Shown in pieces: positions 1-43,391 of a DNA stretch of 43,391 bases (positions are counted from its first letter, which is position 1; each line of letters starts with the position of its first letter). The position numbers and the translations under genes were made by a program. Location of the stretch: the IMG/VR virus record IMGVR_UViG_3300024520_000014, positions 1 through 43,391 of that record. One strand, 5' to 3'. This DNA comes from a virus. The notes beneath the pieces were generated by a model. That model searched no databases, had not been told where the DNA came from, and saw nothing but the letters and a program-made list of their open reading frames with translations.

Positions 1-127
1 AATAAGTATCAAATTTTCTTCACATTACTTCTTCATGTATACTTCTCCTTGTCATAGCACATCAATCTTGAAATCAAACTTCTTGATATTTTTTCACTCA
101 ACTTCAATCACTTCACACAACATCATA
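1..127. repeat. Terminal direct repeat, copy 1 (circular overlap)
   Basis: Bases 1-127 are identical to 43265-43391. A coding frame (YopX) runs through the junction without a break, so the molecule closes into a circle of 43,264 bp. A 127-base exact overlap is typical of an assembler k-mer and need not be a biological terminal repeat. Confidence 0.95.
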
Positions 128-325
128 CATTTTTCTTGATTCATCATCAATTTCAATTATATCCCCCTCATATATTTCTGTTCATTCTTTATCCTTTAAT
201 CAGGTGCTTTGCATTACCTCGTGTTCTTGTACATCAAATCAAATTGCATCAGTTTCATCTAACATAGAAAAATCAACTATCCTCATTTCTTTTCAATCCC
301 ATACTCTAAATTTTATTTCTCTCAT
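1..325 (-). CDS. yopX: YopX family protein 1 (N-terminal part; crosses the circle junction)
   Basis: Read with TGA as Gly, an ATG at 323-325 opens a 131-aa frame that continues through the junction to a TAA at 43194. It begins MREIKFRVWD and has the family core MQSTGLKDKEGTEIYEGDI, the signature of phage YopX proteins, and ends with the family-like VIGNIYEPN. YopX proteins are small phage/prophage proteins of unknown biochemical role. The start overlaps the end of the next gene by 13 nt, as in a translationally coupled operon. A second YopX gene lies at 6905-7225. Family assignment is firm; function is unknown. Confidence 0.9.
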
Positions 326-660
326 TCTTTATTATTAGGAAGTAAGTTATTAATGTATTCAGAGAGAGTGTTATCTCTTATAGCTATGGCTTGTAATTCT
401 GTTATATGTTCAATTATTTCATCATATATATATTTTATTCAATTTTCATTTTTATATTTTCAAATAGATAATACTTCTCAATATTGAGTTGGATTATTAT
501 TTTTTATATATCCTCTTGCTATAGCTTCTATAAATGGTTTAGAAGTTATCACCTCTATTTTAAATGTACACTTACTTAGATATTCTGCATCCATATCTTT
601 TGGTAGCATATACCCATTCTCAATAGCGAATGCTAAATATCTTTCTATTTCTTTGTTCAT
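313..660 (-). CDS. Hypothetical protein, 115 aa
   Basis: Starts MNKEIERYLAFAIENG and runs to a TAA at 313-315 through four in-frame TGA codons read as Gly. It is charged and helical in look, with no motif I recognise. It overlaps YopX by 13 nt and the gene upstream by 16 nt, which supports it as a real member of the early operon. Confidence 0.8.
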
Positions 661-944
661 GGTAATAGGTTATGTAAATAAGATACTGGGTCGCGTAGGT
701 TATTTTTGCATAAGATTATATATACTTGATTTATTCATCAAATACCTATTTCAATATTATTTTCTATATATTTCATAAACTTCTCCATAAACTCAGGAGT
801 AAATATTATTTCTCTTACATCTAAAACCCTATATCATACCTCTAAATCTTTTACAAAAGTATTTGAATAATATCTAAATCATAAATCTTCATAATTAAAT
901 CCTATCAATTCATTTATTTCATTCAATTGTTCGTGTTCTTTCAT
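645..944 (-). CDS. Hypothetical protein, 99 aa
   Basis: ATG at 942-944, TAG at 645-647. The frame begins MKEHEQLNEINELIGFNYED and crosses several in-frame TGA (Gly), including two adjacent ones near residue 75. No family recognised. It overlaps the following gene start by 16 nt. Confidence 0.75.
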
Positions 945-988
945 ACTTCTATAAAGTTAATAAATAATCTAGTAGGTTAGTTAAAACA

Positions 989-1297
989 TTATTCAGATAT
1001 AATACTATCATAGTGTCAAGCATGATTGAATAAAAAAGATTTATGATATATTAAATTTAACTCTTTTACTATTTTCATAGCTTGTTCTTTAGAGATAGTA
1101 ATTTTTATATCTGTAATTTCGGAGTCTTTTCTTAGCAATTTAATAATTCTATAATGTGGATTATCTCAGAAATTAGTAAAATTTATATACCATAAATGAC
1201 TCCAATTATCTTTTATTAAATCAATATTTATTTGTATTTCCCCAGTATGTTTGAAATCTCAAACAATTATTTTATCGAGATATTCTTTCTTTTTCAT
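989..1297 (-). CDS. Hypothetical protein, 102 aa
   Basis: Begins MKKKEYLDKIIVGDFKHTG and ends ...SIISE. Mixed alpha/beta composition with no membrane segment and no motif recognised. The 45-base gap downstream (945-988) shows no clear signal. Confidence 0.75.
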
Positions 1298-1323
1298 CTT
1301 ACTTTAAATTATCCAAATAAATA

Positions 1324-1464
1324 TTAGTTAAACAGTCTATCAAAAACATTCTCTATACACATAGAGGCTGTTTTACTATTAGTTTTTTGAGAGAATACTT
1401 CTTTTATCCTCTCTAATCTTTCTATGTCTTGCTCGTTTAATTTGTATGTTACTTTTTTATCCAT
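1324..1464 (-). CDS. Small protein, 46 aa, ribbon-helix-helix-like
   Basis: MDKKVTYKLNEQDIERLERIK followed by VFSQKTNSKTASMCIENVF. A short basic beta-like N-terminus followed by two helices resembles CopG/Arc ribbon-helix-helix repressors, which are of this size. It contains no TGA. The start overlaps the stop of the gene upstream by 8 nt. The RHH call is a resemblance only. Confidence 0.6.
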   Translation of the reverse strand: MDKKVTYKLNEQDIERLERIKEVFSQKTNSKTASMCIENVFDRLFN

Positions 1465-1645
1465 TCGTTTTATTTAAAAATTTATTAGCATATCTAGTAG
1501 CTCATGCAATAGTCTTAAAATCTTTACTTCATACTACTTGATTTTCATTTACCATTTTACATGCTTCATAATATCCACAATTTGGAAAGTTCTCTGTAAT
1601 TACTACATTTTTTGTTCCTTTATTTAAAGTTTGCAATGTTTTCAT
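1457..1645 (-). CDS. Hypothetical protein, 62 aa
   Basis: MKTLQTLNKGTKNVVITENF... ends KFLNKTNG. It is the first gene after a good promoter at 1677-1704 and overlaps the next gene by 8 nt. The repeated VVGSKDFKTIAGATRYANKF portion looks like a small folded domain, but no family is recognised. Confidence 0.75.
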
Positions 1646-1676
1646 AATATTTGTAGTTAGTTATTAATATATAACT

Positions 1677-1704
1677 AGTATATCACTTTTTTATTCAAAT
1701 GCAA
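1677..1704 (-). promoter_or_regulatory. Promoter, TTGCAT-16-TATACT
   Basis: On the minus strand, TTGCAT (1699-1704), 16 bp, TATACT (1677-1682), about 32 bp before the ATG at 1645. The TTGCA-type -35 box recurs at most promoters of this genome. Confidence 0.65.
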
Positions 1705-1743
1705 ACTTTTTATACCTTTTTACACACTTTTTGTATTGACAGT

Positions 1744-1848
1744 TTAATTATTTAATGTTTCCAAATAAATATTTAATTCACTAAGCACTTCCTCATCACT
1801 CTTTAATATCTCTAAAAGTCTGAGTCATTCTTTGGTTAGGTTTTGCAT
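1744..1848 (-). CDS. Hypothetical peptide, 34 aa
   Basis: MQNLTKEGLRLLEILKSDEE..., an acidic amphipathic helix with one TGA-Gly. It is packed 3 nt from the gene upstream. No family recognised. Confidence 0.55.
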
Positions 1849-1851
1849 AGG

Positions 1852-2040
1852 TTATTTTTTTATTCAATAAGCATAATATTTGGTAGGAAGTTCTTGGATC
1901 ATCACTTCAACTCAATTTTTGAATGCAACCCCATTTTTCTTTTGATTTATTCAATTAAAATCAATTCATTTATCAAAATCTTTCAAAGTAGAAAAATAAT
2001 AAAACTTTCATTTCTTACATAATTCCATTAATCTTTCCAT
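1852..2040 (-). CDS. Hypothetical protein, 62 aa
   Basis: MERLMELCKKGKFYYFSTLK... with five TGA-Gly codons, several at natural turn positions (FDKGIDFNG). Looks like a compact alpha/beta domain; family unknown. Confidence 0.7.
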
Positions 2041-2061
2041 ACTTCTTATTTATTTATTAAA

Positions 2062-2235
2062 TTAAAACTTTGTTCATTTTATAGGTAAAAATAATATTAA
2101 TCATATTACTATTGCCATTAATAAACCTCCTAACCAAAATTCTCACTCTTTCACATAGATCATATATTCAAATAAAGAAGCCGTACTTACTATTAATATA
2201 AAACCTATTATTGCTATTTTATTATGCGTTATCAT
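2062..2235 (-). CDS. Small membrane protein, 57 aa
   Basis: Two hydrophobic stretches (IAIIGFILIVSTASLF and WLGGLLMAIVIGLILFLP) flank a short charged loop, so it is probably a two-pass inner-membrane protein. Role unknown; it sits in the early operon, away from the lysis region. Confidence 0.65.
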
Positions 2236-2237
2236 AG

Positions 2238-2396
2238 TTATTCATTAGGGTTAAAATCACACTTAATACACTCCTTCTTATAATCATTTACTATTCAGCA
2301 CTCAGGACATTCTAAGATATATATATCTCAACTTACTGAGTCAATTAGTCAACTTCCTTTCTCCCTATCTCCCTTTGTAAATTTTATTTTATCCAT
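2238..2396 (-). CDS. Small zinc-ribbon-like protein, 52 aa
   Basis: Two CxxC-type knuckles, ECPECG and KKECIKCD, about 15 residues apart, can bind one zinc ion. The N-terminus is charged. Such mini zinc ribbons often bind nucleic acid or protein partners; no specific function can be assigned. Confidence 0.65.
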
Positions 2397-2399
2397 TGT

Positions 2400-2531
2400 T
2401 TATTTTTGGTTAGATTCTAATATCTCTACACTTTTTTTATATTTCTCCATTGCTTCCATTATCTCCTTTGATCAATAATCTAAAAATTTCTCTTCATCTT
2501 TTATACATTCTAGTAATTGTTTTCTATTCAT
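2400..2531 (-). CDS. Hypothetical peptide, 43 aa
   Basis: MNRKQLLECIKDEEKFLDYG..., a highly charged helical peptide. Its first codons overlap the end of the XRE regulator by 22 nt, suggesting coupled translation. Confidence 0.6.
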
Positions 2532-2782
2532 ATTTCTAAATCCTTAATTGTTAAATTAGTTATTCTACTTGTTACAAATTCACCCCTCTTTATAGGCATA
2601 TTCAGTACTTTTAATATTCTAGTAAGATTATGTTCATATAGTCTTCAAGTCTTCTCTATGTTACAATATGAAGCTTGGGTAATATTGCTCCTCTCTGCTA
2701 GTTCTAATTGAGTATATCTAGTGTTCTCTCGCTCTTGTCTGAGTACTCTAGGATCTATCTGTATTATCTTTCATCCTGCCAT
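2510..2782 (-). CDS. XRE/Cro-CI family transcriptional regulator, 90 aa
   Basis: Residues about 14-60 form a helix-turn-helix of the Cro/CI type: LRQERENTRYTQLELAERSN, then ITQASYCNIEKTGRLYEHNL and TRILKVLNM. The Q-x-x-L-A-x-x-x-x-I-x-Q-x-x-I-x-x-E-x-G pattern is classical. As a free-standing small DNA-binding protein in the early region it is a candidate regulator of the phage promoters. No integrase was found, so a role in lysogeny is not implied. Its start overlaps the NinB-like stop by 1 nt. Confidence 0.88.
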
Positions 2783-3171
2783 TATTTCTCATAATCAAAT
2801 AAAGTTTGTAGTTCTCTCGGAGTTATTATCTCTCCACATCATAATTTCTTTCCGAAGGCTACTCCTCTTTCGATTAATAGAGTAGCTTGTTCTTTGTTAA
2901 GGTCTTTAGTACTTCATTGTATAGCTATCTCATATTGCATTCATCACATCTTTAGTTCTTTAGTTCAGAAAACTCATTTTAATAGGGCTTGTTTTGTTTC
3001 TTCTGTTGTATAGCCTAGCTTCTTACCTATTTCACTAAAAAGTCTGTAGAAAGCGTTGTTTTGTGATAGTGTGCGTTGGTTACTAGTTAAAGGTAATTCA
3101 AATATAATAAATACATCTGAGTCTTCTCTAAATGTTAGCATCTTTATTATGTCTTGTTTATTTAGTTGCAT
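2782..3171 (-). CDS. NinB-like recombination protein (lambda Orf-like), 129 aa
   Basis: After MQLNKQDIIKMLTFREDSDV the segment RTLSQNNAFYRLFSEIGKKL matches the 'RSLDQN-x-x-x-x-x-x-L' region of lambda NinB/Orf, followed by a possible counterpart of the later NinB helices. NinB proteins bind ssDNA and SSB and assist strand-annealing recombination, which fits the ERF and RusA genes nearby. The match is partial; a generic phage DNA-binding protein is the alternative. Confidence 0.5.
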
Positions 3172-3386
3172 ATTTGTTTTAAGATATTATTATTTAATGT
3201 ATTAATTCAAAAAGATAACTTTAAATTAGAATACTCTTCAATATTTTCTTTACTTCTTGATATTTCATATACTTTATTTACTTCTTTCATATGTCATATC
3301 CAAAATTCTGCTTCAATTTGTGACTTCCATTCTCTCCTTCATTCTAGTTTTTCTTTTAATTCCGATATATTATGATAATTTCCCAT
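3162..3386 (-). CDS. Hypothetical protein, 74 aa
   Basis: MGNYHNISELKEKLEGRREW..., strongly helical and charged. It overlaps the NinB-like start by 10 nt. No motif recognised. Confidence 0.7.
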
Positions 3387-3395
3387 ACTATATTA

Positions 3396-3563
3396 TTAAT
3401 CAAGTAAATCATTTAATCCTGATAGTTCTTTATTAAATACTTTTAGAGTACATTGTAAATTATACTTATATTCGTTTATAGTTTTATCTCTTTCTTTTAC
3501 AATCAACTCTAATTCTGTTATTCTGAGTAAATATTTATTATTTGGATTTATATTATTAGTCAT
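3396..3563 (-). CDS. Hypothetical coiled-coil peptide, 55 aa
   Basis: MTNNINPNNKYLLRITELEL then IVKERDKTINEYKYNL, a heptad-like helix. It contains no TGA codon. Function unknown. Confidence 0.6.
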   Translation of the reverse strand: MTNNINPNNKYLLRITELELIVKERDKTINEYKYNLQCTLKVFNKELSGLNDLLD

Positions 3564-3565
3564 TT

Positions 3566-3829
3566 TTATTTATGTTTAAAATTATCAAATCAAAACTGTA
3601 CTTCTCTTTCTATCTGCTCTTCTGTCAACTCATCATATTCAATATGAGTTATCCAGTAATCATGTAATCTAATCTTCTTAGGCTCTCTCTCTACTGTTCT
3701 TTCTCTTCTTAATAATACTTCTTCTTTGTACTTTATCTCTTTGTTTATTCTTATTGCTCTATTTCTTTTATAATTCTTTACTTGAATATCATTGTATTCT
3801 AGCATTTTCTTTTGGGCTTCTGTTATCAT
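3566..3829 (-). CDS. Hypothetical charged protein, 87 aa
   Basis: MITEAQKKMLEYNDIQVKNY..., rich in Arg, Lys and Glu, extended past one TGA to end FGFDNFKHK. Its position next to the ERF gene suggests a DNA metabolism role, but nothing in the sequence proves it. Confidence 0.65.
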
Positions 3830-3832
3830 TGG

Positions 3833-4369
3833 TTATTTAATTCATAATAAAGATAGTTTCTCTGCATTAGCTTTCGATACTTTATATTTCTTTCTAACAT
3901 CAGATATTGTATATATCGTTCAGTTTCCTACTAAATCATATAATGTATCATAATTCTTATCATTGAACCATGGTTTATCATCTTCTTCTTTCTTTGCTTC
4001 TGTTTTATTACTTGCCTTAGCTCAGTCATCATCTTCTACCTCTAAATCTAATAGAGAGAGTAGATTATATCTTCTATAGTAAGTTATTTCAGAACCTTTA
4101 TCTTGTGCTTTTATTCATTCCGATAGTGGAATAGAACTTTCTATATTATATCTTTCATCTTCTTTAGCATCTAAATCAATTATTTCTGTAATTACCTTAT
4201 TATTTTCAACTCTATGTGTTATAAATAACCTTTCTTTTTCTAATATATCTCATAATTTTTCTTGTATTTGTCATAAATCAGCATAGCTATAATTAAAAGC
4301 TTTTGTTTTCCTTTGTAATTTTATTCAAGACTGTTTTACTCTGAATAATTTATCATATATTCAACTCAT
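3833..4369 (-). CDS. erf: ERF family single-strand annealing protein, 178 aa
   Basis: Hallmarks of the ERF superfamily are clear: FNYSYADLGQIQEKL near residue 26, a central ITHRVENNKVITEIID strand region, and GSEITYYRRYNLLSLLDLEV at about 95-115 followed by the acidic EDDDG. ERF proteins anneal complementary ssDNA and drive phage recombination and genome circularisation. The C-terminal 60 residues contain a lysine-rich linker and a small WFNDKNYDTLYDLVG-type domain. It works with RusA (6543) and possibly the NinB-like protein (2782). Confidence 0.88.
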
Positions 4370-4386
4370 ATTATTAATATTATTTA

Positions 4387-4854
4387 TTAAATTAATTCTA
4401 ATGCTTTTTTTGCATCCCATTTTAGTATTCTAATTCTTTGTATTATTTTAGTGTATGGTAGATTTAATTCTTCACACCATTCAGTTAAGGTTTGTGTTCT
4501 TCCATCTATTTTAATATAAATATTAGTACATCTATTATTTGCTTGTTGCTTAGCTGTAGCCCATTTACAATTTTCTTTATAATATCATTTATTATTATCT
4601 ATTCTTTCAATACTTAATCACTCTTTATATAACTCTCACATATCTTTATAAAAATTCTCAAACTTTTTCCATTTATCACATACTATTATTCATCTATCTC
4701 AGTATCTGTGGTATCTGTTGTTATTTTTAGAAAAAATTCTTCTTATAATATTTTGCCATACCTTATATATTTTTTTCGTAGACATTCAATGTTTATATGA
4801 TGGATTTAAACTACCAATTCAACGAGACATATTCATTTTAACTCATTCTCTCAT
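4387..4854 (-). CDS. HNH-like homing-endonuclease-type protein, 155 aa
   Basis: Central block RYGDRGIIVCDKWKKFENFY, then LSIERIDNNKGYYKENCKWA and TAKQQANN, is the conserved core of a large family of stand-alone phage proteins with a degenerate HNH fold (GGRGI-x-VC...SLDRIDN...Y-x-x-x-NCRWAT). Residues 120-155 look like a DNA-binding helix-turn-helix tail. Such genes behave as mobile insertions between phage genes. The start could also be an internal Met 7 or 9 residues later. Confidence 0.75.
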
Positions 4855-4992
4855 AATACTATTTGCTTATAACAAAAAAGAACTCTCAAGGGATATATAG
4901 TCGCAAAAACTAACCTTAAAAATTCTTTTCTATCTATATATAATTATCGTTTTTGCAAAGTAATTATATTCATTTTATTTTAAATAGCAAGA

Positions 4993-5157
4993 TTAACTAC
5001 TTCCATTGTTAATATTATGTAAATTAAACTCTGCTATTGCACTGCTAACACATGATAGTTGTAATTCTCTTAACTTATCATCTGTCTTTACTGTATTTTC
5101 TTGAATCCATAACCATGTTTCAAATTCTTCCATTGTCTTTTCTATTGTTTTTTCCAT
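4993..5157 (-). CDS. Hypothetical peptide, 54 aa
   Basis: MEKTIEKTMEEFETWLWIQE..., helical. Between it and the HNH-like gene lies a 138-base AT-rich gap with a weak TTGCAA promoter-like sequence at about 4956. Confidence 0.55.
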   Translation of the reverse strand: MEKTIEKTMEEFETWLWIQENTVKTDDKLRELQLSCVSSAIAEFNLHNINNGSS

Positions 5158-5158
5158 A

Positions 5159-5248
5159 TTATATTCAATTAATTAGTAAATGTGAAATCCCTATTATAGC
5201 TATACTTGCTAGTGTTAGCGAAGTAGTAATGACTCTTATTAACTTCAT
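5159..5248 (-). CDS. Tiny membrane peptide, 29 aa
   Basis: MKLIRVITTSLTLASIAIIG... is one hydrophobic helix after a basic start. It overlaps the gene upstream by 10 nt. Evidence is its packing and an intact frame; a chance frame cannot be excluded. Confidence 0.4.
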
Positions 5249-5421
5249 AATCAATTGTAAATAAATAAAATAAACTCTGGAAACAATGCAATGAATAACA
5301 TTATAACTATTAATATAATTAATATCTTATCTCCCATTTTATACTTATTATAAAATATTTTTAGTCTTATGTTTCTATCCGTTGTCGGTTCTTGTTTAGA
5401 CTGTTTAGTATATAGTTTCAC
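5239..5421 (-). CDS. Single-pass membrane protein, 60 aa, GTG start
   Basis: I chose the GTG at 5419-5421 because the -10 box of a near-consensus promoter (5455-5483) lies 33 bp upstream and the frame is open from there. The product has a charged 28-residue N-terminus, then IIIVIMLFIALFPEFILF-like membrane helix. An internal ATG (5335-5337) would give only the 32-aa membrane part. Function unknown. Confidence 0.55.
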
Positions 5422-5454
5422 TTAATTTATGTTATTAAATGACTATATATATTA

Positions 5455-5483
5455 ATTATAGTCGAATATATAATAAAAAGCAA
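5455..5483 (-). promoter_or_regulatory. Promoter, TTGCTT-17-TATAAT
   Basis: TTGCTT at 5478-5483, 17 bp, TATAAT at 5455-5460 on the minus strand, one of the best promoters in the genome. It drives the genes from 5421 downward. Confidence 0.75.
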
Positions 5484-5502
5484 ATCTTTTTATAAAGAAA
5501 TG

Positions 5503-5880
5503 CTATTGACTTACTGGTATATTATATATAAAGTTCTTTGATTGGCTTTCGTTAGCCTTTTGTTGTATTAATGATTCTTTTTCTAATTTTCTCTTTCTAT
5601 TTATTCTTGCTTGTAATGATTCTTTAGCCTCCTTCTTTTCTTTCTTATACTCCCTATGGTATTTTCTCATCTTCTCCTTATTCTTCTGATAATACTCTTT
5701 TCAATAAGTAACATAGTCTATATTTTTCTTTTTTCACATTTCTAAACTCTTCATTAAAGTCATTGTTTTATCTTTAATAAACCACTTTTTCCATAAACGG
5801 TAACTGTAAATATAATCACCCATATCTTTTCTAATTTTTGAGTATTCTTCATAGAGTATTTTATAAGTTAGTTTTCTCAT
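5503..5880 (-). CDS. Hypothetical basic protein, 125 aa
   Basis: MRKLTYKILYEEYSKIRKDM... passes YGKEYYQKNKEKMRKYHREY, a motif seen in small phage DNA-associated proteins, into a long Lys/Glu/Arg helix and a polar tail ending IPVSQ. A 14-base inverted repeat (5544-5557) lies inside its 3' end. Likely nucleic-acid binding by charge alone. Confidence 0.65.
5544..5557. repeat. Hairpin GGCTTTCGTTAGCC, copy 1
   Basis: Inverted repeat GGCT/AGCC with a T-rich plus-strand flank. A near-identical copy (GGCTTTCATTAGCC plus seven T) lies at 40739-40752. Here it is inside a coding frame. It could stop plus-strand (antisense) transcription. Confidence 0.5.
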
Positions 5881-5883
5881 AGT

Positions 5884-6030
5884 CTACCATATAATTATTG
5901 AATAATTATTAAGTATCTTATTGTAATTGTTTCTTATATATTTTTTGGTTTCTTTATTTGCTCTATTGTAAAAAGCTATTAGTCAATTGGTATTTATGAT
6001 ATCATTCATAGTCATTTCTATTTCGTTCAT
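5884..6030 (-). CDS. Hypothetical peptide, 48 aa
   Basis: MNEIEMTMNDIINTNGLIAF... ending NNYSIIIW. Polar, helical. It lies 3 bases from the gene downstream. No motif. Confidence 0.55.
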
Positions 6031-6049
6031 TGTTTTTGTTTATTAATTA

Positions 6050-6412
6050 TTATTTATAGCTCTTCCATTTTTCATTTCATTTCCATTTGTAATATCTCAA
6101 TAGTAATTGTCTATATAACCAATCTACATTGTAAGCTAATACTTCTGTATTTTCTATTCAAGTAGATATTAGTTTATTATTCAGTATATCTTGGATTATA
6201 TGTATACATTCATGTAATAATACATAATCACATACAGCATTCAAGTATAGAAAAGCATTATTATTCCGTATATAAGTTATACCATCAGTTCATTCTAACC
6301 TATTTCAATCAAATCAATTTTTTAACATATAATCTACAAATTCTTGCCTATCTCATATAAACCAAAATACATTAAATCAGAATACATTATTATTTACTTT
6401 TATCTGTTTCAT
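6050..6412 (-). CDS. HEXXH zinc-metallopeptidase-like protein, 120 aa
   Basis: Residues 67-71 read HECIH within VCDYVLLHECIHIIQDIL, the HEXXH zinc site of zincins, and a possible third ligand E90 follows in NTEVLAYNVDWL. The spacing (HEXXH then about 19 residues to a Glu before a helix) is gluzincin-like, as in small IrrE/SprT-type and phage peptidase folds. The product is short and lacks other domains. A role such as cleavage of a host regulator is speculative; structural use of the site is possible. Confidence 0.6.
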
Positions 6413-6552
6413 TGTTTCTGTTTATTAAGTAATTTAATCTTTTCATATGCTCTGTCTATATTCCATGTTGCTATATCTCAGTAAGTCTCTATGTATTTCT
6501 GATAAAATTTAATAGCCATTATATGTTGCTCTATTTGTTCTTCTATTGTCAT
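6400..6552 (-). CDS. Hypothetical peptide, 50 aa
   Basis: MTIEEQIEQHIMAIKFYQKY... helical; overlaps the HEXXH gene start by 13 nt and the RusA stop by 10 nt, so its reading frame is well supported by context. Confidence 0.6.
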
Positions 6553-6911
6553 ATCTCTTTTATAGTTATTTCTACCTCCTTTCTATCACTATCTATCTTA
6601 GAAGTGACTATTTTTTTTATATGCTTATCTTCAAATCAAGGTATATTATCTCATAGTAGATCGAATAAAGGTTTTAGTAAGTTATCAAGGTCTTGGGTTT
6701 TCTTATTTCAATTCTTGTAATAGAGAGGTAAGAAATATATTATTGTAGCTTCTAGCCACTCATTACCGTGTATTTTATATTGTTCTTGCTTTAATAGTTC
6801 TATTTCTGCAATTTCTATCCACTCCTTATACTTTTTACTCTTATGCCTTACTCTATATCCTGCATAGCATTCATTTACACTGGGGGGGATTGTAAGTGTT
6901 AGTTTTATCAT
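6543..6911 (-). CDS. rusA: RusA-like Holliday junction resolvase, 122 aa
   Basis: N-terminal MIKLTLTIPPSVNECYAGYR, then KSKKYKEWIEIAEIEL, match RusA. The catalytic region KKTQDLDNLLKPLFDLL (D74, D76, N77, K80, D84) and the following E-D pair near 94-95 fit the three-acid Mg2+ site. RusA cuts four-way junctions symmetrically; in phages it resolves recombination intermediates and branched DNA before packaging. Length is normal (about 120 aa). TGA-Gly at residues 68, 87 and 92 must be read through to reach the active site. Confidence 0.9.
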
Positions 6912-7225
6912 ATTAATTCAGGGTTCTGATATATATTTCCTATCACTTTATAATCTGAATAAACAATAAATGGAAGATGCCTTATATCTTCTATAATTTT
7001 ATTATATTTTTTCATTCATTTCAATTTAGGTCTATGATCTTCTAATATATCTCCCTCATATATTTCTTCCCCGTCCTTGTCTTCAAGTCATGTGTACTGC
7101 ATTAATACCCAAGGTATATGTCATTCTATTTCTCAAGTAAGAGATATATGAGTAGTACTATCATATATCATTCAGCTTCCATTTTTTACTTCTTCATCCC
7201 AAGCTCTAAATTTTATTTCTCTCAT
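6905..7225 (-). CDS. yopX: YopX family protein 2, 106 aa
   Basis: Begins MREIKFRAWDEEVKNGSGMI, has the core LMQYTGLEDKDGEEIYEGDI and ends VIGNIYQNPEL. It is a paralogue of the YopX protein at the circle junction. TGA codes for the invariant Gly of YTGL-D-K. It overlaps the RusA start by 7 nt. Biochemical role of the family is unknown. Confidence 0.9.
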
Positions 7226-7470
7226 AATTCTTTTAAATAATTAATACAATCTTGCCTCACTCACTCACCACTCTTACAACTATGAACCTTTAAATGACAG
7301 TCGAAACATAGGAGTACTCATTTATCTACATTGTTTCTTTCCTTTGTTCTATCAGCCTGTAGTCAGAAATACACATGATGAGCCGAGTGTCATTGATCTC
7401 CACATAGTATACATACTTGATCTCTGTTATATATAGCTTCCTTTGTCTTATTACTAAACTTAGCCTTCAT
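7213..7470 (-). CDS. HNH nuclease, 85 aa
   Basis: A compact HNH domain: C20xxC23 (VCILCG), H31-H32 (SAHHVYFG), N47 and the second knuckle C55xxC58-H59 (LLCFDCHLKVH) with H63. The two CxxC pairs hold zinc and the histidines form the metal-dependent nuclease site. Stand-alone HNH enzymes in phages may be packaging-associated nickases or homing enzymes; position beside RusA and YopX does not decide this. Confidence 0.85.
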
Positions 7471-8096
7471 TATAATTCTATATCTTTAATCTTTAAAAAC
7501 TCTTCATAACTCATAAACTCTCATTTCTCTTTTGCTACTTTAATTAAAAACTTCTGCATTTTCTCAGTCCTTTCATCTCATGGTATAAATGCCCTAGTCG
7601 ATGTATAGTATAATCATTGATTATAAGCATATTCCAAATTTAACTTCATAAGTCTATATGGGAACCCTCAAAGAGTTTCTAATATAGTATTTTTCTTAAA
7701 CATATGAAAATGTCAATATCATTTCTTAGTCTGTACTATCTTATCTATATCACTTTTAGTAATTACTCAATCTTTTGATAATTCTATATATGTTTTATTA
7801 CTCTTCTTTAATCATAGGATCCATCATTTTTTATTGTCTATAGTATCTATAGTTCATTTAACTATCTTTAATTTAAAGCCTGTCTTCCATTCTACGTATT
7901 TAACTAATGCTGGGTAGATAATTCACGCACTCGCTCACCAAGTAAGTAATGCTCCTATCTTTTCCATATAGATAATTAGTTTTAGTATATTATCTACTTT
8001 CATTTCTATTCAATAATCGTATTTAATTATATTCAAGAATGCGTATATACTGCATGAATAGTTAGTTTGCTTTTGTGCTAATTGGTTATATCACAT
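7470..8096 (-). CDS. Hypothetical protein, 208 aa, possible C39-like peptidase fold
   Basis: The N-terminus (QLAQKQTNYSCSIYAFLNII) resembles the Q-x(n)-C-x-x-x-A start of C39-like cysteine peptidases, and a HFHMF segment near residue 140 could provide a histidine. A hydrophobic stretch at about 55-75 (ALLTWGASAGIIYPAL) and TRAFIPGDERTEKMQKFL near the end are also visible. It is the first gene after the promoter at 8127-8155. The peptidase idea is tentative. Confidence 0.6.
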
Positions 8097-8126
8097 ACTC
8101 TCTTAATTAATAATTAATATATCCCT

Positions 8127-8155
8127 AATGTATCATACTTTGATTTTATTTGCAA
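8127..8155 (-). promoter_or_regulatory. Promoter, TTGCAA-17-TACATT, repeated upstream element
   Basis: TTGCAA at 8150-8155 with TACATT at 8127-8132. The 30 bases covering the -35 box and upstream are repeated with one mismatch at the promoter at 13686-13714. Confidence 0.65.
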
Positions 8156-8176
8156 ATAATTGACTTGACTATTCAT
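8146..8176 (-). repeat. Promoter-proximal repeat, copy 1
   Basis: On the minus strand GAATAGTCAAGTCAATTA then TTTGCAAATAAAA, matching 13705-13735 at all but one base. Each copy also starts with ATG of a 20-21 codon frame (MNSQVNYLQIK here, MNSLVNYLQIK there), but the single difference changes an amino acid, so a DNA signal is more likely than a peptide. Confidence 0.7.
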
Positions 8177-8201
8177 AATCTATTTTTTAATAATTAAATA
8201 T

Positions 8202-8462
8202 CTACTCACACTCACATGATAATTCATTCAAAAAACAATCTTCATATGAATATATATATTCATAAACTTCTTCTAATTCAATTCAATATAGCTTTTGTTT
8301 TTTATTTTCGACATAATAGCGTTCTGATCATATATCTAAATCCCAGTAATGGAAATACCAGAAATTTATTCAATCTATAATAATAGGGATCTTAACCCTC
8401 AATGTGTCTTTATTCAGTTTCTGTTTGATGATTTTTCTTTTTTTATCTATGTTTATTTTCAT
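8202..8462 (-). CDS. Hypothetical protein, 86 aa
   Basis: MKINIDKKRKIIKQKLNKDT... then VKIPIIIDGINFWYFHYWDL, an alpha/beta domain with an acidic, Cys-containing end (LSCECE). No family recognised. Confidence 0.7.
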
Positions 8463-8487
8463 AATCTATAACTTAATAAGTAAAGGG

Positions 8488-8604
8488 TTATAAGTATTTC
8501 TTTTTATATTCTAGTATTTGTATAATATTTCTCGTAAACTTCTCTATTATTTCTTTCTGAGTCAATCCTCAATATTCTTTTTTTATTATATCTTTAATCC
8601 ACAT
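8488..8604 (-). CDS. Hypothetical peptide, 38 aa, HTH-like
   Basis: MWIKDIIKKEYGGLTQKEII EKFTRNIIQ... has a GLTQKEIIEKF helix-turn-helix flavour. Too short for a family call. It lies just downstream of dnaB. Confidence 0.5.
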
Positions 8605-8614
8605 ATTTTTAAAA

Positions 8615-9862
8615 TTATAAACTAAAATCTGTTTTTTCTTCTTGTATATCAATGTCTTGTAATTCTTTTGATATATCAAACTGCAACTTACTAAAGTCTG
8701 GAATTAATAAGAAAGTTTTATCACTCATTCAATACTTATTCTTTATTAAATTCATTTGTAAGTTCTTTCAATCTCTACTGAGTGCAAATATTACATCACT
8801 AGAGGCAAATATTGCCCCACTACCTTTTGGCTGTATCTTAGAACTATCTTTAAATCTACTATCATTATTAGCCTGTGATATATTAAATATAGTTGTATTA
8901 GTTGTAATTGCTAACTGTTGTAATTCCTGTGCTATCTTTGTCATCTGTTCGTATTCTGAGTTTCATTTTGTTTGTACATTCTGTATGAAATCTATATAAA
9001 CTATATCTGATTTTTCTGATTTTACTATTGCTTTTATTTCTTCTAACTTATAAACATCATCATATATTTTTAAGTTCTGAAAATCTCAAATCTCATAATC
9101 ATATCATTTTATTATTTTTTTCTGATTTATATTATAATATGATTTTAATAGAGAATTAAAGAGCATTTCTTTTTGTACTTCAAGAGAAAACACTAATACT
9201 TTCTTTTCTTTCTTTAAGTTATCTGTTATATATGAATAACTAAAATTACTCTTTCATACTCATGAGTAAGCAACTATTGTATAAACCTTTCATGGTATAA
9301 TTCATCAAGTATATTTATCTATAATAGGGTATGGTGATCAATAACCTAATCCTCATCTATTTTTATAATCATCTAGAAACTTCTCGAAACTATCACATAA
9401 TTCTATTATTGTATTTCCTTTCTTTTGTTTTATTTCTAATCAAGTCTGTAGGTCTCAAATTCTACTATATACATCTTTTATATCTTCATCATATCAAATC
9501 TTTTCTAGCTTTCTTGATTCTAGTATTATCTTTCTTCTATGAGAATGTTCTTTTATAGTTTTATCATAACTTTCCCAGAATATAGAATTTGTACATGATT
9601 CTATAATTTCAATAATATATCATATTCCTCATACTTCTTCTCAAATCTTCTTGGCTGTTATAAAATCCCTGACCATTACTAAGTCAACACATTTTCAAAA
9701 ATCTATAAGACTCTTAATAACTTTAAAAATTATCTTATGCCTATCTAAATAAAAATCTCCCTCATTGATCGTAAGTTTATTATATATTTCATTATCTATA
9801 ATAATTGAACCTAATAATGCTTGCTCTGTTTCTATTGAATATGGCAACTCCTTTGTATACAT
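8615..9862 (-). CDS. dnaB: Replicative DNA helicase DnaB, 415 aa
   Basis: The N-terminal DnaB domain begins PYSIETEQALLGSIIIDNE. The RecA-like ATPase has Walker A AYSGVGKS at about 198-205, Walker B DIVYIDFIQNV near 285-295, the SQANNDSR motif near 328 and the GSGAIFASSDVIFAL sensor region near 347. Both Walker A glycines (201 and 203) are TGA, which fixes TGA as Gly. 19 of 27 Gly codons are TGA. The hexamer unwinds the phage replication fork; the upstream gene is its probable partner. Length is slightly under the usual 440-470. Confidence 0.95.
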
Positions 9863-9867
9863 ATTAT

Positions 9868-10461
9868 TTAATTATTAATAAATTTATTTAATCAGTTTCA
9901 TTGTTTTAAGAAATCATATAGAGTAAATCTATGTTGTGAGTAATCAATATTAATATCTCTTGATTTGATCTCTTTTAAATAATTCCTAACTCATAAAACT
10001 ATCTCTTCCTGTGTATATTGTTTATCTATCTTTTTATATATGTCTTTTAAGTTATCATTTATTTTTATAGTCTTCTTCCAGAATTTATCTTTATCTTTTA
10101 ATAAATTCCACTTTTCTACTAAATTTTCTAATTTAGTATATATATCTTTATCTTTATCTTTATCTTTTAAGCTAGATTTGCTAGGTTTTGGTAGCACTTG
10201 GTAGCTTTTGCTAGCTTTTGCTAGACCTCACTTCTTGCCTTGTTCTCGCCTTTTATCACAAATAGCCTCATATTTTTCATTATCAATATCGAACTGATTC
10301 TTAAAAAAAAGGAATGCCATTTTTAAATCATCATCTAAATTATTTTCTATTCAATTTTCTTGATATTCAAATATTGCCTTCATTAGTTTTCAGAATTTTT
10401 CATCTGATAAATCTTTGATAGGTTTATACATTCATTTGTATAATATAAATCCTTTTTTCAT
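9868..10461 (-). CDS. DUF6291-like replication protein, 197 aa
   Basis: The N-terminus GFILYKGMYKPIKDLSDEKF, then GKLMKAIFEYQENG, FLFFKNQFDIDNEKYEAICD and KRREQGKKGG is the DUF6291 pattern common in phage replication modules. A Lys-Asp repeat (KDKDKDKD near 100) links to a C-terminal helical domain with an EIVLGVRNYLKEI segment. Directly upstream of dnaB it plausibly recruits the helicase, as DnaD-like or primosomal proteins do; this is inference. Translation follows a structured leader (10475-10555). Confidence 0.75.
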
Positions 10462-10474
10462 AATATATAAATTA

Positions 10475-10526
10475 AAAACAGTATCCTAGGGGCTGGTTTG
10501 TATGCGAACCCCTAAAATACTGTTTT
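10475..10526 (-). promoter_or_regulatory. Leader hairpin / putative attenuator before the dnaB operon
   Basis: A 10-bp stem AAAACAGTAT/ATACTGTTTT (10475-10484 with 10517-10526) encloses an AGGGG/CCCCT stem; on the minus strand it ends in five T about 12 nt before the operon start codon region. The loop TCGCATACAAACC is complementary to two upstream leader segments, TGTATGCGA and GGTTTGT (about 10532-10555). This could switch between structures or form a pseudoknot. Confidence 0.7.
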
Positions 10527-10558
10527 CAATTACAAACCATTTAATCGCATACATAGGT

Positions 10559-10587
10559 ATTATATACTATCTTCAATAAAAAAGCAA
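10559..10587 (-). promoter_or_regulatory. Promoter of the replication operon, TTGCTT-17-TATAAT
   Basis: TTGCTT at 10582-10587, 17 bp, TATAAT at 10559-10564. The -35 box lies inside the T-run of the upstream RNA terminator, so termination and re-initiation are adjacent. The leader to the DUF6291-like ATG is about 90 nt. Confidence 0.8.
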
Positions 10588-10697
10588 ATAAAAAACATAA
10601 GAAGACCACAGCAAAATGTTTCTTATGTAATTTATAATATACCCATTCAAAATGGTAAAAAGTTCAGAGTTCTTTTGAATCTAAAATTTAATAGGTA
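10585..10697 (-). ncRNA. Putative small RNA A, about 110 nt
   Basis: Defined by its own promoter (TTGACA 10725-10730, 16 bp, TACTAT 10703-10708) and an intrinsic terminator (8-bp stem CATAAGAA/TTCTTATG at 10596-10627 followed by six T on the minus strand). No start codon with a reasonable frame lies inside. An internal CCATT/AATGG mini-hairpin is visible. Could instead be a terminated read-through leader. Confidence 0.55.
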
Positions 10698-10702
10698 TTT
10701 GT

Positions 10703-10730
10703 ATAGTATAAATAAGTATTTTTATGTCAA
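10703..10730 (-). promoter_or_regulatory. Promoter of small RNA A, TTGACA-16-TACTAT
   Basis: Perfect -35 box TTGACA at 10725-10730 overlapping the stop codon of the 51-aa gene, and TACTAT at 10703-10708. Confidence 0.7.
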
Positions 10731-10877
10731 ATAAAATATAAAATAATTATTCTTTAATTTTAATAAAATTATTCAATATTTTGTAGTGTAATCTATATCA
10801 GAAACCCACTTAACTTTATCAAATAATTTTACACTATCTTTACTATCTCTTTGTAAATATCAAAATCTATTAAACAT
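10722..10877 (-). CDS. Hypothetical protein, 51 aa
   Basis: MFNRFGYLQRDSKDSVKLFD then KVKWVSDIDYTTKYGIILLK, a small beta-rich domain. Two TGA-Gly codons. Its last codons carry the -35 box of the next promoter. The 3-base gap to the gene upstream supports it. Confidence 0.6.
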
Positions 10878-10880
10878 ATA

Positions 10881-11102
10881 TTATTTATTTTTTATTTTAT
10901 TATAGAAATTATCTATTAATCTCTTAATAGACTTTCATTCTTTATTGCTTCCAATATCTTGCAAGTTATGTGTTATTGAAAGCATATAAATAAAATCTCA
11001 TTCCTCACAATCAGGAGTATTATAGTATTTGCTAATTGACATAGAATGTCTTTCAATTATTTTTTCTATTTTTTGCTCCATACTAATTCTCTTGCTAGAC
11101 AT
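10881..11102 (-). CDS. Hypothetical protein, 73 aa
   Basis: MSSKRISMEQKIEKIIERHS... ISKYYNTPDCEEGDFIYMLS: helical, basic ends. First gene of the transcript from the promoter at 11131-11158. No family recognised. Confidence 0.65.
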
Positions 11103-11130
11103 ATTTTATATATTATAAGGTAATGTTTTT

Positions 11131-11158
11131 ATTATATAAGATAAAAATAAGAAAGCAA
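11131..11158 (-). promoter_or_regulatory. Promoter, TTGCTT-16-TATAAT
   Basis: TTGCTT at 11153-11158 and TATAAT at 11131-11136. As at 10559-10587, the -35 box is embedded in the T-run of the preceding RNA terminator. Confidence 0.75.
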
Positions 11159-11271
11159 ATAAAAAATAGGACTTTCCTAAGTTTGCTCTGTAATCGTTCC
11201 TCGCTTTCCTCGTTAAAGGTATTTCTTGGCTTGTTACATTGTGAGACGTTCTTAAGCTTTCCCTATCTTCT
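11158..11271 (-). ncRNA. Putative small RNA B, about 110 nt
   Basis: Promoter TTGACA (11299-11304), 16 bp, TATAAT (11277-11282); terminator TAGGA-aag-TCCTA at 11167-11179 followed by six T on the minus strand. The transcript is richer in G+C than its surroundings, has a CTTT/AAAG hairpin and a duplicated CGAGGAA, and no convincing coding frame. It matches no RNA family I know. Confidence 0.65.
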
Positions 11272-11276
11272 TATAT

Positions 11277-11304
11277 ATTATATTCCTTTTATTAGTTTTG
11301 TCAA
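11277..11304 (-). promoter_or_regulatory. Promoter of small RNA B, consensus TTGACA-16-TATAAT
   Basis: Both hexamers match the sigma-70 consensus exactly, the only such promoter noted here. It suggests strong constitutive transcription of RNA B. Confidence 0.8.
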
Positions 11305-11357
11305 TAGTGTTATTGCATTTCGTACTTTGTAGGTTAGTACAAGCTAAGTCTATTGTT

Positions 11358-11681
11358 CTATTTTTGTATACAGTATCTTAAATTATAATTATATAAATTA
11401 GGAAAACCACCCTCTTTATCATCCATATAATAATCTAGCTTATCACTTGAATAACTAGAAAGGGTATCCTCAGAGATATTATGAAGTAATGCTATATATA
11501 TATCTGTAAGACTCCGGTAATCATCAGCTATCATAACTGTATCTATTCAGTACTTGTCTACGTCTCATACTATGTAATAATCATAAGTATCTATTGGAAG
11601 GTTCTCGTCATTATAGTATTTATTATAGAACTGTTCTATAAGGTCTATACATGCTTCTTGGTATTGTTTTATTTTATTCAT
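11358..11681 (-). CDS. Hypothetical acidic protein, 107 aa
   Basis: MNKIKQYQEACIDLIEQFYN... then DTYDYYIVGDVDKYGIDTVM and a Tyr/Asp-rich C-terminus. A small alpha/beta domain with net negative charge; no family recognised. It begins 12 bases after a T-run terminator (11693-11704), so its expression may be attenuated. Confidence 0.7.
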
Positions 11682-11689
11682 AGTTTTAT

Positions 11690-11765
11690 TTTAAAAAAAA
11701 CTAGCAGGTAATTACTTCATTGCCTGTTCTACTGACACAGACTCCATAACTTTTACTAGTTTAAC
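11690..11765 (-). ncRNA. Short leader RNA C with terminator, before the 107-aa gene
   Basis: From the promoter at 11772-11799 a leader of about 75 nt runs into hairpin CAGGCAAT/ATTACCTG (11705-11726) followed by CTAG and eight T. A larger ACTAG/CTAGT stem encloses it. The leader holds an 11-codon frame MESVSVEQAMK (11712-11747) that overlaps the hairpin, the layout of a translation-controlled attenuator. A stand-alone small RNA is the alternative. Confidence 0.55.
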
Positions 11766-11771
11766 TATTAT

Positions 11772-11799
11772 AGTATATTTATTTTATTATTTTAGTCAA
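11772..11799 (-). promoter_or_regulatory. Promoter, TTGACT-16-TATACT
   Basis: TTGACT at 11794-11799 and TATACT at 11772-11777; it overlaps the 3' end of the lysozyme-like gene. Confidence 0.65.
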
Positions 11800-12611
11800 A
11801 ACATATACTCTTTATAAAACTTAGTAGTAGTAACTCATCTCTTAGCATACCACATACCTTTATATGCGTGATAATGGTATCTATATATACAAGATAGTAC
11901 TCCATACTCTCAGGCTTCATATCAGTCTGTAAAGTTATGATTCTTCCAGTAGTAACCACATCTTTTACTTTTTCATACTTGTACCTTTCCTTGACTCTTT
12001 TGTCTTTTAGCTAACCATTGTAGCTGACTATCTATATCTTTAGGTATATTCCATTTTCTTAGTGTTTGTACATATCCTTTAGCATATGGATTACTAGCAT
12101 TCTCATCAAAGTTACTCTCAAAGTTTACTATTGCCAGTCTATTAGTTATTTCAAATGGATTAAAGTATTTTAACCATATCTTTATTTGGCTTCTAGGTGG
12201 TAGAGTTATATTGTGATCCCCTCATCTCGTACATTTACTTGCTTCTCTTGTAGTTTTATCTCTATCATTATAACAACCTATAACTGTTTTTTCAGTTGGG
12301 AAGTGAGATAAATAATATCCATATTCACCCATTACATCATAGTTAGCTTTGTTTTTCTCACTTACAGTTACATTGTGTGCCTCTACTGGTATAAGATTCA
12401 TTACAGCTCAAATTAATATGGTTATAGCTATAGTGAGCATAATAGGTTTTGACTTAGTTGTTAATCTATTTACTTTTCTACTTCTCCTTTGTTTTTGTAT
12501 TTGATCCGTTGTTTTCCTATCTGATAGGTTTATAGTATACTTATCTGTTACTAATTTGTCAAAATTCCTCTGACTCAATGCACCATTAAAACCCCTTTTT
12601 ATTCCTTTCAT
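11787..12611 (-). CDS. Membrane-anchored lysozyme/transglycosylase-like protein, 274 aa
   Basis: A basic cytoplasmic N-terminus is followed by one membrane helix at about 57-74 (IMLTIAITILIGAVMNLI). The outside part contains IVNFESNFDENASNPYAKGY at about 161-180: a Glu (E165) before S-N-F-x-x-x-A, then a downstream Q, as in SLT-type lytic transglycosylases. Cysteines at 113, 127 and near 210 could form disulphides. It would cut host peptidoglycan from the outer face of the membrane, as a signal-anchored endolysin. It is separated from the virion genes and has its own leader. Confidence 0.6.
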
Positions 12612-12648
12612 TTTTCCTTTTTTAATAATAAATTTGTTTTTGTTTTTG

Positions 12649-12678
12649 TTTAAACTGGTCGAATTCGACCAGTTTAAA
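12649..12678. repeat. Perfect 30-bp palindrome
   Basis: Two 15-base arms, TTTAAACTGGTCGAA and its exact complement, meet with no spacer. It lies 38 bp before the lysozyme-like ATG, in the transcript leader. No T-run follows on either strand, so it is not a normal terminator. It could be an operator or an RNA hairpin masking an upstream Shine-Dalgarno sequence (12681-12689). Confidence 0.85.
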
Positions 12679-12690
12679 ACCCTCCTTTTA

Positions 12691-12838
12691 ATTAATTATT
12701 GAGTTAATAAATTAATTTTCACATTTTTTAATTAATCGTTTTTCCTTTAAGTATCATAAAAAATATAGTATTTAATAACTTAATTGTTGTGTTAATTAAT
12801 TAATTTTTCACATTATTAATTAATCATTTCCCCTTTAT
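12691..12838 (-). repeat. Tandem imperfect repeat, two units of about 57 bp
   Basis: Units at about 12691-12748 and 12780-12838 share the minus-strand pattern AAGG-(G/A)AAA(C/T)G then ATTAATTAA, AATGTGAAAA and TTAATTAACWCAAYAATTAA. Each contains an AAAGG box and a five to six codon frame beginning ATG-TGA. They may be protein or RNA binding repeats in a leader, or an AT-rich unwinding region. Confidence 0.7.
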
Positions 12839-12939
12839 ATATGATTATTCTGAATCTCCTTTTGATCCTTTTTGTATAATAGTAACTTGCTTCTTAAAAA
12901 ACCTTTCAAATTTTTTGAGTGCAGAATTTCCTCCTTCAT
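12835..12939 (-). CDS. Possible basic peptide, 34 aa
   Basis: ATG at 12937-12939 opens MKEEILHSKNLKGFLRSKLL..., overlapping the 21-aa frame at 12894 in another register. Its own ribosome site is weak, but a strong AAGGAGG lies just inside. Could be noise within a regulatory leader. Confidence 0.35.
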   Translation of the reverse strand: MKEEILHSKNLKGFLRSKLLLYKKDQKEIQNNHI

Positions 12940-12959
12940 AATTCATACATAAATTCCAT
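12894..12959 (-). CDS. Possible leader peptide, 21 aa, with strong Shine-Dalgarno
   Basis: The minus-strand sequence AAAAGGAGG, 8 nt, ATG is a textbook ribosome site, rare in this genome. The frame MEFMYELGRRKFCTQKIGKVF includes two TGA-Gly codons and ends at TAA 12894-12896. It may be a translated leader controlling the downstream lysozyme-like gene. Confidence 0.5.
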
Positions 12960-13021
12960 AACTTATTCCTCCTTTTCATGTAGTTTGGTTAAATAATAAA
13001 ATAATAAGTTGATGTATATAA

Positions 13022-13050
13022 AGCTTACCACTCTTTTTTATAGATTGCAA
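13022..13050 (-). promoter_or_regulatory. Promoter, TTGCAA-17-TAAGCT
   Basis: TTGCAA at 13045-13050 and a weak -10 TAAGCT at 13022-13027, right after the T-run of RNA D. It would transcribe the repeat/SD leader and the lysozyme-like gene. Confidence 0.5.
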
Positions 13051-13061
13051 CTATTTGACAC

Positions 13062-13183
13062 AAAAAAACATAGGTTTAAGAAAGTACGAGGCTTTCTACT
13101 ACTCTATGCTTGTGATTTAAGGCTTATAATACAGGCAATACCTGATTTTGCAACTATAAGGTTGAAACTTAAACCCTTAGTTT
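13062..13183 (-). ncRNA. Putative structured RNA D, about 120 nt
   Basis: The ends pair: AAGG(G)TTTAAG at the 5' side with CTTAAACCT at the 3' side, followed by ATG and seven T. Inside are a CTTATA/TATAAG arm topped by CAGG-tattg-CCTG and a hairpin GAAAG-cctcgta-CTTTC. A promoter sits immediately upstream (13185-13211). The multi-arm closed fold with its own promoter and terminator is strong evidence for a functional RNA. It fits no family I can name. Confidence 0.65.
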
Positions 13184-13184
13184 T

Positions 13185-13211
13185 ATTATATTTATTTATC
13201 AATAATTGCAA
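13185..13211 (-). promoter_or_regulatory. Promoter of RNA D, TTGCAA-15-TATAAT
   Basis: TTGCAA at 13206-13211 and TATAAT at 13185-13190; the 15-bp spacing is short. The predicted start falls at the first paired bases of RNA D. Confidence 0.6.
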
Positions 13212-13239
13212 GTTTATATGTATCAACCGTGAGACATAT

Positions 13240-13279
13240 AAAAAAACATGTATCATTTTTTAGTGTTTATGATACATGT
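13240..13279 (-). terminator. Intrinsic terminator
   Basis: An 11-bp stem ACATGTATCAT/ATGATACATGT (13246-13256 with 13269-13279) followed by seven T on the minus strand. It begins at the stop codon of the 26-aa gene. Confidence 0.85.
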
Positions 13280-13359
13280 TATACTTCTCTGAGTCTGTTT
13301 ATACGGCTTATCTTCTCTTTGTAGATTATAACCTTATGGCTCTTTTCCTGTGTTTTCAT
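13279..13359 (-). CDS. Small basic peptide, 26 aa
   Basis: MKTQEKSHKVIIYKEKISRI NRLREV, strongly basic, starts 5 bases after an inverted repeat (13365-13402) and ends in a strong terminator, so it forms a tiny single-gene unit. Function unknown. Confidence 0.5.
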   Translation of the reverse strand: MKTQEKSHKVIIYKEKISRINRLREV

Positions 13360-13364
13360 AATAA

Positions 13365-13402
13365 AAATCTTATATACTAAGTAATATTAGTATATAAGAT
13401 TT
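13365..13402. repeat. 15-bp inverted repeat (operator or AT-rich terminator)
   Basis: AAATCTTATATACTA (13365-13379) and its exact complement (13388-13402) with an 8-base spacer. Minus-strand T-rich flank TTTTTATT follows, so it may terminate the 65-aa gene transcript or serve as an operator over a TATAAT-like site at 13403-13410. Confidence 0.7.
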
Positions 13403-13442
13403 ATTATAATACACAAGTCTTTAATGTAAAGATTGTGTGAAG

Positions 13443-13640
13443 TTACTGTCTTGCTCAAATAAGTGCTTGTAGTTCTTTTATTTCATTCTTCTTATTTTCT
13501 ATCTGTTCATCTATTAAGGGGCTACTTTTAAATCTCTTGTTTTTCTTTAATGACTGTATAGCTTTTAGTTCTTCTTCTTTTCTTCTTATACTTTTTATAA
13601 TTCCTTGATAGTATACATCATCGGGTATGTTTTTTTTCAT
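13443..13640 (-). CDS. Hypothetical coiled-coil protein, 65 aa
   Basis: MKKNIPDDVYYQGIIKSIRR then KEEELKAIQSL and IENKKNEIKELQAL, two heptad-rich helices ending GARQ. First gene after the promoter at 13686-13714. Function unknown. Confidence 0.65.
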
Positions 13641-13685
13641 AGTTCTTAAATTAAAAATAAATGCAAGTGTTATCTTACATTTATA

Positions 13686-13714
13686 ATGTTATCATGTTTT
13701 ATTTTTATTTGCAA
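13686..13714 (-). promoter_or_regulatory. Promoter, TTGCAA-17-TAACAT, repeated upstream element
   Basis: TTGCAA at 13709-13714 and TAACAT at 13686-13691. Upstream bases match the promoter at 8127-8155. Confidence 0.65.
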
Positions 13715-13735
13715 ATAATTGACTAGACTATTCAT
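13705..13735 (-). repeat. Promoter-proximal repeat, copy 2
   Basis: Second copy of the 31-base element described at 8146-8176, with one mismatch, again covering the -35 box. Confidence 0.7.
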
Positions 13736-13787
13736 ATAATACCTCTCTAGGGTATCAATATTCATATTCTTCCTCTTCTGTTCCCAT
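13728..13787 (-). CDS. Possible acidic peptide, 19 aa
   Basis: MGTEEEEYEYGYPREVLYE, in frame and packed against the basic 38-aa gene upstream. Its size makes it uncertain. Confidence 0.35.
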
Positions 13788-13788
13788 A

Positions 13789-13905
13789 CTATTTCTTCTT
13801 TTTTCTTATTCTTTTCTTTTTACCACCTCATAAACTTTCATTTATATTCTTAGCTGTAAATTTATTTATCTTTTTCTTAAATATTTTTCTAGGTTTTAAT
13901 ATCAT
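13789..13905 (-). CDS. Small very basic protein, 38 aa
   Basis: MILKPRKIFKKKINKFTAKN... GGKKKRIRKKKK: nearly half Lys/Arg. Likely binds nucleic acid or membrane phosphate; no family. Confidence 0.5.
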
Positions 13906-13915
13906 TTTTTAAAAT

Positions 13916-14389
13916 TTATTCATATAAAATATTATTTCTATTTTGCAGATACTCTTCTTCTGATATTGTACTATCTGCTATATACCATTTGATTCATATG
14001 GCTCATCATATCACTAATATTACTATTGTATACAGTACAAATAGTACTAAAGCTCTGAATGTTCTTCCAAGTTCACTTTGCATTTTCTTAGGAGTTTCCA
14101 TGTTTTCTTGATTAAGGATATAATTTATTATCTCAATACAAGTATATCAATCTTTCTTTAAATTTGCAAATTTTGACATCTTTATCTCTCATATTTCATA
14201 TGTATTATATACTCTTTCACAATCCTTGTTATACTCTAAGCCATTATATTTCTTAAAATGTCATCATGTTATCAAGAAGAATTTTACCTCATACTCCCAA
14301 CTCCAGTACATCTCTCAGTCATATATAACATAATGCTTTAGTCATAAACTTCAACATTTAGTATTACTAATGTATTCAATTATTTTCAT
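13916..14389 (-). CDS. Membrane protein, 157 aa, one C-terminal helix
   Basis: A soluble 110-residue N-terminal region (MKIIEYISNTKCGSLGLKHY...) is followed by FRALVLFVLYTIVILVIGG at about 118-136 and a short tail. It sits in a group of small membrane proteins (13.9-15.1 kb) beside the PLA2-like protein, which hints at a role in envelope changes or lysis. Confidence 0.65.
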
Positions 14390-14562
14390 TTAAAATTAAA
14401 CATATCTTTTAAATCTATTCATACAAATAAAGCTGGTATAATAAAAAGGAAATAGTCAACTTCTTTAAAGAATATATGAATAAAAGTCAATACAACTATC
14501 ATTCACAATCAAGAGAAATTAAGTATTATGTCAAACATTCATTTTTCTCTTATTTCTTTCAT
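14380..14562 (-). CDS. Two-pass membrane protein, 60 aa
   Basis: Hydrophobic segments IILNFSGLGMIVVLTFIHIF and FLFIIPALFVGI separated by KEVD. Overlaps both neighbours. A holin-like size and topology, but not diagnostic. Confidence 0.6.
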
Positions 14563-14692
14563 TCCTCATTTTTTTTATACTAAAACTTATTCATGCACCC
14601 ATTATTAATCAAAACAAAACTCATAAAAAGAACTCAATTCATATAAAACTTGCTGTAGTGAGTGATGCCACCCCTATACTATCTCTTAACAT
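14519..14692 (-). CDS. Small membrane protein, 57 aa, holin candidate
   Basis: An N-terminal amphipathic part, then one or two helices (SFIGIEFFLGVLFGLIMGAG) rich in TGA-Gly, and a basic tail KKMRNERNKRKM. Short protein with hydrophobic helix and charged tail is the general plan of phage holins. It overlaps the next gene by 44 nt and the PLA2-like gene by 7 nt. Confidence 0.55.
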
Positions 14693-15135
14693 TTTTCGTT
14701 ATTTTTATTAATAAAATAACTCCTTTTTCTTCTTTTTCAGAACTTAAATGCTGGATCGTAACCTATTAAAACAAGTCATATTGCATCTATTAATGTACCT
14801 ATTATACCAACTCATATAAAGTATATAAATGCCAGTACTACTCTTAGTATATTACCTAATCAGTAAAAGTCAAAGTAAGTAAAAGCAGAAAGAACCATTT
14901 CTATAAACATACATAAATCTGCCCAGAACTTACGGAATAAATTACCACCACACATATACCTTATATCATGTCTATTACATATATTAGAGTATTGTCTAGC
15001 ATATGGGGGTCTAAATATACCTCTTGCACTTCAGCACCCATTAGAGAAGTATTCTATCTCCTCTAGTTTCCAGTATTCTCAGTTTATATATTCATAGTGA
15101 TTTATTTTAGTTCCTCCTTTTTTCCTTTCTTTCAT
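14686..15135 (-). CDS. Phospholipase A2-like membrane protein, 149 aa
   Basis: Residues 31-75 read SNGCGSARGIFRPPYARQYS, then NICNRHDIRYMCGG and WADLCMF. This is the PLA2 fold signature: a Gly-Cys-Gly calcium loop, C-x-x-H-D-x-x-Y with catalytic H56-D57, and the second Asp (D73). One or two membrane helices follow (about 77-126). It could attack host phospholipids during lysis or entry; it is not known to be a virion part. The second Cys of CCxxHDxCY is absent, as in many bacterial and phage relatives. Confidence 0.7.
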
Positions 15136-15138
15136 AAT

Positions 15139-15585
15139 CTACTGATTATTTAGTAATATTGTTGACTGAGTATCAGATACAAGAGCTTTAAAATCAATAA
15201 AGTCCTGATATACAAAAGGTATAGGGTCATAATTATAATCAAGTACATTGATAGGCTCTAAACTATTCTCTTTTACATCCATAAACTGTGCTAATACAGG
15301 AGCAAAGTCTTTCTTTCTTATTTTAAACTTTCAATTTACCCCTCATATAGTAGTAAAGTCAAGAATAGTTTCTCATATATCTTTCCTTATATTGGCTTGT
15401 CTATCTACTTCTAGTAATTCAGCTTCTACTGTTACCCAAGCAGTGTCTAGTTCGGCTTGGGTGGGTTGAGTGATTTCAGTATTTAACCAAGTTAAAATAT
15501 CTCATTGTCATAGATTAACTACATCATAATCTATTTCATCCTTTAAGGTAGGATATAGATATCTAAGTGTCAGTATAATTTCCAT
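15139..15585 (-). CDS. Fibre-associated protein, XkdW/tail-assembly-like, 148 aa
   Basis: LRYLYPTLKDEIDYDVVNLG, then DILTWLNTEITQPTQAELDT resembles small proteins encoded just after phage fibre genes, which begin with a 'sequence of bases/acids in the query' domain and the phrase ...QPTQAELDAA. The C-terminal half looks alpha/beta. It follows the C1q fibre gene, so a fibre accessory or chaperone role is likely. Confidence 0.55.
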
Positions 15586-15603
15586 TATATATTTTATTAT
15601 AAA

Positions 15604-16689
15604 TTAAATTATTTTATATCAAGAGAACCAAGCCTGATCTACTGCTGTTGGTATACTTGCCCTTGCCGAAGTAGCATTTCTTGCTTGTACATGGATTGTG
15701 TCACTAGTTGCCAAATCTATTATAAAAGATACTGCCATTTGATCATTAGCCCCTCCTATACTTGAGTTCCACCTTCTTACTATTCCTGCATTCTTATATA
15801 CTCTTGCTGTCATATTATCTCATGACGTCCCTCAGTTAATAACATATCATATATCAAATCTATACTTTCCAGCAGAAGGAGCTGTATATTTATATGTTCA
15901 TGTATCAAAATTTGTTCATGTGTCAAAACTCTCTGTATCAAAAGGAAGTATTGTAGATGTAGTTGTGAAATTATACTGACTTCATAAATATACACTAAAT
16001 TCTTCACTAGCTCATCATCCACCTGGAGGGCTCGCCCAAGTTCAGTCTCATCTCCAAAATGTACTAGAAGATGCAGAAGTACCTGAGTCTAAATTTGATA
16101 CTGGAAGATTGCCTATTACATCAGATGACAAGTCAATATTACTAATACTATTTCAAGTGCCATTTACATCAAAAGTCTTATTTGTAAGTGTATCTGTACT
16201 AGATGGAGTACTATAATCAGTTCCAGCAGTAGCTTGACTTATAGCTGTACCATCTCATTTAAGTACTCAAGTAATACTTGTACTTAGTGTGATAGCTGGG
16301 GTAGTAGTAGAGTTTGCAACGGTTCCAGCGAGTCAGTTTGCAGAAACAACTGATACACTAGTTACAGTTCAACTTGATCAAGAAGCCTCTGAAGTCCAAG
16401 AACTTCAATCCCATACAAAGTATCTTACTTCTCATGCTGCAAGAGATGATCCATTTACTGTAATAGCATGAGTTGATGTATCATCATTTATAACTGAAAA
16501 TCTCCTTGTACCTGTAGTATTAGTAGGGTCTTGTAGAGTTTGAGCATTACTTGCTCCTGTAGTAGTTATTATAACACCACTAAAGCCATCTATTATGGCT
16601 ACTGTTACTGCAGCATTCGTAGCTGGATCAGTAATTGTAGTAGTCTTTAGATTTGGCATATCAGTTTCTTGTGCTGATGTTCTTCACAT
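15604..16689 (-). CDS. Tail/head fibre with C-terminal C1q-like domain, 361 aa
   Basis: Ser/Thr/Ala-rich shaft repeats are followed by a typical fibre junction, SNLDSGTSASSSTFWRGDGT WASPPGG, and a C-terminal jelly-roll of about 130 residues: PFDTESFDTGTNFDTGTYKY, TAPSAGKYRFDIGYVI ... AWFSGYKII. This is the C1q/TNF pattern of receptor-binding tips. The WRGDGTW and following glycines are TGA-coded. It probably binds the host surface or another particle component. Confidence 0.8.
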
Positions 16690-16724
16690 AGTTATATTAT
16701 TAATATTAAAGTAAGTATATATTA

Positions 16725-17177
16725 TTATTCGGATAAATCAATATTAGTAACACACGTATGTTTTAACTGTTTATTTCTTATCTCTTCATCTGTATTTCAG
16801 TATACATATTTTTTATATTCATCAAAATCAAACGGATAAGGTATAGTTTCATCTACTCAGTCAATTTGAGTTCTTTCTATTTCAATATTTGAAATAAGTC
16901 ACATTCATACTACCTTATAATTATATCATTGTTTTAATCATATTTTTTCATTCCATACTCATATTATATTTATCTCTCATATACTTGATATATCTGTTTT
17001 CATTCATTCTATATCATCTAATGAATCAATTAATGCTTCATATAAAACTTTTCAACTATCTACCTTACTATCTGTGATAATATTTACAAAACTATCAAAG
17101 TTTTCATGGTAATTATCATGCTTTATTTTTTCGGCTTCTCTTATATCACACATACTAAATAAAACTCTGTATTTCAT
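16725..17177 (-). CDS. Hypothetical virion-region protein, 150 aa
   Basis: MKYRVLFSMCDIREAEKIKH... alternating strands and polar loops with ten TGA-Gly. Position between two fibre genes suggests a structural or assembly protein. No family recognised. Confidence 0.65.
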
Positions 17178-17186
17178 AATAATTTA

Positions 17187-18650
17187 TTAAATTCTAAGAT
17201 AACCTCAAGTATGGATTTCTATATTTCTATCATCACTTTTATTTGTTACTGCTATTAATGATTTTCATCAAGTATCAAATAAATAATCAGCAATACAACT
17301 AATAACTTTAGGAAGGTTAGCGGTTATTGGTTCAAAAGGTTGTGATGATTCTACTTCTGCAAGTTTATATGAATTTGGTGCAACTCAATCATCAGAAAAA
17401 GTAACAACCGCTCATCATAATGTATAACTTACTTGAAAATCATCAACATTTGCATTTACAACATAGTATATTGCATCATTTCTTATTCATGTTGGAAGTG
17501 TTCATACAGTATCAATAAATGATATATTATCTCAATTAATACGTCAATGTAATATTTCATTTATTATATTAGTTCAATTCGTGAAAGTAACTGGAAATTC
17601 TGTAGGTGGAAGGTATATTTCTATCGTTCAAAGAGTCTTTGTTGAATTTTTAGGATCTATTTTCATATTTCTATCTATTCTTATAGATGACCTATCTAAT
17701 CAAGTATATTCAGCTATTCATTCTGTAGAAACTATAAATCTTTCTTGATTAGAAACATCCCATCAAGGCACTAATGATAATATTATTGCATCTACTAATG
17801 GTATATCAATTTCTATAGGTCATGCGACTACATTATGCCTTGCTTCGGCAATTATATTACTTGGAGGGTTATTGTTTCATACAGGATCAAAAGAAGAAAT
17901 AAGAGGATCTGTTGAATTAGGACTTCATGAAGCATACATTCCACCACTTCATAAAAGAGTGAAATGACTAACAGTAGTTAAATTAACAGGAGTAAACATT
18001 CAAGTAAAATCAAAAACCGTATCTCATCATGCTGGTATCATACTCATTTTCTGAATAGATACACCTCATGCTGTTCCTCATCTTATACTTATTTGACTTC
18101 ATCAGAAAGGCTGTCAAATAAGAGAACCGACACTAAAGATTCAGAAAATATCTGTAAATTGAAGTCAAGTTACTAGTAAATCAAGAGTGCTTTTCTGACT
18201 TAACAGATTAATGTTTCTAATAATACTAGTTGCGTTTAGAGTTCAATAATTCATGCCACTCCACTCTCAATCTTGTTGATTAAAGGTATTCATTAAAGTA
18301 GGAGCTAGAGGGTTTGATGAAAATAAATGTGAAGTAGCATCTCATTGCAACATCAATCTTCTTACAAACATTCTACCAAATCTATAAGTAGAATCTCAAT
18401 ACCAAAAATTATTAACAGAAGAAAGAGTATGAATAAGGGTGATATCACATAAAATGGTCGTAGTTCATGTATATACTCCACTAGGAGCAAATCAACGAGT
18501 AAAGTTAATTATAGTTAATAATTTATAGATAGTATTATCTAATAATAAATTATAATCTACTCATCATATATTTATTATACCGAAATCATCTTCTATGTGT
18601 ATATAAGCTACATTCTCAAAATCATCTAAATGTCTATCTATATCAAGCAT
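17187..18650 (-). CDS. Probable virion appendage protein, 487 aa
   Basis: MLDIDRHLDDFENVAYIHIE... a long beta-rich, Asn/Thr/Gly-rich sequence with no low-complexity shaft. The middle part (GIFSVGSLIGQPFGGSQISI) suggests beta-helix or jelly-roll repeats, as in appendage or head-fibre proteins. About 40 TGA codons are all read through. A role in host binding is inferred from position. Confidence 0.65.
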
Positions 18651-18660
18651 ATTTTTAAAA

Positions 18661-19056
18661 TTAAATAGCTAAAGCTCTATACGAACTATTTGAAACCCAA
18701 GTTATTCTTAAACTATCTACATTAATTTGATCCCATTTATATACTTCATGTATTTTAATTGTGATTTCATCTCAAAATATAATACTATCAGTGGAAAAAG
18801 AAATTTTAAACTCTCCATTTCCATCATTCTTTATCCATCATTGAGTCGCATTTCTTCCTAATGCTGTATTAAAATCAATTGTTATAGGACTATCTCCAGC
18901 CACAAAACTAGTATCTTCAAAGAAGGCTGGAGTATCTACTACTCATTCAGGTCATCATAATGCAGAAATAATATCATCTTGTTTCTCTTCTGTAGATGGA
19001 TTTATCGGTAAATCGGAAGTGTTGGTTAATTGTAATTTACTAGCTCTATCTGACAT
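18661..19056 (-). CDS. Small virion protein, 131 aa
   Basis: MSDRASKLQLTNTSDLPINP STEEKQDDII begins like base-plate-proximal fibre proteins that carry a short particle-anchoring peptide ending in STEEKQD-x-I. The rest forms a beta domain (GWIKNDGNGEFKISFSTDSI). Likely a fibre anchor or spike partner. Confidence 0.6.
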
Positions 19057-19059
19057 CTT

Positions 19060-19905
19060 TTATAGGTTAATTTTAATACCAGCCTTTTCATAAACTGATT
19101 TTATATGTGCTGCTTTTGAGTTGAGGTTCTCTTCTTTCTTTACTAGTTTAACATTAGTCTCTCTTGTGCTTGTAAGTTCATTCTTAGATTGTGTTAACTC
19201 AAAACTCGTATCACTAAGCTCTTTTTTAAGTCTATCCACATCCTTTTGCTTAGATTCTTTTTCATCTTCTAAATCCTTTATATCTCAGTCTAATAGTTTA
19301 TTTCTTAGTTTATCAGAGATATACACATCTTCTAATTTATCTATTTCACTTTTATATGATTTTAGCTTCTTATCTTGTTCTTTTATAATTTTATCCTTGT
19401 CATCCTCTATTTTTGACAACTTGTCTATAGATACAGTTAAGTCTTTCTTTTGAGTAATTAATTTGTCTTTATCTTCTCATAATAATTTATTACCTGCTAT
19501 TCTGAGATTCCTTTCAGCTAATAGTGATTCCTCCTGAGTCCAAGAATCATTCTCTAATTTTTCTTTCTTATCATTAAACTCTTTTTCTATCCTCTCTGAT
19601 TCTTCTAATTTATCCTTATTCTTAGTTTCTACTCAGCTAATAATAGAATTTAACTCATCTAATTTATTCTTAGACTTAATATAATCTTTCTCAGCATCAT
19701 TCATTAAAGATAAAAACTCATCTGTTTTCTTATCAATAACAATATGCTGATCCTCTTTTCTAGTTAATTCTTCAAGCGAATTAATATTATCCTCAGTTAA
19801 TCTTTGGCTCGTCAACTCCAGCTCATTAACACTACGAGAGATTTCTTGTTGTTTTAACTTTATTACAGATTTATCTTCTGTCTTTTTACTAAATACTTTT
19901 CTCAT
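19060..19905 (-). CDS. Long coiled-coil protein, 281 aa
   Basis: Almost entirely heptad-repeat Glu/Lys/Leu helix (ELNSIISGVETKNKDKLEES, KDLTVSIDKLSKIEDDKDKI and so on) with only two or three glycines. The last 25 residues (AAHIKSVYEKAGIKINL) form a small end domain. It could be a fibrous shaft or whisker between the fibre genes. Confidence 0.75.
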
Positions 19906-19910
19906 AATAA

Positions 19911-20315
19911 TTAATTAGAAAATCAAACTCCCTTAACAGTAATTTCTCAAGCTGTTCTAGCTGTTATCCTTGCATTTACCCACATTAAACCGTTAGTATT
20001 CATTTCAAAGGCTCTATAGTCATCAGCAGTGGCTACTGCCACTCATGTATCTCAGTCTATAGCAGCACCATCTTCTAAATCTATAACCTCTATATAATCC
20101 CAGTGATTCGTTACACTTTGTGCTGCTGAAAAGTCAGGAGCTATTTCTTGTATACTTCCTTGGAACTTAACAGTAGCTGCTGCATCACCTCATCCGTCTG
20201 TAGCATAAGATAATCCTATGTTTTGATAATCCTTAACAAGCATATTTACTCATACTCCAGTAGCTCATTTAGCATCTAGTATTGTATAAGATGGAGAAAC
20301 TTCTCTTATTCACAT
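19911..20315 (-). CDS. Virion protein, 134 aa (paralogue-like to the next gene)
   Basis: A beta-rich Ala/Gly/Thr protein (NIGLSYATDGGGDAAATVKF; AIDGDTGVAVATADDYRAFE), the same length and style as the gene at 20379. Both lie just after the capsid gene and may decorate the head or form part of a fibre base. Confidence 0.65.
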
Positions 20316-20337
20316 ATTTTTATAGTTAATTAATAAA

Positions 20338-20362
20338 CTCATTCCCACCTCCCAAGAATGAG
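20338..20362 (-). terminator. Intrinsic terminator between virion genes
   Basis: Stem CTCATTC/GAATGAG (20338-20344 with 20356-20362) followed by TTTATTAATT on the minus strand. It could lower expression of genes below 20.3 kb relative to the capsid gene. Confidence 0.6.
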
Positions 20363-20378
20363 AAGTGGTATCAATTTA

Positions 20379-20783
20379 TTATATTGAGTATCAAACAGAA
20401 TTACTGTCTAATTTTCTACAAACTAATTGAATAGTAATTACTCATGCACCAGTACCATCAGCAGCTGTATTTTGAACAGAGATATATTTATCTCATGTTC
20501 ATACAGATGTTTTTATGCCAGTAACAGAAGCACCATTTAGGTCCATTATTGTATCAGCACCTAAATTAGCAACCGTTTCTGCAAAAAATACAATTCAGTC
20601 AGCTAATATTTGAAAATTTGTACCTCAAGCTAGTCCAGTAGCATCTGTTCTAGCTATAACATCTTCAATGATAACTCAATTTCAAACGAGTTGAGCTATA
20701 TTTACAGCCGAAGCCGTTAGTATATCACTAGAAGTTATTTTTTTCTCGATTACAAACGTTCAAAAATCTATATTTGAAATCAT
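20379..20783 (-). CDS. Virion protein, 134 aa
   Basis: MISNIDFGTFVIEKKITSSD then ILTASAVNIAQLVGNGVIIE; beta-strand pattern with many small residues, like head decoration or fibre-base proteins. Directly downstream of the capsid gene. Confidence 0.65.
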
Positions 20784-20829
20784 TTTGTTATTTTTTTATA
20801 TATTAAAATCTTCATTCCTTACTTAAGGA

Positions 20830-21843
20830 TTATGCAGTACCGTCTCAAGAAGAGAATACTACACCTCTAGCACTTACCCAACAAGAGTCGTGCATTGCAA
20901 CAGAATTGAAAGTCCAGTTAAGAGTTTCAATATCTTCTCCGTTGTTTCCTTTAGAAGGGTAATACATTTCAGGAGCTTTGTATATATCATGGAAGAATGA
21001 AGTGATTTTAGAATCAACTAGTAACCAGTAATTCTTTTTTGCTGAATCTTTAGAAGCAGCAGCAGTCATATCAATTCTTGGTAGAATTTTATGTGTATAC
21101 CTACCTTCGTATACATTTACTACACCAGCATTAGGAGCAGAGATTTGTGCAGAAGATTGTATAACTCTTCTTACAGAGTTTACAAGAGTAGGGTAGTCTG
21201 TAGTTAATATAGTATCAGCAGCACAAGTAACCTGTTCACCTAAGTTGTTATAAGTATTTGTTCTAAGAACATCCTCAGCTAGTTCTAATGCTCCTTCAGA
21301 GAAAGATGGGTTATTTGCAACCCTTGCTCTATATGTAGTAGCAGAACCTGTTAGAGTATGTACCGTAGAGAAAGGAGCGAGTCCATCTCATGTTGAAATA
21401 GTTACCGTTTGCCCGTCTTGATCTGTATATGTAGTAGCAGTACCAAAAGATATAAATAGAGATAGGTTTAGGTCTTCTCTAGATGGAAGAGCATTACCAA
21501 TAAAGTTAACAGAATCATATACACCTGTTTTGTCAAGTTCTCTCATTTCAAGAGTAATGTCTATTGCTTTTGAGTAAGTAGTAGAAGTAGTATCTTTGTA
21601 ATACCCTTGCTGTACTACAGTTTTTGTACTGAGTCAACCCTCTACCTTGTAAGTAGCATATTGTTCTCCTACTGGTTTTTCTTTATGTCTTCTAGTCTTT
21701 CAAGTTCCTGATGGAACAGTGTTTACAACAACGACACCAGATTCTTTCATTGCGTTGTTTATAGGAGCTAACTTTCCAGCATCGAACTCTCTTTCGATAA
21801 GGTCTGTTGCATCCTCAAAACTAATTGTATTTAATACGGTCAT
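20830..21843 (-). CDS. Major capsid protein, 337 aa
   Basis: MTVLNTISFEDATDLIEREF DAGKLAPINN..., then an E-loop-like basic segment (GTGKTRRHKEKPVGE), NNPSFSEGALELAEDVLRTN and NAGVVNVYEGRYTHKILPRI fit an HK97-fold capsid protein. Context agrees: decoration and scaffold-like genes upstream. It uses only 4 TGA among 24 Gly codons and otherwise GGA/GGT, unlike DnaB (19 of 27), as expected if TGA is decoded more slowly in a very abundant protein. Confidence 0.8.
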
Positions 21844-21872
21844 TTGTGTTAAATTAAATTATAAATTATTTA

Positions 21873-22403
21873 CTATATATGTTTAAAAATAAATCATCCT
21901 GCACTTTTTGCAAATCAATTACAAACTCTACCTATTCCTCATGCATTAATCTTTAAATTATCTGAAGCTTCTTTTAAGCTATAGAACATATCTATATACT
22001 TTCAGTTTTTAGTAAATCTTGCTATATTTTTGCTGTTTTGATTATATTTTCCACGAATTCAATAAAAATGATGTTGTTCTCATTTTCTAGATATACATAA
22101 GTTATTATCCCATGCATGTCTTATATTTTCTTTAGGAGTAACATATTCTAAGTTATCAAGGTTATTATTTAATTTGTTTCAATCCTTATGGTTAACTTGT
22201 AATCAATTTGCATTTCATACGAAGGCATCCATTAGTAGTTTATGTATATAATGTATTTTTTGTTTTCCATCAATACTTAGACAAACTCTATTATACCCAT
22301 AACTATTTTTAGAATTTTTTAAGACTCTTCAAGTTTTAATATTTTTTACTTCTCATCATATATTTATTGCATATATTCATTCGTATCAAGATATTCAACG
22401 CAT
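21873..22403 (-). CDS. NUMOD4-HNH-NUMOD1 homing endonuclease 1, 176 aa
   Basis: NUMOD4 start (ISGYEGIYAINIGGEVKN), HNH core (LMDAFVGNANGLQVNHKDGN KLNNNLDNLEYVTPKENIRH) and a C-terminal NUMOD1/IENR1 helix-turn-helix (MFYSLKEASDNLKINAGGI). Free-standing homing endonucleases of this plan cut near their own insertion point and spread between phages. It sits between the capsid and decoration genes. Confidence 0.9.
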
Positions 22404-22430
22404 AATAATTTATTTAATTATCTATAGATA

Positions 22431-22901
22431 TTAACTTGTAGCAGCAAGTGCTAGTCAAGCCCCCAAGTTACCAGCGAAAATGAATTGTCCTCTTGTAGCA
22501 GATATGTATTTTTCAACATAAATTACTTTTTTAGATTGAGCACCATCATTTACAGTAACAGAATCAGTTAGATCAACATATGTTCATTCATCAGTTTGAG
22601 CTAAGGCAGTTGCATTTCATTCCCATACTACTCAGTTATCTCTTGGGAATTCTACTTTTACAAGTTTAGTAGAAGCGTAATCACTATCAGTTGCAGCGAT
22701 TGCTTGTCTAATAACACCAAAGTTATTACCAGCAGTTGAATCAGCAACAGTAAATTGTCCAGCATTACCTGGATCAGGGTATACTATAGCACCTTCAGCA
22801 GCAGCTACAGAAGCAGCGAATAAAACCTCTTTAATCTCAGTTTTACCCTTTACTCTTGTAAAGTTTTGTGTGTTATTGACCGTGTCCGTTGGGTTTGACA
22901 T
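22431..22901 (-). CDS. Head decoration / capsid-associated protein, 156 aa
   Basis: The start MSNPTDTVNNTQNFTRVKGK is preferred to a longer upstream frame because it begins a virion-like sequence. Ala/Val/Gly-rich beta segments (VLFAASVAAAEGAIVYPDPG; GQFIFAGNLGGLALAATS) resemble small head-stabilising proteins encoded beside capsid genes. It is bracketed by two homing endonucleases. Confidence 0.65.
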
Positions 22902-22918
22902 AATAATTATGTTAAATA

Positions 22919-23458
22919 TTAAATTATTTTTGAAAATCTCCATATAAATCATCAAGCAGTTTTTCTTTCTCCCTTACAACATTTTCATATATTTCAATTA
23001 TGAACTCAAGTTTTTTGACTTGCTATTACACAACTATCATATAATCAAATTAATGTATTAGTTAGTGAGAATTGTTTTACTGATTTACTAGAAGGGTTTT
23101 CTTTTCAGTACTTTCAATAAGCACTTCATTTATGTCCCAATACATCAAATCTGTGTTTTTGATTTTCAGCATTAGTACAATATTCTAAGTTTTCAAGTCT
23201 ATTGTCATCTTTAATTCAATTTTTGTGATTAACTTGCTTGTCTGACTTTCAAATAAACGTTAATAACATAAGTCTATGAACCTTACATAAATGTCTTTTT
23301 TTAAGATTTAGACCGATATGTAAATATCAATAGTTGTCTTTACTTTGTTTAAGTATCCTTATCTTTCAATATTTTAGACTAATGATAACACTAGATTTGT
23401 TGATTTTATATATTCATTCAAATCAAGGTATATCTTTAAATTCATTAATATTATCCAT
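22919..23458 (-). CDS. NUMOD4-HNH-NUMOD1 homing endonuclease 2, 179 aa
   Basis: NUMOD4-like start (DIPGFEGIYKINKSSVIISL), HNH core (KQVNHKNGIKDDNRLENLEY CTNAENQKHR) and an IENR1-type end (SQKTGVHNGNIGKCCKGERK). It is related to but not a copy of the enzyme at 21873. Together they look like two independent invasions on either side of the decoration gene. Confidence 0.9.
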
Positions 23459-23467
23459 ATAAGAATA

Positions 23468-23833
23468 TTAATTAGTAAAATCTTTGTCTTGAATTTCTAA
23501 CGCTAATTTATTAATTTGTCTGAAATCAATATCATTATAGTTAGTTCTATCAAATAAATTACATATTACATTCTTTTCATGTCTTGTGATATCATCTCAA
23601 ATACCTGATAATACATTTTGTATTTCGTACTTGTTAGCAGATGAATCAACAAACAATTTAATTATGTCTGATTTGATCTTTTGAATCTTTTCTACATATA
23701 ATTTATCAATAGCTTTTGCTTCATCACTTTGAAGATATTTAATATAATCTTCTGAGTATTCAGCAGTAGTGTCATCGGTAAAAGTTACAACTTCTCCATT
23801 GATTTCTTTGATTTCTTTTTCTCAAATATACAT
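23468..23833 (-). CDS. Hypothetical head-region protein, 121 aa
   Basis: MYIGEKEIKEINGEVVTFTD DTTAEYSEDYIKYLQ..., an acidic helical protein with a beta start. Position between scaffold-like and decoration genes suggests a head assembly role. Confidence 0.65.
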
Positions 23834-23834
23834 A

Positions 23835-24494
23835 TTATGCGTTTAAATAAGTAGATAAAATAGTGAGTTCTTTTCCGTCTATTTCAAGTGTTACGTTGAA
23901 TGTTTGATCTTTTGGGTTCATTATATAGTATTCTAATTTCGTTTCAGGATTTAGCTGTTTAGATACATATACATCAGAGTTGTCAAGATTTTTAATAGAT
24001 TTAGCAATTAGCTTATCACTTCTCTTTAAGAAAGTAGCAAATAGATGTAATTTAAGTACTTCTTTTACTTCTTCTCATTCTTTAAGGTAAGTTATCTCAA
24101 TAGTTTGATCATCTTCTTTTGAATCCTTCCCAATAAAGTTAGTCACTGTTTCCCATTTAATAATAGGATAGTCCGCTTCTCTTGTTGGAAATAATTTAAT
24201 TGAAAATGCAAAGTTATTGAAAGCTTCTTGGTCTCTGTCAAAATCTTTTATCTTATTTGAATCTCAAGTTTGTCTTACAAGACTTTCAAGTTCATTTAGT
24301 CTACTTAAAAGAGCATTTACATCTACCTTATCAGTAGGCGTATTAGGTGTAGGCTTTACAACGGCTTCATTGTTCTGAGGAGTTACTCAAAGTAATTCTT
24401 TCATTTGGTCAGCAGTAGCATTCTTTGCATATGTAATGCCTTTTTCATCTGCTTGTATTTTCAATGCTTTCACATCTGTATTAGTAATTTTCAT
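23835..24494 (-). CDS. Hypothetical head-region protein, 219 aa, HeH/LEM-like N-terminus
   Basis: Residues about 8-36 (VKALKIQADEKGITYAKNAT ADQMKELLG) resemble a helix-extension-helix (HeH/SAP-like) nucleic-acid binding motif seen in phage head proteins. A Pro/Thr linker follows (VVKPTPNTPTDKVDV), then a coiled-coil and an alpha/beta domain. It overlaps no neighbour but is separated from the next gene by one base. Confidence 0.65.
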
Positions 24495-24504
24495 AAATAG
24501 TATG

Positions 24505-25239
24505 TTATTTGGTAAATAATTCTGGATACCTAGCTCTTTGTTGTGCCTTAGGCATTCACAAAGATGTTAGTTTAGCTGTAGTCATAGTAGTTTTAGAGGT
24601 TTCTTTAGAGCCTCATAGGTTATTTGATGCTAATTTACTTAGTGCATCATCATCCCTATCTTGTTTTAATTCTTTACGGTTATTGTAAAGAATTATTTTA
24701 TCTATCTCTTTCTTAGCAAGTTCAGGGGTCAGTTTTCTTTTTCAAACTGATTCCTTAAATTCTTCAAGGTACTTGTTTTTTGTACCCTCATCAAATTTAC
24801 TAAGAGATTTATCCAAAACTTTTTTAGCGTCTGCTTCTTGATTTTCTTCAAGAATTTTAGCCCTAATATTCTTAACTAATGTATCCTCATCTATTTTTTC
24901 AGATTTTTCGCTTTTGTCATCACCTTTCAATATCTTTACCAATTCTTCATAAGAATTAGTATCAGAATATCAATCTTCGTAAAGTTGGTCAACAACATCT
25001 TTCGCTAAATCTGCATCTAATTCTAATAAGTGTGAGTTGTCCGTTAAAACTTTCCTATACGCAGTATGTACTTTTGTAATACGTGTATTTTCGCGACTAG
25101 AATCAGAATATCTTTTTTCAAAGTTATCTTTTCCTTTGTCATTCTGAGAGTTATCCGTTACGGAGGTCTCGCCATCTACATTATCATTAGAGTTTTCTTG
25201 GGATTTATCTTGAGTTTTCTCAACTATTTTATCTTCCAT
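24505..25239 (-). CDS. Scaffolding-like protein, 244 aa
   Basis: Acidic, Asp/Lys/Ser-rich and almost wholly helical, starting MEDKIVEKTQDKSQENSNDN and ending AQQRARYPELFTK. High charge, low hydrophobicity, coiled-coil and a basic C-terminal end near the capsid gene are the usual features of phage scaffolds, which guide procapsid assembly through the C-terminal helices. No protease was found. Confidence 0.65.
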
Positions 25240-25260
25240 AGAGGTCTAAATATTATGTAA

Positions 25261-25355
25261 TAAAAAAAGCAGTCTATAATCAACTGCTTAAATAGTAATA
25301 ACGTTCACCCACTACAGGAACTTTATTACTATTTAAGTAATTGATTAGTGGGTTT
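25261..25355 (-). promoter_or_regulatory. Structured leader with 15-bp stem, loop-leader pairing and terminator
   Basis: A perfect 15-bp stem (25287-25301 with 25323-25337) encloses a loop holding TAGTGGGT (about 25304-25311), which is complementary to ACCCACTA just upstream in the leader (25346-25353); together they can form a pseudoknot. A second hairpin GCAGT/ACTGC (25269-25273, 25283-25287) followed by seven T is an intrinsic terminator. The element lies between the promoter at 25377-25404 and the scaffold-like gene, so it may control head gene expression. Confidence 0.75.
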
Positions 25356-25376
25356 GTATTGCAAAGAACTATATAT

Positions 25377-25404
25377 AATATAATTATATTATAACGAATA
25401 GCAA
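25377..25404 (-). promoter_or_regulatory. Promoter of head operon, TTGCTA-16-TATATT, with AACCCACTA leader motif
   Basis: TTGCTA at 25399-25404, TATATT at 25377-25382. The leader motif AACCCACTA follows (25346-25354 region). Same boxes and motif as the portal promoter at 27789. Confidence 0.6.
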
Positions 25405-25406
25405 AT

Positions 25407-25751
25407 TTACTCTTCAATTTGCTCACGATCTTCTTCCTCTTCTTCCTCTTCTTCCTCTTTCTCCTCCTTCTCAGTCTCTTTTTTTATAAAATCTGTATAT
25501 GTCTTATCAATAGTTGTTACTTCATCAGCTATCATTCATAACTGGTTAACTACTTCAAGTCAAGCGAGTGTGTTTTCTTTCCATTCTCAAGCTCAAATAT
25601 CAAATTGGATACTTACAGCCTTCAGCCTTATAAATTTAGCTATTAACTCTTTATTTTCAATAAGCTTTACAAGGTCGCGCATATCTAACGAATGATCTTC
25701 ACTTAATTTATATGAATCTAGTATAGACTTCTCTATTATTTTATATGTCAT
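25407..25751 (-). CDS. Hypothetical acidic-tail protein, 114 aa
   Basis: MTYKIIEKSILDSYKLSEDH... ends with a run of about 25 mostly Glu/Lys residues (EKEEKEEEEEEEEDREQIEE). It follows the portal gene. Acidic-tailed small proteins here are often head-assembly or DNA-mimic proteins; no proof. Confidence 0.7.
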
Positions 25752-25768
25752 ATGTAGTAGGTTATATA

Positions 25769-27742
25769 TTAAATTTTAGGAGTATTAACACTTGCTACTT
25801 CAGGAACTTGTCAGTCAGGGCTTACCTCAGCTCATTTCTCTTCTTCTGATACTAAATTCTGAGATTGGTCAGGTGCTATATCAGGAGCTCTCGTTCCTTT
25901 CATCATTGTTTGCAATTCCTTGTATAGTTCTTTCTTTTCTTCTTGTACTTCCATATCATCTGATTGTTCTATATCTATATTATTCAGCTTAGCTAAATCC
26001 ATTATGGCTTTCTTCTTAGGAATTATTTGTGCTAGTTCAGGATCAGAATTATACGCATTTGTTAATCATGCTATTCCATTATAAAATTCCATTCTTTGTG
26101 CTTTTTCTACTTCTGTTATAGTAGGAGCATTAAGATCAGTTGATACCTCTATTTTAACGTCTCATCTTATAGATTCTGGAGTTACCTCGAATATTTGTTT
26201 TTCATTTGTTTTCATAAACCTTTTCCCTTTCATTTTTGGTACTTCTATCGTAGGGTATTCTTTTTCTATTTTTCATACTTTCTCTCATTTAGCATCCTTT
26301 CATTCTATTTCCTTATTATTATCATCTATATTTACTAATTTTCTTACAAGCTTAAGAGGATAAAACATTTGTAAATTATCTTTATGCTGATTCGCTAACT
26401 CTTCAAAGGCTTCATCTCTATTCTTTAAAACTACATTTACTCTTTGTAAAGAGCTTTCTTTTTGTACTGCTGTTTGATATGCTGTTTGTTGAGGTTCTCA
26501 TATTATATTCATTATATCAATACCACAAAAGATAGCCACTTCCTTAAATAACTCTTGAAGTCTTGTGAATATAGCTTGGTTCGGTGGAGTACCACTTAAT
26601 TGTTGGAAATTTCATTGTAAATTTCCTTTAAATTTCATAAATTGATTATTGTACGCGAACTGGTTTCAATCAAAACTTAAACCTCATCAAAGAGCAATAA
26701 CCTCTTGATTCGATCTCTTTATTGCTTCCATTAACATTTCTCTGAGCTTGTTTATATCTGATTTGAAGGTAACAAGTATCTCACATAATCATTTCCCATA
26801 TATAGAGAAAGGATTTTTACCGTATTGTCTTACTACGAAAGGTAAACAATGAGAAGCATTTAATATAGGATGTGATTTTAGCAGAACACTATCATTCGCC
26901 ACTTCCCGGTACATATCAAGTTTAGTATTCCAGTATTTAGTCATTTTTACATATTTACTCTCTCATTCTCATCTTTCTTCTTGTACAATAAAAGGTCTAT
27001 TAGAATTGTATCTTGATTGGGTAGGAATAATAGCATTAAGTTTTTCTTTATCATAACTATTATCAAGAGAGTAATCTAAAAACTCCTCATAAGTTAAATA
27101 AGTTTCATAAATACAGTCTACTGCATCTTTCATTTTCTTTGCTCTCTCATCTACATAAAAATCTCTTATATCAATATTCTTTAATAAGATATCTCATTTA
27201 GTTTGTAGCTTTCTTTTGAATTTAATTTTACCGTCATCATCTTCTCCGTCAAAATCAGAAATAACTCTATATGATCTCTCATATCATGTGAATATTATAG
27301 AGGTTCAGAATATAGCCGTTAAATACTCATTATTAAGTATCTCAGAGTCTCTATTATTTACTCCCCAGTCATGTTTCCATACTTTTTCTAATATCCTTTC
27401 TTGATAATCAAATCATACAGCCCCAGTAAAATTGAAATTAGTTGGTCTCTTTATAGCTTCTGATACAAATAACTCTATGATAGACCTTTCTAGTGGTACA
27501 TTAGATGAAGCTCTACCATCTGTATAGGGTACAAATATAGCCTCAAATTGCTTAATAAATTGTTTCCAATATTTGTCTACAACTGTTCTTTTTTGTAGCA
27601 TCTTATTCTTCCTGTCCTTGATGAATCAAATGATTTTTTCATCTTCTTCTGAGCTTTTATAATTCTTTACTACAGGTTCTTGAATCTCTTTGAGAGTTTC
27701 TGAAGTTAGTTTTGTATCTTTACTATTATTCTCTACAAGCAT
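25769..27742 (-). CDS. Portal protein, 657 aa
   Basis: Size, place (after terminase) and sequence fit a podovirus-type portal: FIKQFEAIFVPYTDGRASSN VPLERSIIELF, VRQYGKNPFSIYGKGLCEIL, then the long helical stem SDINKLREMLMEAIKRSNQE and NIIGEPQQTAYQTAVQKESS, where Q-T-A-x-x-A is a common portal feature. The C-terminus is acidic and Pro-rich. The dodecameric ring forms the DNA channel and binds terminase. Translation starts 35 nt after an AACCCACTA leader motif. Confidence 0.85.
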
Positions 27743-27767
27743 ATTTTTAGGGTAAAAGATATATTTG

Positions 27768-27816
27768 TAGTGGGTTTCTTTAGTTTATAATATACTAATA
27801 TGTCAGATATTAGCAA
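27768..27816 (-). promoter_or_regulatory. Portal operon promoter with AACCCACTA leader motif
   Basis: TTGCTA at 27811-27816, 16 bp, TATATT at 27789-27794; leader motif AAACCCACTA at 27768-27777. Confidence 0.6.
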
Positions 27817-27820
27817 GTTT

Positions 27821-29452
27821 TTATATATTAATATAAGACATACGTAATTCTCATGTAATAGGGTCTTTTATCTCTTCTAGTATTTTCTCAGGTTCTCATT
27901 TCTTTTGAGTCTCTACGAAGTTATCAAGCATATATATAGTGAAGTACTCTAATGCAGTCCTATAATGAGAAGTCCAATCATGTATAGGCTCATTGGTTGG
28001 TCTTCTTATTACTGCCCCCTCCTTTACTTCAGGATATTTAGCATTTTGTATAGAACTAATAAAATCAGCACATCTCTCATTAACTCTTAATCTATGTATA
28101 TTAGAGTTTGTTTTTAATATTTGAGTTGTTTTAGGATTATCTCTTGTATTAGGAGTATTTAGATATATTCATACCTTTTGATACTCATTAAATATTACTA
28201 TACCGTCTGGAGTATGTAAATTCTTTATATTACTATGGGTATCATATGGATCAGATATAAACGTAGCCTCTCTCCAGTTATAATTCCTATATCTTGACAG
28301 GAAAGCTAACTCATTATCATTTAAAGCTATCTTAGGAGCTCATGCCATGAAGTTTGCCATATCAGGTACTTGACAGTTCATCTCTATACTATCTATAATA
28401 TCCCAGTAATGACTATCATGATTAGCTTGTGCTATTATTACTGCGTGAGGATCAACTCATCAATGTGAGTTATCTATTATAATAAAGAGAGGTTTAGTAG
28501 GGTTATAATCCACCAATTCAGTATCTCACTTGAAACTAGCATATACTCTTCAAGATATAGACATATTATAATCTATTTCTAACTCTTGGGCTATTTGCTC
28601 CTTAGTCATTCATTGTATCTTCCATTCATACCATTCTTTAGTATATATAGGATTCTCAGACCAATGACAACGATGATATCTTATTAATCATTTTACAGCG
28701 AGTTTTCTCATTCTGAAGTACTCATTACCCTCACCATTAGGAGTAGAGTTAAAGAACCTACAAGGGGTAGCACTTGATATACTCATATTGATTGCTTGTG
28801 CATATTGCATAAAAGCCATCTCATCAAATACAACAAACCCAAAAGTTCCTCAACGTCAAGCATTGGGATTAGCACTCTCTCATACTATACTTCATGTTCA
28901 ATCATTACGAGATATACTCATAAACTTATTATTATCCGTACCACTAGCCTTTTCTAGTCATTCAGGCAATATCCATTCAGGTAAGGCTCTAATCATAAAC
29001 CTTATCTTCTCGAAATGACTCTTTATATCTCAGTTCTTATCTACTTCATCGGATTTCTTACTTATATATAAACTCTTTATATTATGAAACATATAAGCAT
29101 ATAACTGTAATCATGCAAGTATCCATGAAAATCACATTTGTCTTGACTTCTCTGAAAATACATCTGTTGGAGTCGTTCTCTCCTCAACTGGTAATTGTCA
29201 CATCTTTATTGCATCCCAAGCGTCCTCTAAGAACTCCTCTTGAAATTCAAATAATATAAAAGGTATTACATTCCCGAATCTCTCAGGGATCATACTAGGA
29301 TTTCTATCCGTACAAAGAAAGTACTTGAAGAAGTAAATCGGGTCTCTCTTACATATAGATATGATACTCTTTTTTACATTATCAGACTTATCACATTCTA
29401 TTAGTATTTTCCCTCTTTCTTTTATATTTAGTTCTAAGTTTTTTAATATCAT
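27821..29452 (-). CDS. terL: Terminase large subunit, 543 aa
   Basis: ATPase: Walker A variant EKSRQMGFSW at 101-110 (Gly107 is TGA), Walker B FVVFDE at about 206-211, coupling motif FFNSTPNGEGNEYF near 235. Nuclease: IIIDNSHGGVDPHA near 310 and ISDPYDTHSN further on. The enzyme packages DNA into the head through the portal and cuts the concatemer. Length is normal. The preceding YKYFLC-type N-terminus and FQEEFLEDAW adenine-motif region are intact. Confidence 0.93.
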
Positions 29453-29499
29453 ATTGTTAGTATATTTAATTTAGGCATTTAATCAATACTATAGCTTTT

Positions 29500-29733
29500 T
29501 TATATTCAATTAGTTATATCAATAGTGGGATCATCTTTTATAATGTCCCAACCTTCAGTCATTATAAAAGGTTTTGGTGGGAATAAATTCATTCTATCAA
29601 TTATTAATTTATTTAACTCACTCCTTTTGTTGTCCAACCTATATATTGATGCTGTTATATCTTTAATTTCGTATCATATTTTATTAATATATTCATCATC
29701 TACTCATACTATTTCTTCTGAAAATGTTGTCAT
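29500..29733 (-). CDS. Hypothetical protein, 77 aa, upstream of terL
   Basis: MTTFSEEIVGVDDEYINKIG YEIKDITASIYRLDNKRSEL: a helical pair with heptads, then IMTEGWDIIKDDP. It precedes terL, so a packaging role is possible, but the HTH protein at 41757 is a better small-terminase candidate. Confidence 0.6.
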
Positions 29734-30084
29734 AATTTAATTAGTTATATATTAAAATCATACTTGTAATTATTATTTGCAGAGCAAGAGCAAGTGAGAG
29801 AGTGAGTAAACTGTAGTAAATAATATCCCCCCCTATATACTATTAACTACATAAACTACTTAGTCACTACCACTCAGAGATATACTCTTAGAGTTCATTT
29901 ACTTTAAGTAAAATGTCTCTTATCAAACTCATAAACATTTGCGTCTGCTGTCGCTTCGCTTCGTATCGTTCGGTTATGCTACTGGGATATTTTAAACCTC
30001 TTGGGAAGTACATTATCCGAGCTATAATCTAAGTAAACATAACTATACTTAGAACTCTAGACTGTTAATTCAATAAACTTTATA

Positions 30085-30168
30085 GAAAAAAACCTTACTA
30101 TTCGTAGTAGTAAGGGTAAACTCAGTAGTTCGAGTTGCCTCGTACTACGAATACGAGTTTAATTTGTA
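30085..30168 (-). ncRNA. Putative kissing-loop small RNA E, about 85 nt
   Basis: Two hairpins: CTCGTA/TACGAG with loop TTCGTAG (30139-30157) and CCTTACTA/TAGTAAGG with loop CTACGAA (30093-30115), the second followed by seven T as terminator. The two 7-base loops are exact complements, so they can kiss. Promoter TTGCAA-16-TAGTAT lies just upstream (30174-30201). No coding frame. Strong evidence for a functional RNA of unknown role. Confidence 0.75.
30093..30115 (-). terminator. Terminator of RNA E
   Basis: 8-bp stem and seven T on the minus strand; also one half of the kissing-loop pair. Confidence 0.8.
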
Positions 30169-30173
30169 CTTAA

Positions 30174-30201
30174 ATACTATAGATAAAATGAGGAATTGCA
30201 A
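30174..30201 (-). promoter_or_regulatory. Promoter of RNA E, TTGCAA-16-TAGTAT
   Basis: TTGCAA at 30196-30201 and TAGTAT at 30174-30179. Confidence 0.65.
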
Positions 30202-30298
30202 ATCTTTTTTATACTTTTTTCATTACCTCTATAAAGCTATTGTATATATAAAAGGTATAATATTACCTATGAATACCAGTAAAAGTATAGTCGATTAT

Positions 30299-30356
30299 TT
30301 GCATTAATTGAAATGAAGTGATACTATTAGTGTACAGTTTATTTATTAACCCACTA
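30299..30356 (+). promoter_or_regulatory. Plus-strand promoter TTGCAT-17-TACTAT with AACCCACTA motif
   Basis: TTGCAT at 30299-30304, TACTAT at 30322-30327, and the leader motif AACCCACTA at 30348-30356, three bases before the first ATG. It is the only clear plus-strand promoter. Confidence 0.65.
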
Positions 30357-30359
30357 CAA

Positions 30360-30458
30360 ATGAATAAATATGAGAAGTATTATATTATGTTATTTATAGC
30401 TGTTCTGTTAGTAGCGTTGTACTTCGTTGTATGACCAGATTATTTAAGTTTTATGTAA
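30360..30458 (+). CDS. Tiny membrane protein, 32 aa, plus strand
   Basis: MNKYEKYYIMLFIAVLLVAL YFVVGPDYLSFM: a short polar start and one membrane helix; the Gly in VVGP is TGA. One of only two genes on this strand, after a dedicated promoter. Size and hydrophobicity would suit a holin, antiholin or membrane peptide; not diagnostic. Confidence 0.65.
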
Positions 30459-30499
30459 GAGTGAGAAAGAGGAGAATTTTAATATTTAATTATAAGATT

Positions 30500-30652
30500 A
30501 TGGAAATAGTTATTTGAGTTGTTATATTTATTATAATAGTTGTTATATTTGAAAATATAATGAGAATAGAAAAAAGAGTAGGAAGATTAGAAGATAAATT
30601 TTATAATCAAGAAAACCCAGAGTGGCATAAAGGTATTAAATGAAAAAAATAG
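30500..30652 (+). CDS. Small membrane protein, 50 aa, plus strand
   Basis: One N-terminal helix (MEIVIGVVIFIIIVVIFENI) then a charged tail (MRIEKRVGRLEDKFYNQENP). This N-in anchor with charged tail is the plan of Rz1-less spanin or holin-type lysis proteins and of small phage membrane proteins. A G-rich sequence, AAAGAGGAG, precedes the start by about 30 bases. It ends before a shared terminator. Confidence 0.65.
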
Positions 30653-30664
30653 AAAGACTAGAGA

Positions 30665-30694
30665 AGAAAAAAAGACTTTAATTAGTCTTTTTTT
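30665..30694. terminator. Bidirectional terminator between convergent genes
   Basis: Stem AAAGACT/AGTCTTT (30671-30677 with 30684-30690) flanked by A-run and T-run, so it works for both the plus-strand unit and the minus-strand 1033-aa gene, whose stop is at 30693. Confidence 0.85.
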
Positions 30695-33600
30695 ATTTAT
30701 ATAAATCTTTTAATTTAGTTGCACTAAATTTTCAAGGTCTTAAATATGCTATTTCAAATCAGTCTTCTTCTATTACTGCATCATAATATTTTTTAAATTT
30801 ATTAAAAATAACCTCTCTCTTTTCCAAGTATCCTATATTTTCTGATATTTCTCTTCAACTTTTTGCATTGTCTCCAAAAAAAACTTTATCTAAGTCTTTT
30901 TTATTTACTCATATATTTTTACTTATTTCATCTATTGTATATATACTATCTGAATACATAGGATTATTAATTTTTAGTTCAGTTGTATATAAATCTCCAT
31001 ACCCTTTAGCTTTATCTATATCCGTTGAAAAATATATTCCATCTCAATATCTACCACCTCACTTTCCTAATTTTTTTATTTCAGGATTTACTTTACTTCA
31101 AGTAACTACTGTAATTGGTTTACTTATGTCTATATTCTTTTTATATGGTATGTTATAATTTTTAACAAACTCATCAACACTCTTATATTTTTTAGCTTCG
31201 CTAATTAAATCACTTTCACTCATAGTATCCTTTTTAACATCTAATGACTTAACTGTATCATTAGTTTTTGTTTTTTGCAAACTTGGTTCTACTTTCTTTA
31301 TTCAAGTATCTATATTACTAGGTTTTTTAATAGTAGTATTAGGTTTACTTGTTTCAATTGATTTTCATAACTTAACAGGCTCTTTGATAATACTTTTAGG
31401 CCTTGTAATGCTTGGTGTTTTTAGAGTAGATTTATACTTTTCCATAAATATTTTATCCTTCATCTCATCAAATATATCTTGTACAGTTCTAGTTTGCTCC
31501 CACGGATTTTGACTAAGATATTCTTGTGCTGCATTACTAAAATCTTTTGCATTTTTACTTTCTAAAAATTCTATCTCTGAATATTTATCCCCACTTTTAC
31601 TTTTAATAACTCTTTTTTCGTCTCAATATAGATTTTTAAATTTACTTAATAAATCATCTCAATATTTCTTTTTAAGAGTAGAAGATATACTTTCTATTTT
31701 ATTTATATTTTCTATTCAAATAATTTTAGAGTCTATCTCTGTTAATAATTCTTTTTCCTTTCATAATCACAAATCTCTAATATCGTTTTTAAGATTTTTC
31801 AAATCATCAATATTATCTGTTTCCTTTATGATTGTTTTAGATAATTTGTAATTCTCTGATTGTGTATTATTTATATTTCTTCAAAACTTTGTAGTCAATA
31901 AATCTTTTTTACTTTCTTGGATAATTCATTTTTCTATAGTTTGAGGTGTAGTTATATGCCTTTTAGTTTTTCATACTGGCAATGCTAGAGGTTTTTTAAT
32001 CACTTGCTTTGGTATAGATTTTTTAATACCACCAAGCTTTTTATACCCCTCTTTTACTAAGAAATCAGGGTCTTTCATTTTTCAATATAACTTTCATAGA
32101 GCAACTTTTCATAATCATTTTCACATGGTAGCTATTCATTCTGGTCCTTTTGTAAAAGTACTAATACCTCATTTAATTATATCTCATGCTCCAGAGATTC
32201 TAGAAAAGCTTTCTTCCAATGATGAGCCCTTTGCTCTCATATTCTTTATATTTGCCTTTACTATATCAGGGTAAGTCTCTGCTAAGGCTCTATATTCTCA
32301 CATAAGCTCTTTAAATTGAGTTCCTTTTACATTTCATATAATGTTATTTTCAGTTGTTCTAATCTCATTTCAAAGCTTTTTAAGAACTGTATTATACATA
32401 TCTCCAAAAGGGTTTTGTTGTTTAAATGATGTTTCAGCATTTAGCCTTGACCTCATACCTCATAATGTCGGTACATCAATATTTCATTGCTTTTTATAAT
32501 AATCTGATAATCATTTTAAAGCTTTGATGTCAGCATCATCACTAGGAATATACTCTCATCTTTTTACTTTACCAGCTATCTCATCATCTATTATTTTAGA
32601 AAACTGCTTTCAATTTACTTTCTCAACAGCCTTTCATCTAGCTTTTTCAACCTGATCCCATACTTTCTTCATCGAATCCTTATATGCCAATGCTCTTGTT
32701 TCGGTATCTACTGGCTTATGTCAGTATTTTAATACAGTTTCATCAGCTTTCTGTACATTCTTTCATATATTAACTATATTCTTATCCTTTCATAATGTTT
32801 GGTATGAGGGACTTGCTGCCTTGAATAGTTCTTTATTTCAAGAGCTACTTCATAATATTTTTCATGCTACCTTCTCTGTTCATGCCTCTATGGCTACTCA
32901 AGGCTTCTTTGCTACTGCCTTAAGACGATCAAGTATAACTTGTTTATTATCGAATCATGCACTAATCTTTCATTTAGATACATCTAATCCCTTTTTAGCA
33001 AAGTCTGTTACTTGTCATAATCATTTCTTAGTCATACCTCATACCTGCTTTACTCATGTCTCTAATCATTCTTGTAATACTTTTCAACCTTCCTTTAATC
33101 ATGTAACTCATTTCTTAACTGTTCATAATCATGTAGCATCTGCTGCTAACTGTAAACCTCAAAAGAATGCCTTATAATTTCTAGCTTTTTCAGGGTCTGT
33201 TTGTTTGAGATATTCATATCATTCTAAAGCTTCATTTACTTCACTCATTACCATTTCTCATCATTTAGATTGCATAGCACTCTGTAATCCGTCTTGTAGT
33301 GATTGTTTTACTTCCTCTGGAGCAACTGTTTTTAATCAAGACATAAAAGCATCTCATATAGTTTCTGAGACACCTCAGGCTATAACTCACATCGATTGGA
33401 GTAAACTGGAAGTAGAGGACTGTTTACCCATTACCTCTGAAGTTTTAGCATCCTTTATGTCTGTTCAAATATCTTGTACAGTTTGAGCAGTTCTCCCCAA
33501 TAGTCATTTCTCTACTCCTCCTTCTCTATCTAATTCTCATTTACTAATCTTACTAATATCAGCTCAAAAACTACGAAGTCCTCAGGCTATTTCTCATCAG

Positions 33601-33794
33601 ACTTCTCAAAGCATCTTAGGTCATCTTGCTAACTGAGTTCAAACTCAACTAGCTACCTTTTGTAATACTCAAGGTTGTTCAGGCTTAGGAGTAGCCTTAG
33701 ACTTAATAATAAGCCCTTTAGCTCTTTCTTTATCTATTCATTTACTTAATAAGTCTTTGAATTTTCATATATCTTGCTCGTTAAATTCAGGCAT
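30693..33794 (-). CDS. Large ejection/internal virion protein with C-terminal ADP-ribosyltransferase-like domain, 1033 aa
   Basis: A very long frame, checked codon by codon with TGA as Gly. N-terminal half: helical, Gly-rich, with GG pairs (LAGGPKMLGEVWGEIAGGLR) as in proteins that enter the host membrane at infection. The last 130 residues read GRYGDGIYFSTDIDKAKGYG, DLYTTELKINNPMYSD... IEEDGFEIAYLRPGKFSATK LKDLYK. This G-x-x-F-S-T-D-x-x-x-A-x-x-Y-G pattern with a late D-G-x-E is the ART-PolyVal type of toxin-like ADP-ribosyltransferase. It may modify a host target on entry. Confidence 0.7.
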
Positions 33795-33796
33795 AA

Positions 33797-36622
33797 TTAT
33801 TTATTTAAGTAATTAAGTATATCATCATCAGAAGATGTTTTAGTTATATCCGATCCCCCTCATAAATAACTTAGTATATCTTCATCAGAAGATTTAGCAG
33901 TTACATTATTTGAAGTTTCTTTTCAAGAGAAACTATTTTTTAAGCTTTGGAAAGATTCCATCATTTTTTGTAATTCTTGTTTAACTTCTTCTTCATCTTT
34001 ATCAAAACCTATGATTTTTCATTCATCATTCCTCTCAGCTGATGAGTTTAATTCTCAAGCAGAGGCTTGTAATATAGCTAATTCTTTTTCAGATAATGCT
34101 CAGAAAGTAGCCCCTCTTGATTTAACATCAATTAAGTTTTGTAATACTTCAGCATCTAGTAAGTATTGAATTTTACCAAGTAATTGACTTCTTTTCCCAG
34201 TGATTGTTTGATAAGGAGATATTCATCTAGCTCTTCTTGCTCCAGAGAATGACTCTATAGTCTTTTCATTTGCTGAATCATCTTCAAATAATCAAGTTCA
34301 TTTAACTTGCTCATCTGACCAATCAACGATTTTATCAAGGGCAGAAATCTTAGCGCTTAAATCTGTCATTACAGGATGGTTCGCATTATAAACAACTGGT
34401 ACATTCGCTAAATAATTAGATACTTCATTCCTTAGTTTTTCATCTTTAATACCAGTTATTTTAGCATCTGCTTTACCATCTAATATATTCTTAGCCCAAG
34501 ATTGTGCTTCTGTACTATAGTTTTTTGCAATTGTGATGTCTTCTTCTTTTTGTTCTTCACCCTTAGGAGCATTACTATATACCATACCTTGTGCCTCTGC
34601 TTCTTCTGCTGTATACTTCTTTAATACTGGTCTTTGTCATGTTGATTTACCGTCTGCATTTGCTTCTAATACTTCAATACTTCCATCAGGATTAACTGTT
34701 TGTATAATTCAAGTATGTCATACATCATTTCATAAAGGATTTGATACGAATAACCCTCATGCTACTGGAATTTCACTCATTCATAGACTTGTTACAGCAT
34801 CTACTTTACTTTCTAAAGTATCCGTAAATCTTGATTGTCAAGTTGGGTTAATTCATGTAGCTTGGAAAAGATAATCATTTACGAGTTCTCCACATTGTAG
34901 ATTTACTCTTCCTCTTCTATTCATACTATAATCAGCTATAGAGTCTGGATTATCAGTAAAGTCACTTGTTATTTGTCATGTTCGTATATCTTTACTTTCT
35001 CATGTAGCTTGATTATAAAGAGTATTATCGTTTAATTTAGACCATTTATCAGTTGTTTTTCCTTCCTCTTCTCATTGTATTCAACCAATAAATGCTTCAT
35101 TACTAGCTAAACTAGGAACAGCCTTTATTGCATCCTCAGCACTCATAGCTCAACTATTAACTGCATTAATATAAGAGTTAGCGAGTTGAGCTGTAACACT
35201 TACTTCATCTTCTAGTATAGTACTATTAAACTGAGGGTTACCGTTTTCATCTAATACTAGCTCTCCATCTGGTCATATCTTAGGAGAAAAGAATTTACCG
35301 TTAGCTTGGAATGGTTCAAATCATTCTGGGAGTGCTTTTGGTATCTTTATTGTAGATCCATTTGAATCATATATAGGAGATCAATTCCCATTTACATAAT
35401 AACCCTTTACAGAACTCATTTCACCATTAACGGTATTACTATTCTGTTCATAAGCTATTGCTTCATTTCTTGCCTTATTTACTTCTCAACTTAAAAACCT
35501 CATTTGCTCCATACTTGCATCACTGAAACCTGTAATACTAGCGTCTAAATCTTGATACATTTTATCTCTGAAGGCTGTAAGTTCTTCTACTGTATCAAGT
35601 TTACCATTACTATCTGCTTCAGTAAGTCAATTAAAAGCATCTTGTATTGAACTATCTATATCATCATTTAACTTTGTAGTAATATCCTCCATTTGTCTTT
35701 CATATTGTACTGCCTTTTGAGTAAATCATAATGCTCTTGCTGCCTTAGATTTTCATAATAAACTTTGAATCTCTTGAAATGATTGAGAGGCTTCTTCTAA
35801 TTGATTTTCTACACTCACCATTCTCTGAGCTGATTTTCAAGGCATTCATAAATCACCCATATAAGCAACGGATTGTCTTAACTTAGCTATTCAGTCCTTT
35901 GCTCTTCTAAATGTTTGACTTTCTTGTATTTGTGCCATTTCTTCACTAATACCTTGTTGTTTTAATCTATATGCTTCGTTTTCTTCTGCTCTTGTCTTTG
36001 TGGTTTTATAATCCCTCATATAGTTTGCATAACTTTCAGCTATATCAAGATTATTCTTCATTGCATTTTCACCAGTAGCAAGAAATAGTTTCTTTTCATT
36101 CTCACTTAATCAATCGTAAAACTTCTTATAATCTCAAGATAATTCATTTTCATTTATTATACCATCCTTATTCGTATCAAAACTTTTATAATCTTGTCAA
36201 GCTCCTGTATCTCATGTAGTACCACCCGTTCAAGTTCATTGAGGATCAAGATTATCAGGAACAGGTGCTGTATCAGTCTTAGAACCAAAAGCATCAGGTT
36301 TATTAAAAACTCCGTCCTTTTTTGTTGGTTCTGCTACCATATTTACTCATGGTATACCTACTTGTGACTCATCATATCCTTTTACTCATGCTCAAGATAT
36401 ATCTTGTCAACTAGTTGTAGGTAAGTTTGTTCAAGTAGGAGTACTGCTTGGAGCAGTAGCCCCTGCAAGTTGCTTTCTTGTCTCTGTAAGTCAAGCTTCT
36501 CTATCTCATCAAGACGCATCAATATTCTGTTTTGTTAAGTCTATTAACTTCTTTTTGTTATCTTTTTTAATAGTTCCAGAAGAATATTGTTTTTTTGCTA
36601 GGTTTAAAGCGTTTACTGCCAT
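33797..36622 (-). CDS. Internal virion protein with EF-hand loop and CHAP-like amidase domain, 941 aa
   Basis: Residues 149-160 (DTNKDGIINENE) are a perfect EF-hand/dockerin calcium loop. Residues about 570-650 look like a CHAP/NlpC-P60 peptidase: LQCGELVNDYL with C577 at a helix start, then GHTGIIQTVNPDGSIEVLEA with H636. Long helical segments surround these. The protein probably travels with the particle and cleaves peptidoglycan during DNA entry. The next gene downstream (1033 aa) would be its ejection partner, as in T7/P22-type phages without a tape-measure. Confidence 0.7.
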
Positions 36623-36637
36623 AGATTTTTAGTTATA

Positions 36638-38341
36638 TTATATTAGATCTTTCAATAAGTTAATAGATTTATTTGCAGCACCTCAAGTAGTTCAAGTTCC
36701 TCAAGCAGTTCAACCAGCTCAATCAACTCAAGCAGTTCAACCAGCTCATCAAGCTCAACCAGCTCATCAATTTACTTGAAATGTTCAAGAAAAAGTGTTA
36801 GTTCAAAATATTGCTATTATTCACCCTCATCCTCACCCTGCACCTCACCCTCACCCTCACCCTCAACCATGTGACCCTATAGGAGCTGAATTTCAACCAG
36901 CTCATCAAGCTCAACCAGCTCATCAATCCATTATAAATTTTCAAGTTCCTGTTATATTTTTTGCGTATATTAATATTAAAGGACTTTTTCAAATATCTCA
37001 CCCTGCACCTCAACCTCATCCTCAATTTCAACTACTTGATCATTCGTCTCAATCAGCTCAAATATTTCAGTAAGCATTTCAACCAGTTCATCAAGATCAT
37101 CAAGTTCATCCTCAATCCACTCATCCTCATCCTCAACCTGCTGATACTCAACCTGCTCATCCAGCAGCATCAGATCATCAAGTTCATCAAGTTCAAGCAG
37201 GAGTTCATCAAGCTCAACCAGCTCATCAAGAGTAAGTAGAAGAAGAAGAAGCACCTCACCCTCAACCTCAACCATATCAAGATGCTCATACTCAACCAGC
37301 TCATCAAGCATTTGTATTAGTTCAACCAGCTCATCAAGCTCAACCAGCTCAAATAGCAGAAAAAGCAATAGTTAATCAATATATATTTGAAATACTTGCA
37401 TTTGAATCAATACCTGTTATATCAATATCTCAATTTAATGTTAGTGTCCCATTTACCTTAATAGTCATTTGTCCAGATGTTCATGCCGTAGAAAGTACGG
37501 CTCAAACATCTATTTGAAGATTATGATAGTTAAAAACTGTATCTAGTGCTATATTAGTTGTTCATGAAGCAATGGTAACATCTCAGTCACTACCATCTCA
37601 GAATATAGAAGCAGGAACAAAATTACTATAATATCAATATGAATTTAATATAGCTATCTTATTTTCATCTCAACTTCAACTACTTGTCTTTACTAAGTTA
37701 GCAACAGCAACTACATTTCTTGCCCCTGTTCAACCTGTTGCTGTAGCTGTTCATTGTTCCGCAACTGTTCACTCTTCAAATTTTCATGCCACCGTTGTAC
37801 TACCATTAGGAGTAGTTGTACCAGTATCTACACTTTCCCATTGAGCAGTTCATGTATTATAATTATAAAAAACAGATCATGCCTGTATTCAAGTATATGC
37901 TATTGTTGGTACTCAATCACCTCATAATGCAGAATCTCTTGCTGCTGTTGAAGCATATATTGTAGAAGCTACTCATTTTTCAGTTATAACGGCTTCTTCA
38001 AATGTATTATTTCATACAAGAGTATTATCTTTTAATTTATTAAGTAATTGATCGTGCATTGAAACTAATACCCCTTTATTCGAAGCTCACCAAGTTTTAC
38101 CTGTTCATGCAGTTGCTGGGTCTGCTGTTTGACTTAATCACCTTGTTAATCAAGTGTAATCAAAATAACTCCCATTTGCTGAGACTCAGGTAAATGAAAT
38201 CCATTCTTCCTGATTATCATTAACGAAATAAAATCTACCTATTGTAACTCATACATCTATATCTGCTGTAAGTGTTGTTGCTGCTGCTGTTAGTTTTGCT
38301 GTAAGTGAGACAGTCTTTCAACTGGAAAATGTTATTGACAT
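36638..38341 (-). CDS. Polyglycine tail adhesin, 567 aa
   Basis: Residues 1-320 form a fibre domain (WISFTGVSANGSYFDYTGLT ... TTVAGKFEEGTVAEQ). From about residue 325 to 553 the protein is built of GGAGGAGG, GGGGGG and GGTGG blocks, like the polyglycine-II tip of gp38-type adhesins of T-even phages. Most of these glycines are TGA, often strictly alternating TGA-GGN. Read with TGA as stop or Trp the gene is nonsense. Short hypervariable-looking loops between Gly blocks would contact the receptor. Confidence 0.8.
36650..37368 (-). repeat. Low-complexity TGA-GGN and TGATGAGCTGGT repeats within the adhesin gene
   Basis: The 12-base unit TGATGAGCTGGT recurs many times, and pure hexamer TGAGGN runs occur near 36825-36870 and 37000-37020 and 37115-37265. 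Such repeats can expand or contract by slippage and so alter the receptor-binding tip. Confidence 0.85.
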
Positions 38342-38359
38342 AAGTTAAATTATTAATTA

Positions 38360-39931
38360 TTAAACTGTAAGGTTTGAAGCTTCTGGTGGCAATATTTCTA
38401 TCATTGCCTCTAAATCTTCTAGTCTAAATCTACCTCATAATGCTGACTGGGTATAAATAAACTTTATTCTTTTACCTTTATTTTGCAAATTTCATTTTGT
38501 CCTTATCAAATCTACATTATACAAGTTATCTTCTCAGGTAAATCATTCTGTTCATACTGCATACGTTCCTACTGCATTGGTTCCAATCCCTCAAGTAGTA
38601 ATAGGCACATTATCACTATCTATGGTCTTAGAATCAATAGTTCCACCATCTACAATTATTTCTTGTTTTAGTTGAGCGAGTGTATTGATTGCTACATATG
38701 CTCTTGACTCCCACAACTCTTTCTTTCTAGTTGGCATTTGTAAATCGAAGTATTTTGTTTCATATCTAGCTTGTATTGCCATATCCTCATCATCACATCA
38801 GTATTCGTCCAAATAAACCTTAGGCTCTATATTACTTACCGTATAATTTAATCATTTAAAATAAACTCAATCATAGAAAGGTTTATTATCGTCTATTAAG
38901 AAAGCATCCTTAGTTATATCATATACAATACAAATGTCATTATAGTTAGCATTTTTAGTTCTAAAGAACCATTTTATTAAGTTTTCCTTCGGTAAGAAAT
39001 ACCCAAAACTATTAGTTTGGTCTACATCTAGTGTACTCATTATCTTTGATATACCAGCATATGGTCTCTCTGAGAGTTCAAATATCTCAAATCAATCTAC
39101 ATTAGAACCTCTCGCTATTTGTATTATCTTATTAGAAGGAGTAACACAATAGATATTATTCCCTGCTGATACTATAGAGGTATGATTTACACTTCATTCC
39201 TTAGTTTGTAATGATCTCGTAGTATAACTTATTGAACCTCATATATCTTGAATGTCTGAAACTCATGTAACTGATATTGTATTATTTGTGAAATAAAAGA
39301 GTGCTTGGCTATTCGTTGCCAATCATACTATTTGTTCTCAGAATGTGAATGAATCTGCTCATGAAGAATTGAAATCCTCATAATCATTCCCTACACTCTT
39401 ATAAACTAGATTAGGATTATCACTCCAACCACTTGCCCAATGTGAACCATTGAATACTACTGAGAATGAAGGTGAAAAGTTTGTTATTCCTGTACTTGGT
39501 GTTGTATAAGTTGTACCACTTAATTTCCCGAAGTCATCAACTCAATTCATACAATAAATTACGTCTGCTACATTTTGAAATGTCATACGGTTATCACTAG
39601 CTATATCTGAGCCTGTAGCTACACTTGTAGCCGTTCAGTCTGTCTCTATTGAATAAAGCTTATGTGTACCGTCTGTATTATGTCTCACTACTAATCTATC
39701 ATTACTTGCCACTGTTCTTAAATAACTTCAAATACCTCTTGGATAATCTCAAGAGGTTAGTGTTGAATGTAAAGAGTGTCAAGGTCTATCAGTTGTAGCA
39801 GTTCAATCTAGTCTTACATTTCTTGAATATGGACTAAACTTATCAGCCATAGTATGTTCTACTGTATTGTCACAATAACCGCCAGAAAAAATATCTTTAG
39901 GATTGAATGGATTTGAACTATCATAACTCAT
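38360..39931 (-). CDS. Tail hub / beta-propeller-like virion protein, 523 aa
   Basis: MSYDSSNPFNPKDIFSGGYC... then repeated strand-turn units such as LRTVASNDRLVVRHNTDGTH KLYSIETDGT and SIVSAGNNIYCVTPSNKIIQ, a propeller-like pattern seen in the tail hub or DNA-stabilising proteins of short-tailed phages. The C-terminal third (YETKYFDLQMPTRKKELWES) is a separate beta domain. Its leader carries the AACCCACTA motif. Confidence 0.6.
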
Positions 39932-39952
39932 ATAACTAGTTTAAAAACTAAT

Positions 39953-39995
39953 TAGTGGGTTTTATTTAGTATATTTATATATGGAGAAAAGGCAA
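39953..39995 (-). promoter_or_regulatory. Promoter of tail operon, TTGCCT-16-TATACT, with AACCCACTA motif
   Basis: TTGCCT at 39990-39995, TATACT at 39968-39973, and AAACCCACTA at 39953-39962. A TAGTTT/AAACTA hairpin follows in the leader (39936-39951). Confidence 0.65.
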
Positions 39996-39997
39996 GC

Positions 39998-40150
39998 TTA
40001 ATTTACCCCGTGAGTTATCAATTCAAATAAACTTAGGAATCACATAATTGAAATAATATCCAATAAATAAAACATAAGTAATCATATAACTAAATCGGTT
40101 ATTTCCCTATCTTTACTTATTATCCATCATATGAAAAATAGTATTGTCAT
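39998..40150 (-). CDS. Small membrane protein, 50 aa
   Basis: MTILFFIGWIISKDREITDL VIGLLMFYLLDIISIMGFLS: two hydrophobic helices joined by a charged turn. It overlaps the next gene upstream by one base. Function unknown. Confidence 0.55.
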
Positions 40151-40608
40151 TATTTAATAGTTATTCAAACCTTTTCGAGTTCTTCTTTAAATAAAATACC
40201 TAGCTCTAAATCTATCTCTTTACCATAATGTACTATTAAAGGGTTTAGATAAAATGTATGTCATACTTTCTTTAATACTCAATGTTCTTTATAAACTCTT
40301 ATAAGTCTAATAAAACTACTATCACTAAATAGTATCTTCTCTTTAAATAAATTCACATCAATAGAATTATCATCTCTAGAATAATCAGGGATAGATAATA
40401 GGTATGTTCAATATTTTCATAAGTTCTTTGCCAAGATATTCTTATAATCAGACAATCATATTATTGTTTTCATAAATGTTTTGTAGGGGTTTATAATATA
40501 TTTATGTTTTGTATTATCATGTGTTCTTATATAGTCTCTTAAAGCTCACTCTCAATAATCTTTTTCAAAGTCTTTTAAATTAATATTTACTTTCTCGTAT
40601 TTCTGCAT
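40150..40608 (-). CDS. Possible RepL/winged-helix-type replication or regulatory protein, 152 aa
   Basis: The C-terminal half, LIRVYKEHGVLKKVGHTFYL NPLIVHYGKEIDLELG, resembles the wing and 'Y-x-L-N-P' segment of RepL-type plasmid/phage initiators and the winged-helix domain of related regulators. The operator-like repeats at 40694-40722 lie just upstream, as expected for an autoregulated DNA-binding protein. Not certain; other wHTH families share this pattern. Confidence 0.5.
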
Positions 40609-40625
40609 ATTATCTAATCATAAAT

Positions 40626-40658
40626 AAAAGGTATGGTTGTTCAAGACTTATACCTTTT
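40626..40658 (-). promoter_or_regulatory. Leader hairpin of the RepL-like gene
   Basis: Stem AAAAGGTAT/ATACCTTTT (40626-40634 with 40650-40658) begins at the expected start of the transcript and ends in TTTTATTTA on the minus strand 18 bases before the ATG. It could attenuate or stabilise the mRNA. Confidence 0.6.
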
Positions 40659-40686
40659 ATTTTACTCTTTTATTCATTTAATGCAA
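40659..40686 (-). promoter_or_regulatory. Promoter, TTGCAT-16-TAAAAT
   Basis: TTGCAT at 40681-40686 and TAAAAT at 40659-40664, directly downstream of the ATTCACT repeats. Confidence 0.6.
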
Positions 40687-40693
40687 ATCTTTT

Positions 40694-40722
40694 ATTCACT
40701 AAGTGAATATTTGTTATTCACT
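40694..40722. repeat. Operator-like ATTCACT repeats
   Basis: An inverted pair ATTCACT-a-AGTGAAT (40694-40708) is followed by a third ATTCACT (40716-40722). They lie just upstream of the -35 box, a typical place for an activator or autoregulator, or for iterons. Confidence 0.7.
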
Positions 40723-40738
40723 AATAATTATACAATTT

Positions 40739-40759
40739 GGCTTTCATTAGCCTTTTTTT
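40739..40759 (+). terminator. Hairpin GGCTTTCATTAGCC plus seven T (plus-strand terminator)
   Basis: Stem GGCT/AGCC with TTTTTTT on the plus strand only. Matches the hairpin at 5544-5557 at 13 of 14 bases. No plus-strand gene reads into it here. Confidence 0.5.
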
Positions 40760-40793
40760 ATTCCATTCCCTCTATCTATCTTAATCCTCCAGT

Positions 40794-41738
40794 CTATATA
40801 TTATATATCATATCCTTTCATGTCTGCACTCTCTGACCGTTCAAGTCCTCATTATTCTGATTACTATAGTACGAATACATCTCTTGTACCTTACCTAACC
40901 CAAAGTTTAATAGTTTTAATGCTCGAGCCTCTTCTCATCTATTATAAAGCATATCTGAAACGGCTATAAATGGGATGGTAGCCTCTGAGTATTCATCAGG
41001 GATAGTACATACATCTGTTCCAGCAACAAGTGCTGTAGGCTTCTTCTCATATATCTGGTGGAACATATAACCTGAATTATCTATTTGGAATGGGAGGAAG
41101 TAAGTTCCATTTATTACTGTATAGAAAGGAGCTAGGTCATCTATAAATCTATCATTTACCGAGTTATTAGAGTTGTTGGTGCTATTTACATATCCAGTTC
41201 CTTTATAATTATTAAGTCTGAGATATAGGTTTCTATAGTCTACAGGCTGTAATACTAGCTGACCGTTATATATTACCCTTACACTTGATGCAAAATCTGT
41301 AGCAAGAGAGAATAGTTGGGTGACTCTTGATCCTCATAGATGAGCGAAGTCTACTCATGTAACTCATGTGAAAGATGTTGAGGTCTTCCCTGTATAGGTA
41401 ACTAAATCCTCATTGATCCATAAATCACCACTAGAAGCAAAGTTCGTAGTATCATTTAAAGCAAGAGATGTAGCCCCTATAGTTGTTGCTGCAGTTAGGT
41501 AAGTATCTTGTACACTTGTGAAGTAACTATCAGAGAATAAGAAAGGAAGAGGTCATTTTTCTATTTGATCTTTATTACCAGTTGTAAGATCTGTTAGATT
41601 TCAAGAACATATTCACCTTTCAGCATTGTTTATTAAAACATCCACTAAAGTAAGTGGATAAGCTGAAGAGTCTTCATCTTCTTTGAGGATTGCATAGAAT
41701 ACATCTCTCAGATTCTGTAAGGTCTTTGTTGCTGCCAT
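40794..41738 (-). CDS. Head-tail connector/adaptor-like protein, 314 aa
   Basis: MAATKTLQNLRDVFYAILKE then YPLTLVDVLINNAERGICSG NLTD, a helical start like phage adaptor proteins, and a beta-rich middle (VTYTGKTSTSFTGVTGVDFA). It is the first gene of the tail module. CHAP, hub and adhesin genes follow after the control region. Exact role unproven. Confidence 0.55.
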
Positions 41739-41756
41739 TTTTAATTAGTTATATAA

Positions 41757-42224
41757 TTATTTCTTTTTATTAATTAAACTCTGTATATGTAGCTTAACTT
41801 CATCTAATGGTGTATTGTCTATCTCATCACTCGTAAGTTTTAATCCTCATTCCTCATCTGTAGCTGTTCATCTAAATAATGTATATCTAGCCGTATTCTC
41901 TTTAATTACTGAAGATATCTCAGGGGTTCTCATCTTTTTTAATTCTTCTACATCTTGTAATCTTCTCTCTATTTCTGCTACTCATAATGCAATACAATTG
42001 AAGTCTTTATCCGTTAAATTAACCACTCTATCGTCTTTTGTACCGTTTTGTCCCATTTCTTTTATATTTCTATTGACTGCAGACTTACTTATTCATGTGT
42101 CTTCTGCTACTTCTCTTTGGCTTTGTAAAGGGCTTTTCAATAAACTAGTTGCCACCTTGTCAATATTCTTTTTTTTATCTGATCTCTCTATAGCCATAGT
42201 TTTATATGTTATATCTTTTCACAT
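41757..42224 (-). CDS. HTH protein, small terminase candidate, 155 aa
   Basis: Residues about 30-55, SPLQSQREVAEDTGISKSAV NRNIKEM, form a helix-turn-helix, followed by a coiled-coil (AEIERRLQDVEELKKMRTPE) and a C-terminal acidic part. DNA-binding head, oligomerising coil and C-terminal tail is the plan of many small terminases. A simple regulator is the alternative. Start may also be the internal Met at 42195-42197. Confidence 0.5.
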
Positions 42225-42333
42225 AATTATTAATTAATGCCTGATTATAAATTCCTCATTTCATCCCCAGTTATACTATAATTATATTCTTTTTACCTAT
42301 AAAATCAAGTTTTAATAAACAATATAATTTTAT

Positions 42334-42924
42334 CTATATTATTCTAGATATAATATGTTTTCAAAGTTCTTTATGTACACAGTTTCTAAGTAACTGCCTT
42401 TTATCTTTTATCTTATAACTAGATAGGTCAATTCAATGTAACTTTTGTAAATCAGGTATTTGAGCCGACCTTATTTTATCTTGTTCTATTTCTACTTGTT
42501 CTATTTCAAAGTTACTCCAGAAGAAATGCCTTTGTAATATACTTGTAGGCTCTATAAGAGGTTTGTAATATGGTTTTACATTCTCTACCACCCAATTACA
42601 TTTTGCGTTTGCTTGTAGAAATATAATCTCTTGCCATAGTTTCATGTCAGGAAATATAGCTTTTACCCCTCGATAACGAACCCCTATATTTTGCCTAAAA
42701 CTACTATGAGACTGGCACGGAGGACTTGACCAAATGAAATCAAACTTATCATAATTCTCTAGTAAATATGTGTGTGCATCTCAAACTATAACTTCATCAT
42801 CAGGAAATCTATCCTTATAGACTTTTGCTATATCAGGACTCAATTCTACTGCTGTAATTGTGTGTGCATTTCACCAATTAGTTCTATTACCTCATAATCA
42901 AGCGTATAAGTTTAATATTTTCAT
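42334..42924 (-). CDS. C5 cytosine DNA methyltransferase, compact, 196 aa
   Basis: Motif I LNLYAGLGGNR at 4-14 (AdoMet binding), motif IV SSPPCQSHS with catalytic C70, and motif VI WVVENVKPYYKPL at about 111-123. Canonical enzymes exceed 300 residues and have a target-recognition domain between motifs VIII and IX; here the end comes about 75 residues after motif VI, so the TRD is missing or minimal. It may protect phage DNA from host restriction. TGA-Gly occurs in motif I itself. Confidence 0.85.
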
Positions 42925-43049
42925 TACCTCAACTTTTTAAAAAATAATATTACTCTATCTATCTTATTCTTATTACTTACAATCTCTTTTTGTACTGATC
43001 TTAAGTAAGGGTATCAATATTTATTAATTTCTATTTCTTTCTTTTCCAT
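42924..43049 (-). CDS. Hypothetical peptide, 41 aa
   Basis: MEKKEIEINKYGYPYLRSVQ... FFKKLR, basic and helical, overlapping the methyltransferase start by 1 nt (ATGA-like arrangement), so probably co-translated. Confidence 0.55.
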
Positions 43050-43085
43050 AGTTTTATTTTACTTCAATAAATAATCATTTAGAGT

Positions 43086-43172
43086 TTACTTTATATCTTT
43101 TTGTTCATACGAAGGTATCTCATGTTCACATCATTTTTTTAACTTGTTTAATACATAAGTATCATTCATCAT
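43086..43172 (-). CDS. Hypothetical peptide, 28 aa
   Basis: MMNDTYVLNKLKKGCEHEIP SYEQKDIK, in the short gap between YopX and the 41-aa peptide. Small but in frame and with one TGA-Gly. Confidence 0.4.
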
Positions 43173-43193
43173 CTATATATGTGTTCATAATCT

Positions 43194-43391
43194 TTATTCT
43201 TTAGGTAATAAGTTAGGTTCATATATGTTTCATATGACTTTACAATATTTATTAGTAAGCCACAAATAAGTATCAAATTTTCTTCACATTACTTCTTCAT
43301 GTATACTTCTCCTTGTCATAGCACATCAATCTTGAAATCAAACTTCTTGATATTTTTTCACTCAACTTCAATCACTTCACACAACATCATA
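43194..43391 (-). CDS. yopX: YopX family protein 1 (C-terminal part; continues at 1-325)
   Basis: The C-terminal portion of the 131-aa YopX protein, ending VIGNIYEPNLLPKE at TAA 43194-43196. Bases 43265-43391 repeat 1-127, so this entry and the one at 1-325 describe one gene. Confidence 0.9.
43265..43391. repeat. Terminal direct repeat, copy 2
   Basis: Identical to bases 1-127; closes the circle. Confidence 0.95.

What the first reader, a model, noticed from the sequence alone, without database searches (positions are those of the whole stretch)
8615..9862. TGA is read as glycine across the whole genome (table 25)
Seen: frames are broken by TGA at conserved Gly sites (DnaB 201 and 203 in GVGKS, TerL 107, methyltransferase motif I, YopX TGL) and no recognised gene needs TGA to end; all end in TAA or TAG; TGG stays at Trp sites. 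Known: this code occurs in Absconditabacteria and Gracilibacteria. Inference: the phage infects one of these.
Basis: partly seen in the sequence, partly recalled or inferred. Interest (0 to 1): 0.8.

Follow-up and report, generated by a model that had tools for sequence, protein, structure and literature searches.

The report
Phage reading TGA as glycine
This complete virus genome reads the usual stop codon TGA as the amino acid glycine throughout, as its likely Gracilibacteria-type bacterial hosts do, and its family probably also reads the codon CGG as tryptophan, a combination that no listed genetic code has.

Summary
Confirmed: the window is a complete 43.4-kb phage genome (127-bp terminal repeat), all genes on the minus strand, with 613 in-frame TGA codons (5.1%). 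Against standard-code homologues of eight families, all 14 invariant columns facing a TGA are glycine; glycine scores +30.7 nats, the next residue -1.4, tryptophan -54.5. At 31 homologous gene ends in related phages the stop is TAA or TAG, never TGA. The phage has no tRNA gene, so the host must supply the decoding.

Two refinements. First, plain table 25 is probably not exact: in this phage family CGG falls on Trp/aromatic sites (one terminase site is Trp in 12 of 12 homologues), CGA on Arg sites. That is neither table 25 (both Arg) nor table 37 of Absconditabacterales (both Trp); it resembles low-GC Gracilibacteria-type genomes sampled here. Second, the putative major capsid gene avoids TGA for glycine (pooled 15%, other genes 53-79%) in four phages, as ribosomal-protein genes do in about half the class genomes sampled.

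No CRISPR spacer or prophage link was found. TGA=Gly phages of these bacteria are already published; the CGG reading in a phage appears new.

The parts
8615..9862 (-).
27821..29452 (-). terminase large subunit, 20 in-frame TGA; TGA107, 141, 191 face invariant Gly
42334..42924 (-). C5 cytosine methyltransferase, motif I glycines coded by TGA (codons 9 and 11)
6905..7225 (-). YopX-family protein, TGA46 at an invariant Gly
22919..23458 (-). HNH endonuclease, 15 TGA, several at invariant Gly (151, 170)
21873..22403 (-). second HNH endonuclease, 15 TGA, Gly17, 163, 170 conserved
3833..4420 (-). ERF-type ssDNA annealing protein, used in the residue test
20830..21843 (-). putative major capsid protein; only 4 of 24 Gly codons are TGA
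   Evidence: identity by gene order and a weak hit of its distant relative L019 to phrog_1650 major head protein
22431..22955 (-). small gene just upstream of the capsid gene (decoration-like, inferred), also poor in TGA (4 of 14)
25769..27742 (-). portal protein (SU10-like); holds a CGG codon at 279 on a site that is Y,Y,I,V in relatives
26906..26908 (-). CGG codon, portal 279, probably Trp
   Evidence: +5.2 bits as W
11514..11516 (-). CGG codon, no homologue to test
6266..6268 (-). CGG codon, slightly favours Arg by profile (-1.2 bits as W)
40923..40925 (-). CGA codon facing Arg (CGT, AGA) in two relatives
10246..10248 (-). CGA codon in DUF6291-type protein, favours Arg by 2.8 bits over Trp
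2729..2731 (-). CGA codon in helix-turn-helix protein, favours Arg by 5.0 bits over Trp
313..42924 (-). whole gene array: 54 ORFs, 613 in-frame TGA, ends TAA (44) or TAG (10)
1..127 (.). terminal direct repeat, copy 1 (copy 2 at 43265-43391); marks a complete genome

Best explanation
A complete tailed-phage genome whose proteins are translated with TGA = glycine everywhere and only TAA and TAG as stops (shown by homology). The phage carries no tRNA gene, so the glycine tRNA with anticodon UCA and the lack of TGA termination must come from the host (inferred). The host belongs to the class that unites Gracilibacteria and Absconditabacteria, more likely a low-GC Gracilibacteria-type lineage than Absconditabacterales (inferred). 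In this phage family CGG is probably also read as tryptophan, presumably by a host tRNA-Trp with anticodon CCG, while CGA stays arginine (supported by few sites). TGA is a permanent code and not a switch for late genes, but seems less favoured than GGN where output must be highest, since the putative capsid gene avoids it.
For: 14 of 14 invariant columns facing TGA are Gly; LL Gly +30.7, next Ser -1.4, Trp -54.5; same method recovers known codons. Window TGA faces 447 TGA and 116 GGN but 1 TGG in 877 relative codons; window GGN faces 230 TGA in 587. 31 homologous gene ends use TAA or TAG only. TGA share equal in non-structural (0.67) and structural (0.61) genes; no tRNA. CGG: W +8.3, R -3.3; CGA: R +5.5, W -5.6, site list, profile scores. 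Host genomes with CGG facing Trp and CGA nearly absent: G183, G009, G014, G027. Shared DNA with class genomes. Known code-25 phages: PMC10746230.
Against: The CGG reading rests on four aligned sites in the family and only one aligned site in the window; two profile tests lean to Arg by 1.2 and 2.8 bits. In G255, which shares an RNA element with the phage, CGG sites are mixed (W 2, R 1.5, K 1). No spacer or prophage ties the phage to a named host.
Confidence: 0.9

Rival explanations
1. Exact NCBI table 25: TGA = Gly and everything else standard, with CGG = Arg; the CGG codons on Trp sites are chance substitutions or sequencing errors.
For: CGG is rare (3 in the window); two profile tests lean slightly to Arg; one class genome, G219, does read CGA and CGG as Arg.
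Against: Terminase CGG276 of G005 faces Trp in 12/12 homologues, and no aligned CGG site of the family faces Arg. The portal CGG is the same in G001, a separate contig, and in G002, which argues against sequencing error.
Confidence: 0.2
2. NCBI table 37 (Absconditabacterales): TGA = Gly and both CGA and CGG = Trp.
For: CGG part fits; that order has the TGA = Gly code and known code-25 phages (PMC10746230, PMC8629427).
Against: CGA faces Arg codons at three family sites and Lys at others; R +5.5, W -5.6; two window proteins lose 5.0 and 2.8 bits with CGA = Trp. Genomes that read CGA as Trp use it 45-114 times per 10,000 codons, the phage 4.
Confidence: 0.04
3. TGA = tryptophan (table 4, Mycoplasma-like).
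For: Commonest bacterial TGA reassignment; low GC.
Against: Trp scores -54.5 against +30.7 for Gly; Trp would be 5.9% of residues; TGG sits on Trp sites.
Confidence: 0.002
4. Regulated readthrough: the phage infects a standard-code host and uses in-frame TGA as a late-gene switch.
For: Some recoded phages of standard-code hosts keep in-frame stops mainly in late genes (PMC10746230).
Against: TGA share is the same in replication and structural genes and even along genes; no suppressor tRNA; highest-output structural gene has the fewest TGA.
Confidence: 0.01

Closest known systems
Code-25 phages and prophages of Absconditabacteria and Gracilibacteria (Liu et al. 2023, PMC10746230)
   Same: High density of in-frame TGA read as Gly, coding density collapses under code 11, phage shares the host's code.
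   Different: That paper tests code 25 against code 11 by coding density and spacers and does not mention CGG. Here residue-level proof is given, no spacer link was found, and CGG probably means Trp.
NCBI table 25 (SR1 and Gracilibacteria)
   Same: TGA = Gly, TAA and TAG stops, CGA = Arg.
   Different: CGG = Arg in table 25; the phage family favours Trp.
NCBI table 37 / Absconditabacteria code of Shulgina and Eddy 2021 (PMC8629427)
   Same: TGA = Gly and CGG = Trp.
   Different: CGA = Trp there; in the phage family CGA sits on Arg sites.
Gracilibacteria predicted to read CGG as Trp, and phages that follow the AGG = Met code of some Bacilli (both PMC8629427)
   Same: CGG = Trp beside TGA = Gly in some bacteria; precedent for phages following a host's sense-codon change without their own tRNA.
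   Different: The CGG prediction there concerned bacteria only; here it is seen in a phage family.

Membership tests
NCBI table 25 | TGA = Gly | tested here: met
NCBI table 25 | TAA and TAG are the only stops | tested here: met
   31 homologous ends
NCBI table 25 | TGG = Trp | tested here: met
   W +33.1
NCBI table 25 | CGG = Arg | tested here: inconclusive
   family sites favour Trp over Arg by about 11.6 nats, but few sites and only one in the window aligned
NCBI table 25 | CGA = Arg | tested here: met
NCBI table 37 | TGA = Gly | tested here: met
NCBI table 37 | CGA = Trp | tested here: not met
   R +5.5, W -5.6
Code-25 phages of Absconditabacteria/Gracilibacteria | coding density far higher with TGA as sense | tested here: met
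Code-25 phages of Absconditabacteria/Gracilibacteria | CRISPR spacer match in a host of these groups | tested here: inconclusive
   no credible spacer in 288 class genomes for window 1-40000, with limited sensitivity
Code-25 phages of Absconditabacteria/Gracilibacteria | host tRNA-Gly(UCA) decodes the phage's TGA | not testable with these tools
   phage has no tRNA; the host genome is not identified

The most novel reading that the evidence does not exclude
The phage family and its hosts use an unlisted code with TGA = Gly, CGG = Trp and CGA = Arg: two codons normally read by overlapping tRNAs have been split, the phages have followed the host's sense-codon change, and UGA-glycine decoding stays costly enough that the capsid gene is largely purged of it.
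Probability: 0.65. Interest if true: 0.65.

Novelty: new variant of a known kind. Interest (0 to 1): 0.5.

Why it matters
Phages that read TGA as glycine are already known, so the headline is not new. What is new is that a phage genome may report a second, sense-codon change of hosts nobody has grown. If CGG is Trp and CGA is Arg, listed tables 25 and 37 are both wrong for this branch, gene calls under them misplace tryptophans, and codon meaning becomes a host-prediction tool finer than the TGA test. The avoidance of TGA in the putative capsid gene of four phages, parallel to ribosomal-protein genes of some class genomes, makes it testable whether UGA-glycine decoding is slow or error-prone.

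Tried and rejected
TGA = Trp, Cys or another residue: rejected by the masked-codon test. CGA = Trp: rejected. My first reading of the eight CGA/CGG contexts was that all looked like Arg; codon alignments changed this for CGG. Spacer candidates in G010 and G183: AT-only or unrepeated sequence with no array around. Prophage search with the terminase profile: two weak matches only; portal profile in genome contigs: nothing. Capsid fold: pLDDT 28.6, discarded. RusA homologues in phages: none. Homologues for ORFs 11358-11681 and 6050-6412 to test their CGG codons: none. Idea that the RNA at 13055-13192 is part of a CRISPR system: no repeat array beside it in two class genomes, dropped. Rfam: no family.

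Full report
WHAT WAS CHECKED. The window is an IMG/VR virus record of 43,391 bases with a 127-bp terminal direct repeat, so the genome is complete. The 54 genes that I accepted all lie on the minus strand and cover 84% of it; they hold 613 in-frame TGA, 364 GGN and 98 TGG codons. Glycine would be 3.0% of residues without TGA and 8.1% with it. With TAA and TAG as the only stops there are 12 stop-free stretches of 300 codons or more; with all three stops there is none, and random sequence of the same first-order make-up gives none. No tRNA gene is present.

WHAT TGA MEANS. I masked TGA and aligned eight window proteins (DnaB, TerL, methyltransferase, YopX, ERF, two HNH endonucleases, putative capsid) to homologues read with the standard code, from GenBank phages and from IMG/VR. 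Of 83 aligned TGA sites, 14 face a column that is invariant in at least three homologues, and all 14 are glycine. Summed over sites glycine scores +30.7 nats, serine -1.4, tryptophan -54.5. The same procedure recovers the known residue for GGN, TGG, TGY, AGR/CGY, GCN, Ser, Asp and Asn codons. Against six related recoded phages (terminase 60-82% identical) TGA exchanges with GGN in both directions and almost never with TGG. At 31 gene ends that align between the window and its relatives the stop is TAA (28) or TAG (3), with no TGA read on the way; this removes the circularity of calling ORFs with table 25.

NOT A SWITCH. Recoded phages of standard-code hosts may keep in-frame stops mainly in late genes (PMC10746230). 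Here the TGA share of glycine codons is 0.67 on the non-structural side and 0.61 on the structural side, and TGA is spread evenly along genes. With no suppressor tRNA either, the host must supply the reading (inference).

A SECOND CODON. Two listed codes have TGA = Gly: table 25, otherwise standard, and table 37 (Absconditabacterales), in which CGA and CGG are also Trp (table numbers from my own knowledge). The latter rests on PMC8629427, which adds that some Gracilibacteria may read CGG alone as Trp. I looked at every CGA and CGG codon of the family: 8 in the window, 11 in relatives. CGG: in relative G005 the terminase CGG 276 faces Trp in all 12 homologues, six of them distant, standard-code sequences; in G003 the terminase CGG 354 faces W, W, W, F, Y; the portal CGG 279, shared by the window, the near-identical contig G001 and G002, faces Y, Y, I, V; a fourth site faces Y and W. 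Read as Trp, the VRR-NUC protein of G005 gains 4.5 bits and the window's portal 5.2 bits against their PHROG profiles; two other proteins lose 2.8 and 1.2 bits. Over the four aligned sites W scores +8.3, Y +4.3, R -3.3; without the best site W +4.7, R -2.4. CGA faces Arg codons at sites in the window's adaptor gene, in G005 and in G007, and Lys elsewhere; R +5.5, W -5.6; two window proteins lose 5.0 and 2.8 bits if CGA is read as Trp. So the family most likely reads TGA = Gly, CGG = Trp, CGA = Arg. The step from family to window rests mainly on the portal codon.

THE HOST. A DNA pattern for the GTPase motif GHVDHGKT with TGA as second glycine, run over the GTDB genome contigs, returned 26 loci, most titled Gracilibacteria or uncultured bacterium, which gave entry to genomes of the class. 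From several hundred kilobases I estimated codon meanings by all-against-all alignment. Three patterns appear: CGA = Trp and frequent (G024, G025, G031, G015), as expected of Absconditabacterales; CGA and CGG both Arg (G219); and low-GC genomes in which CGA is nearly absent and CGG faces Trp (G183, G009, weaker in G014, G027, G286; mixed in G255). The phage (CGA 4 and CGG 2 per 10,000 codons) matches the third. BLAST of window 1-20000 and 20001-40000 against 288 class genomes gave no credible spacer, and the terminase profile found no close prophage. There is DNA-level sharing with class genomes: 81% over 190 bp of a DUF6291-type gene (G269) and a structured RNA at 84% and 78% (G255, G252). 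The host is assigned to the class with good confidence and to a lineage other than Absconditabacterales with moderate confidence.

CAPSID AVOIDS TGA. The putative major capsid gene uses TGA for 4 of 24 glycines in the window (p = 4e-6 against the rest of the genome), 6 of 25 in G002, 0 of 29 in G005 (p = 2e-19) and 7 of 22 in G007. Pooled over aligned parts the share is 0.15, and 0.26 in the neighbouring small gene, against 0.53-0.79 in the other genes tabled. Ribosomal-protein stretches show the same avoidance in about half of the sampled class genomes (G183 0.42 against 0.78) but not in others (G009, G016, G024). The simplest reading is selection against UGA-glycine in the most heavily translated genes of phage and host. 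Recent arrival of the capsid gene from a standard-coded phage is an alternative that I cannot exclude, since distant standard-coded relatives exist (L019, L195), although all four phages, with capsids 62-72% identical to the window's, keep the bias. The capsid identity rests on gene order and a weak PHROG hit of L019.

KNOWN OR NEW. Phages that read TGA as glycine were reported for Absconditabacteria and Gracilibacteria in 2023 (PMC10746230), from IMG/VR among other sources; I could not check whether this record is among them. The CGG reading in a phage, its separation from CGA, and the capsid bias were not found in the literature held.

Noticed in passing
window 13055-13192, minus strand: A structured RNA that ends in a terminator hairpin and T-run; 8 base pairs change on both sides in only three sequences. 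It is shared at 84% and 78% DNA identity with class genomes G255 and G252 (near a ribonucleotide reductase gene) and found by covariance model in 3 of 288 class genomes, not in the related phages; no Rfam family.
   Followed up: partly
window 20830-21843; same gene in G002, G005, G007: The putative capsid gene avoids TGA as glycine codon (0 of 29 in G005), unlike nearly all other genes.
   Followed up: partly
window 36638-38341, minus strand: Glycine-rich virion protein, 26.5% Gly, 101 TGA and 49 GGN codons, with runs of repeated TGA that create many spurious ORFs on both strands.
   Followed up: no
window 21873-22403 and 22919-23458: Two HNH endonuclease genes of homing type flank the small gene next to the capsid gene; neither is shared in place by the relatives, and G009 holds DNA 67% identical to the first.
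   Followed up: no
window 9868-10461, minus strand: DUF6291-type gene whose start is 81% identical in DNA to a gene in class genome G269 (L208:996-1184), so genes move between this phage and its host class.
   Followed up: no
L039:9-81 and L040:154-230 (relative G005): The related phage G005 carries predicted tRNA-Ala(TGC) and tRNA-Glu(TTC), but no tRNA for TGA or CGG.
   Followed up: no
L019 and L195: Standard-coded phages of 49-56% GC hold capsid proteins 35-37% identical to that of the window: one capsid lineage on both sides of the code boundary.
   Followed up: partly
class genomes G009, G183, G014, G027, G024, G025, G031, G219: Bacteria of the TGA = Gly class seem to use at least three readings of CGA and CGG, and only some avoid TGA in ribosomal-protein genes.
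   Followed up: partly

Follow-up and report, generated by a model that had tools for sequence, protein, structure and literature searches.

We define "the window" as the whole 43,391-nt stretch of viral DNA that was analysed (IMG/VR record IMGVR_UViG_3300024520_000014). On its minus strand, at 13062-13178, lies a predicted transcription unit made up of a promoter, a short RNA and an intrinsic terminator (Table 1). The unit sits in an 831-nt gap between genes W_34 and W_31 that holds no gene of known family. Three strong terminators fall within this gap, two of which are upstream of the unit and part it from W_34. No ORF of known family lies directly past the T-run at 13062; the ATG of the first plausible ORF is about 83 nt away, and W_31 about 450 nt. 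The unit is overlapped by a 50-aa minus-strand ORF (13104-13256) and by plus-strand ORFs of up to 84 aa. A small ORF after the unit was considered as an S21-like protein and rejected, having no Pfam match.

Table 1. Features of the minus-strand RNA unit and of the adjoining intergenic DNA (window coordinates)
Feature	Position	Strand	Details
Upstream terminator hairpin 1	13366..13402	-	after promoter TTTACA-16-TATAAT at 13430-13403
Upstream terminator hairpin 2	13240..13280	-	isolates the 13062-13178 unit from upstream transcription
-35-like element CTTGCA/TTGCAA	13206..13212	-	15-16 nt from the -10; from sequence; 5/6 matches in unbiased scans
-10 element TATAAT	13185..13190	-	from sequence; unbiased scans
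Predicted 117-nt RNA	13062..13178	-	start +/- 3 nt; from promoter position and terminator
GGTTTAAG, 5' end of the RNA	13168..13175	-	8-nt exact complement of 13073-13080
5' domain	13119..13177	-	closing stem AGGGTTTA/TAAGCCTT, arms CAAC(cttata)GTTG and CAGGT(att)GCCTG; alternative long arm GGTTTAAG/CTTAAATC
Intrinsic terminator	13062..13111	-	outer stem AAGCATAG/CTATGTTT, inner hairpin GAAAG(cctcgta)CTTTC, T7 at 13068-13062
CTTAAACC, terminator interior between inner hairpin and outer stem	13073..13080	-	partner of GGTTTAAG

Genetic code and relatives of the phage

Almost no long ORFs are found in the window under the standard code, and reading TGA as a sense codon yields long minus-strand genes. 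The 12 long minus-strand ORFs carry 379 in-frame TGA codons and not a single TAA or TAG. TGA occupies glycine positions. Read as glycine, it yields a GVGKS Walker A motif in DnaB, and in some of the phages it encodes glycines that are conserved in the capsid protein; the tail-type protein at 36638-38341 likewise turns glycine-rich. These three properties, the number of in-frame TGA codons, the lack of TAA and TAG and the glycine positions, are the grounds on which code 25 (UGA = Gly) was assigned to the window; code 4 (TGA = Trp) was dropped because TGA stands at glycine positions. Phages with dense in-frame TGA have Gracilibacteria and Absconditabacteria as predicted hosts (PMC10746230), and code 25 makes Absconditabacteria or Gracilibacteria the likely hosts of the window phage as well. 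In the literature searched, no non-coding RNA was found for phages infecting UGA=Gly bacteria.

Relatives are few: G002 (L003, 45 kb), G004 (L005, 41 kb), G007 (L025, 16 kb), small fragments and L037. In L037, in-frame TGA coincides with glycine positions and the terminase is 49% identical; this contig was binned in a MAG labelled Candidatus Dependentiae, where it is probably misplaced. Two genes of the HNH/NUMOD4 homing-endonuclease type (21873-22403 and 22919-23458, minus strand) lie within the capsid module of the window.

Shine-Dalgarno motifs are mostly absent from these phages (0/48 genes in G002, 0/46 in G004 and 4/40 in the window phage), though several AGGAGG-like motifs occur past the 13062-13178 unit, at 12610-12990 on the minus strand. 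The same stretch holds two repeats of about 45 nt around AATGTGAAAA, and a perfect palindrome, TTTAAACTGGTCGAATTCGACCAGTTTAAA, is found at about 12648-12677.

Promoter and terminator of the 13062-13178 unit

The T-run reported in an earlier note on this DNA is present behind the terminator hairpin; at the end of the 13062-13183 stretch it is confined to the minus strand, on which the phage genes are encoded. A plus-strand reading of that stretch (z = -1.7) was rejected, as the T-run and promoter are on the opposite strand. The same note had placed a promoter so that the RNA would begin with its terminal stem, and this agrees with the minus-strand TATAAT and -35-like element, whose predicted +1 at about 13178 is where the closing stem begins. 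GATTTGCA and TTGACA elements, similar to the CTTGCA/TTGCAA sequence of this unit, stand before other cassettes.

A simple promoter scan of 10 kb yielded no excess of promoter-like sites (78 vs 79 expected), indicating that weak promoter matches are uninformative here. A strict, unbiased scan, applied to the intergenic DNA of four related phages, did discriminate; in it, TATAAT had to be accompanied by a -35 element matching at 5/6 positions or more and, for a complete unit, followed by a terminator of -12 kcal/mol or better. The coding strand contained 15 such promoters, compared to 2.4 in shuffles, and five units with both a strong promoter and a strong terminator, compared to 0.01. The antisense strand contained 6 promoters and no complete unit. 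The 13062-13178 unit is one of the five. Its terminator has a pair probability of about 1 over most of its length and folds beyond shuffles (z = -3.4, p = 0.003); when the 831-nt gap was shuffled 300 times, no terminator of this strength arose.

Both the promoter and the terminator of the unit are statistically supported, and from them we infer its transcription. The idea of a phage-encoded RNA unit gains from the excess of complete units over shuffled sequence and from the occurrence of similar cassettes in the window phage and its relatives, and 13062-13178 has the look of a genuine small-RNA gene, equipped with both a promoter and a terminator; the phage seems to contain several of them. 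A host-type RNA polymerase would start about 7 nt past TATAAT on the minus strand and make a transcript of roughly 117 nt that ends at the intrinsic terminator. The reading we favour, with a probability of roughly 0.55, is that of a stand-alone short terminated RNA encoded on the minus strand of a code-25 phage. Such an RNA would most likely act in trans, by base-pairing with phage or host transcripts during infection.

The oop RNA of lambda is a phage small RNA that starts at a promoter of its own and ends at an intrinsic terminator. Like such RNAs (phage sRNAs are reviewed in PMC12197685), the unit is short and intergenic, has a promoter of its own and a terminator hairpin with a T-run, and carries no ORF so far assigned to a known family; unlike them, it belongs to a code-25 phage, is a predicted unit, has no sequence or family relation to them, and has a 5' end complementary to the interior of its terminator.

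The three strong terminators within 831 nt also fit another view of the locus, as a boundary zone between the structural/lysis and replication modules in which only the tandem terminators and start sites are functional and the RNA is a by-product that lacks any structure or function of its own. The lambda 6S RNA, ending at tR', is a terminated leader. As in lambda, a promoter is followed by a terminator within about 120 nt near a module border; the 13062-13178 unit differs in having neither a known antiterminator nor a gene immediately downstream. A by-product would agree with the chance-level folding of the 5' domain (p = 0.14, see below) and with the fact that no conservation was found, but the 8-nt complementarity between the two ends of the RNA (p = 0.002-0.03), which recurs in sister cassettes, speaks against it, and we consider it unlikely.

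Fold of the RNA and complementarity of its ends

The 117-nt transcript has a minimum free energy of -25.1 kcal/mol and beats about 97% of shuffles (z = -2.3, p = 0.03). For the 122-nt stretch at 13062-13183 (minus strand) the z-score is -2.5, with 5 of 200 shuffles equally good. This folding signal stems from the terminator and not from the 5' arms: the 5' domain, with its terminal stem and two arms, is within chance (z = -1.1, p = 0.14). The closing stem AGGGTTTA/TAAGCCTT has a probability of about 0.54, versus about 0.42 for the rival arm GGTTTAAG/CTTAAATC, and the two 5' folds are only 0.2 kcal/mol apart at the likely start. Transcripts starting at 13181 to 13178 fold best into the closing stem and two arms followed by the terminator, the long arm wins for starts at 13177 to 13174, and another 5' hairpin is best for starts at 13182 or earlier.

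The earlier description of a multi-arm structured RNA, with a terminal stem and two arms, therefore stands only in part. The whole RNA departs weakly from shuffles, its terminator does so clearly, and the stem with two arms is the best fold for starts from 13181 to 13178; the 5' arms are within chance and compete with an equally stable alternative. A new phage RNA class, as the note had suggested, would go beyond the evidence for this RNA, given the competing folds, the chance-level arms and the lack of any homologue found.

No homologue of the 13062-13178 RNA was detected by DNA similarity among INPHARED phages or the related contigs. Scans of IMG/VR with a 22-mer and a 22-base pattern gave no match either; the IMG/VR scans (three patterns) were exact-pattern scans, which miss diverged copies. 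The 17-mer GAAAGCCTCGTACTTTC matches L035 and L036, unrelated contigs of 45-56% GC, and this was attributed to chance. A match at 9231 of G007 was discarded as a homologue because it has only a promoter in common with the unit.

No Rfam family reaches its gathering score in the window, the matches from a relaxed Rfam search of the region are all sub-threshold and outside the RNA, and neither ARAGORN nor Rfam found a tRNA or tmRNA. No feature shared with an Rfam family emerged from these searches. These results leave the suggested mimic of a host RNA without support as far as described families are concerned. Although intergenic genes for tRNA-Ala and tRNA-Glu are present in the relative G004, nothing direct speaks for an RNA that imitates or is related to a known host RNA (tRNA, tmRNA, 6S, RNase P or a CRISPR repeat), and we judge this origin highly improbable.

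Cassettes of these phages can be grouped by an exact complementarity of at least 7 nt that links the terminator interior to the ~15 nt at the start of the transcript; the present RNA belongs to this group through the 8-nt match of GGTTTAAG with CTTAAACC. The probability of the GGTTTAAG/CTTAAACC match is 0.015 when the entire upstream part serves as reference, 0.002 when only the first 14 nt do and 0.02-0.03 under other nulls. A search for kissing between the apical loop CCTCGTA and an upstream segment of the same RNA found only a 3-nt match (p = 0.97). The end bases of CTTAAACC are common with the terminator stems, and because of these shared bases the GGTTTAAG/CTTAAACC pairing has a probability near 0 in the plain fold. 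The complementary ends suggest that GGTTTAAG has two possible partners, one of them local, in the 5' domain, and the other CTTAAACC, in the terminator hairpin. The latter pairing would create a pseudoknot tying both RNA ends, and it would leave no base of the 3' strand CTTTC-TTAAACC-TATGTTT unpaired. A paired 5' end, together with the terminator at the 3' end, may protect the RNA from nucleases.

In pT181/pIP501-type attenuators and the ZTP riboswitch, sequence upstream of the terminator either pairs into it or competes with it. The 13062-13178 RNA shares with them an upstream segment complementary to the terminator and alternative folds; it differs in that this segment lies at the extreme 5' end of the transcript, neither a ligand nor an antisense RNA is known, and the downstream gene is not adjacent. 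As an attenuator-type leader, the transcript would normally stop at the terminator. Capture of CTTAAACC by GGTTTAAG would break up the terminator and allow read-through into W_31, a membrane/lysis-type gene (12611-11787), and into small ORFs at 12979-12845. Consistent with such a switch, CTTAAACC is contested by GGTTTAAG and the terminator stems, and other cassettes finish no more than about 30 nt from a start codon (at 10477 before W_26, 4877 before W_14 and 11698 before W_30, at 26966 and 40336 in G002 and at 8364 in G004). Unlike those cassettes, however, the present unit has no adjacent gene, its nearest plausible ATG and W_31 lying at the distances given above, and neither W_31 nor the short downstream peptide that was tested matches a Pfam family. 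Moreover, prefix folding gives a local 5' stem before the terminator is made, so that capture of CTTAAACC would need refolding. An attenuator at this site is a less likely reading, and the stand-alone terminated RNA is preferred.

Similar cassettes in these phages

The cassettes tested individually were chosen by eye. A scan of all cassettes, made without such choice, for a hairpin with a match of at least 7 nt to the first 16 nt found 6 cassettes, compared to 0.24 in shuffles. Five of 23 promoter-terminator pairs with a hairpin have p-values of 0.05 or less (about 1.2 expected). In this count, pairs with a common terminator depend on each other, and the pair at 14606-14447, among the five, probably falls within a coding region. 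Complementarity between the 5' end and the terminator recurs in the window at 10553-10472 and 4957-4872 and in G002 at 40246-40345; several cassettes are without it.

The window 4957-4872 and G002 40246-40345 (L018:1246-1345) cassettes are homologous, with a common terminator stem AAGAATTTTTAAGG...CCTTGA(A/G)AGTTCTTTT, and lead different genes, W_14 and the HNH/NUMOD4-type G002_64. Each has two further helices that join upstream sequence to the terminator loop (GCAAAAAC/GTTTTTGC and TATATAG/CTATATA in the window, ACTACAAC/GTTGTAGT and TTTACAT/ATGTAAA in G002), which were read from the sequences, the first helix of each being the one tested statistically. Both extra helices differ in sequence between the two phages and occupy the same places, a conservation that rests on two homologous sequences. 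The order is up1, up2, stem, loop1, loop2, stem (ABCABC). This pair is the strongest candidate for a new pseudoknotted terminator. The leader of the DUF6291 gene W_26 (10553-10472, minus strand) follows the same plan with GTATGCG/CGCATAC and TGGTTTG/CAAACCA: the loop CGCATACAAACCA of its long terminator hairpin (-25.6 kcal/mol) matches both upstream segments. Another promoter-RNA-terminator unit occurs upstream of this leader, at 10699-10595.

At the corresponding module border of G002, between a lysis-type gene and DUF6291-DnaB, there are two promoter-RNA-terminator units (26515-26975; L017:6515-6975), the first about 220 nt and the second about 140 nt long. In the latter (z = -5.3), an inner hairpin has an 8-nt match to the terminator loop, GGGAGTCT/AGACTCCC (p = 0.005).

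We tentatively propose that UGA=Gly phages carry small leader RNAs whose first nucleotides pair into their own terminator loop, with crossing ABCABC-type pseudoknots in the best cases, and that these represent a new conditional terminator or an end-locked sRNA, of which the 13062-13178 RNA would be a simpler member. If the end-to-terminator pairing is real, these phages would have a small RNA element, amenable to testing, that serves as a switch or for protection ahead of DUF6291, endonuclease and other genes. Its topology would then involve three mutually crossing helices, an arrangement that to our knowledge has rarely been reported.

Other intergenic sites were noted in the course of the analysis. 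Upstream of the terminase gene region, 959 nt (29734-30692, minus strand) are without long minus-strand genes; this stretch is absent from G002, which has 10 nt there, and contains a GC-richer part with GAAGCGAAGCGACAGCAGACGC. A promoter-RNA-terminator unit upstream of the terminase gene (30086-30190, minus strand; z = -5.4) has a TTCGTAG complementary to its terminator loop CTACGAA. The RNA at 30150-30088 contains a 10-nt exact complement to the 13062-13178 RNA, AGTACGAGGC (p = 0.08), which may be chance; a 9-nt complement exists between the 13062-13178 RNA and 11757-11690. At 11160-11290 (minus strand) a TTGACA/TATAAT promoter precedes a 103-nt RNA (z = -3.1) closed by GATAGGG/TCCTAT, followed by a T-run and a second promoter ahead of W_28.

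An intergenic site in the capsid module has a long hairpin in all four phages (window 25262-25375, minus strand; L016:12222-12346; L020:15195-15313; L030:9245-9381), with widely different sequences. A TAGACCYCTATGGA-like box is conserved where the following gene has its start codon. The loop is complementary to an upstream segment in three of the four (ACCCACTA/TAGTGGGT, CCCCCAC/GTGGGGG and TTCTTT/AAAGAA), the first of these alone beating chance singly. In G004, the leader at 8230-8370 (L019) has crossing helices CATAGTG/CACTATG and TCTATCC/GGATAGA; its CCAACTTAG is complementary to the terminator arm CTAAGTTGG, and its T-run adjoins the ATG of G004_18.

Follow-up and report, generated by a model that had tools for sequence, protein, structure and literature searches.

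The leader of B. subtilis pyrG is controlled by G residues that are added reiteratively at the 5′ end of the transcript and pair with the pyrimidine-rich arm of the leader terminator, so that the very 5′ end of the RNA prevents termination. The leader pseudoknot of ColIb-P9 repZ and other plasmid kissing-loop leaders act on translation together with an antisense RNA; there, the downstream gene is controlled by a loop that pairs elsewhere in the leader, and no terminator loop is involved. In the pT181-type attenuator a 5′ hairpin holds the anti-terminator strand (Novick et al., 1989, summarized in PMC4878617); this strand sequesters the 5′ part of the leader terminator, and locking the strand away lets the terminator form. 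The HMP-PP (thiS) riboswitch has an aptamer embedded in the terminator and a highly conserved loop, and is tied to thiamin genes (PMC6478431); its terminator loop has a regulatory role and a possible pseudoknot competes with termination.

RNA E, the element described here, occupies positions 30085–30168 of the window, the 43,391-nucleotide stretch of IMG/VR record IMGVR_UViG_3300024520_000014 that was analysed. Judged by its sequence, it is none of pT181, pyrG or thiS. By analogy it would work most like the pT181 attenuator, with a strand that could either sequester the 5′ part of a leader terminator or be locked away; however, the strand in RNA E matches the terminator loop and its flanks, whereas that of pT181 matches mainly the 5′ arm, and the two sequences are unrelated. 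A simple consensus promoter search gave no evident antisense RNA gene for RNA E. As in pyrG, the 5′ end of the transcript is predicted to pair with the leader terminator, but here and in the sister elements described below it is an element-specific sequence directed against the loop, sometimes as two adjacent partners. In contrast to those of thiS, the loops are unconserved and complementarity alone is kept.

The window is a phage genome in which TGA is a sense codon: 81% of it lies in frames of at least 100 codons when TGA is read as open, versus 16% under table 11. A reading of TGA as glycine (NCBI table 25) is probable, as it agrees with relatives and with glycine-rich motifs. Table 25 is used by Gracilibacteria/Absconditabacteria and some of their phages (PMC10746230); the host of the window phage is predicted from the genetic code only. 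ARAGORN found no tRNA in the window. Nearly all genes are carried by the minus strand, among them those for the terminase large subunit (TerL; 29452–27821), a portal-type protein (27742–25769) and DnaB (9862–8615). RNA E sits just before the terminase, in a gap of ∼950 bases between a gene end at 30693 and the start of a 77-residue gene at 29733. The nearest ATG downstream is ∼80 nt away and opens a doubtful 41-residue ORF (30013), which is followed by the 77-residue gene and TerL. Two small overlapping ORFs on the plus strand (30318–30652) likely encode membrane segments and are possibly lysis-related; the pair faces the gene at 33794–30693 at an A/T-rich hairpin (30664–30697) that could terminate in both directions. 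A further strong hairpin, GTAGTTAATAGTATATAGGGGGGGATATTATTTACTAC, whose loop contains a G7 run, is found on the minus strand at ∼29866–29810.

The original prediction described two strong hairpins with exactly complementary seven-base loops, the second of which was a terminator. The complementarity is exact, TTCGTAG (30101–30107, plus strand) matching CTACGAA (30145–30151), and it runs on to 11 nt (30099–30109 and 30143–30153). An intrinsic terminator is also present, but it lies on the minus strand at 30093–30115, and the other hairpin, read on the plus strand, has only a poor T tail. We assign the terminator to the hairpin at 30093–30115 because the genes are mostly on the minus strand and because a strong terminator, CCTTACTACTACGAATAGTAAGG-TTTTTTT, is read there from 30115 to 30086. 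A terminator search returned two candidates in the region versus 0.1 in shuffles, and the one in RNA E has the features (8 bp, U7) of an intrinsic terminator.

RNA E is modelled as a short leader or attenuator RNA running on the minus strand from ∼30169 to 30086. A −10-like box, TATAGT (30176–30181, minus strand), lies 6 nt before the expected start near 30169, a placement resembling that of TATAAT in the sister elements; it has one mismatch to TATAAT and is a weak signal, such matches being common (12% background). The minimum-energy fold of the 84-nt stretch on the minus strand has a z score of about −4.9. It contains a 17-bp stem (30117–30161; ensemble probability ∼0.80) with a GCAA tetraloop, an A·A mismatch and a 5-nt bulge, UAUUC. 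This stem is predicted to sequester the capture strand A, UAUUCGUAGUA (30143–30153, minus strand), whose complement spans the terminator loop and 2 nt on either flank. The intrinsic terminator hairpin (30093–30115, minus strand; ensemble probability ∼0.80) has 8 bp and the 7-nt loop CUACGAA (30107–30101), and is followed by a U7 tract (30086–30092); the segment complementary to A is termed A′, UACUACGAAUA (30099–30109, minus strand).

The loop complementarity of RNA E is real and not due to chance. Its loop-matched hairpin pair is the sole one of such quality in the window; shuffles of the window gave no such pair under strict criteria (20–100 shuffles per strand) and 0–3 pairs per shuffle under looser criteria (20 shuffles). 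With the terminator fixed and the upstream 55 nt shuffled, an 11-nt match arose in one of 2000 sequences and a loop-matched hairpin of the type first predicted upstream (H1, see below) in none of 2000; none of 4983 real 55-mers of the genome gave the 11-nt match to the fixed terminator. These frequencies, together with the recurrence relative to controls described below, argue against an ordinary terminator that stands beside an unrelated hairpin and whose match arose by coincidence or as a side effect of template switching at a palindrome. Such pairs are met occasionally in real genomes, and the sequence is rich in A and T and in short repeated words; however, the loops match while the stems differ, unlike a simple inverted duplication of one hairpin (an origin rejected on the same ground), and we regard this explanation as very improbable.

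Two competing folds are predicted for RNA E. The best fold (−25.4 kcal/mol) consists of the 17-bp GCAA stem (30161–30117) and then the terminator, while the best fold that holds an A:A′ helix (−23.8 kcal/mol) is 1.6 kcal/mol above the minimum and adds GAGG:CCUU pairing of the terminator arm. The two are mutually exclusive, with probabilities of 0.80 for the terminator and 0.195 for A:A′ in the ensemble of the full RNA (78 nt). A:A′ has a probability of 0.83–0.99 while the growing transcript measures 70–76 nt; completion of the terminator stem at 78 nt brings it down to 0.02. RNA E is predicted to be bistable with attenuator-like timing, and two mutually exclusive, near-isoenergetic folds, one of which holds a terminator arm, are what is expected of an attenuator; the energies are pseudoknot-free, the hairpin enumeration is crude and the promoters and terminators are predictions. 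Because 8% of sequences with the upstream region shuffled reach the same bistability, bistability alone is weak evidence and comparative data are needed.

The loop–loop pairing had been suggested to act as an intramolecular clamp, a dimerization signal or a switch of termination. A switch is best supported, by the bistable folds and their timing, whereas a strict kissing-loop does not hold as a general rule. The hairpins are also not both strong: H1, the first of them (30139–30157, minus strand; CUCGUA-UUCGUAG-UACGAG), is an alternative early fold of only ∼−3 to −4 kcal/mol, with a probability of 0.0008 in the pseudoknot-free ensemble. In an intramolecular kissing-loop, H1 and the terminator would both stay folded while their loops pair and clamp the 3′ end, for stability or stronger termination. 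The 7/7 loop match in RNA E is consistent with this, as are three compensatory loop–loop changes between two of the sister elements (G004 and G016) and the placement of the partner in a hairpin loop, with loop-centred complementarity, in G004, G016, G011 and G006-2317. Both hairpins are stable in G004, G016 and G006-2317, in contrast to the unstable H1 of RNA E, and we estimate that a 7-bp kissing helix, which folding tools do not score, could bring the state near the minimum energy. Nevertheless, the H1 required in RNA E is ∼11 kcal/mol worse than the best nested fold, six sisters have a strand only and no H1, and in G006-2317 the hairpins abut (0-nt linker) on stems of 7 and 20 bp, a geometry that is hard for an intramolecular kiss. 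We consider a kissing-loop of this type unlikely. The loops are complementary, as the kissing-loop label implied, but the partner is a strand near the predicted start in six sisters and part of a bulged stem in RNA E; the class is better described as one in which an upstream strand captures the terminator loop.

On the modelled folds, RNA E is rather probably a cis-acting attenuator that works by such loop capture, and one case of a design that recurs in code-25 phages. In this design a promoter would be followed by a strand or hairpin loop for capture, placed at the beginning of the transcript or close to it, then by a terminator with a complementary loop and the gene, the order along the RNA being A, terminator 5′ arm, loop A′, terminator 3′ arm, U tract and gene. 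Since A′ is made before the terminator 3′ arm, A can take the loop first. As the loop leaves RNA polymerase, A would pair over 11 bp and, with the GAGG:CCUU pairing, hold the terminator 5′ arm, giving a readthrough state; if the 17-bp GCAA stem retains A, or A is outpaced, the terminator would close and give a stop state. In other elements the agent that locks A might be a protein, an antisense RNA or a shifted start site, and would favour termination. The effect could also have the opposite sign, loop pairing acting as a clamp that makes the stop stronger. More speculatively, tethering to the polymerase could prevent the 3′ half of the hairpin from threading the loop once A is paired. It is from these models that we infer transcription, termination, a regulatory outcome and a signal for RNA E.

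When hairpin pairs with complementary loops were sought under strict rules, the second hairpin being U-tailed, RNA E was returned together with four other elements with unrelated loop sequences: CACACC/GGUGUG in G004, CUCGAC/GUCGAG in G016, ACCACCAUU/AAUGGUGGU in G011 and CGCAAC/GUUGCG in G006 (RXKB01000065.1). Each of these four lies just before a start codon, the genes concerned being one with DUF6291, one with KilA-N, one for an HNH endonuclease and one for a repeat protein, and the four strict elements in 193 upstream regions compare with 0.15 in shuffles. The G004 and G016 elements are homologous over 112 nt, and all 31 pairs (25 stem and 6 loop–loop) are kept; eight pairs have changed on both sides, three of them among the six loop–loop pairs, whereas 34–47% remain paired when the partner is shifted by one to three columns. 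The comparison points directly, in a small sample, to selection on loop pairing in this design. For the recurring design, the expectation that loops stay complementary in relatives is borne out in that loops of unrelated sequence still match and three compensatory loop changes separate G004 from G016; the other copy of RNA E itself is identical.

A wider scan covered 85 intergenic U-tailed hairpins (loops of at least 5 nt) from code-25 phage sequences and the window, with 152 hairpins from cultured phages (T4, phage K, phiCD27 and others) as controls; loop complementarity was sought within 100 nt before or after, and the partner did not need to be a hairpin loop. The related phages had been gathered via terminase, portal, a conserved 523-residue protein and a capsid-type protein, and G006, a single phage-like contig binned in a Dependentiae MAG, was taken from a contig scan. 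An upstream loop partner at p < 0.05 was found for 15 of the 85 code-25 hairpins versus seven of the 152 controls, the latter being at the level expected by chance. At p ≤ 0.01 the counts are 11/85, including RNA E and one row that is a mirror strand, versus 2/152 (Fisher 3e-4; 0.002 without RNA E and the mirror row), in a set of few genomes in which half of the sisters come from the G006 contig and with scan criteria that were adjusted after the first hits had been seen. Downstream partners in the code-25 set number four, all mirror images of the same elements. RNA E has the core property of the class, an upstream loop partner, at p = 0.003.

The design recurs with unrelated sequences in ∼14 elements from six code-25 (TGA = Gly) phages, three of them in the window, and the elements usually lie 7–20 nt before an ATG. 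In six elements two adjacent partners, A1 and A2, cover nearly the whole 14–17-nt loop (p ≤ 0.002 each); simultaneous pairing of both partners in these dual elements was rejected as sterically unlikely, the spacers being 4–17 nt. An exact TATAAT is present 4–9 nt before the partner or its hairpin in seven of 13 sisters, versus 2.5% by chance; the partner is therefore likely to be the first thing transcribed, that is, the 5′ end. RNA E (TATAGT 14 nt before the long stem), G001, the window element with its loop at 25317, G004 and G016 deviate from the common spacing of 5–7 nt. The gene directly before DnaB in G001 (ATG 26988) has a loop-capture element, as does the DUF6291 gene of G004, with different sequences. 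The G006 contig (43,658 bp; loci L028–L030) holds at least seven loop-capture leaders with different loops, some of them before HNH-type genes; its placement in a Dependentiae MAG is probably a mis-binning.

Both sister elements of the window are on the minus strand. The first has an exact TATAAT −10 box (10559–10564) 5 nt before partner A1, TGTATGCGA (10545–10553), then partner A2, TGGTTTGTA (10531–10539), and a terminator hairpin (10472–10529) whose loop, TCGCATACAAACCA (10507–10494), is covered at 14 of 14 nt by A1 and A2 (9 nt each, 5 nt apart); it ends 10 nt before ATG 10461 of a DUF6291 gene. This leader (10564–10462) is arguably a cleaner example than RNA E. The second has the partner ACCCACTA (25346–25353) and a long hairpin (25287–25337) with the loop CTGTAGTGGGT (25317–25307), 47 nt upstream of ATG 25239; the hairpin overlaps a second U-tailed terminator (25289–25262). 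The distance from leader start to terminator loop is 53–60 nt in RNA E, versus 39–78 nt in most other elements. RNA E differs from its sisters in the absence of an ATG within 20 nt, a mismatched −10 box, a short 7-nt loop and a single partner. It is probably an atypical member of the loop-capture class, so called because it lacks both a start codon in the 20 nt downstream and an exact TATAAT at the usual distance.

RNA E is compact, runs from a promoter-like box to a terminator and has no start codon next to it, which would also suit a stand-alone small RNA of ∼80 nt that has a promoter and a terminator of its own, works in trans or as a decoy, and uses the loop match for its structure or for an antisense partner; the T4 stable RNA region rnaC likewise has a loop-complementary hairpin pair. 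The sisters, however, stand directly before the start codons of different gene families, as cis elements do, and we judge a small RNA to be quite unlikely. At the DNA level, the exact 11-bp inverted repeat TATTCGTAGTA-N33-TACTACGAATA could be a protein-binding, recombination or gene-cassette site (as a folded single strand). G004 and G016 resemble each other in the leader alone, the similarity breaking off at downstream genes that differ, and some of the sister genes are HNH endonucleases, as such a site might predict. Against this, the partners are found solely on the upstream side of the hairpin, as defined by transcription, and a U tract follows, TATAAT stands at a near-fixed distance in about half of the elements and the 11-mer has no other exact copy in the window, on which ground CTACGAA as a repeated operator was also rejected; we regard a DNA-level element as very unlikely.

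Returning to loop capture, the elements may, tentatively, constitute a previously undescribed class of leader in which the nascent 5′ end captures the loop of the gene's own leader terminator and physically blocks closure of the polymerase-tethered hairpin. The loop sequence would be free to diverge because only complementarity matters; several elements with differing loops coexist in one genome, so that each gene could have its own loop, and dual partners might provide a three-state or timer switch. In the open-access literature we found no description of such leaders in these phages. The class would point to a family of built-in RNA switches that is absent from Rfam. Regulatory RNAs are usually found through conserved sequence, and family searches would miss these elements because only the complementarity between terminator loop and leader start is kept. 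Their carriers are uncultured phages with the same TGA = glycine code as Gracilibacteria/Absconditabacteria, a setting in which gene control is little known, and the design, free in loop sequence and fixed in logic, could be used as an orthogonal RNA switch.

No diverged copy of RNA E was found in the collections searched, and exact and gapped pattern scans of IMG/VR returned the identical contig only (L001/L003). Cultured phages showed no DNA similarity. The TerL relatives G001 and L005–L008 have no counterpart of RNA E upstream of TerL, and its position before this gene is therefore unconserved. An Rfam search of the window gave no match at the gathering score, the weaker sub-threshold matches missing RNA E, and that of four sister-bearing loci gave tRNAs only. 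G004 and G016 were the only matches to a strict H1 pattern, and a broad H1-like pattern gave only noise outside these two. The real control genomes contained two U-tailed kissing hits in 373 kb. In T4, positions 70950–71004 (minus strand; ∼20950–21004 of L033), annotated as rnaC (species 1 stable RNA), contain two hairpins with fully complementary 6-nt loops, UUGACG and CGUCAA.
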